The translations under genes were made by a program, and so were the position numbers. A stretch of 36,866 nucleotides of DNA from Gammaproteobacteria bacterium (GTDB lineage Bacteria; Pseudomonadota; Gammaproteobacteria; SG8-11): the NCBI GenBank assembly GCA_030610155.1, contig JAUWSG010000008.1, positions 1 to 36,866 of the forward strand. The letters run 5' to 3'. The notes beneath the pieces are model-generated. The model worked only from the letters and a program-made list of their open reading frames with translations. It did no database searches and had not been told where the DNA came from. The first letter of the stretch is position 1, and every line of letters begins with the position of its first letter. This document shows positions 1 to 36,866 of the stretch, piece by piece.

Positions 1-1117
1 GGTCTTTGATGCGCTGGTAAAACACGATACCTGGCAGTATATAGATGCACAGGTGTAGTGCTAAGCCTAATAATCCGCTGTAAACCGCAACTTCCAGATA
101 CTGGTTATGTGAATGGGGTATCACCTCAACAATTTTGCTAACGTCCTTATTTTCAATATGACGTTGCCTTTCGGCTTTATAGCCACCTATCCCGATGCCA
201 AACACAGGATTTTCTTTAACCGTGTTGAACATTATACGCCACGTTTCGATTCTTAAACCTACAGAATTATTTATATCTGTGTCACCGATATTTTCATTTT
301 GTATATATTTATTAAAATTGGTAATCCCGATTTTCAGTCTATTTTGTGTTGCCGGGAACTGGAGTAAAATAACCGGGATCATTATGAGTGTAAGTAATAT
401 AAGGATTTTTCGCTGGATTGAATATTTTCTTGCGAAAATCCAGAATACAGTCAATATGATGAAAGGCAGTGAAATCCAGACGCCTCGTGATTGAGAAAGT
501 ATCATTGCCAGCAAACCAAGACAAACCGGGACCAGGAATAATAACGCTATTTTTTTTCCGGAAAAATATTTTATGCCTGTCAGTGACATAAAAGCCATAC
601 ATAAACTGATACCGCCGAAAAGGATGGCGCCAATGTCGCCAGCTGCTCTGCCTGATGGCCAACCAGGAGCCCAATTAACCTGAGTAATGCCAATTAATCC
701 TGCCACGATCGCACCACCGCTGATCATCAACCACCATGCATTGACAGGTATCGGGCGGCTTCGAAGCATTAAATAAATTGGAATGATTAGCAGAATTCGG
801 AGCTGTCTATTCATGATCCAACGACCACCTCTTTCTGGCATGCCATTGATGAAGTACGTGATGAGTATCCAGCTAAAATAGGCCGCGATTGACCATAAAA
901 ACAATTTTTCAAGTTTGCTCAGTTCGTAGGTGATTTTGCGGGTGATGATTAAGTACAGCCCAATCAGTGCCAAAAGCAGATAACAGGATCTGGCAATTGA
1001 AATATCCCAGAGGATGGTGGCATAGAACAGGAAAGCAACTGAGACAATAATCAAATCGAGCCAATCATATTTACTGAAATAATCAGACTTGAGTTGATGT
1101 ATTTTTGTAATGACCAT
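1..1117 (-). CDS. O-antigen ligase / O-antigen polymerase (Wzy_C family), 3' end cut by window edge
   Basis: Reading the minus strand from an ATG at 1117 gives an uninterrupted frame of about 372 residues that runs off the left edge, so the C-terminus is missing. The product is very hydrophobic, with many predicted membrane helices. Near the visible end it has a loop with the motif PHSHNQYLE, preceded by an arginine-containing stretch (GLRIETWRIM) and a glycine-rich FGIGIGGYK. That combination is typical of the periplasmic loop of WaaL ligases and Wzy polymerases (PF04932). Such proteins join or polymerise undecaprenyl-linked glycans at the periplasmic face. No strong Shine-Dalgarno precedes the ATG. 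Surface-glycan genes follow to the right, which supports the assignment. Ligase and polymerase cannot be told apart from this fragment. Confidence 0.8.
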   Translation of the reverse strand, partial: MVITKIHQLKSDYFSKYDWLDLIIVSVAFLFYATILWDISIARSCYLLLALIGLYLIITRKITYELSKLEKLFLWSIAAYFSWILITYFINGMPERGGRWIMNRQLRILLIIPIYLMLRSRPIPVNAWWLMISGGAIVAGLIGITQVNWAPGWPSGRAAGDIGAILFGGISLCMAFMSLTGIKYFSGKKIALLFLVPVCLGLLAMILSQSRGVWISLPFIILTVFWIFARKYSIQRKILILLTLIMIPVILLQFPATQNRLKIGITNFNKYIQNENIGDTDINNSVGLRIETWRIMFNTVKENPVFGIGIGGYKAERQRHIENKDVSKIVEVIPHSHNQYLEVAVYSGLLGLALHLCIYILPGIVFYQRIKD

Positions 1118-1237
1118 TGAATGATATATACGTATCGAAGTTGTTAAAAATGATGAATTGTCATCAGAATAATCTTGCTGATTTTAACCTGTGCCGTAAT
1201 CTAATTCATTGTTTTTCATCGGTGATGCTGAGCTACA

Positions 1238-2101
1238 CTATACTTCAATTTCTTTGGCAAATCCCGGTGTTGTGTTGCGATGAAATTCGATACCGGCATT
1301 GAATCCAAGCCAGTATTTCGGCGCAAAAACGGTGTCCCTGTTTTGCATTAAATAAGACCCCCACCAACTAAAGCTGCTTGGGCTCAAAATGGCATTTTGA
1401 CATTTTGTCATAATAGCGAAATCAGTGCCGAAATGTGTGTTAAAGGAGATTAATTTATTTTTAATAAAGGAGAATTCTTTTTCAACAAATTCTGGGTCAT
1501 CACTCAGAAAAATGAAAAAGCAGTTTTGTTTGTTGTTAATGAAATAGTTAATCTGTTTTTTATAATAACTCGTCGGTAATAATATACTTTTGCCAAAAAT
1601 TTTGAGATTCCTGTAATCACCTCTTCGGATGTGGACAAATACCTTTTGAGCATCTTCAGGGCATTGCTTTAAAATTTCGCTGGCTGCATCCAGATATTTC
1701 TTTTTTATTTTTAATTCTTTTGTTAATGCCTCGTCAAAAAAATCCTCGCTTTGAAAATAGCCCAGCTTTACAAACGTTATTGAGCTTATCAAACCTCTGG
1801 TGTAGCGATAATCAGTTGTCTCCTTGTTTGGGTCGCCTGAAGCCACGTCATGTAATACCTGGATAGCGTTTATAAGTCTTATGCTGCTCAATGCCCTCAA
1901 TATTCGCTTGCCTATATTGATCAGCGTGTTTATAAATTTTGTTCTTTTTTCCAGGTTTATAATGTCCGTGATCTCAAAATCTTCCTGCAAATCTTCAAAG
2001 CCTGAGACAATTAATTTTTCATTATTTTTTTGAATTGACTTAAGGAACATATACTGAAAAATCTGATTACCTAATTGACCTTTGGCTAAAAAAAGTATCA
2101 C
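1238..2101 (-). CDS. alpha-1,2-fucosyltransferase-like glycosyltransferase (GT11)
   Basis: The 287-residue product has the GT11 hallmarks: an N-terminal GQLGNQIFQY (residues 8-17), the GDP-sugar-binding motif HIRRGDY (157-163), and a C-terminal SSFSWWGSYL (242-251). This family transfers fucose from GDP-fucose to galactose-containing acceptors in O-antigens and capsules; the exact donor and acceptor here are inferred from the family only. The frame opens with GTG at 2101, because the glycine-rich motif follows directly and no better upstream start exists. A GGAG lies about 10 nt upstream. It probably shares a transcript with the methyltransferase gene ending at 2139, 37 nt upstream. Length is normal for the family. 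Confidence 0.88.
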   Translation of the reverse strand: MILFLAKGQLGNQIFQYMFLKSIQKNNEKLIVSGFEDLQEDFEITDIINLEKRTKFINTLINIGKRILRALSSIRLINAIQVLHDVASGDPNKETTDYRYTRGLISSITFVKLGYFQSEDFFDEALTKELKIKKKYLDAASEILKQCPEDAQKVFVHIRRGDYRNLKIFGKSILLPTSYYKKQINYFINNKQNCFFIFLSDDPEFVEKEFSFIKNKLISFNTHFGTDFAIMTKCQNAILSPSSFSWWGSYLMQNRDTVFAPKYWLGFNAGIEFHRNTTPGFAKEIEV

Positions 2102-2138
2102 CAGGAAAGTTCTCCAATGAAAGATGGCTTATTGAGGA

Positions 2139-2807
2139 TTATAATTTACCATGAAAAAGACCTTTTATTGCCAATCGAATACCTTTTGAAATGCTTCCTT
2201 TTTTGTTCTCATGATACTCTTTCCATTTTTGCGTGATTTCTTTTTGAATGAATATTTTGAACTCATCCGATATTGATTCTGGTACAAGATATATAACATC
2301 TTCGAATATGGTTAAGTCAATGCCCTGTGGCAGGGCATTAATTATCTCTTTTAAGGATGGCCAATTATAATGTTTATGAGGTTCCGGGGGAGGCGCGAGA
2401 AACAGTCTGGCATCATCAATCAATATCGCAAAATTTTTCTGATGTGAAAAAATGATCTCCAATTCCTTTATTAACGGGCACTCATCGTTTTCTCCATAGG
2501 TCAAGCCGCCACTCCAGTGTGCATCGAGCCAGAACAACAGGTTGTCGTTTTCAGCCAATATTTTTTCCAGGTGTTCTCTGGTGTCACCTTTTAATAAGCT
2601 AATGTTTTGTCTGGCGTTGATGTTTTTCCTGGCAATTTCATATATTTCATCTGATTTTTCAATTGTATAAACCTTGTCAAAGAAGTCGCTCATTAAAAGA
2701 GCTGTTTCGCCTATATATGTGCCACCTTCCACAAAGGTATCAAGCCCCATTTTATTTTTTAAGAAACGAACATGGTTTTCCGGGGCGCCCATATTTACTA
2801 TGCCCAT
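2139..2807 (-). CDS. class I SAM-dependent methyltransferase-like protein
   Basis: The 222-residue product has a recognisable Rossmann SAM-binding start, FVEGGTYIGETALLMS (about residues 25-40), then an acidic strand end VYTIEKSDE. A distinctive middle segment follows, LFWLDAHWSGG, with a downstream acidic motif ILIDDARLF. These match small methyltransferase-like proteins often found in polysaccharide clusters; the substrate is unknown. ATG at 2807 is supported by an AGGAG about 9 nt upstream. It is the first gene of a leftward unit followed by the GT11 gene. Its promoter should lie in the 450-bp divergent spacer to the right. It could methylate a sugar of the surface glycan, but that is inference from context. 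Confidence 0.7.
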   Translation of the reverse strand: MGIVNMGAPENHVRFLKNKMGLDTFVEGGTYIGETALLMSDFFDKVYTIEKSDEIYEIARKNINARQNISLLKGDTREHLEKILAENDNLLFWLDAHWSGGLTYGENDECPLIKELEIIFSHQKNFAILIDDARLFLAPPPEPHKHYNWPSLKEIINALPQGIDLTIFEDVIYLVPESISDEFKIFIQKEITQKWKEYHENKKGSISKGIRLAIKGLFHGKL

Positions 2808-3257
2808 TACCTAATCTCCTATATTACTGTAGTGTCCCGTGTGTTTTTAAAAACTATGACGCATGTCATTACAGGTGCGTCCCAAAATTTTTCAGGATAG
2901 CGTTTATTCAAAATTTCCGATATATCAGGTTTTCAATAACATTATTTTAGTGGAACCGAATTCAGAATGTATTTGTGACCATAATGTCATTGTACTTTAA
3001 TATCCACCAGATTTGCTCGAAAATAATGTTGCTAGCCAGGTTATTAGACACAGTCGGTCAGGTTTATTTATATGTTTGCCATGTTTAAAAAGTCAGTGTG
3101 GTAATATGGATCAATTCCGGTGTGTTGCGAAATCAGATTTATGGGTGCTTTCCAGACTGGTTAAAAGATAATCATATTGTTTATTGGAAACTGTTATGTT
3201 AGTTGACAGCCAGGCGCCTTAACAAATCATCGATTTTGTTTAGTTAGAGGAAACAGA
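2808..3257. promoter_or_regulatory. 450-bp divergent intergenic region
   Basis: This AT-rich spacer separates a leftward gene (start 2807) from a rightward one (start 3258) and should carry promoters for both. I saw no convincing ORF. The rightward gene has a good ribosome site (GAGGAAAC just before its ATG). I looked for a JUMPstart/ops element (GGCGGTAG) typical of RfaH-controlled glycan operons and did not find one. No clear consensus sigma-70 pair can be assigned with confidence. Confidence 0.4.
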
Positions 3258-3929
3258 ATGAGAATATTCAATCGATTTGCCAGGAAAATGGGATCCTGGT
3301 TTAAAAAAGATCCTGATCGTTTTCTTGAAGAACTCAGGGGCGTTATTCATGTCGGTGCCAATACAGGTCAGGAACGAGATCTCTACAAACACTACAATCT
3401 GGATGTGATCTGGGTGGAACCTATACCTGAGGTATATGAGACATTAAAGAAAAACCTGGAAGCTTATGATCGTCAGAAATCATTTCAATATCTTATTACT
3501 GATAAGGAAAATGAAAAATATGATTTTAATGTTGCAGATAATGACGGAGCGTCTTCGTCTATTTTTGATTTTAAATATCATAAGGATATCTGGCCCGGGG
3601 TGGGTATTCAACGTACTATTTCACTTGAAAGTATTACGTTGCCCGCGTTTTTAAAAAAAGAAAATATAAATATCGACAAATATGATGCACTTATAATGGA
3701 CACGCAAGGATCTGAACTGCTGGTACTTCAGGGGGCAGAGGAAATGCTTGGTCATTTCAGATATATAAAAACAGAGGTTTCAGATTTTGAGTCGTACGAA
3801 GGTTGTTGCCAGGTAGACGATATTCAAAAGTATCTTGCCAGCCAGGGATTCAGAGAGCACGCTCGAAACTTGTTTGCGACGCGTAGGAGTGGTAATTATT
3901 ATGATATCTGGTACAGGAAGGTAGTTTGA
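3258..3929 (+). CDS. FkbM family methyltransferase
   Basis: The 223-residue product has the FkbM-type SAM fold: motif I GVIHVGANTGQERDLY (about residues 28-43), an acidic strand end VEPIPEVYETL, and the family's characteristic DTQGSELLVLQGAEEML (about 147-163). FkbM proteins O-methylate sugars or other hydroxyls, and bacterial copies are common in glycan and glycolipid loci. ATG at 3258 is preceded by GAGGAAAC at good spacing. It is followed, about 100 nt later, by another putative sugar methyltransferase in the same direction, so the two may be co-transcribed. Substrate is not determinable from sequence. Confidence 0.85.
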   Translation: MRIFNRFARKMGSWFKKDPDRFLEELRGVIHVGANTGQERDLYKHYNLDVIWVEPIPEVYETLKKNLEAYDRQKSFQYLITDKENEKYDFNVADNDGASSSIFDFKYHKDIWPGVGIQRTISLESITLPAFLKKENINIDKYDALIMDTQGSELLVLQGAEEMLGHFRYIKTEVSDFESYEGCCQVDDIQKYLASQGFREHARNLFATRRSGNYYDIWYRKVV

Positions 3930-4026
3930 CTGTGTATTCTGGGAAGATTTTAAATCTTACGGGAAAAGAAAGACATGTTGCTTTATATAAGAAGTTAAGA
4001 ATCATATTGAAATAAAAGGATAAAGA

Positions 4027-4848
4027 ATGAGAAATCCATTTACTAAAATTTTTCAAAAAATATATTGCATGTCTGTTCCTAGACGTAATTCTACCAGCTT
4101 GTCAGACAATCAGTCCTATCCGCAGGTTTGTATCAATGCCAGCAGCGATTATAGATTTTTCAATAATTTCAGAAGAAATCCCATCTACAATAAAATATTG
4201 GAGCATGCGTCGGAAGAGCAAGGCAAGCAATATCTACAATTGATATCCAAGGACACAGATATATTAGGCGCGATAAATAACTTTAAATCAAATGATGATT
4301 ATGGCAACCCAAGAATGTATGTGTATCCTGATGTCGGGGAAATTTCACCTTCTACTCTTCGATATATCAAGGTGCTAACCGATCTTAAAAAATACTTTCA
4401 CCCATTGGATAATTTGAACATTTGTGAAATAGGTATTGGATACGGTGGGCAGTGCCGCGTAATCAACTCTTATTATAAGCCTGCCACATATTGCCTGGTT
4501 GATATACAGCCAGCTCTTTCTTTAGCTCAAAGATTTTTGGATAATTACATTGTTAATTCAGTCTTAACTTATAATACGATGAATGAATTAAATCAGAGAG
4601 ATTATGATTTAGTGATAAGCAATTATGCTTTTACAGAACTTCCTCGCACGATACAAAATGTTTATTTAAATAAGGTAATATTAAACTCAAAAAGAGGTTA
4701 TATAACTTATAACGAAATTACACCAAAAGAGTACAATTCTTATAATTCCGATGAATTGGTTGAAATGATTCCTGGTGCCAGAATGCTAAAAGAAGAACCT
4801 CTCTCTCATCCAAAGAATTGTCTAATAGTATGGGGCACAGATGCCTGA
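4027..4848 (+). CDS. putative sugar O-methyltransferase
   Basis: This 273-residue product has a central methyltransferase motif I, CEIGIGYGGQCRVI, followed by YCLVDIQPAL (acidic end of strand 2) and YDLVISNYAFTELPR in the motif IV region. It ends with a segment GYITYNEI and short strands. This arrangement resembles the putative sugar O-methyltransferase family seen in O-antigen and exopolysaccharide clusters. An AAAGGATAAAGA just before the ATG can serve as ribosome site. The coding sequence is noticeably AT-rich compared with yajQ, rnm and the dsr genes, as often seen in horizontally shuffled glycan genes. It converges with the next gene (stop to stop, 27 nt apart) with no clear terminator hairpin between them. 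Confidence 0.72.
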   Translation: MRNPFTKIFQKIYCMSVPRRNSTSLSDNQSYPQVCINASSDYRFFNNFRRNPIYNKILEHASEEQGKQYLQLISKDTDILGAINNFKSNDDYGNPRMYVYPDVGEISPSTLRYIKVLTDLKKYFHPLDNLNICEIGIGYGGQCRVINSYYKPATYCLVDIQPALSLAQRFLDNYIVNSVLTYNTMNELNQRDYDLVISNYAFTELPRTIQNVYLNKVILNSKRGYITYNEITPKEYNSYNSDELVEMIPGARMLKEEPLSHPKNCLIVWGTDA

Positions 4849-4875
4849 TAATTGTGCCATCTGGCAATGATCATC

Positions 4876-5583
4876 TCATGATTGCGCGACATAAATCGGA
4901 TTTTCTAATATTTTAACCGCCGCCTGTTGTCCCGTTACTGAATAAGCGATGTATTCATATTTGATATTGTGTTGTTCTACAAATTCCTTGAACCCTCTGA
5001 ATTCATGGTCCTGCCAGTTCGGGTAATTGTAATAGTCATCGAATAAAATGATTGCCCCGGGCTTTATATGAGTTCCGGTGTATTCAAAAACTGTTTTGGT
5101 GGATGAGTATAAGTCACAATCAACATGCATAAAGGCAATGTCGTTTCGGTTGGACTCCAAAAAAGGCGGCAAGGTGTCATCAAACAGTCCGATATGGAGT
5201 TTTACATTATCGGGTACTTTAGGCAGTTTTCCACGGCGACTAAAAGTACCGGCAATATTGCCATTCCAGGACTCCGGAATGCCTTCAAAAGAATCAAAGC
5301 CATGGACAATCTTGTTTACGTTTTCAGCGATCCAGCGTATAGAGCGTCCACGGGCCACACCCAACTCCATAAACAGGCCCTGTTCCTTGACTTGAGAAAC
5401 AGCAAATAAAACCAGGCGTTGATGATCCTGGAAGTATACTGCATCCTTCATGTGGTTATTGATATAGTCCAGCGATTCTTTTTTTGCTTGTAATTGCATA
5501 TCCAGCAGCAGGTTTTTTGAATAAAGCTTTAATACAAAACGCCTGAATAAATATTCTGATAAAGTGCGACGAAATAAGGCCAT
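4876..5583 (-). CDS. TylF/MycF-like O-methyltransferase
   Basis: The 235-residue product matches the TylF/macrocin O-methyltransferase family. It has motif I MELGVARGRSIRWIAE (about residues 72-87), GFDSFEGIPESW after it, and a metal-site-like HVDCDLYSS followed by GAIILFDDYYNYPNW. In TylF and MycF these acidic residues bind the Mg2+ needed for sugar-hydroxyl methylation. Many environmental homologues sit in LPS or capsule clusters, as here. ATG at 5583 has CAGGA about 7 nt upstream. It faces away from the outer-membrane gene on the right across a 311-bp spacer. The exact sugar is unknown. Confidence 0.85.
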   Translation of the reverse strand: MALFRRTLSEYLFRRFVLKLYSKNLLLDMQLQAKKESLDYINNHMKDAVYFQDHQRLVLFAVSQVKEQGLFMELGVARGRSIRWIAENVNKIVHGFDSFEGIPESWNGNIAGTFSRRGKLPKVPDNVKLHIGLFDDTLPPFLESNRNDIAFMHVDCDLYSSTKTVFEYTGTHIKPGAIILFDDYYNYPNWQDHEFRGFKEFVEQHNIKYEYIAYSVTGQQAAVKILENPIYVAQS

Positions 5584-5894
5584 GATGATTCCTGCATGTG
5601 AAAAACAACTGATTGATGCCTGTTTGTCTGTTACTTCAGGAAGACAGGCGAGCTTGCTGCGTAATCTCGCTGATATTTAAACAAATATCAATCTTATTAT
5701 GCATTTAATCGTCGAGTATGACATACCTTAAAGGGAGCTGATATTCAGCTCTTATATTATGTAAAATAGCATCAGGCAGGACAATATGGGAATTTGTTTT
5801 AAATGGTTAATCAGGTGAGTTTTACTGCCGATTTAAATATGAGCCCGGAGTGTTGTGGATTGTTTACCAGATGAATTGTCAGCAGGATTAGAGA
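5584..5894. promoter_or_regulatory. 311-bp divergent spacer with a small palindrome
   Basis: The spacer lies between the leftward TylF-like gene and the rightward outer-membrane gene, so it should hold both promoters. It contains a perfect 7-bp-arm palindrome GAGCTGATATTCAGCTC at 5735-5751, a plausible operator or small hairpin. No ORF of note is present. No strong promoter consensus could be assigned. Confidence 0.35.
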
Positions 5895-6740
5895 TTGACC
5901 CGTTCAAGAAGAAATATCAAGAATGTTATTTGCTGTTTAATGCTTACATACCTGCTGTTAGTGAGTCCCCGACTGTTTGCTCAGCAAACGGCACAAACCA
6001 GTATCGCGATTTCACCTACCGCGCATTATTTTAATTACACTGAATTTGATGATAATGGTGTTGAGCTGGATAAAGAAACAGGTTTTATACCGGGAATCGA
6101 ATTTTCAGCTTCCAGAGTAGTGGGGCTCAAGCAGAATTTATTGTCGATAAAAGCAGCCTACTTCAGCGGCAAGGTTGATTATGACGGCCAAACACAAGGG
6201 GGCACACCTTTCCAAACAAAAACAGATCAAACCTTGTATGACATCGGACTCAGGTACAGCTGGAAAACAAACACAGACTCTGCACCTGAGAGACTTTATC
6301 TAGGTATCAGCCTTCATCACTGGGACAGGGATATCCTGGGAAAAGGGAATGTTTCGGGACTTTTTGAGGCTTACCAATGGGGCGAGGCCGCAATTGGCCT
6401 GGTTCACCCATTTTATACCAGTCAGGCCGGCCAAATCATACTTGACGCCGGTTTGTTATATATTTTGAACCCGAAAATCACAATTGATTTGACCTCGTTC
6501 GGGTATGGCGAACCCACACTGGGTTTGGGGAGTCGTTTAGGCAGCCGGTTTAAATTAATTTTTCAAAGCAATGTAAAAAATAGTCTGCAATATTCAGCTG
6601 CACTGTATTTTGAAGCATGGAGTTTTGGTCGTAGTGCCGATAAAACGCTGGGTGGTCTGACGAATAGTATTGTTGTGCACGAACCTGAAAGTGAAACACG
6701 TAGCGCCGGTATTCAGTTAACGATTAAAAAATATTTTTGA
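5895..6740 (+). CDS. hypothetical outer-membrane beta-barrel protein
   Basis: The 281-residue product starts with a basic n-region (RSRRN), a hydrophobic core and a likely signal-peptidase site around LFAQQ. The rest alternates short amphipathic strands with turns rich in G, N and D, and ends in a phenylalanine (LTIKKYF). This is the usual profile of an outer-membrane barrel recognised by the Bam machinery. I do not recognise a named family. The frame opens with TTG at 5895; the next in-frame ATG (codon 16) would remove the basic n-region, so TTG is preferred, though weakly. It stands alone between the glycan cluster and yajQ. Ligand or function is unknown. Confidence 0.6.
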   Translation: MTRSRRNIKNVICCLMLTYLLLVSPRLFAQQTAQTSIAISPTAHYFNYTEFDDNGVELDKETGFIPGIEFSASRVVGLKQNLLSIKAAYFSGKVDYDGQTQGGTPFQTKTDQTLYDIGLRYSWKTNTDSAPERLYLGISLHHWDRDILGKGNVSGLFEAYQWGEAAIGLVHPFYTSQAGQIILDAGLLYILNPKITIDLTSFGYGEPTLGLGSRLGSRFKLIFQSNVKNSLQYSAALYFEAWSFGRSADKTLGGLTNSIVVHEPESETRSAGIQLTIKKYF

Positions 6741-6910
6741 TGTCTCAGAGCTGATAGTGAAAATTGTTGATATGAATGCTCCGGGAGCCTCTATCAATAA
6801 TACTGATGTTTTTATTTTTACGATATAAAGCCTTTCTTCCTATTTTTTTTACAGAAATGCAGTAAAATACGGCCTGTAGCGATATTACGAGCGGATATAG
6901 GGAGAGTGTA

Positions 6911-7393
6911 ATGCCATCATTTGATATTGTGTCTGAAGTTGATATGCATGAATTGACAAACGCGATTGATCAGGCAAACCGGGAGGTAGGAAACCGGTTT
7001 GATTTTAAAGGGGCAAATGCCAAATATGAGCAAAATGAAGCTGAAATTACATTGTCAGCCGAAGCGGAATTTCAGCTAAAGCAAATGCTCGATATTTTAA
7101 ATTTGAAGCTGACCAAGCGGGAAATAGATATCGCGTGTTTAAAAGTTGAAGAACCAGAAGTAACAGGGAAAGTGGCGCATCAAAAGGTGATTTTGAGACA
7201 GGGTATTGATACACCATTGGCCAGGAAAATAGTGAAGATGATAAAAGATTCTAAAACAAAAGTGCAGGCGGCTATCCAGGGTGAAAAAGTACGCGTTACT
7301 GGAAAAAAACGGGATGACCTGCAAGGTGTCATGTCACTGTTGCGTGGTGCGGATCTGGAATTACCTTTGCAATTTGATAATTTCCGGGACTAA
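6911..7393 (+). CDS. yajQ: YajQ family cyclic-di-GMP/nucleotide-binding protein
   Basis: The 160-residue product begins with the highly conserved PSFDIVSEVDMHEL and continues with NRFDFKG, the signature of the YajQ/DUF520 family. Length is normal. In Xanthomonas a YajQ homologue binds cyclic di-GMP and acts as a transcriptional cofactor; in other bacteria the role is less clear. ATG at 6911 follows an AGGGAGAG ribosome site. The stop overlaps the start of the next gene by one base (TAATG), so translation of the two is probably coupled. A GGDEF-EAL protein lies some 6.5 kb away, but no direct link can be drawn. Confidence 0.93.
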   Translation: MPSFDIVSEVDMHELTNAIDQANREVGNRFDFKGANAKYEQNEAEITLSAEAEFQLKQMLDILNLKLTKREIDIACLKVEEPEVTGKVAHQKVILRQGIDTPLARKIVKMIKDSKTKVQAAIQGEKVRVTGKKRDDLQGVMSLLRGADLELPLQFDNFRD

Positions 7394-8235
7394 TGACTTC
7401 TCTCGTCTACGACCTTCATAGTCACACCACCGCATCAGATGGCGTACTGACGCCCGATGAGCTGATCAAGCGGGCCAGGCACCGCGGTGTAAATGTGCTG
7501 GCAGTGACGGATCACGACACCACTTCTGGTTTGTCGGACGCGCAAAAAAGTGCGACCTCTCATGGTATTACACTGGTGCACGGCATTGAGCTTTCCGTTA
7601 CCTGGCAGAAAAATCATGTTCACATCGTTGGTTTAAATATTAATGCCAGCTCTGACAGACTGAAAACAAGACTGGCTGCGGTGCAAGAAATCAGGCAGGA
7701 ACGTGCGCAGGAAATGGCTCAACGTCTGGAAAAAGTGGGTATTAATAATGCGCTGGCCGGCGCCCGGGAGTTTAGTTTAAATAATAATATTACCCGTACC
7801 CATTTTGCCCGTTATATCGTCAGCATAGGCAAAGCACGAACTATGTCCGAGGTTTTTAAACGTTACCTGGTACCAGGGAAGCCCGGGTATGTTTCAGTCG
7901 ACTGGATACCTATGGATGAAGCTGTTGAATTAATACAATCCGTGGGTGGCTGTGCGGTCGTCGCGCATCCTGCAAGATATAAAATGACAAATACCAAAAT
8001 GAAAAAGTTGCTGGCCGTATTTGCTGATGTTGGGGGTGCAGGCATTGAAGTGATAAACAGCGGCAGTACACGTGAAGTTATCGAGAATAATATTAGTCTG
8101 GCCAATCAGTTTGGTCTGGCCGCATCAATAGGCTCAGACTTTCATAGTCCGGACAATAAATTCGTTGATTTGGGTCGATTCCCCCCCTTACCGGATAATG
8201 TGACACCTATCTGGGAAGGCTGGGATGAAATGTAG
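7393..8235 (+). CDS. rnm: PHP-domain phosphoesterase, RNase AM (YciV/TrpH-like)
   Basis: The 280-residue product has the PHP metal-site series: YDLHSHTTASDG at the N-terminus (H9, H11, D16), AVTDHDT, HGIELSV, VVAHPARY and a late SDFHSP. This set and length match YciV/TrpH proteins, which hydrolyse 3',5'-nucleoside bisphosphates. In E. coli the enzyme is a 5'-3' exoribonuclease that trims rRNA 5' ends. All metal ligands expected of the fold appear to be present. The start overlaps the yajQ stop by one base. Downstream lies a strong inverted repeat (8272-8416) before the convergent flavoprotein gene. Confidence 0.88.
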   Translation: MTSLVYDLHSHTTASDGVLTPDELIKRARHRGVNVLAVTDHDTTSGLSDAQKSATSHGITLVHGIELSVTWQKNHVHIVGLNINASSDRLKTRLAAVQEIRQERAQEMAQRLEKVGINNALAGAREFSLNNNITRTHFARYIVSIGKARTMSEVFKRYLVPGKPGYVSVDWIPMDEAVELIQSVGGCAVVAHPARYKMTNTKMKKLLAVFADVGGAGIEVINSGSTREVIENNISLANQFGLAASIGSDFHSPDNKFVDLGRFPPLPDNVTPIWEGWDEM

Positions 8236-8271
8236 CATCAGGTACCTGTTGATTAGATTAACCTCTTGTTT

Positions 8272-8416
8272 TTCACCGCAAAGGCGCAAAGGACGCAAAG
8301 AAACATAAAATATTTATTAAAAACATATGAGTTAAATATAACGCTTATATCAAAAGTTTTTGTCTGTAGATTTTTAATGTATTAAAACTTTGCGTTCTTT
8401 GCGCCTTTGCGGTAAA
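8272..8416. repeat. long inverted repeat (GCAAAG-rich), probable bidirectional terminator
   Basis: Two 29-nt arms, 8272-8300 and 8388-8416, are reverse complements at 27 of 29 positions and are separated by 87 nt of AT-rich DNA. The arms are built of a repeated CGCAAAG module (ACCGCAAAGGCGCAAAGG). The repeat fills the space between the convergent rnm and flavoprotein genes. A related, shorter copy occurs at 26242-26322 at the end of the dsr operon. This is a dispersed intergenic palindrome family; its position suggests a role in transcription ending or RNA stability. Confidence 0.85.
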
Positions 8417-8440
8417 TAGCTTTAATTATTGAACTCACTC

Positions 8441-11400
8441 CTAAACTCTTTCAATTTCCTTTTGTTGAAAGAGATGCTCCAGCCACATATTTGACATTTT
8501 TTCCTGTAAGTTATTTTGTGACAATCGATCTTCCCAGTTATCAAGATCAACAATATGCAGGGGCTGGTCTTGCCAGGAACAGCCAAATACGGCCTTGGTA
8601 CGTTTGCCGGTTTGTGGGTCAATTTGCCATTGCAGGCACTGTGAACAAACACCTTTTAACATACACTGCATTTGAGTGCTGATGGATGCCGTTACTCTCA
8701 CGCCGACTTTCGGCATTAAGTCTTTTAATTTATTTTCATAAGCATCTCTGAACGTGCGCACCAGTTTCTGGTTGCCAACAATAATAATGCGATCAATATC
8801 CCGTGCGTGGATAAATTTTTCGTCCGTTGATGTAATATTATCGTCCGCAAAGTTATTAATCACATCAAGCAACTCACCGCTGCCCGTCATGTCCTGTGTG
8901 CGGCGTGATTTAATTGCCTGGCCTTCTTTTACATTCCAGATGATATGGCTTGCCGCCTTTTCCAGCTCATCCTGGCAATATAATTCCCCGTCATGATCAA
9001 GATGCATGATAAAAGAAACATTATTTCCAGCCTTCAGCATGGCAGGCCCCACTCCCAGAATATGAGGGATGCATAGCGAATCGCCAATGATCAGAATGTT
9101 TTCCCTGTCTTCAGGTATGTGCATTCTGACACCTGAGGGGCCCATCAGCGAAATTGGGTCACCTTTTTTGAAGGTGGTGCATATTTTCGAACTTGTACCC
9201 TTATCCATGACCATCAACGAAATAAGCCCTTTTTCCTTGTCGATAAACGAGCCGGTCAGCGCCATTGTTTCTGTTTGTAGTTTGGTGTTTTCAATAACTG
9301 GTGCGAATGTTTCGTAGCTTTGCAACCGAAAGAACTGGCCGGGATGCGCACGTTTAGCGGCCATAGGCGCATGGATTTTAATTTCTATTGTGGTGGGAGC
9401 ATGGCGGATAACATCATCAATCGTTGTTTTAAAAAGTGAAGTTATGTTGTGGCTAAATGACTGGTATTCCTCTTCGTTACCTTGCTGGCTTGCACGATCA
9501 CCGAATGATGACACTATTTGTGGATAGACCCGCATACCGGATGCCACTGCTTTTACGACATTGCCATTAAAAACAGGATGAGTATCACCCAGGAACGTGA
9601 CGTGGTGTTGATTATCATCGTATGAGGTAAAGGCGCCAAAATTTTCTTTCTTAATATGTTCTGTCACAGGCGTTTGCACAAGTTGACCGTCGATATGGCG
9701 GTACGTTTGATAATGCCCGTTTTCTTTATTAAAACTGTCACGATGCTCAAATGAATAGGCGATATTGGGTCGGGCACCTGTGGCGGCAAAAATGGCGCGT
9801 GAGGGTAATGTCATGCACTTATCAGTATTGTGCCAGTTCCCGTCAGCATCTTTTTCGCGCACCTGGCAGACCAGAAATTCAGAATGGCCGTACTTGTCCA
9901 CTTTTACTTCAACAGGTTCGATACCTTGCGCATAATAAATACCTTCTTCCAGCGCTTTAGTGACTTCTTCATGATTGCTTCTGTACGCAGGAGATTCATT
10001 CATGTTCCTTCTGTATGCCACCGTGACGCCTCCCCAGGATTGAATCAGGGGGATAAAATTAGCCTGTTCGTTTTCACTGGATGCGCGGTCTCGTTCACGC
10101 CTGACCGCTTTTCCATGTTCCAGTTGTTCTTCCAGTATAAGACGGGAAACTTCATCGAGTTGTTGATAAATGGCATCTTTGCCGATGCTTTGTTCCAGTT
10201 GTTCATAACGGGAAAGTAATTTTTCGACTTGTTGAATATAATAGGCCTGTACTTCTGTGGCAGTATCAATGCCGGTCAAACCACCGCCGATGACGACGGC
10301 GGGCAGTCTTACCTGTAAATTGGCCAGGCTGGATGCCTTGGCTGCACCGGTGAGCTGTAAAGCCATCAGGAAATCATTCGCCTGGCGCATACCCGGCGCC
10401 AGGCTTCCCGGTACAGGCAGTGCCTGGGGTAATCCGGCACCGACCGCGATGGCAATATGATCAAAGCCCATCTCCCATGCGTCTTCTGTCGTCACTGTGC
10501 CGCCGAAACGCACGGCACCAAAAACCTGAAAACAGGGTCGACGCATGAGTGTAAGGTAAATCAGCTTCAGGAAGTTCTTGTCCCAGCGCACAGTAATACC
10601 GTATTCAGTTACGCCACCAAACCCCGCCATGATACGTTCATCAAGCTGTTCTTCAATATCACGGTAATTTTCAATGGGTGTATCGATAAGGGATTGAGGC
10701 AGCGGCTCGATTTTTAATCCGTCTGTCCCAACGACAGCAAAACCTTCCATCAACAGGTGGTGGGCCAGTGTAAAGCCCGAGGGGCCCATGCCTGTGATTA
10801 GCACCTTCAGACCATTATATGGCTTTGGTAGCCATTGTTTCTGACGTAACGGGTTCCAACGGGTTAACAAATCATATATTTCCACACCCCAGGGGAGTGC
10901 CAGAACATCGGTCAGGCAACGCGTTTCAATCTCTGGAATATTGACCGGTTCCTGCTTTTGATAAATACAACCTTTCATGCAGTCATTACAGATTCGATGC
11001 CCGGTTGACGGACACATAGGGTTATCAATCATAATGGTTGCCAGGGCCGCAATGGTATGACCATCGCGTTTTAAGCTGTGCATTTCAGAAATCTTTTCGC
11101 CTAGCGGGCAGCCGGTTAATGTGACGTTGAGCGGGTTCTTTTTATAACCTTTGTCTGGCTCTCCCTTTTTTTCGTGAAATCCTTTTGAGCAATAGTCACC
11201 TTCATTTTTATGGCAGAAGACACAATAATTGATTTCATTCTGCACTTGCCGCGCGTTCATGCGCTTGTCTGTAAGTTTGAATCCGTCGCGTGGCCGGTTA
11301 TTTACGGGTATGCCTTGCAAGCGATTAAATTTGTCATCAGGCCGGATTTCGGTCGGGACCAGTGCTTGATAATCCAGTCCCCCGGGTAGTTTGAAGCAGA

Positions 11401-11965
11401 CCCAGTTTTTGACTGTGGACTGACCTTCGGTTGTGGTCATGGCGCGTATACACCAGCGCGTTAACAATTCAATCTGGTCTTTATGATTCTCCTGGTCTGA
11501 CAGTAATTGTTCGCCCAGCATGGACACTGCAAGCTCCTGGTCATGTGGATCAAGTGCGTGCTTTATTAATGTTTTTTCCAGCCAGCTATTAAGCTCGGAA
11601 AATGTCTCGATATCTTCCTTCTTCAATAATCGACGACGTGCACGACGCAGCACGAAGGTTTTCTTGAACGCGACGACAGGATTATGGGACAGGGTTTTTT
11701 CTTTTGAGTCGCTGATTTTATCGCTGATTTCAAATAATTCGGCGATGAAGGTTTCAAGTACGGGTGCACAGGCCAGAATCAATTGACTGGTTTGCAGGGA
11801 GTCGCCTGCAAAAGAATTATTTCGATAGTCGATTAATTTTTTATGTAGTTCAGTGTCTAACTGTTCAAGTTGCAGGAGAAATTCCGTGTCCAGTTTTTGC
11901 AGACCCTGCGGCGAGAAAAGGTCTTTATAAGTAAACCCTGATAGACCAAGTTTTTTATTTTGCAT
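8441..11965 (-). CDS. large iron-sulfur flavoprotein: GltD/NfnB-like half fused to PyrK/NfnA-like half
   Basis: This product is about 1174 residues long. Residues 1-240 are a helical region without a recognised fold. Next come cysteine clusters C248/C251/C259/C286 and C318/C326/C329/C333, like the iron-sulfur N-terminus of GltD-type enzymes. Two dinucleotide motifs follow, GMGPSG (392-397) and GGGLTG (560-565), with an ATGARPN loop at about 727-733. From about residue 845 there is a ferredoxin-reductase-like module with MGPSG (941-945). It ends in C1101-x5-C1107-x2-C1110-x18-C1129, resembling the [2Fe-2S] site of PyrK and NfnA. It should move electrons between NAD(P)H and an iron-sulfur or quinone partner in the cytoplasm; the partner is unknown. 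ATG at 11965 is preferred over an upstream TTG at 11977. It is a single-gene unit ending at an inverted repeat. Confidence 0.8.
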   Translation of the reverse strand: MQNKKLGLSGFTYKDLFSPQGLQKLDTEFLLQLEQLDTELHKKLIDYRNNSFAGDSLQTSQLILACAPVLETFIAELFEISDKISDSKEKTLSHNPVVAFKKTFVLRRARRRLLKKEDIETFSELNSWLEKTLIKHALDPHDQELAVSMLGEQLLSDQENHKDQIELLTRWCIRAMTTTEGQSTVKNWVCFKLPGGLDYQALVPTEIRPDDKFNRLQGIPVNNRPRDGFKLTDKRMNARQVQNEINYCVFCHKNEGDYCSKGFHEKKGEPDKGYKKNPLNVTLTGCPLGEKISEMHSLKRDGHTIAALATIMIDNPMCPSTGHRICNDCMKGCIYQKQEPVNIPEIETRCLTDVLALPWGVEIYDLLTRWNPLRQKQWLPKPYNGLKVLITGMGPSGFTLAHHLLMEGFAVVGTDGLKIEPLPQSLIDTPIENYRDIEEQLDERIMAGFGGVTEYGITVRWDKNFLKLIYLTLMRRPCFQVFGAVRFGGTVTTEDAWEMGFDHIAIAVGAGLPQALPVPGSLAPGMRQANDFLMALQLTGAAKASSLANLQVRLPAVVIGGGLTGIDTATEVQAYYIQQVEKLLSRYEQLEQSIGKDAIYQQLDEVSRLILEEQLEHGKAVRRERDRASSENEQANFIPLIQSWGGVTVAYRRNMNESPAYRSNHEEVTKALEEGIYYAQGIEPVEVKVDKYGHSEFLVCQVREKDADGNWHNTDKCMTLPSRAIFAATGARPNIAYSFEHRDSFNKENGHYQTYRHIDGQLVQTPVTEHIKKENFGAFTSYDDNQHHVTFLGDTHPVFNGNVVKAVASGMRVYPQIVSSFGDRASQQGNEEEYQSFSHNITSLFKTTIDDVIRHAPTTIEIKIHAPMAAKRAHPGQFFRLQSYETFAPVIENTKLQTETMALTGSFIDKEKGLISLMVMDKGTSSKICTTFKKGDPISLMGPSGVRMHIPEDRENILIIGDSLCIPHILGVGPAMLKAGNNVSFIMHLDHDGELYCQDELEKAASHIIWNVKEGQAIKSRRTQDMTGSGELLDVINNFADDNITSTDEKFIHARDIDRIIIVGNQKLVRTFRDAYENKLKDLMPKVGVRVTASISTQMQCMLKGVCSQCLQWQIDPQTGKRTKAVFGCSWQDQPLHIVDLDNWEDRLSQNNLQEKMSNMWLEHLFQQKEIERV

Positions 11966-11977
11966 CGGTATACTCAA

Positions 11978-12313
11978 ATTGGGTGAAAAAGAACTATTTA
12001 TCTAGCTGGAGATTGTAAAGGTATTATTTATTGAAAAACAGGTTTTTCATGCGTGCGCGTTAACAAATGGCTAATTTATATAGGGTTTTTTTGTGGTCTT
12101 CGTGAAAATAGAGTCAGTCTGAAAATGCCTCAATGTGAAGCAGTTAATAGATTGTGTTTCAAATTATTTAGATAATGGTGTGCACTGTGATTTCATCACT
12201 GCAGGTTATAAAAACAGGTTATAAAAACAGGTAAAAAATACTTCAAGGAATGCTTACCAGGGTCGCTAACAATATTAAGGTGTTCAACTATACTAAATGA
12301 AGTAGGAGGTTTT
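11978..12313. other. 336-bp divergent spacer with 13-bp tandem repeat
   Basis: The spacer lies between the leftward flavoprotein and the rightward DUF2789 gene and should hold both promoters. It contains a short direct array (see 12202-12236). An AGTAGGAGG ribosome site stands at its right end. I see no further ORF or RNA gene in it. Confidence 0.4.
12202..12236. repeat. 13-bp direct tandem repeat
   Basis: Two perfect copies of CAGGTTATAAAAA (12202-12214, 12215-12227) are followed by a partial third copy starting CAGGTAAAAA. It shares the CAGGTT start with the 14-bp array on the other side of the DUF2789 gene. Confidence 0.85.
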
Positions 12314-12547
12314 ATGATTAATAGTATTTTCAAATCGTTGAACATACTGTTTGCACAACTTGGATTGCCGGACGATGATTCAAGTATCAACAATTTTGTG
12401 GCAAATCACCGGCCATTATCTCCTGATGTCTTACTCGAAGCAGCCCCGTGGTGGACACCTTCACAGGCCTCTTTTCTTTCTGAAGCGATTGATTCTGATT
12501 CTGATTGGGCAGAAGTCGCGGACTCGTTAAACGCCCTGTTACGATAA
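12314..12547 (+). CDS. DUF2789 family small protein
   Basis: The 77-residue product has the features of the DUF2789 family: an N-terminal NILFAQLGLPDD, then HRPLSPDVLLEAAPWW and a closing DWAEVADSLNALLR. It is acidic, has no membrane segment or signal, and is full-length for the family. The function of the family is unknown. ATG at 12314 has a near-perfect ribosome site (TAGGAGGTTTT), suggesting good expression. Short tandem repeats starting with CAGGTT flank the gene on both sides. Confidence 0.88.
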   Translation: MINSIFKSLNILFAQLGLPDDDSSINNFVANHRPLSPDVLLEAAPWWTPSQASFLSEAIDSDSDWAEVADSLNALLR

Positions 12548-12571
12548 GCGAGCGTTTTCACTCTTTCGACT

Positions 12572-12641
12572 CAGGTTTTAAACTACAGGTTTTAAACTAC
12601 AGGTTTTAAATAACAGGTTTTAAACAACAGGTTTGAACAAT
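12572..12641. repeat. 14-bp tandem repeat array, about five units
   Basis: Units start at 12572, 12586, 12600, 12614 and 12628. The first two are identical (CAGGTTTTAAACTA), the third and fourth differ by one or two bases, and the fifth is more diverged. The array starts 24 nt after the DUF2789 stop. It is too short and spacerless to be CRISPR. Replication slippage is the simplest origin; a protein-binding array is possible. Confidence 0.9.
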
Positions 12642-12824
12642 GAGTCGCCCGGGTACGATCGGTCTGTGCCTGTTATTGTAATACCTTGTTTTATTTGTTT
12701 GATTATACCTTTCCTCTCGTAATATTTTATTGCATGCTTGTATCTTGAATATAGCCCCGTTTCATGGTGGTTATTGTAAATAATTATTTCTCAAACTGAA
12801 CGACATAATGCTGTACGACAGGCG

Positions 12825-13648
12825 ATGACGATTGTGCGATATTTGTGCTGCCCTTTTTTTATTCTGGTTTTTTCCTTCACTCTTGGTGCCTGTTCTGAAA
12901 AGGACAGCCAGCAATATAAAAGTGAAATGATTTTTGTATCTGCCGGAGAGTTTATTATGGGCAGTAATAACGTTGATAAAGAGGCAAAGGATTATGGTTT
13001 TATACAGCCCCTATATGTTGATGAACACCCACAGCGAAAAATATTTCAGGATGCGTTTTGGATAGATAAATTTGAAGTGACGAATGGCGAATTTGTCCTC
13101 TTTTTTGAGGCCACTGAAGGGAATATTGCTAAAGCGACCATAGAAAAACAGAAAAGAGAAATACTCGGCTGGCCGCGATTGTCAGTTAACCAGGTCAGCT
13201 GGTTTCAGGCGCAACAATACTGCACCTGGGTGGGCAAAAGATTGCCGTCTGAGACTGAGTGGGAAAAAGCAGCAGGTGGGCCAAATGGACTGGAATACCC
13301 GTGGGGGAATGAGTGGGACCCGAAGAAACTCAATGAAGGATCGGGAGACAGTGAAACCGGTGTTGTGCCAGTGGGCTTATACACATCAGGGCAATCCTTT
13401 TATGGTGTACACGATTTAGCGGGTAATGTGGCTGATTGGTATCACATGTATCCGGGAGCCACATATAAAAGCCAGTTCGGCGGCCAAACGCACAAAGTGG
13501 TCAGAGGCGGGGGTGGGGCGGTATCGGTCATTATGTTATCCCGGCATTATTTCGTGTAAGCCATCGTGATTATGAAAAACCGGCGCGGGTATTTAATGAT
13601 ATTGGTTTCCGCTGCGCAAAAAATACAGACCAGGGAAGTACCAATTAA
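12825..13648 (+). pseudogene. formylglycine-generating-enzyme (SUMF1)-like lipoprotein, frameshifted
   Basis: The first frame (12825-13559, 244 residues) has a lipoprotein signal ending in LGAC (C23). SUMF1-fold motifs follow: AGEFIMGS, VTNGEFVLFFEAT, VSWFQAQQYCTWVGKRLPSETEWEKAA, YPWGNEWD and GVHDLAGNVADWY. It then reaches KVVRGGGG and leaves the family pattern. The next frame continues perfectly: WGGIGHYVIPALFRVSHR, then DYEKPARVFNDIGFRCAK, stopping at 13648. The switch falls at a run of five G (13509-13513); one added G restores a full gene of about 274 residues. SUMF1-fold lipoproteins act in the periplasm or on the inner face of the outer membrane, and many are not true sulfatase activators. 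Either this is a young pseudogene, a sequencing error in a homopolymer, or a slippage site. Confidence 0.82.
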
Positions 13649-13954
13649 GCCTGCTTGACCAGCTGAGGATGTTTGTCCGGGTCAGGATTTAAACACAGAA
13701 CGCTGGCTTTTTATCAATTTCGTCTATATATGCAGGTTTGAGCGTGGCGTATCGGGTGCGACCAAAGCCAGTAGAAGATAACCGAGGCTTGTTTTTAATC
13801 AACGTCAAAATGGGTATGACCATGATGGGTTTGTTGATTTGCTTGAAGAAGTGTTACGATACGGCTCGGGGAATAAAAAGCCTTATCATTTAATTGTTTA
13901 CACACGAAAGCAAAGCTTGTGCTAGTATAGGGCAGAAGTTAAACGGGGGAGTAT
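13649..13954. other. 306-bp intergenic stretch
   Basis: The spacer lies between the broken lipoprotein gene and the GGDEF-EAL gene. No gene with a start and ribosome site is evident. One frame stays open for about 47 codons (13781-13926, roughly) without a start codon and looks accidental or like a decayed remnant. A CGGGGGA ribosome-like site precedes the TTG start at 13955. Confidence 0.3.
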
Positions 13955-16900
13955 TTGGGTTTGGGGAACCATTCGCTAGATAAGTTTTTCGGCGATGCTG
14001 TTCTGCAGTCACTGCCAATGAGTGTCATTATTCTGGATAATGACGCCACTATCCGCTATATCAATCGCGCGTCCAAAGGTTATTTTGGCTACCAGGCCCA
14101 TGAGCTGGTTGGCCAGCCCGTCAGTGAATTGATATTGGGCTACTCTAACCTTGTCAGTATCCATCAGCAACATGTCGTCGCAAAACACAAGGACGGCACC
14201 CGATTTGAATTATACATTTCCGTAAGCCCCTTCATTCTTGGCGAAAATCGCTTATTTATTTGTACCTTTCAGGATAGTCTGGATAGTCGACTGGATAATA
14301 CATTACTCAATAGCCGGGACCGTATGCTGGCTATATTTAAAGAAGCACCTGTCGGTATGATGTTGGTCGATATGAATGGCCGGCCTGTGGAAACAAATCA
14401 GGCGCTACAGTCGATGTTGATGTATAGCGCAGCTGAATTAAAACAAATGACGTTTAGTAGTTTTACTTATTCAGCCGATACCCGAGCTGGTCTAGGGCTA
14501 TATACAGAGCTGGTTGCCGGGAAAAGAGATCATTACCAGTTTGAAAAACGTTATTTACGTAAAGACGGTCAATCAGTACATGGCAAGGTGACGGTTTCCA
14601 TATTGCGTGATGAGTATGGATACCCAAAGTATGCGTTGAGTATTATCGAAGAGATAACGGTACAAAAAGAAAATAATGATACCCTTTCAGCATCCGCAGC
14701 AGCGTCAACATCAGCATCCGAAGAAAAATATCGCACATTATTGAATGATGTGGGTGATGTAATTCTGGTTGTTGATCAGGATGGTACGATTGTTGATGCC
14801 AATAAACGTGTAGAGGATTTTCTGGGGTATAACAAAGACGAAATACAGAATGTTAATTTCTTCAGCTTATTAATTGGCAATAAGGTAAAAGACTATTTCG
14901 CACAATCAGTCACTCATGACGGCCTGGAACCGGAAAGGCTGCGTGATAAGGTGATTCTCTGCAAAGATGGTTCGAAAATGCCTGTTGGTGTGACGTTGAG
15001 CGTAATGGAATATGCCGGCAAACGTTATATTCTGAGTATCATCAGAGATATTACCGAACGGAAAAAAATTGAAAAACAACTGGGCAAGGCACAAGAGGAG
15101 CTTGAGCTGCGGGTTCTGGATAGAACTTCAGCGTTAGAACGTGCCAATAGACAGCTTCTTGAACAAGCTGTCGAGCGTAAGAAAACAGAACAGGCTTTAC
15201 GTGCCAGTGAGCAGCGATTCCGGGCTGTTATAAATAACACACCGATTATATTGTTTGCATTGGACCAGAATGGTGTTTTTACTATGTCTGAAGGTAAAGG
15301 ACTGGAAAGTATCGGGCTAAAATTCGGTGAAGTTGTTGGTCAGTCAATTTATTCTCTCTATGAGGATGTAGAGCAAGTACAGGAAGATTTCAAGCGGGCG
15401 ATGTTGGGGGAGACATTTACTTCTGTGCTCAGTCTTGATCATGCTGTTTTTGAACTATGGTGGTCACCTATTATAGATCAGAATAACCAGGTAAATGGTG
15501 TGATCGGAGTGATGACAGATATCACTGAACGCACACGTGCAGAAGAGAAGATAAGAGCATCGGAGAAAAAATTAAGCACTATCCTGAGTAATATGCAGGA
15601 TACATTTTATAGAACCAACAATGATGGTGAGTTGGTATTAGTGTCACCATCGGTTAAAAAGTTGCTGGGATATTCGCTGGATGAATTAATTGGTGAGAAC
15701 CTGAAAAATCTTTATGTTGATCCTGAAGGTCATAGCAAGTTTCTGGCAGCCTTGAAAGAAAACGATGGTGAGCTTAATAGTTATGAAATGGCTATGAATC
15801 GTAAAGACGGTTCTATCATGCATGTGTCCAGTAATGCGCAGTATTGCTTCGATGAAGGTGGAGAAATTATTGGCATAGAAGGCACAACCCGGGACATTAC
15901 TGAACGCAAGCAGGCAGAGCAGCATCTTCGTTATGTAGTTAACTATGATTCGTTAACCAAGTTGCCGAACAGAACATTATTTCGGGACCGTCTTGACCAT
16001 GCCATGGCCTATGCAAGACGCTATAACCACCTTGTAGTTTTGATGTTTCTGGATGTCGACAGGTTCAAGACCATTAATGATAGTCTGGGTCACCTGGTCG
16101 GTGATCAATTACTCCAGGCGGTATCAGAGCGGCTTCGATCCTGTGCGCGTGAAGGTGATACCGTTGCCCGGCTGGGCGGCGATGAATTTGCGATTGTCAT
16201 GGAAGGCATAGTCGATGTTTCTGATGCTGATATTGCGGCTAAAAAAGTGTTAGGTGCAATGTCAAAATCCTTCATACTGGAAGGACATGACATGTTCGTC
16301 ACCGCGAGTATTGGTGTCACCATATATCCGTCAGATAGTGATGATATTGAATCGCTCATTAGAAATGCAGATACAGCGATGTATCGTGCAAAACAGGCAG
16401 GACGCAACAATTATCAATTTTATACTGAAGATATGAATACCCGGGCAATAGAAAGCCTGTTACTTCAGAATAATTTGCGTAAGGCGCTGGATAATCATGA
16501 ATTTCTGCTCTATTACCAGCCACAGATTAACTTGTCCAGTGGTGAAATGATTGGCATGGAAGCCCTGATACGATGGCAACATCCTGAGTTGGGTTTGTTG
16601 TCCCCTAAACAGTTTATTTCCATAGCGGAAGAGACCGGTTTGATCATTCCGATAGGGGAGTGGGTGCTGCGGAAAGTCTGTCTGCAGTTAAAAGAGTGGC
16701 AAAACAGAGACCTTCCTTTGTTCAGGGTGTCAGTGAATTTGTCAGCCTGTCAGTTCAAACAAAGAAATCTTGTTGGCATTATCTCTGCAATTATTGAAGA
16801 GACGGGTGTTGACCCGTCTTATATTGAGCTTGAGATCACAGAAGGTGTATTGGTGGATGATGAGGAAAAGGCCATCGAGATTCTTCATGAATTAAAGAAG

Positions 16901-17245
16901 TTGGGAATGCATATTTCTATTGATGACTTTGGTACCGGTTATTCCTCATTGAGTTATTTAAAACGGTTTCCGTTAAACACCTTGAAAATTGACAAGTCGT
17001 TTATCCGGGATATTTCAACTGATGCAGATGATGCTGCTATTGCTGAGGCAATTATTGCGCTGGGTCACAGTTTGAGGCTGAAAGTCATTGCTGAAGGTGT
17101 TGAGACGCTGGAACAACTCGAATTTCTTTCGCCAAGAGGGTGTGATGAGGTTCAGGGGTTTTATTTCAGTGAACCACTACCTGAGCATACTATTGTCGAC
17201 TGGATGAAAAATAATCAGACCGGCAATAACCATTTAGTGCATTAA
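13955..17245 (+). CDS. multi-PAS GGDEF-EAL protein (cyclic di-GMP turnover)
   Basis: The 1096-residue cytoplasmic product has five PAS-type sensor domains, starting near residues 10, 125, 255, 415 and 535. A coiled-coil (about 370-415) separates the third and fourth. A GGDEF domain (motif at about 741-745, RLGGDEFAIVM) and an EAL domain (MEALIRW near 868, later DDFGTGYSSL and EGVETLEQLEFL) follow. Both catalytic signatures look intact, so synthesis and breakdown of cyclic di-GMP are both possible. No membrane segment or signal peptide is visible. The start is TTG at 13955, with GGGGGA upstream and the first PAS domain beginning soon after. It is a single-gene unit. Confidence 0.93.
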   Translation: MGLGNHSLDKFFGDAVLQSLPMSVIILDNDATIRYINRASKGYFGYQAHELVGQPVSELILGYSNLVSIHQQHVVAKHKDGTRFELYISVSPFILGENRLFICTFQDSLDSRLDNTLLNSRDRMLAIFKEAPVGMMLVDMNGRPVETNQALQSMLMYSAAELKQMTFSSFTYSADTRAGLGLYTELVAGKRDHYQFEKRYLRKDGQSVHGKVTVSILRDEYGYPKYALSIIEEITVQKENNDTLSASAAASTSASEEKYRTLLNDVGDVILVVDQDGTIVDANKRVEDFLGYNKDEIQNVNFFSLLIGNKVKDYFAQSVTHDGLEPERLRDKVILCKDGSKMPVGVTLSVMEYAGKRYILSIIRDITERKKIEKQLGKAQEELELRVLDRTSALERANRQLLEQAVERKKTEQALRASEQRFRAVINNTPIILFALDQNGVFTMSEGKGLESIGLKFGEVVGQSIYSLYEDVEQVQEDFKRAMLGETFTSVLSLDHAVFELWWSPIIDQNNQVNGVIGVMTDITERTRAEEKIRASEKKLSTILSNMQDTFYRTNNDGELVLVSPSVKKLLGYSLDELIGENLKNLYVDPEGHSKFLAALKENDGELNSYEMAMNRKDGSIMHVSSNAQYCFDEGGEIIGIEGTTRDITERKQAEQHLRYVVNYDSLTKLPNRTLFRDRLDHAMAYARRYNHLVVLMFLDVDRFKTINDSLGHLVGDQLLQAVSERLRSCAREGDTVARLGGDEFAIVMEGIVDVSDADIAAKKVLGAMSKSFILEGHDMFVTASIGVTIYPSDSDDIESLIRNADTAMYRAKQAGRNNYQFYTEDMNTRAIESLLLQNNLRKALDNHEFLLYYQPQINLSSGEMIGMEALIRWQHPELGLLSPKQFISIAEETGLIIPIGEWVLRKVCLQLKEWQNRDLPLFRVSVNLSACQFKQRNLVGIISAIIEETGVDPSYIELEITEGVLVDDEEKAIEILHELKKLGMHISIDDFGTGYSSLSYLKRFPLNTLKIDKSFIRDISTDADDAAIAEAIIALGHSLRLKVIAEGVETLEQLEFLSPRGCDEVQGFYFSEPLPEHTIVDWMKNNQTGNNHLVH

Positions 17246-17291
17246 ATTCAGTTACAAGATTCAAGTACCAAGTACTCACACACGACCAGGC

Positions 17292-17434
17292 TCGTCATTC
17301 CGGCGCATGCCGGAATCCAGACTACCACTATACCCTATACCCTCTATAATCACGTTTCTTCCCACGACCCGGGACAGTCATACCATATAGCCCATGTCAC
17401 CATCTCTGGATTCCGGCATGCGCCGGAATGACGA
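17292..17434. repeat. perfect 30-bp inverted repeat (CATTCCGGCGCATGCCGGAAT type)
   Basis: Arms 17292-17321 and 17405-17434 are exact reverse complements over 30 nt, separated by 83 nt. Each arm itself contains the imperfect palindrome ATTCCGGCGCATGCCGGAAT. Such repeats are a widespread intergenic family in proteobacteria, REP/MITE-like in form. The 143-bp unit sits between the GGDEF-EAL gene and the convergent SDR gene and carries no transposase. It would fold into a very stable hairpin on either strand. Confidence 0.92.
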
Positions 17435-17462
17435 TTTTAATTATTTTCGGGGTCTGATGTTA

Positions 17463-17504
17463 ACTCAGCACTCAGCACTCAGCACTCAGCACTCAGCACT
17501 CAGC
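17463..17504. repeat. 7-bp tandem repeat, six perfect copies
   Basis: The unit ACTCAGC is repeated six times without change in the spacer next to the end of the SDR gene (stop at 17518). A six-copy perfect heptamer is expected to be variable by replication slippage. It lies outside any coding sequence. Confidence 0.95.
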
Positions 17505-17517
17505 ACCAAGCCCATCG

Positions 17518-18375
17518 CTATTTATTTTCATCCTTTGCCACGCGTCTGAGAACACGATCCAGTGTCCGATATGATAGCAGGCGTCTTAAGGTTGCAAATA
17601 AGTAGGTAGGGAAAGTGACGTAATAACGAATCCTGGGGTTTGGGCTTTCTAGCGCATGTATTACTTTTTTCAATACCGCCTGTGGCGGTAATGTAAAAGG
17701 GGCGGCAGGGCCTGATTTTGTCAGTCTTTTCTCCATTGCAAGATAGGTTTGTTGATGTTCACTGCTGTCCCGTTTGATATTTTTTAAATAGGCTTGATAG
17801 GCATTTTTTCGGAACAGGCTTTCTATCGGGCCGGGTTCAATAAGTGAAACATGAATGTCGGTATTGGCGAGTTCCAGGCGCATCGTGTCTGTTAATGCTT
17901 CGAGTGCAAATTTTGTCGCGTTATAGGCGCCACGATAAGGCAGGACGACCAGGCCCAGTACAGAACTGTTCTGTATAATGCGCCCATAACCTTGTTTACG
18001 CATAACAGGGATAATGCGATTGGTCAGTTCCTGTGTGCCAAACAGGTTTGTTTCAAATTGTTTGCGTAGTACATCCCGGGTGAGGTCTTCAACAGCACCT
18101 GGTTGGCCATAGGCAGCATTGTTAAACAACGCATCAATCCGGCCGCTGGTTCTCCTGAGTATTTCATCAACCGCAGTATTAATCGACTCCGAGCTGTCCA
18201 GGTCCAGTTGCATGCTCTCAAAACCCTCGGACTGCAGTGATTCAACATCAGCACTATGTCTGGCTGTCGCAAATACACGATACCCTCTGTCAGTAAGGCC
18301 TTTGGCAACGCATTTGCCGATACCGCTGGAACAGCCGGTAATGAGTATATTTTTTTTCTTATCAACAGATGACAT
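17518..18375 (-). CDS. SDR family oxidoreductase (short-chain dehydrogenase)
   Basis: The product, about 285 residues from the ATG at 18375, is a classical short-chain dehydrogenase. It has the cofactor motif TGCSSGIG near the N-terminus, ALFNNAAYG (the NNAG-equivalent), a catalytic Ser in QNSSVLG, and YRGAYNATKFALEAL providing the Tyr and Lys. It should reduce or oxidise a carbonyl or hydroxyl with NAD(P); the substrate is unknown. The frame is open back to an ATG at 18429, which would add an 18-residue leader. The inner start places the Rossmann strand as in homologues, so I chose it. It is divergent from amgK. Confidence 0.85.
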   Translation of the reverse strand: MSSVDKKKNILITGCSSGIGKCVAKGLTDRGYRVFATARHSADVESLQSEGFESMQLDLDSSESINTAVDEILRRTSGRIDALFNNAAYGQPGAVEDLTRDVLRKQFETNLFGTQELTNRIIPVMRKQGYGRIIQNSSVLGLVVLPYRGAYNATKFALEALTDTMRLELANTDIHVSLIEPGPIESLFRKNAYQAYLKNIKRDSSEHQQTYLAMEKRLTKSGPAAPFTLPPQAVLKKVIHALESPNPRIRYYVTFPTYLFATLRRLLSYRTLDRVLRRVAKDENK

Positions 18376-18619
18376 AGTATTGCTGAATATAAGTGATCGA
18401 GCAGGTGTGAGATATTTTGAATCATACATGAATCTGATCCCGGGCGGGTATTATTCAAGTTATATCCTGATTGTTGTATAATCAGGTTCGACCTCATATG
18501 GTAATATTGTGCAAAGTTAAGAAATTAATATCTGGATCCGATATATATAGGTGATATTTATAATGTTTTATTGTTCGGTGCTGCCGCCGGGATATTCGTT
18601 AACTCTATTTTGAAATAAA

Positions 18620-20312
<1,693 letters not shown>

Positions 20313-20479
20313 TTTATTTGCTTCTGTATCTCTATTAATAGAACTAATGTTCAAAATCCTGATCTAATATAAAGTTAGCGGGACGTAAGTCCATGAATAT
20401 ATTGGCACATAATGTATGGGGAACCTCTGATATTTATATAATCACGTTTAACATCAAAAACAAATCAAGCAGGTTCTAT

Positions 20480-20953
20480 GTGAAAAAATTAATCTGGATC
20501 ATTTTATTTTCAGGTATTCTTTTTTTAAGTGCTGGGGCATGTGCCGAGAAAGTAGATTTTTCGCTGAAAGATGTTGAAGGGGTAACACATAAGCTTTCTG
20601 ATCACAGAGGAAAATGGGTGCTGGTGAACTACTGGGCTACCTGGTGTCCCCCTTGCCTGGAGGAAATCCCCGAGCTTGTTCATTTCCATGAAGATCATAA
20701 AGATAAGGATGCGATTGTCATCGGAGTTAATTTTGAAAAGATTGAATTGAAAAAACTGAAACAATTTATTGACGACAACTTTGTAGTATACCCGGTTTTA
20801 TTGTCTAAACCTGCGCCTGACAGTCCATTAGGGCCTATACCGGGTTTGCCCACGAGTTTTCTGGTATCGCCTGAAGGAGAACTGGTTGCGAAAACGGTTG
20901 GACCGGTCACGGTCCAGTCGATAGAAAAATTTATAAACGAGCAGAGAAAATAG
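20480..20953 (+). CDS. TlpA-like periplasmic thioredoxin-fold protein
   Basis: From a GTG at 20480 the product has 157 residues. It has a signal peptide (KKLIWIILFSGILFLSAGACA) and a thioredoxin fold with the active site WATWCPPC (C56 and C59) plus a cis-proline segment GLPTSFLV. This is the TlpA/ResA-type redoxin family, which reduces periplasmic disulfides or helps in cytochrome maturation. An upstream ATG at 20393 would add 29 residues that spoil the signal peptide. The GTG has AGCAGG 7 nt upstream, so GTG is preferred. It is the first gene of a five-gene packed operon; the next starts 3 nt after its stop. Confidence 0.85.
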   Translation: MKKLIWIILFSGILFLSAGACAEKVDFSLKDVEGVTHKLSDHRGKWVLVNYWATWCPPCLEEIPELVHFHEDHKDKDAIVIGVNFEKIELKKLKQFIDDNFVVYPVLLSKPAPDSPLGPIPGLPTSFLVSPEGELVAKTVGPVTVQSIEKFINEQRK

Positions 20954-20956
20954 GTT

Positions 20957-21511
20957 ATGCGAAATTTTTCAAGACATTTGGTATTGCCGATTTTTATATT
21001 GCTGCTATGTTCTCAATTTGTTGTTGCTGATTCAGGCCGGGATCCATATGAATATTTTTTTAATGAGTCCTGGGGAGATTTCAGTGAGGAGCTGATCAAG
21101 GCAAAAGCGGAAGGTAAAAAAGGCGTTCTTCTCTTTTTTGAGCAGAAGGACTGTCCATTTTGTCACCGTATGAAAACCACGGTACTCAATCAGCCTGCCG
21201 TACAGGCGTATTTCAGAGAGCATTTTCTTTCATTTAGTATTGATATTGAAGGGGATATTGAGATCACTGATTTCAAAGGTAAGGCCATGACACAAAAGGA
21301 ATTTTCTGAAAAAGTGAACCGGGTGCGGGCGACACCGGTATTCGGTTTTTACGATTTTGAAGGCAATCAGGTTGTCCGGTATACTGGGGCTACATCCGGG
21401 ATAGATGAGTTCCTGTGGTTAGGCGAATTTTTTGTTACAGGTGAATATAAACACACAAAATTTTCCAAATTTAAACGTCAAAAAAGAAAAGCAATTAAAA
21501 ATTCATTATAA
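20957..21511 (+). CDS. periplasmic thioredoxin-like protein (SoxW/thioredoxin_2 type)
   Basis: The 184-residue product has a signal peptide (ending about FVVA-DSG) and a thioredoxin-like fold with CPFC at residues 66-69 (LFFEQKDCPFCHRM). Later it has the cis-proline segment RATPVFGFYDFEG. SoxW-like and related periplasmic thioredoxins with this CPFC-H signature occur in sulfur oxidisers, but I cannot assign a specific member. The C-terminus is strongly basic (many Lys and Arg). It sits 3 nt after the TlpA-like gene and 3 nt before the TolC-like gene, so all are probably translated from one message. Confidence 0.8.
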   Translation: MRNFSRHLVLPIFILLLCSQFVVADSGRDPYEYFFNESWGDFSEELIKAKAEGKKGVLLFFEQKDCPFCHRMKTTVLNQPAVQAYFREHFLSFSIDIEGDIEITDFKGKAMTQKEFSEKVNRVRATPVFGFYDFEGNQVVRYTGATSGIDEFLWLGEFFVTGEYKHTKFSKFKRQKRKAIKNSL

Positions 21512-21514
21512 ATA

Positions 21515-22834
21515 GTGTTAACACATAAATATTATGTCTGTTTGCCACTGTTATTTCTTATTTCTTCTGTAATATTTGCAGCGGATAAGATTGATCCTCC
21601 TCTATTACCTGATCCGCTTACATTAGAACACGCATTGTCATTAATTGATCGTTCTCACCCGGATATTGCATTGGCAATGGCGCAACGTGCATTAGCCGAG
21701 GCTGACCTTGTCGTTGAAGATTCTTCTACTGACCTGTATGCCGGAATAGAAGCCGCTGCCAGAATTATTGAACCCTCCAGATTGGCTTTTGATCAGTCTA
21801 ACCAGGATCATGAGATTTCTTTTGTAGTCAGAAAGCGTTTATATGACTACGGGCGCAATGATTCATTACTGCAAGCAGCAGAATATGAAGTTAAAGGGCA
21901 ACAATGGCGTGTAATAGAAGCCCAAAACCAATGGCGTATTCTTATAATGAAACGCTTTTTTGATGTGTTGCTGGCGGACCTGGCATACGCGCGGGACAAT
22001 GAGGACATGTCGGTCGCATATGTGCAATATGATCGTTTGAAGGACCGTAATGAGCTTGGGCAACGCTCTGATCTGGTTGTATTGGATGCGCAAAGTAAAT
22101 ATATGGAAACGCGAAGGCGGCGTTATCACAGTGCTGCCATGCAACGTATTACACGTTCGAAACTGGCGATAAGTCTGGATTTTCCCGATCAATTGCCCAG
22201 TAATCTGGTGGCGCCTGACTTGAAAAATCAAACCAGGCCATTACCGGAAATTGATGCGCTAATCACAAAAGCGAGAAATAATAATTTGAAATTGCGTGCC
22301 ATGCAGGATCAGTTAGATGCGGCAGGTAAAAGAATAGAGGCTGTCAGGGCACAATCGGGTGTGAAAATTGATGCAGAGTTTGAAGTGTCCGCTTATAAAC
22401 GGGATGTGGCTTCTAACGATGAGTGGCAAGCAAGTATTAATTTTGATATTCCGGTCTATTCCGGGAATAGAGAAAAGTCAAAAGTGGGTCAACGTACAGC
22501 TGAATATCAAAGACTCAAGTCCTTGATGGCCAGAGAAAAAATGCGGGTGCGGGAAGCTGCGATAGAATTACGCTTACAACTGGAAATATTACAGGCGGAA
22601 AAAGAGGAGCTGCAGGTATTATATGAATTTAAAGAGCTGTCTCTGGATCGTAACAGAGCCTTATATGAGATGGAAGTAAAGGCAGATCTGGGGCTTGCCA
22701 TGGTCGAGACTACAAGTACACGATACAGAATAACAAAAACAAATTACCAGATTGAATTGGCCTGGGCACGTCTTGATGCTTTTACAGGTTCTTATATTTT
22801 AGAGAGTGAAGATGAAAAAAAGCCGACGGAATAA
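21515..22834 (+). CDS. TolC family outer-membrane factor
   Basis: The 439-residue product has a signal peptide (ending about VIFA-ADK) and two TolC-type repeats of long helices with short strands (LTLEHALSLIDRSHPDIALA at the first). It is typical of outer-membrane channel partners of efflux or secretion systems. It starts with GTG at 21515, 3 nt after the preceding stop. There is no visible Shine-Dalgarno, so it may depend on translational coupling. Its 3' end overlaps the start of the adaptor gene by 29 nt. No pump gene accompanies the pair. Confidence 0.85.
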   Translation: MLTHKYYVCLPLLFLISSVIFAADKIDPPLLPDPLTLEHALSLIDRSHPDIALAMAQRALAEADLVVEDSSTDLYAGIEAAARIIEPSRLAFDQSNQDHEISFVVRKRLYDYGRNDSLLQAAEYEVKGQQWRVIEAQNQWRILIMKRFFDVLLADLAYARDNEDMSVAYVQYDRLKDRNELGQRSDLVVLDAQSKYMETRRRRYHSAAMQRITRSKLAISLDFPDQLPSNLVAPDLKNQTRPLPEIDALITKARNNNLKLRAMQDQLDAAGKRIEAVRAQSGVKIDAEFEVSAYKRDVASNDEWQASINFDIPVYSGNREKSKVGQRTAEYQRLKSLMAREKMRVREAAIELRLQLEILQAEKEELQVLYEFKELSLDRNRALYEMEVKADLGLAMVETTSTRYRITKTNYQIELAWARLDAFTGSYILESEDEKKPTE

Positions 22835-23624
22835 TCGCAATGGGAACCCTGTTTTGAAATATCCTTTGTTAATGGTAAATATACTATTTCTTACTTTGAT
22901 CTCGAATAGTGAACTCCATGCGGATGAGTATCCGGCTGAGTTGGTATGGATGAACCGGGTTGAATTAAGTATGTTCGTTTCAGGTATTATCAAGGATGTG
23001 TTTGTAAAACCCGGTGATCTGGTGGTCAAGGGAAAACCATTGGTTAAACTCGATACGCGAATCAAACAGGCGCAATATGAAGAGTCCGTGGCGGAACTGG
23101 AACTACAAATACGTCTGAGAAGCGAGGAGAAACGGGAGCTGGACAGAGCAATTGAGCTTTATGATCGTTTGGTGCTGTCTAATCATGAGTTGGAGGTTGC
23201 CCACATCGCTTATGCCAGGGCCGATGCAGCTTATAATTCGGCGAAGGCCAAAAAAGTTAGAGCAGAAATACTGCTTGAGAAAAGTACGATTGTGGCACCA
23301 TTTGATGGTTATGTGCTTGGGTTATTTGCCGAGACAGGGCAAACAGTGGTAAGTGACTTGCAGCCCGTGACACTCATAACCTTTGCGAGGTCTGGGAAAA
23401 TGCTTGCACGTATGCAAATAGAGGCTTCCAGCTTATCCGGTGTATCACCAGGCGCTAAAGTAAAAATAAAAACAGGTAGCAATACCTTTAATGGAAGCGT
23501 GTATACAATCGCATTGGAACCGAAAAAAGAAAAAGATTCGTTGCTATACCAGGTTGATGTTTCATTTGATACAGAAAATAATCGTTATCGTGCCGGGCAA
23601 CCGGCGACTATAATTTTAAAATGA
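22806..23624 (+). CDS. HlyD-type periplasmic adaptor (membrane fusion protein)
   Basis: The 272-residue product has an N-terminal signal or anchor segment (LKYPLLMVNILFLTLIS). A first lipoyl half follows (VSGIIKDVFVKPGDLVVKGKPLVKLD), then a short helical hairpin (about residues 80-150) and the second lipoyl half (STIVAPFDGYVLGLFAETGQTV). A beta-barrel region closes it. This is the adaptor architecture that bridges an inner-membrane pump and a TolC channel. At 272 residues it is short for the family. A GTG at 22806 or ATG at 22812 can start it, both inside the tolC 3' end. The acylphosphatase start overlaps its stop (ATGA). Confidence 0.85.
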   Translation: MKMKKSRRNNRNGNPVLKYPLLMVNILFLTLISNSELHADEYPAELVWMNRVELSMFVSGIIKDVFVKPGDLVVKGKPLVKLDTRIKQAQYEESVAELELQIRLRSEEKRELDRAIELYDRLVLSNHELEVAHIAYARADAAYNSAKAKKVRAEILLEKSTIVAPFDGYVLGLFAETGQTVVSDLQPVTLITFARSGKMLARMQIEASSLSGVSPGAKVKIKTGSNTFNGSVYTIALEPKKEKDSLLYQVDVSFDTENNRYRAGQPATIILK

Positions 23625-23893
23625 ATATTTGTCTTCGCTGTATTGTGAAGGGAAAGGTTCAAGGCGTGTTTTACCGGTCTTCAACACAAGCCAGAGCAAG
23701 AACCAGTAAAGTGACCGGTTGGGTAAGAAATTGCGGCGATGGTTCAGTAGAATTATTAGCTTGCGGCGATCAGAAAAATGTCAAAGATTTATGCGAGTGG
23801 TTACGGGAGGGCCCGGAACATGCAAATGTTACTGATGTGCAGTGTTATAATGAATCGTATTCGGAATATGATGATTTTTCAGTTATCAGTTAA
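23621..23893 (+). CDS. acyP: acylphosphatase
   Basis: The 90-residue product has the acylphosphatase signatures: KGKVQGVFYRSSTQARA (the Arg that binds phosphate) and GWVRNCGDGSVELLACG (the catalytic Asn in VRN). It hydrolyses acyl phosphates such as carbamoyl phosphate in the cytoplasm. Length is normal. Its ATG overlaps the adaptor stop by 4 nt, so translation is coupled. Its stop overlaps the stop of the convergent response regulator. Why it is in an operon with export and thioredoxin genes is unclear. Confidence 0.93.
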   Translation: MNICLRCIVKGKVQGVFYRSSTQARARTSKVTGWVRNCGDGSVELLACGDQKNVKDLCEWLREGPEHANVTDVQCYNESYSEYDDFSVIS

Positions 23894-24591
23894 GTGGTGT
23901 AGTTATTTTTAGATTTTTTTGCATGCCCCTGTTCAACTGCAATGACAGCGGCCTCAACCCGTGATCTTACTCCCAATTTACGTAGTATTGCCTTGACATG
24001 CAATTTAACTGTGCCGTCAGCAATCCCCAATTCTCTGGCAATAATTTTATTGCTTTGCCCCGCCGCAAGATGCTCCAGAATTTCAGATTCTCTTGGTGTT
24101 AACTCAGAGAAAGGTGAGGCTGGCTTGGCAGGTTGTTCTCCTTTTTTTACTGCCCGGGCAAGTGCGCCGGCCAGATCTTTTGCAACAATAGTTTCACCTT
24201 GCAAAATATCATACAGAGCGGCGACCAACTCATCAGGCTCCATGTCTTTTAGCAGGTAACCCTGGGCGCCATTACGCAGGGCATCAATTACGTCTTCATC
24301 TTCCTGACTGGTAGTCAGCATGACGATAGGGACGGTCACGTCAGATTGTCTGAGGCGTTTCAGGGTTTCCCTGCCGTTCATCTGGGGCATGCGTATATCA
24401 AGTAAAATCAGGTCATAAGTAAAATCTTTTGCTGCCTGTATGCCCTCATGACCACTACCCAGGGCGGCCATCACTTTTATGCCCCGGCGTTCCAGAAGTT
24501 CCATTAAACCACTACGGAACAATGCATGATCGTCAATGATGATGACTCGTATCGGGTGTTCTTTAGCAATAATATCGGCGTAATCACTCAT
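23890..24591 (-). CDS. NarL/FixJ-type response regulator
   Basis: The 233-residue product has a receiver domain with acidic pocket IIIDDH, phospho-acceptor D65 (LLDIRMP), T93 in MLTTS and K115 (LLKDM). A LuxR-type helix-turn-helix follows (LTPRESEILEHLAAGQSNKIIAREL, then VKLHVKAILRKLGV). This matches NarL and close relatives. It should bind DNA as a dimer after phosphorylation. The cognate kinase gene ends 15 nt upstream, in the same direction. The target genes cannot be named from sequence. Its 3' end overlaps acyP by a few bases. Confidence 0.93.
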   Translation of the reverse strand: MSDYADIIAKEHPIRVIIIDDHALFRSGLMELLERRGIKVMAALGSGHEGIQAAKDFTYDLILLDIRMPQMNGRETLKRLRQSDVTVPIVMLTTSQEDEDVIDALRNGAQGYLLKDMEPDELVAALYDILQGETIVAKDLAGALARAVKKGEQPAKPASPFSELTPRESEILEHLAAGQSNKIIARELGIADGTVKLHVKAILRKLGVRSRVEAAVIAVEQGHAKKSKNNYTT

Positions 24592-24605
24592 AATATTTTC
24601 TTCTG

Positions 24606-26075
24606 TTAGAGGTTTTTCGATTCATTGGGCGCGTGAAAACGCAGTTCTACCCGGGTCCCTTCACCTGGCTCGGTTTCAATGCTGAATGTGCCGGAAATAC
24701 GTTCGGCACGTTCTTTCATGATTGAGAGGCCAACATGTTCACCAGGACCGGCTTCCTCATCATGTTCCTGTATGCCTTGCCCATCATCTTCGACAAGTAC
24801 ATAATAATTTCCATTCTCATCAGAACGAATTAATACACGAACATTATTAGCCTGGCTATGTTTGCGGATGTTGGAAAGTGCTTCCTGAACGATATGCAAT
24901 ACTTGTACTTCTACAGCGGGGGATAATATGGGTTCTGTCACTTCATTTTGGAAATAGACGGCTATGCCGGTTTGTTTTTCGAAACGTTCTACCAGTGTTT
25001 CGATTGCCGGTAACAGACCACGCTCATCCATACGCGTACGAAAATGGGCTAACAATTCACGTAACTGGCTGTTTGCCTGGTCGAGTCCTTCCTTGATGGT
25101 TCTGATTTGTAAAATACCTGTCCTGTCTCTGCTTTGTCCTACGGTTTCATCTACCATCGTTACTTGATAACGAAGGCTTGCGAGGGTCTGTGCAAGTGAG
25201 TCATGTAATTCATTTGCCAGAGATGTTCTTTCCTTTATTATGGACAGGCGTCTGGCGTTATTCTCCAGTTTCACTTTCTCGACTACAATACCCAAATGTC
25301 GACCAATGCTGGTAAATAATTGTATGATTTCTTTTTTTTCAATCAAATCAGTATCATCAAGTAAAAGATGAAAGATACCAAGTGTTTTACCGCTGTATCG
25401 AACCGGTATTGTTATCAGTGTCAGATTATTGTTGCGTAGTGAAATGAATCCCGGGAGTGTACTGTCATCAAGCTGCGATTTTAATATGGGACTATCTGTA
25501 ATTGATGTTCCCACAAGACATTGTGTCAGTGAGAGTATCGGTGGAGCATCCTGCTTATCGTCACTAATGCCTGTCTTTGCGACCAATCTGAATAAATTAT
25601 CATTAGTCAGCAATCGAACCGTAGCGGCCTGGGCACGAGCCAGGTTCTTTAGTGTAATTAAAAATCGCTTGAGTAATTCATCCAGCCCATGAAGGTTGGT
25701 TACCCCTGCTGCTGCATCATATAGAATCTCCAGCGAATGTGTTTTAAGGGCAATCCGGTCATTTAACAGTCGTACTTGTGAACTCCCTGTGCTTAAGGTA
25801 TTGGTAGAGCGTATTTGAATAAAAACAAATCCTGCTAAAAGCAAGCCCATTACAAGCAAAGCTATTTGAATGGTTGGTAGCAGAGAAGTTGGTTCTGTCG
25901 ACAAAGTGGGTCCGAGTATTTCGAGCAAGACAGAAATTGAAAAAATAATCAGGATAATAAACACATAAAAAGAAAACCTGCCTTTAAACAGGTCAATTTT
26001 TGTGACAGCAGATGAAGATGCCGCAGCATCCTTGATCGTGCTGCCCAGGTTGTCATTTTGTTTGGCGTTGCTCAT
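24606..26075 (-). CDS. NarX-like sensor histidine kinase with GAF domain
   Basis: The 489-residue product has two membrane helices (about residues 35-55 and 67-88) with only a dozen residues between them. A GAF-like domain (about 115-265) follows, then a HisKA_3 dimerisation region with H291 (ANELHDSLAQTLASLRYQ). The HATPase closes it (EALSNIRKHSQ; VEDDGQGI; GLSIMKERAERI). The kinase core is that of NarX, but it lacks the periplasmic nitrate-sensing domain, so the signal is probably cytoplasmic, read by the GAF. It is the first gene of the pair with the response regulator. The signal is unknown; redox or sulfur status is a guess from location. Confidence 0.9.
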   Translation of the reverse strand: MSNAKQNDNLGSTIKDAAASSSAVTKIDLFKGRFSFYVFIILIIFSISVLLEILGPTLSTEPTSLLPTIQIALLVMGLLLAGFVFIQIRSTNTLSTGSSQVRLLNDRIALKTHSLEILYDAAAGVTNLHGLDELLKRFLITLKNLARAQAATVRLLTNDNLFRLVAKTGISDDKQDAPPILSLTQCLVGTSITDSPILKSQLDDSTLPGFISLRNNNLTLITIPVRYSGKTLGIFHLLLDDTDLIEKKEIIQLFTSIGRHLGIVVEKVKLENNARRLSIIKERTSLANELHDSLAQTLASLRYQVTMVDETVGQSRDRTGILQIRTIKEGLDQANSQLRELLAHFRTRMDERGLLPAIETLVERFEKQTGIAVYFQNEVTEPILSPAVEVQVLHIVQEALSNIRKHSQANNVRVLIRSDENGNYYVLVEDDGQGIQEHDEEAGPGEHVGLSIMKERAERISGTFSIETEPGEGTRVELRFHAPNESKNL

Positions 26076-26241
26076 AACTACTTGTAACTGATTGTAAAAG
26101 AAGGAATAAAAATATTAGATGATAGTAATGCTAGCACAGTTTTTAAGACATATAGTATAGAAATTAATCATTAGTCATAAATAGTGGATTTTGCAGTAAA
26201 TGATGCAATCACGAGTACGGGGGGATGTCTGGAAAAATCAT

Positions 26242-26322
26242 TTCACCGCAAAGGCGCAAAGGATGCAAAGTTTTTATGTTTAAAATTCAGAATCTGGTTT
26301 TCTTTGCGTTCTTTGCGGTGAA
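26242..26322. repeat. GCAAAG-rich inverted repeat at the end of the dsr operon
   Basis: The left arm at 26242-26270 and right arm at 26302-26322 pair over CACCGCAAAG and GCAAAG modules; the right arm lacks one internal module. It is clearly related to the 8272-8416 repeat. It sits 14 nt beyond the dsrR stop and could form a hairpin in the dsr transcript, so it may end or stabilise that message. Upstream of it towards 26076 I see only AT-rich spacer, which should hold the kinase promoter. Confidence 0.8.
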
Positions 26323-26335
26323 TACAGGATTAAGA

Positions 26336-26647
26336 TCACTCTTTTGGTGTTTTGTGGCTCGGGTCATTGGGGTTGAAATAGATAAACTGATATTCTCCGG
26401 TTTCAATTTCAACATAGTCCAGCACGGTGTCTTCGAGCATTTCGCGGCAAGTTGGCGAAACCAGAAGGTTGATGCCTTCTGATGTGATTTTCACATCCTC
26501 TTCTTTGCTGTTATCAAAACCCATACCGTATTCATATGAGCCATCCGGGTTTATTTTGCCTGAAATACGCAGCGCCATGTCCCCGGTATTTGTTTCTTTA
26601 GCCGAATGCAGGATTTGTTTTGCTGCAGCTGGTGTGACTTTTATCAT
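26336..26647 (-). CDS. dsrR: DsrR, IscA-like accessory protein
   Basis: The 103-residue product has the A-type scaffold (IscA/HesB) fold, with VTPAAAKQILHSA at the start and an YGMGFDN strand. It has only one cysteine (SPTCREML) and lacks the CxC near the C-terminus, so it cannot bind a cluster in the IscA manner. This loss is characteristic of DsrR, which in Allochromatium is needed for post-transcriptional control of dsr and full sulfur oxidation. ATG at 26647 has AGGA about 8 nt upstream. It is the last gene of the dsr operon, 30 nt after dsrN. No dsrS-like gene follows. Confidence 0.87.
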   Translation of the reverse strand: MIKVTPAAAKQILHSAKETNTGDMALRISGKINPDGSYEYGMGFDNSKEEDVKITSEGINLLVSPTCREMLEDTVLDYVEIETGEYQFIYFNPNDPSHKTPKE

Positions 26648-26677
26648 AACTTTGTCCTGATTATTAAATGTAGAAGA

Positions 26678-28051
26678 TTATTTATTTTTTCGTATGAATG
26701 TTACAAATCGATCGGCCCAGTGATTCGATGCCACATCACGTAAATGGGCGAAGCTTGCAAGTAGATTTTTATAAACGATACCATCATATTTGCCATTAAT
26801 TCCATAGCCGCGCAATACTTCATACGCAAATGTTGTATTGTCAGGCACATTTTCCAGACTTGAGTAATGGAACTCATGTGCAGGAATTTCAGTTATATTT
26901 TCTTTGTTGTTGTTCAGATCCCATGGTCCGTTTCCTGTCTCGCGTAGACGTACATAACCCCGGCCCTGTGGTTTTTTATGCATAATGATGTCGCCCGGGA
27001 TCACACCGACCATGGTATGTTCATTATTGTTCCAGTGAATACTTCGAGACAGATACATGAGTCCGCCGCATTCAGCGTAAGTGGGAAGGCCGGACTCAAT
27101 CTTGTTCAGGATATCATTGCGCAATGAGGAGTTATTTTCCAGTTCTGCCATTTGAGTTTCGGGGAAGCCGCCGCCGATAAATAAACCATCAATGTCAGGC
27201 AGTTCAGGGTCTTTTAATGTGTTGATCGGGACAAGATCAGCGCCTGCCTGTTGCAGTGCTTCAAGATCACCCGGGTAATAAAAATTGAAAGCAGCGTCCA
27301 GAGCATAGCCGATTCGGACATCCTTTTTATGACTAACCGCTGTCGTGAGTTTCTTAGTCTCAGGAAAATTTGCTTTGGCCGCAATCGAGATGATCGCATC
27401 CAGATCAACCTGGTCGGCAATGAGGTCTGCGATAGTTTTTATCTGCTTGTCTGCTGCGACGGATTCTTCGCTGGGGATCAAACCAAGGTGACGTTCTGAT
27501 ATTTCCAGGCGTTCATCACGTAGAATCGCACCGAGCACGGGTACGTCTGTATAATGTTCAATGACGGCACGTAATTTTTTTTCGTGACGGCGGCCCCCCA
27601 GTTTATTAAGAATAATGCCGGCTATATTAACGTCCGGGTCAAATGCCTGGTAGCCAAGTATCAACGGGGCAATACCGCGTGTCATGCCGCGGGCATCGAT
27701 GACCAGAATAACGGGTGCATTGATTAATTTACATATCGCAGCATTACTGTTGCTGCCATCAAGATCAAGGCCGTCATAAAGACCTTTATTTCCTTCGATA
27801 ACCGAAATGTCAGCACCCTGGCTGTATTGTGACACGGTATTTATTATTTCCGTATTGGACATGGTATTAAAATCAAGGTTATGACAGGCGTGTCCGGCGG
27901 CACGGCCTAACCACATGGGGTCAATATAATCCGGGCCTTTTTTGAAGGGTTGAACAATGAGTTTGCGTTGCTTTAAGGCCGCACACAAACCCAGTGAAAC
28001 AGTTGTTTTACCAGATGATTTATAGGCGGCGGAAATAAAGAAATGTGGCAT
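26678..28051 (-). CDS. dsrN: DsrN, siroheme amidase (CobB/CbiA family)
   Basis: The 457-residue product has a P-loop AAYKSSGKT (residues 8-16), FKKGPDYIDP and IEGNKGLYDG. A C-terminal glutamine amidotransferase-like domain follows with GGGFPETQM and the catalytic Cys in YAECGGLMYLSRS. The fold is that of cobyrinic acid a,c-diamide synthase. Inside a dsr operon it is DsrN, which makes the amide on siroheme used by DsrAB. It follows the TrpD-like gene by 26 nt and precedes dsrR by 30 nt. Length is normal. Context and sequence agree; a cobalamin role is unlikely because no cobalamin genes are near. Confidence 0.92.
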   Translation of the reverse strand: MPHFFISAAYKSSGKTTVSLGLCAALKQRKLIVQPFKKGPDYIDPMWLGRAAGHACHNLDFNTMSNTEIINTVSQYSQGADISVIEGNKGLYDGLDLDGSNSNAAICKLINAPVILVIDARGMTRGIAPLILGYQAFDPDVNIAGIILNKLGGRRHEKKLRAVIEHYTDVPVLGAILRDERLEISERHLGLIPSEESVAADKQIKTIADLIADQVDLDAIISIAAKANFPETKKLTTAVSHKKDVRIGYALDAAFNFYYPGDLEALQQAGADLVPINTLKDPELPDIDGLFIGGGFPETQMAELENNSSLRNDILNKIESGLPTYAECGGLMYLSRSIHWNNNEHTMVGVIPGDIIMHKKPQGRGYVRLRETGNGPWDLNNNKENITEIPAHEFHYSSLENVPDNTTFAYEVLRGYGINGKYDGIVYKNLLASFAHLRDVASNHWADRFVTFIRKNK

Positions 28052-28077
28052 AGGTTAGACAGCTCGGAGAGGTGGTA

Positions 28078-29079
28078 TTAAGCCGCGTTACTGTATTTAT
28101 CTTTTGATCGATTGTCCCACATTTTTTTCGCCAATGCTTCTGCTTCGTCGATAGTGTCCGCCTTGCCCATCATCTTAAGGGTAATTGCGGCAGTACCCAC
28201 GACGGCAGCTGCGCCATATTCATAATCTATTTCGCCGCGCCATAATGCGATCAGGTTAGCACTATCGAGTGTTTCATCTTTAACATGGCGTTTTTTGAAC
28301 ATCGGTGGCCACTCTTCATTAATCATCTCGCCGTTGTGTACACTTTGTACCAGGCATTTCATGTCCGGGTTGCGCTCAATTTCGCCGCCTTCGCCTTTGA
28401 TGACCGCCATATGGGGCTGGTTTAACAGAACACCGGCTTCCTGATGAGTAGGGTGGTAGCCAGGGTGAAAGATACCTTGCATCATATAAGTCGCATTGTA
28501 GGGGTTGATCATGCGTGAAAGGGTATGTACCGGCGAGCGCAATCCCAGAAAAGACCGGAGTTGAATAATTTGTTGTAATTTTGGACACAAATGCTCGAGA
28601 TCCATGTAGGCAAAATTGTCCTGCTCGATGGCTTTATTAACTTCATCGAACGTCGTGGCCACATTCAGTCCCAGTTCACGCAATACATCATTGGTGTAGA
28701 TTCTTCCTGCTGTATGGCCGCTTGCGCCATGCATGAAGACACGCACACCATTTTCGGCAAATAATAACGCTGTTAAAATAAACCAGGGCAGGTGTCGGCG
28801 TTTGCCGGCATAAGATGACCAGTCCAGGTCAATTGTTACTTTATCAGCAGGTAATTGAATAAAGTCTTTGACTGCGCGTACGAACCCGGCCACTTCCTCG
28901 CCGGTTTCTTCCTTGACGCGCAACAGCATTAGATAGGCGCCTAACTGCTCGGGTGTGACCTCATCATTGAGCACCATGGTGAATGATTCATAAGCTTCAT
29001 CTTCGGTAAATGAACGCGATCCGCTTTTTCCTTTTCCAAGAATGCGAATAAAATGGGCAAACGGGTGTTCCTGATACAT
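28078..29079 (-). CDS. TrpD-like glycosyl transferase family protein (YbiB/TrpD2-like)
   Basis: The 333-residue product has an N-terminal helical part with FTEDEAYESFTMVL and GAYLMLLRVKEETGEEVAGF, which resembles the start of anthranilate phosphoribosyltransferase (TrpD). The family's glycine-rich PRPP loop (GTGGD) is absent: the equivalent region reads DWSSYAGKRRHLPWF. Later it has VFMHGASGHTAGR and YMDLEHLCPKL. It is therefore not a tryptophan-pathway enzyme and may be a TrpD2-like nucleic-acid or phosphoribosyl binder; this is inference. It lies between dsrP (20 nt upstream) and dsrN (26 nt downstream), so it is co-expressed with the dsr genes. Its role in sulfur oxidation is unknown to me. 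Confidence 0.8.
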   Translation of the reverse strand: MYQEHPFAHFIRILGKGKSGSRSFTEDEAYESFTMVLNDEVTPEQLGAYLMLLRVKEETGEEVAGFVRAVKDFIQLPADKVTIDLDWSSYAGKRRHLPWFILTALLFAENGVRVFMHGASGHTAGRIYTNDVLRELGLNVATTFDEVNKAIEQDNFAYMDLEHLCPKLQQIIQLRSFLGLRSPVHTLSRMINPYNATYMMQGIFHPGYHPTHQEAGVLLNQPHMAVIKGEGGEIERNPDMKCLVQSVHNGEMINEEWPPMFKKRHVKDETLDSANLIALWRGEIDYEYGAAAVVGTAAITLKMMGKADTIDEAEALAKKMWDNRSKDKYSNAA

Positions 29080-29099
29080 GGGTCAGGTTCCTCAATATT

Positions 29100-30344
29100 T
29101 TAAGCGGTGGCTTCTGATTCTGCTGTTTCTTCAGTCGCGGGTTTGTAATGAGGATCAACGATAGCGTCATCCAGACTCAGTGGCAGGAAGCGTAGCACCT
29201 TGATTCCGATGGTGACCATAATCAGTGCAATGGCGACGCCGCCTACACCTAAGGCTATTTCCGGCATGCTGGGGCTATAGTGATTGACGACACCATCAAA
29301 AAAGCTGCTGCTGACTTCAAAACCTGGAAACATGTTAAGTGGAAATGCCTGGCCACCAATAATAATGCCATACATTTGCGCCAGGCCACCTGTAATGACA
29401 AGAACACAGCTGATTGTGATCCACAAGGCTGATTCTCTTGTCGCCGGGCTGTAGAGAAGAAATAATGGAATCAGGCTGCCAAGGAGTATTTGTACACCCC
29501 AGAACAAAAAGGTGTAGATACCGCCGTTGAGTAAAATAAACTGCTCGAATCCATGGTGTTCAGTCGCATACAGGTTGGTCAGGTGAAAAATCGCGACGAT
29601 TAATAAGACTGCCGCAACAAATACACCTAGCAGGTTCTTTAATCGAGACAGCACGGCTGTGCCCAGGGGGCGTCCTGTTCCCGCATAACTGCCCATTAAG
29701 ATCAGAATAAAGATCGCCATACCAAACGAAAATGACATAAGAATAAACATCGGTGCCATGATGGCCGCATCATAACTCTGTCGGGCGACCAGGAAGCCAA
29801 AGATCGAACCCGTACCGGTTGTCAGTATCAGGCGCCAGGTAAAGGCGGCAAAACCAACCGCTTTACTGTATTTGTTCATGCGGTGTTCCATCATCATCCA
29901 CAGGTAAACACCGACAATAACCAGAAAGCCGTTATAGAGAAAAATATTCCAGGCAAATATCGATTTAAAATTGTAATTTGTCATGGCGACAATGAGTCGA
30001 TCAGGTCGGCCCAGATCAAGTACCAGTACACTGAGCCCGCCCATCAGTAATGCAATCGCCACCAGGCCCGAGAGTGGGGCAAGGGGTTTGTAGGCCGTTT
30101 TGCCGAACACAGAGGCTATGGAGGCAACGTTCAAGGCGCCTGAGGCCGCGACTATCAGGAACACGGCAAAAACATGTGGCACTCCCCAGACAATCTGGTT
30201 CGTCATACCGGTGACATGGTGGCCGTTGTGTTCCATGTAATAGGTGGCTGCAAGGGCGATCGCGATGATGACAGCAAAAAAGCCCAGCAAAATATAATAA
30301 TTAATGCTGTTGCCTTCAATTTCCCGGTAGTGAATTTTTGCCAT
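29100..30344 (-). CDS. dsrP: DsrP, NrfD-type membrane subunit of DsrMKJOP
   Basis: The 414-residue product has about ten hydrophobic helices and the overall look of NrfD/HybB-type quinone-interacting proteins. It stands in the dsrMK-L-JOP order, immediately after dsrO (4 nt gap). DsrP should exchange electrons with membrane quinone and pass them through DsrO and DsrJ. ATG at 30344 has AAGGA in the end of dsrO as ribosome site. Both ends look complete. A short hydrophilic tail (rich in E, A, T) closes it. Confidence 0.92.
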   Translation of the reverse strand: MAKIHYREIEGNSINYYILLGFFAVIIAIALAATYYMEHNGHHVTGMTNQIVWGVPHVFAVFLIVAASGALNVASIASVFGKTAYKPLAPLSGLVAIALLMGGLSVLVLDLGRPDRLIVAMTNYNFKSIFAWNIFLYNGFLVIVGVYLWMMMEHRMNKYSKAVGFAAFTWRLILTTGTGSIFGFLVARQSYDAAIMAPMFILMSFSFGMAIFILILMGSYAGTGRPLGTAVLSRLKNLLGVFVAAVLLIVAIFHLTNLYATEHHGFEQFILLNGGIYTFLFWGVQILLGSLIPLFLLYSPATRESALWITISCVLVITGGLAQMYGIIIGGQAFPLNMFPGFEVSSSFFDGVVNHYSPSMPEIALGVGGVAIALIMVTIGIKVLRFLPLSLDDAIVDPHYKPATEETAESEATA

Positions 30345-30348
30345 GAAT

Positions 30349-31143
30349 TTAAATTCCTTGATAACGGACGCCAGGATTAAGTTTCAGGTCGCCACGTACT
30401 TGCATACTTGCCTCTTTGCTAATACGGAGTGCAATTTCACTTGATGCGTCTTTTAAATCACCAAATATGAGTGCTTTATGGCCATCTTTTGCACAAGCTT
30501 CAACGCAGGCCGGTGTTTCACCTTTGTCAACGCGATGCACACATAAGGTACAACTTTCCACCGTGCCTTTACCGCGCGGTATCCCTTGCACTTGTCCGGT
30601 CAGTTCTTCGTGGATAAACGAACGTGCCTTGTAAGGGCAGGCCATCATGCAATATCGACAACCAATACAGAGATGTTTATCAACCAGCACAATGCCATCG
30701 GCACGCTTGAAGGATGCGCCGGTCGGGCAAACATCGACACAAGGTGGAAATTCGCAATGTTGACACATCATGGGTAAAGAAACGGTTCGGTTCGTGCTTT
30801 TGTCCCGTAGTTTAACGGTACGGATCCATTGCGCATCGGTTTCAGGCCGATCGAAACCCTGTAATCCATTTTCATCATTGCAGGCTTTGACGCAGGCATC
30901 ACAGCCATTACCGCATTTGCTGGTATCGATGAGTAATCCGTAACGTACGTTACTGCTTACCGCTTCATCAGCTGGGCGTGCCTGTGCAAAATTATTCAGT
31001 ACCAAACCAGAGCCCAGCGCACCTGTTGCGGTCACTGCCGCAAGCTGACCAAGGAATTTACGTCTGTAGTTATTAACATGATCGTTATTAACGTGACCGT
31101 TATCTACTTGATCGTTGTTAGTGTGATCGTCAGTCTGGCTCAT
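30349..31143 (-). CDS. dsrO: DsrO, periplasmic iron-sulfur subunit with Tat signal
   Basis: The 264-residue product has a Tat signal with the RRKFLG motif at residues 27-32, preceded by a 20-residue stretch of pentapeptide repeats. The mature part carries four ferredoxin-type cysteine groups: CGNGCDACVKAC, CQHCEFPPCVDVC, CIGCRYCMMAC and CTLCVHRVDKGETPACVEAC. This is the DsrO/NrfC pattern for 4Fe-4S electron wires, here on the periplasmic face of DsrMKJOP. Its ATG overlaps the dsrJ stop by one base. Its 3' end is 4 nt from dsrP. Confidence 0.93.
   Translation of the reverse strand: MSQTDDHTNNDQVDNGHVNNDHVNNYRRKFLGQLAAVTATGALGSGLVLNNFAQARPADEAVSSNVRYGLLIDTSKCGNGCDACVKACNDENGLQGFDRPETDAQWIRTVKLRDKSTNRTVSLPMMCQHCEFPPCVDVCPTGASFKRADGIVLVDKHLCIGCRYCMMACPYKARSFIHEELTGQVQGIPRGKGTVESCTLCVHRVDKGETPACVEACAKDGHKALIFGDLKDASSEIALRISKEASMQVRGDLKLNPGVRYQGI
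31069..31128. repeat. 15-bp tandem repeat inside dsrO (4 units)
   Basis: Residues 6-25 of DsrO are four five-residue units, DHTNN, DQVDN, GHVNN and DHVNN, encoded by four diverged 15-bp repeats on the minus strand. They lie just ahead of the Tat twin-arginine motif. In-frame slippage would lengthen or shorten this leader without breaking the gene. Confidence 0.88.
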
Positions 31144-31571
31144 TAATGTTTACTCATAGCAGAATCATTTGTCTTGCCATGTCCCCGTTTATCATTACCC
31201 GGTCTGGATGCATGGCATTCGAAGCAATCTATTTTTACAGCAGCAAATGTGTGGCAACTGTTGCAAAAATGCTTTGGATTTTTGAAATCCACAGGCACAT
31301 TGTCGTCATCTTTGACGGCATGGCAGTTGATGCATTCCTTGAAGCTGTGTTTTTTGGTGCGTATACCTCTATGCACGGTTTCATCACGTTGATGAAGAAT
31401 CAGTTCCATATGATTCTTGCGCATGAAATCGGTCTCTTCAACACATTTATCACCTTTGCCTTTAGGAATATCAGGTGTCGGTACACCCGCAAAAGCCGGC
31501 AAACAGAACAGCATTAAACTGAGTAGTGCGGTCCTGATACCTGTAATGTTTGTGATGAAGGTTGATTGCAT
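31143..31571 (-). CDS. dsrJ: DsrJ, triheme periplasmic cytochrome c
   Basis: The 142-residue product has a signal segment (TALLSLMLFCLPAFA, residues 14-28) and three CXXCH heme sites: CINCH, CNSCH and CFECH. A conserved cysteine C43 in GDKCVEETDFMRKNHME corresponds to the Cys that ligates one heme iron in Allochromatium DsrJ. This supports the unusual His/Cys ligation here too. The frame is open for 63 more codons into dsrL, but ATG at 31571 lies 16 nt after the dsrL stop and puts the signal peptide at the N-terminus, so it is the start chosen. It is the periplasmic redox end of DsrMKJOP. Confidence 0.92.
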   Translation of the reverse strand: MQSTFITNITGIRTALLSLMLFCLPAFAGVPTPDIPKGKGDKCVEETDFMRKNHMELILHQRDETVHRGIRTKKHSFKECINCHAVKDDDNVPVDFKNPKHFCNSCHTFAAVKIDCFECHASRPGNDKRGHGKTNDSAMSKH

Positions 31572-31587
31572 AATAGTTGGCCTGATC

Positions 31588-33561
31588 TTATCCACCCAGT
31601 CCCATTTTAATATAACCGGTTGGGCATACATCTGCACAAATATGGCAGCCGATACAACGATTATAGTCGGTGTAAACGTAGCGGCCCATTGTGGACTCTT
31701 CCTTTGGCGTCTTGTGGACCGCATCCTGAGGACAGAAAATGACACAATTATCACATTCAAAACACATACCGCAACTCATGCAGCGTTTGGCCTCGGCAAC
31801 CGTTTCTTCTTCTGATAATCCCGCGACACGTTCTTCAAAATGTCCCAATACCTCATCTGCAGAGGGAACAGTTTCCTGACGCCTGTGACGATCTTCATGT
31901 TCAAAATGGCCAAGGAAAAGCTCATCTGAAGGTACGATCAGTTGATTTGAACGGTCTTCAAAATTATGTATTGCAAACCCTGTTTCAGATGTGCCATGTA
32001 CACCTCGATCAATACCCCGGGTATGTTCATCACCGGCAGGTTGGAAATGCTCGGGCTCCAGGTGAACTTCACGCAGTTTATTAATCAGGTCAAAGTGATG
32101 TACATCCACCTTGGGGCGTTTGCCCAGATCCTGGTGACTGAGATAATGATCGATGCTTTCCACAGCGATTGATGCCTGTCCGATAGCGGTGGTTAACAAG
32201 TGAGGTCGTATAATATCACCGCAAACAAAATAACCGGGTTTGTTGGGAACCTGGAAGTTCTTGTCAGCATCCATCAGGCCTCTGTCATTGGCAAATCCTT
32301 CCATGCCTTCGAAATTCCCTGCCTGACCGATGGCAGAAACGACCAGATCGCATTCTATGTCATATTCAGAGCCTTCAATAACTTCAGCTTTACCGCTTGC
32401 ATAATCAAGCTTGGCCACACGTAGTGCGGTTGCCCGCCCGTCTTTCCCGAGGATGACTTCAACAGGTGTTAATGAACCACGAATATCAACACCTTCGCGG
32501 GTAGCGTCATCAATTTCATGTTGGGCGGCACTCATGTTTTCAATAGGCTGCCGTGACATCAGTAATACGTCTGCACCTTCTCGTGCGGCAATGCCGACGA
32601 CATCATGTGCCGTATGCCCCATGACGATATTTTCAGGACGGTCTTTTTCAGCAATATTTGTGATATGGCCCAATCGTCTGGCAACAGAAGCCACGTCAAT
32701 AGAGGTATCACCGCCACCAATGACAATGACTTTGCCGGCGACTGATTTTAAACGTCCATCGTTAAATGCTTCCAGAAATGCGACACCGGTAATGCAGTTT
32801 GTTGCCTCTGCACCGGGGATAGGAATCGGCCGGCCTGATTGGGCGCCAATTGCAAACAGGACGGCATCGTAATCTTTTTCCAGCTGTTCCATTGTTATAT
32901 CGCTACCCACGCGTGTTTTCATTTTGATTTCCACGCCCATATCAACGATACGGTTGATTTCCCCATCCAGCACATCGCGGGGTGTTCGATAGCCCGGAAT
33001 GCCATAACGCATCATGCCACCCAGTTCTTCGTGCTCATCAAAAACAGTCGCGCCGTAACCTTTCAGTTTTAACTGGTATGCTGCCGCAAGTCCGGCAGGG
33101 CCGCCACCAATGATGGCCACTTTCTTGTCTATAGTGTTGCCTGCGGTAAATGTATATTTTTCTTTTAGTGCATTATCACCGATGAATTGTTCGACCGCAT
33201 TGATACCGACATTGTCTTCAACTTCATTGCGGTTACAACCATCTTCACACGGTGCAGGGCAGACACGGCCCATAATAGAGGGAAACGGGTTTGCGCTGGT
33301 TGAACGACGAAAAGCGTATTCTTGCCAGGTTGAACCTTCTGCCGGTTGTTCAATGCCTCTGACAACGTTGAGCCAACCCCTGATGTCTTCACCTGAAGGA
33401 CAGCTGCTTTGACAGGGTGGTGTTTGATGAACATAGGTGGGGCATTTATATGTAGTATCGGCTTCGAATATTTCATCTTTCCAGGGCAGAGGCTCATGAT
33501 CGCCGTCTGAATATTTTCGAAATGTATGTTCTTTACCTGCTTTATCTGCCGGAGTTGACAT
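31588..33561 (-). CDS. dsrL: DsrL, iron-sulfur flavoprotein NAD(P)H oxidoreductase
   Basis: The 657-residue product is a GltD-like flavoprotein. It has N-terminal cysteine sites (CPTYVHQTPPCQSSCPSG and CPAPCEDGCNRNEV), the FAD motif IIGGGPAGLAAA and a second dinucleotide motif VIGGGDTSIDVA. A C-terminal two-cluster ferredoxin domain follows (CMSCGMCFECDNCVIFC; CIGCHICADVCPTGY). This layout is DsrL, which takes electrons from rDsrAB sulfite production to NAD(P)+ and is required for sulfur oxidation. ATG at 33561 has a perfect AAGGAG 7 nt before the start; a longer frame from 33588 is not needed. It lies between dsrK and dsrJ. Confidence 0.94.
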   Translation of the reverse strand: MSTPADKAGKEHTFRKYSDGDHEPLPWKDEIFEADTTYKCPTYVHQTPPCQSSCPSGEDIRGWLNVVRGIEQPAEGSTWQEYAFRRSTSANPFPSIMGRVCPAPCEDGCNRNEVEDNVGINAVEQFIGDNALKEKYTFTAGNTIDKKVAIIGGGPAGLAAAYQLKLKGYGATVFDEHEELGGMMRYGIPGYRTPRDVLDGEINRIVDMGVEIKMKTRVGSDITMEQLEKDYDAVLFAIGAQSGRPIPIPGAEATNCITGVAFLEAFNDGRLKSVAGKVIVIGGGDTSIDVASVARRLGHITNIAEKDRPENIVMGHTAHDVVGIAAREGADVLLMSRQPIENMSAAQHEIDDATREGVDIRGSLTPVEVILGKDGRATALRVAKLDYASGKAEVIEGSEYDIECDLVVSAIGQAGNFEGMEGFANDRGLMDADKNFQVPNKPGYFVCGDIIRPHLLTTAIGQASIAVESIDHYLSHQDLGKRPKVDVHHFDLINKLREVHLEPEHFQPAGDEHTRGIDRGVHGTSETGFAIHNFEDRSNQLIVPSDELFLGHFEHEDRHRRQETVPSADEVLGHFEERVAGLSEEETVAEAKRCMSCGMCFECDNCVIFCPQDAVHKTPKEESTMGRYVYTDYNRCIGCHICADVCPTGYIKMGLGG

Positions 33562-33660
33562 GTGTGTGCTCCTTTGTACATCAAACAATGAATGTGAAAA
33601 TATTATTAATAAAAATTACTAAAACTTTATCTCCAGGTCGAAACCCGGGCCTTGCATCTA

Positions 33661-35151
33661 TTATTCTGTTGGGCCAAGAATCAGCGAATCCCCGACAATC
33701 TGGTGAAGGCTGGTTATCATGTCCATGCTGTAATCATAATAGGGCAGGGATTTGGCGAATTGGGTCTTGCATATGGCACAGATGGCAACGAATGTATCAA
33801 CACCATGTTCATCAACGACCTGTTTTAATGCCTGCATTCTAGGTGCTGCACCTTTAATACGCAGTTCCATCAGATCATCGGTCAACAGACCGCCGCCGCC
33901 ACCACAACAAAATGTATTTTCATGTATGGTTTCAGGCGCCATATCGAAAAAATGATTTGCGCAGGACTTGATTACTTCACGTGGCAAAATGAATTGGCCA
34001 CCAGGTATATTGCCCATGCGGGATCCACGTGCAACATTACATGAATCATGGAATGTTATTCTGCGATGATCATTGGCTTCCTTGTCAATTTTAAGCGCGC
34101 CACGTTTGATCAAGTCATGTGTGACTTCGACAATGTGCGAAGGCATGGGGTATTGTTTGTCAAGAAAGTCCATTGGCCCGATCAGCGTGTTCCAGAAACT
34201 GTAGGCTACTCGCCAGGCATGACCACATTCGCCAACAACGATGCGTTTAACACCCAGGTCATAGGCCGCATCCCTGATTCGCATTGCAGCCTTTTTCAGG
34301 TTATCGTTGCTGCCGATAAACATGGAAAAATTGGCTGCTTCAGAGGCATATGAACTGACAGTCCAGCTGATGCCTGCTTGATGAAAAACTTTTGCGTAAC
34401 CAATCAGGCCATCAATATGGGGTTCAGCAAAAAAATCAGCGGAAGGTGTGATGAGCAGCACGTCCGCGCCTTTCTGGTCAACCGGCACACGAACATCGAG
34501 ACCGGTTTCATCTTTGATATCTTCTTCCAGCCCTTCCATGGTATCGACCAGCGCACGTTTGGGCAGGCCCAGGTTATTACCAATGACATGGACTTTGCCT
34601 AGAATTTCGTTGCAATACTTTTGTCCGACACCGACTGAATCCAGTATTTCCCTGGCAGCCATGGATATTTCAGCCGTATCGATGCCGTAAGGGCAGAATA
34701 CGGAACATCGTCTACATTGCGAACACTGATGGAAGTAGCTATACCATTGGTCCAGGACTTCTTTTGTAAGATCGACAGCGCCGACGAGTTTCGGGAAAAA
34801 TTTTCCGGCAAAGGTGAAGTAGCGGCGATAGACAGCACGAAATAAATCCTGACGTGCAACGGGCATGTTTTTCGGGTCAGCGGTGCCCAGAAAATAGTGG
34901 CACTTGTCTGTACAGGCGCCGCATTTAACGCAGGTGTCGAGAAATACCTGTAAGGCACGTGATCCCTTGACCAGTTCGCCCATCTTGTTAATAGCCACTT
35001 CCTGCCAGTTATCGAGTAATTCACCCGGATAGCCGACTGATTTTTGATGTTCCGGTTTGGCCACGTAGGGTTTGCTGTGCGCCATTGATCCTTCCTGGAT
35101 CAGAGGGATCACCGGATATTCCTTCAACTCTGGTACTTCAAAGTCAGCCAC
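33661..35151 (-). CDS. dsrK: DsrK, cytoplasmic iron-sulfur subunit (HdrD-like)
   Basis: The 496-residue product has two 4Fe-4S groups at C74/C77/C80/C84 (CVKCGACTDKC) and C143/C146/C149/C153 (CSQCRRCSVFC). A C-terminal HdrD-like part follows with GECGHAW, SCNVARG, FCCGGGGG and AICAICKTQF. The CCG-type domain is the proposed site for DsrC disulfide or trisulfide chemistry, as in heterodisulfide reductase. It starts with GTG at 35151, with GAGG about 10 nt upstream. It follows dsrM across a 63-nt spacer that has a 15-bp duplication. Confidence 0.94.
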   Translation of the reverse strand: MADFEVPELKEYPVIPLIQEGSMAHSKPYVAKPEHQKSVGYPGELLDNWQEVAINKMGELVKGSRALQVFLDTCVKCGACTDKCHYFLGTADPKNMPVARQDLFRAVYRRYFTFAGKFFPKLVGAVDLTKEVLDQWYSYFHQCSQCRRCSVFCPYGIDTAEISMAAREILDSVGVGQKYCNEILGKVHVIGNNLGLPKRALVDTMEGLEEDIKDETGLDVRVPVDQKGADVLLITPSADFFAEPHIDGLIGYAKVFHQAGISWTVSSYASEAANFSMFIGSNDNLKKAAMRIRDAAYDLGVKRIVVGECGHAWRVAYSFWNTLIGPMDFLDKQYPMPSHIVEVTHDLIKRGALKIDKEANDHRRITFHDSCNVARGSRMGNIPGGQFILPREVIKSCANHFFDMAPETIHENTFCCGGGGGLLTDDLMELRIKGAAPRMQALKQVVDEHGVDTFVAICAICKTQFAKSLPYYDYSMDMITSLHQIVGDSLILGPTE

Positions 35152-35164
35152 GTATTGTTTGCCT

Positions 35165-35194
35165 CAAAACTGTTTGTTTCAGAACTGTCTGTTT
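35165..35194. repeat. 15-bp direct duplication upstream of dsrK
   Basis: CAAAACTGTTTGTTT (35165-35179) and CAGAACTGTCTGTTT (35180-35194) match at 13 of 15 positions. They lie in the dsrM-dsrK spacer, just before the dsrK ribosome site on the minus strand. Confidence 0.75.
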
Positions 35195-35214
35195 CAGATT
35201 CATGGTCAATAAAT

Positions 35215-35931
35215 TTATTTTGCTGTCCATCCAGCAACATGCCTGACATCACGCGCATCATCTACCTGGTTGCGCGTTGGACTGAAAAATAATCCGGGTG
35301 CATGTATGAGTTTACTGATTGGAAAAATAATCATTAAAGTAACGACGAGTGATAAATGAACAATTAAAAACGGGTTAGAGGGCATAGGTTGCAGATCAAA
35401 ATACATTAAACCCAGCATGAAGGTTTTCATAGAAACGATATCAGTATGATCTATATATGTCATGCCTAGCCCGCTGAGACCAATACCGATTAGCAACATC
35501 AGCATTAGATGGTCAGAAGGGCTGGTAATATAACGAATTCGGTCAACAAGAAAACGGCGTGCCCACAGGCCAAATAGGCCAAACAGCATCGCAAAGGCGG
35601 CATATTTGCCAAAGGGTTGTAGCAGGACGACCCAGGTCCACACCGGCTCTGTGACGTAACGCAAATGCCGTAACAGGACTAATAAAAGCCCGACATGGAA
35701 CAACCAGCCAAAAAGCCAGATCCATTTATTAGCATTAAACAGACTGCGAAAGAAAACAACTTCTTTGGTTAGTCGCCAGGCGACGCCTGATTTAGTAAGC
35801 GGTGCCGGCGTAGTAGGAATTTTTAACGGGGCAGGTGTACGGGCATAAATAATAATTTTACGTGTCACACCCACGATCAATAACAGGGTGGCAGCGTAGA
35901 ATAATATTGCGTATATCACTGATAATGACAT
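35215..35931 (-). CDS. dsrM: DsrM, cytochrome b membrane subunit (NarI-like)
   Basis: The 238-residue product has about five membrane helices, with the first at YAILFYAATLLLIVG. It has histidines in helices (LFHVGLLLVLLRH; LIVHLSLVV) positioned to bind heme b, like NarI and HdrE. With DsrK it forms the module of DsrMKJOP that joins membrane quinone to cytoplasmic DsrC. ATG at 35931 is preferred; a TTG at 35952 lies inside the 35950-35980 palindrome and is less likely. GGGA lies about 8 nt upstream of the ATG. It is separated from dsrC by a strong hairpin. Confidence 0.92.
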   Translation of the reverse strand: MSLSVIYAILFYAATLLLIVGVTRKIIIYARTPAPLKIPTTPAPLTKSGVAWRLTKEVVFFRSLFNANKWIWLFGWLFHVGLLLVLLRHLRYVTEPVWTWVVLLQPFGKYAAFAMLFGLFGLWARRFLVDRIRYITSPSDHLMLMLLIGIGLSGLGMTYIDHTDIVSMKTFMLGLMYFDLQPMPSNPFLIVHLSLVVTLMIIFPISKLIHAPGLFFSPTRNQVDDARDVRHVAGWTAK

Positions 35932-35949
35932 GAACAAATCCCGGGTTGG

Positions 35950-35980
35950 CAAACTGGATCATGGATCATGATCCAGTTTG
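35950..35980 (-). other. 14-bp-stem hairpin between dsrC and dsrM
   Basis: Arms CAAACTGGATCATG (35950-35963) and CATGATCCAGTTTG (35967-35980) are perfect reverse complements, with a 3-nt centre. It lies 26 nt beyond the dsrC stop on the transcript. No U-run follows on the minus strand, so it is not a classical intrinsic terminator. It may protect or partly end the dsrC message, which is expected to be more abundant than downstream mRNA. Confidence 0.85.
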
Positions 35981-36006
35981 TCTTACTTCGGTCTGGATAC
36001 GAATTT

Positions 36007-36339
36007 TTACACACAACCAGTTGGTTTAGGTAAGCCAGCAATTTTACATGCTTGCTTTGCAGGTCCGTAAGGGAATAGTTCATACAGGTATTTGCTGTTT
36101 CCCTTTTCTTTACCCAGTTTTTTGCCGATTGCTTTAGTTAATACACGTACAGCAGGGGCGATTTGATATTCTTCATAATATTCACGCAGGAAATTAACAA
36201 CTTCCCAGTGACTATCGCTCATATCAATGCCTTCGGCTACCGCGATGGCTTTTGCAATATCATTATCCCACTCATCACGATTGGCAAGGTAACCTTCTTC
36301 GTCGGTTTCAACTGATTTTCCAGCGACATCTAAAGCCAT
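36007..36339 (-). CDS. dsrC: DsrC, sulfur-carrier protein
   Basis: The 110-residue product has the DsrC/TusE fold. Its C-terminal arm carries both conserved cysteines, C98 (QACKIAG) and the penultimate C109 (TGCV). The two are 11 residues apart, as in functional DsrC. It receives persulfide sulfur from DsrEFH and presents it to rDsrAB; the resulting trisulfide is handled by DsrMKJOP. ATG at 36339 has AGGAG 8 nt upstream. The 61-nt spacer upstream has short direct repeats, and a strong hairpin follows the gene. Confidence 0.96.
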   Translation of the reverse strand: MALDVAGKSVETDEEGYLANRDEWDNDIAKAIAVAEGIDMSDSHWEVVNFLREYYEEYQIAPAVRVLTKAIGKKLGKEKGNSKYLYELFPYGPAKQACKIAGLPKPTGCV

Positions 36340-36348
36340 AACGCTTTC

Positions 36349-36379
36349 TCCTATCTAAGTTATCTTAAGTTATCTAAGT
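36349..36379. repeat. triplicated 9-10-bp repeat upstream of dsrC
   Basis: TATCTAAGT (36352-36360), TATCTTAAGT (36361-36370) and TATCTAAGT (36371-36379) lie back to back in the dsrH-dsrC spacer. They abut the ribosome site (CTCCT on the plus strand at 36349-36353) and may affect expression of dsrC. Confidence 0.75.
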
Positions 36380-36400
36380 TTTACGTTTAAAAAATATCAA

Positions 36401-36703
36401 TTACAACCAGGATTGCACTGCGTTGTGCTCAACGGTCAAATCAACAAACCCGTTATAATCGATCATCTTGATGCCTTCCATTACTTTATCTTGCATGCCG
36501 CGGGCCTTGACGTCCGGCTCCAGTGCATAAACAGTAAGATTCGACATTGCGTCCTTAACTTTATCAGACACCTTGGAATTTTTGACTGCTGCGTAAATGC
36601 CATCTTCAATTAGCAAAACTGCACTGCCTTTGGCCGCGTTATTCAGACAGCTATCAATTGCGTTTGTATCGAAAGGTGACTTATTAACAATATGTAATAA
36701 CAT
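36401..36703 (-). CDS. dsrH: DsrH, TusB-like subunit of the DsrEFH sulfurtransferase
   Basis: The 100-residue product begins MLLHIVNKSPF and has C19 in DSCLNNAAKGSAVLLIEDG. That Cys matches the conserved cysteine of DsrH/TusB. It is small and soluble and belongs to the DsrE2F2H2 hexamer that transfers sulfur to DsrC in the cytoplasm. ATG at 36703 has AAGGGG at good spacing. It follows dsrF by 10 nt and precedes dsrC by 61 nt. Confidence 0.94.
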   Translation of the reverse strand: MLLHIVNKSPFDTNAIDSCLNNAAKGSAVLLIEDGIYAAVKNSKVSDKVKDAMSNLTVYALEPDVKARGMQDKVMEGIKMIDYNGFVDLTVEHNAVQSWL

Positions 36704-36713
36704 TCAAATCCCC

Positions 36714-36866
36714 TTAAAAGCTAAGAATTACGTCTTGTGATTCCATTAATTTGGCGAGTTCGTCCTTGTCCACGAACTGTATAGAATCTTTTTCCGCCCA
36801 GTCATCATCTTCATCTTCGTATTTGAGATCAAGGATGTCTTCCTTGCTCAGTCCACGATCTGCCAA
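36714..36866 (-). CDS. dsrF: DsrF, TusC-like subunit of DsrEFH, 5' end outside window
   Basis: Only the C-terminal 50 residues are present. They run from the right edge to a TAA at 36714-36716 and read ADRGLSKEDILDLKYED ... LMESQDVILSF, which is the usual DsrF/TusC ending. The start and most of the gene are beyond the window. Position directly before dsrH supports the call. Confidence 0.85.
   Translation of the reverse strand: MADRGLSKEDILDLKYEDEDDDWAEKDSIQFVDKDELAKLMESQDVILSF

Follow-up and report, generated by a model that had tools for sequence, protein, structure and literature searches.

A single-chain Nfn-like flavoprotein as a candidate NADPH:ferredoxin oxidoreductase in proteobacteria with few Fpr homologues

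Background

What task is performed by a protein that carries counterparts of both NfnAB subunits in one chain, behind an N-terminal domain of no recognised family? The question is raised by a gene on the reverse strand of the window, by which we mean the whole stretch of 36,866 nucleotides analysed here, from a gammaproteobacterial genome; dsr genes lie about 15 kb away from it in the same window. A sequence-only reading had described the product as a GltD-like module followed by a PyrK-like one, and had suggested that, in a sulfur oxidiser, it could be a second NAD(P)H-electron link, possibly a bifurcating one. We propose instead, with a probability of roughly 0.6, that this Nfn-like single chain acts as an NADPH:ferredoxin oxidoreductase, working mainly with the 7Fe/8Fe ferredoxin FdxA and standing in for ferredoxin--NADP(+) reductase (Fpr) where Fpr is absent.

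Family membership and domain architecture

Full-length homologues of the fusion protein comprise 1130-1250 aa. Residue numbers used here follow the 1178-aa reading frame (Table 1), and those of the sequence-only reading are lower by 4 because it began at the in-frame ATG, four codons downstream of the TTG. The family is not new, having already been named, by homology only, in NCBIfam: NF005128 (PRK06567, 'putative bifunctional glutamate synthase subunit beta/2-polyprenylphenol hydroxylase') aligns with the protein end to end, N-terminus included. The score of 621 bits is under the curated cut-off of 1072 bits, which is passed by no sampled relative of the window protein either; as judged from sequence, the protein belongs to a homologous family and is not the NF005128 equivalog itself. 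That it is what the database title says, a glutamate synthase small subunit or 2-polyprenylphenol hydroxylase, is scarcely credible, given that a distinct GltD-like gene of normal length (471-residue frame, G000:C167) is present in the same genome, that the fold of the C-terminal module is that of NfnA/PyrK, and that a literature search on PRK06567 or its long name found no paper to support the homology-derived title. A match to Pfam HEPN_RnaseLS (E 0.004, below cut-off) was judged to be noise.

The claim that a GltD/NfnB-like module is followed in one chain by a PyrK/NfnA-like module is upheld by sequence and fold matches alike. Searches against the PDB with phmmer matched the GltD/NfnB-type part to 5jca_L (E 2e-11) and the PyrK/NfnA-type part to 5jca_S (E 6e-8), while the family profile gave E values of 1e-22 and 7e-18 for the same two parts. 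The AlphaFold model (window protein with 80 homologues) has a mean pLDDT of 92.6 and a pTM of 0.93, and a Foldseek search of the PDB returned the NfnI large subunit as its top match (TM 0.80-0.83, normalised to target), with the NfnI small subunit (5jca_S) matched at TM 0.90 and rmsd 2.3.

The N-terminal ~230 residues are conserved across the family, at a lower identity than the rest of the protein (81 homologues). Modelled alone, the first 228 residues reach a pLDDT of 93.7 and fold into a bundle of some ten helices that extends to residue ~190. They had been described as matching no recognisable fold, and indeed we find no match among PDB sequences, none among PDB folds with E below 1, and no credible Pfam match among 76 members, scattered weak matches of single domains being judged noise; the region is covered by NCBIfam PRK06567. 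Our claim for this domain is limited to the absence of a match in the PDB, and does not extend to a new fold.

Table 1 Features of the fusion gene and its product, in positions of the window
Feature	Positions	Strand	Description	Basis
Whole Nfn-like fusion gene	8441..11977	-	1178 aa; TTG start at 11977, alternative ATG 11965	ORF, full-length homologues, AlphaFold
N-terminal domain	11258..11977	-	Residues 1-240; about ten helices to ~190, then linker	Folded alone, pLDDT 93.7
First [4Fe-4S] site	11108..11224	-	C252, C255, C263, C290; GltD-type	Conserved 81/81
Second [4Fe-4S] site	10925..10990	-	C330, C333, C337 and probable Glu ligand E351	Conserved 81/81
GltD/NfnB-like FAD and NADP(H) module	9743..10822	-	Residues 386-745	Pfam Pyr_redox_2 6.8e-10; NfnB TM 0.80-0.83
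R464	10586..10588	-	Invariant in 81 rows	Column alignment to 5jca_L
Family-specific helical insert in NADP(H) domain	10037..10249	-	Residues ~577-647	Model helices; gap between NfnB-matched stretches
PyrK/NfnA-like FAD and [2Fe-2S] module	8444..9430	-	Residues 850-1178	NfnA TM 0.90; profile E 3e-20 to 5jca_S
NAD glycine motif position	9068..9085	-	Here GDSLCI, degenerate	Motif comparison in 82 tree members
[2Fe-2S] site	8579..8665	-	C1105-x5-C1111-x2-C1114-x18-C1133, Cys4	81/81; aligned with NfnA MVDGTGMCGAC and Pattern C

Cofactor sites and comparison with NfnAB

The cysteine motifs noticed in the sequence-only reading are real, its C1101-x5-C-x2-C-x18-C corresponding to C1105, C1111, C1114 and C1133 in the present numbering. 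All 11 cluster cysteines (these four and C252, C255, C263, C290, C330, C333 and C337), together with E351, are kept in 81/81 homologues, and C322 is not invariant among them. Compared with the GltD type, the first [4Fe-4S] site has ~22 additional residues ahead of its fourth Cys, which aligns with the GCP cysteine of NfnB. The second aligns with the Cys3-Glu cluster region of NfnB, its ligation type being taken from PMC8097209. R464 corresponds to Pf R201 / Tm Arg187 (numbering by offset), which in NfnB is bonded to N5 of the bifurcating flavin. At the dinucleotide motif of the NfnA-like module, 41/82 tree members have GGGLG; the remaining 41, among them the window protein, have a degenerate sequence, and the GGGLG-bearing half of the family forms one side of a single branch in the tree.

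Nfn has been described as having a [2Fe-2S] motif DGTGMCGxCRx10CV with Asp-Cys3 ligands (PMC6405883). Its published features also include a [4Fe-4S] cluster of Cys3-Glu type and, next to N5 of the bifurcating flavin, an arginine (PMC6405883, PMC8097209). Like NfnAB (NfnI, Pyrococcus furiosus 5jca; Thermotoga maritima 4ylf), the fusion protein possesses an NfnB-like FAD/NADP module, two [4Fe-4S] sites including one of Cys3-Glu type, the N5 arginine, and an NfnA-like FAD/[2Fe-2S] module in which an FNR-like FAD domain is joined to a C-terminal [2Fe-2S] domain. Unlike NfnAB, it is one chain, B then A, with an extra ~230-aa N-terminal domain and a helical insert in the NADP domain; its [2Fe-2S] site (MQC-x5-C-x2-C-x18-C) is Cys4 in 81/81 sequences, a Cys taking the place of the Nfn Asp ligand; and the NAD motif is lost in half of the family, the NAD site being weakly conserved in Nfn as well.

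The order NfnB-NfnA in one chain is not unique to this family, as a fused 'Pattern C' Nfn with its NfnA part at the C-terminus has been described before, uncharacterised (PMC6405883). We represent Pattern C by members of NCBIfam PRK12779 (L144-L148 and L150), the equation of the two being an assignment made here. These proteins share with the window's family the single chain and the C-terminal NfnA part. However, they are only about 970 aa long, are 22-28% identical to the window's family over the shared modules, and keep an Asp-type MVDATGMCGAC motif rather than Cys4; moreover, their N-terminal ~210 aa differ, and the N-terminal profile of the window's family finds nothing there. Membership of the window protein in Pattern C / PRK12779 was rejected on account of its N-terminus and [2Fe-2S] motif. 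Consequently, the window's family represents a B-A fusion of a second kind, distinct from Pattern C as assigned here.

These sites also bear on whether the protein is a true electron-bifurcating transhydrogenase of Nfn type, which would split the electron pair of NADPH at the first FAD, one path leading to ferredoxin and the other reaching NAD+ via the [2Fe-2S] cluster and the second FAD. Every cofactor site of Nfn has its counterpart here, with order and fold in agreement, the arginine thought critical for bifurcation is invariant, and half of the family retains GGGLG. However, the Cys4 ligands are not the Asp-Cys3 set to which Nfn owes its +80 mV cluster, the window's half of the family has a degenerate NAD motif (IGDSLC in the window), and the N5 arginine is found in non-bifurcating Etf proteins too. 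We consider this reading unlikely overall: going by the motifs, NAD-linked bifurcation is possible in the GGGLG half of the family, and its likelihood is lower for the protein of the window. A bolder and still more tentative version would make the family a second, independently built single-chain bifurcating enzyme of Nfn type, with an N-terminal fold of its own and a re-tuned Cys4 [2Fe-2S] cluster, on which many aerobic and facultative proteobacteria that lack Fpr would chiefly depend for low-potential ferredoxin; in the window's half, the high-potential branch would then feed an acceptor other than NAD+.

Genomic distribution and avoidance of Fpr

The fusion gene is present in 53/274 genomes sampled from the window's class and in 54/230 genomes of a second proteobacterial class, and homologues also occur in methanotrophs, Acidithiobacillus, Acidobacteriota, Nitrospirota, Chlorobiota and others. 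This distribution does not favour the suggestion that the protein provides reverse-Dsr sulfur oxidation with a second NAD(P)H link. The nearby dsr genes of the window speak for such a role, but over the 274 genomes there is no association with dsrA, which occurs in 14/53 carriers versus 79/221 non-carriers (OR 0.65, Fisher p=0.26). The family is also common in methanotrophs, Acidobacteriota and the second proteobacterial class, and we regard the rDsr role as very improbable.

Avoidance is found between the fusion gene and Fpr. In the window's class, homologues of E. coli Fpr were detected in 4/53 carriers of the fusion gene versus 93/221 non-carriers (OR 0.11, p=4e-7), and in the second class in 4/54 versus 43/176 (OR 0.25, p=0.006). 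Kinship between genomes inflates such tests, yet the avoidance still holds by genus in both classes (p=8e-6 and p=8e-4, respectively) and by GTDB family in the window's class (p=9e-5, 171 families). With the two classes combined (OR 0.16, p=1.7e-7), the figures are a strong hint rather than proof, because both genes are absent from many genomes and relatives do not count as independent observations. Indeed, both Fpr and the fusion gene are missing from 128/274 genomes of the window's class, such that other reductases must exist and avoidance need not mean replacement. The control gene pntB, encoding a transhydrogenase, showed no avoidance of the fusion gene (OR 1.8, p=0.09), and PntB was rejected as something that the fusion gene replaces. 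Fpr was not found in the window's genome, which is 85% complete, and has FdxA on another contig; FdxA is likewise present in 7/7 other carriers checked.

What we propose with respect to Fpr is functional replacement, not family membership. Fpr (E. coli b3924) has 248 aa, one FAD and no clusters, whereas the fusion protein has 1178 aa and three cluster sites, and the two are related only distantly, through the FNR-type core of the C-terminal module. The likeness lies in the proposed task, and in the fact that Fpr accompanies fdxA in one operon type where the fusion gene does so in others.

Gene neighbourhood and the mobile fdxA operon

Around all 80 first loci, only lineage-specific housekeeping neighbours were seen, with no conserved partner gene; a signal from fdxA emerged from the record of plasmid pTcM1 and from wider flanks around the nearest relatives of the window protein. 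In the clade beside that of the window, fdxA faces a row of grxD (encoding a CGFS glutaredoxin), the fusion gene, in several cases glpE (rhodanese), and nadA; this arrangement occurs in L130-L133 and L023, and in a looser form in L006. As these chromosomal cases all belong to one clade, they may represent inherited synteny, and in the window itself the fusion gene has no fdxA close by.

The mobile-operon context is independent of the chromosomal cases. On plasmid pTcM1 of Acidithiobacillus caldus, genes for a GntR regulator, a PRK08275 flavoprotein, a Fer4 dicluster protein and a HEAT protein are followed in a row by fdxA and the fusion gene. These components recur in genome G026, where fdxA and the fusion gene are set apart by ABC transporter genes. 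The fusion proteins of pTcM1 and G026 fall in distant clades, each among its own relatives, and consequently the fusion gene has entered this operon type at least twice. In pMRAD01 of Methylobacterium radiotolerans, the same type of operon ends with fdxA and then a ferredoxin--NADP reductase gene, the product of which is 39% identical to E. coli Fpr, in agreement with its family match. The exchange of the fusion gene with fpr beside fdxA is thus seen across three operons, and most copies of the GntR/PRK08275/Fer4/HEAT operon examined have no adjacent fdxA or reductase.

This exchange also argues against a different reading, namely that the protein is a dedicated NADPH-side reductase for another enzyme docked via the N-terminal domain, much as GltD serves GltB, with ferredoxin not being the partner. 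Modules of GltD type are often dedicated to a single partner enzyme (PMC8097209), conservation extends to the unmatched N-terminal domain, and outside some lineages no partner gene is conserved beside the fusion gene. However, across clades it is fdxA that recurs there and no enzyme gene does so, and we hold a dedicated reductase to be improbable.

Proposed electron path

NADPH-dependent reduction of FdxA is therefore put forward as a candidate activity of the fusion protein, supported by genome distribution and gene neighbours. Under this proposal, the GltD/NfnB module (residues 386-745) would have its FAD reduced by NADPH, and FdxA would then receive electrons singly via the two [4Fe-4S] clusters (residues 252-351). 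As a second electron port, the C-terminal FAD/[2Fe-2S] module may serve NAD(H), plausibly, in the GGGLG half of the family, and in the window's half a different partner or a sink with a regulatory role; the N-terminal helical domain would probably function in docking or oligomerisation. The architecture, cofactor sites, Fpr avoidance, fdxA neighbourhood and operon exchange are observed, whereas the path and direction of electron flow, the partner and what the additional domains do are inferred from them. For plain ferredoxin reduction alone, one would not expect a length of 1180 residues or a second flavin module.

Conclusions

Ferredoxin reductase meets a basic need, and fprA is essential in Pseudomonas aeruginosa (PMC5302815), yet a recognisable Fpr is missing from many of the sampled proteobacterial genomes. 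A family that has been named but not studied seems to meet this need in roughly one in five of the genomes sampled from two classes, and, if it does, a hole would be closed in many metabolic reconstructions. The family would also offer testable Nfn-type chemistry outside the strict anaerobes in which bifurcation has mostly been studied, and its natural variants, with the NAD motif kept or lost and Cys4 in place of Asp-Cys3, may serve to separate what bifurcation needs from what is needed for plain ferredoxin reduction.

Genomic context of the fused flavoprotein gene

In several gammaproteobacteria (loci L130-L133, L023 and L006), the gene for the fused NfnB/NfnA-like flavoprotein lies in a cluster with fdxA, grxD, the glpE rhodanese gene and nadA, the shared theme of which is iron-sulfur. 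The gene yajQ is found near this cluster in L006, and likewise in the window. A second setting, common on plasmids of many taxa (loci L127, L159 and L165-L175), is an operon encoding a PRK08275 FrdA/AprA-like flavoprotein, a Fer4 dicluster protein, a HEAT-repeat protein, an ABC transporter and a GntR or Crp regulator, to which fdxA and a reductase gene are an optional addition; its PRK08275 flavoprotein is present on 48 plasmid records from many taxa. Two divergent family copies (L159 and L160) occur together in one sampled genome, G026, one of them within the fdxA-containing form of this operon and the other with no fdxA nearby.

Features of the window and its genome

Within the NADP domain of the family protein lies a conserved two-helix insert, which has no counterpart in NfnB. 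Elsewhere in the window, a group made up of several methyltransferase-like ORFs and a single glycosyltransferase-like one probably represents a surface polysaccharide locus, judging from the translations. The putative dsr run would comprise dsrH/tusB, dsrC, M, K, L, J, O, P, N and R, and dsrA of this genome is located on a separate contig (G000:C57).

Features of the window
Feature	Position	Strand	Remarks
Several methyltransferase-like ORFs, one glycosyltransferase-like ORF	1238-5583		read from translations
yajQ	6911-7393		
Two-helix insert	10037-10249		residues ~577-647
Putative reverse-type dsr cluster	26336-36703	minus	read from translations

Retention in small genomes

Two genomes of 1.0-1.2 Mb (G130 and G243) retain the family gene, as shorter or diverged copies, a pattern that might fit the expectation for a gene that is hard to lose.
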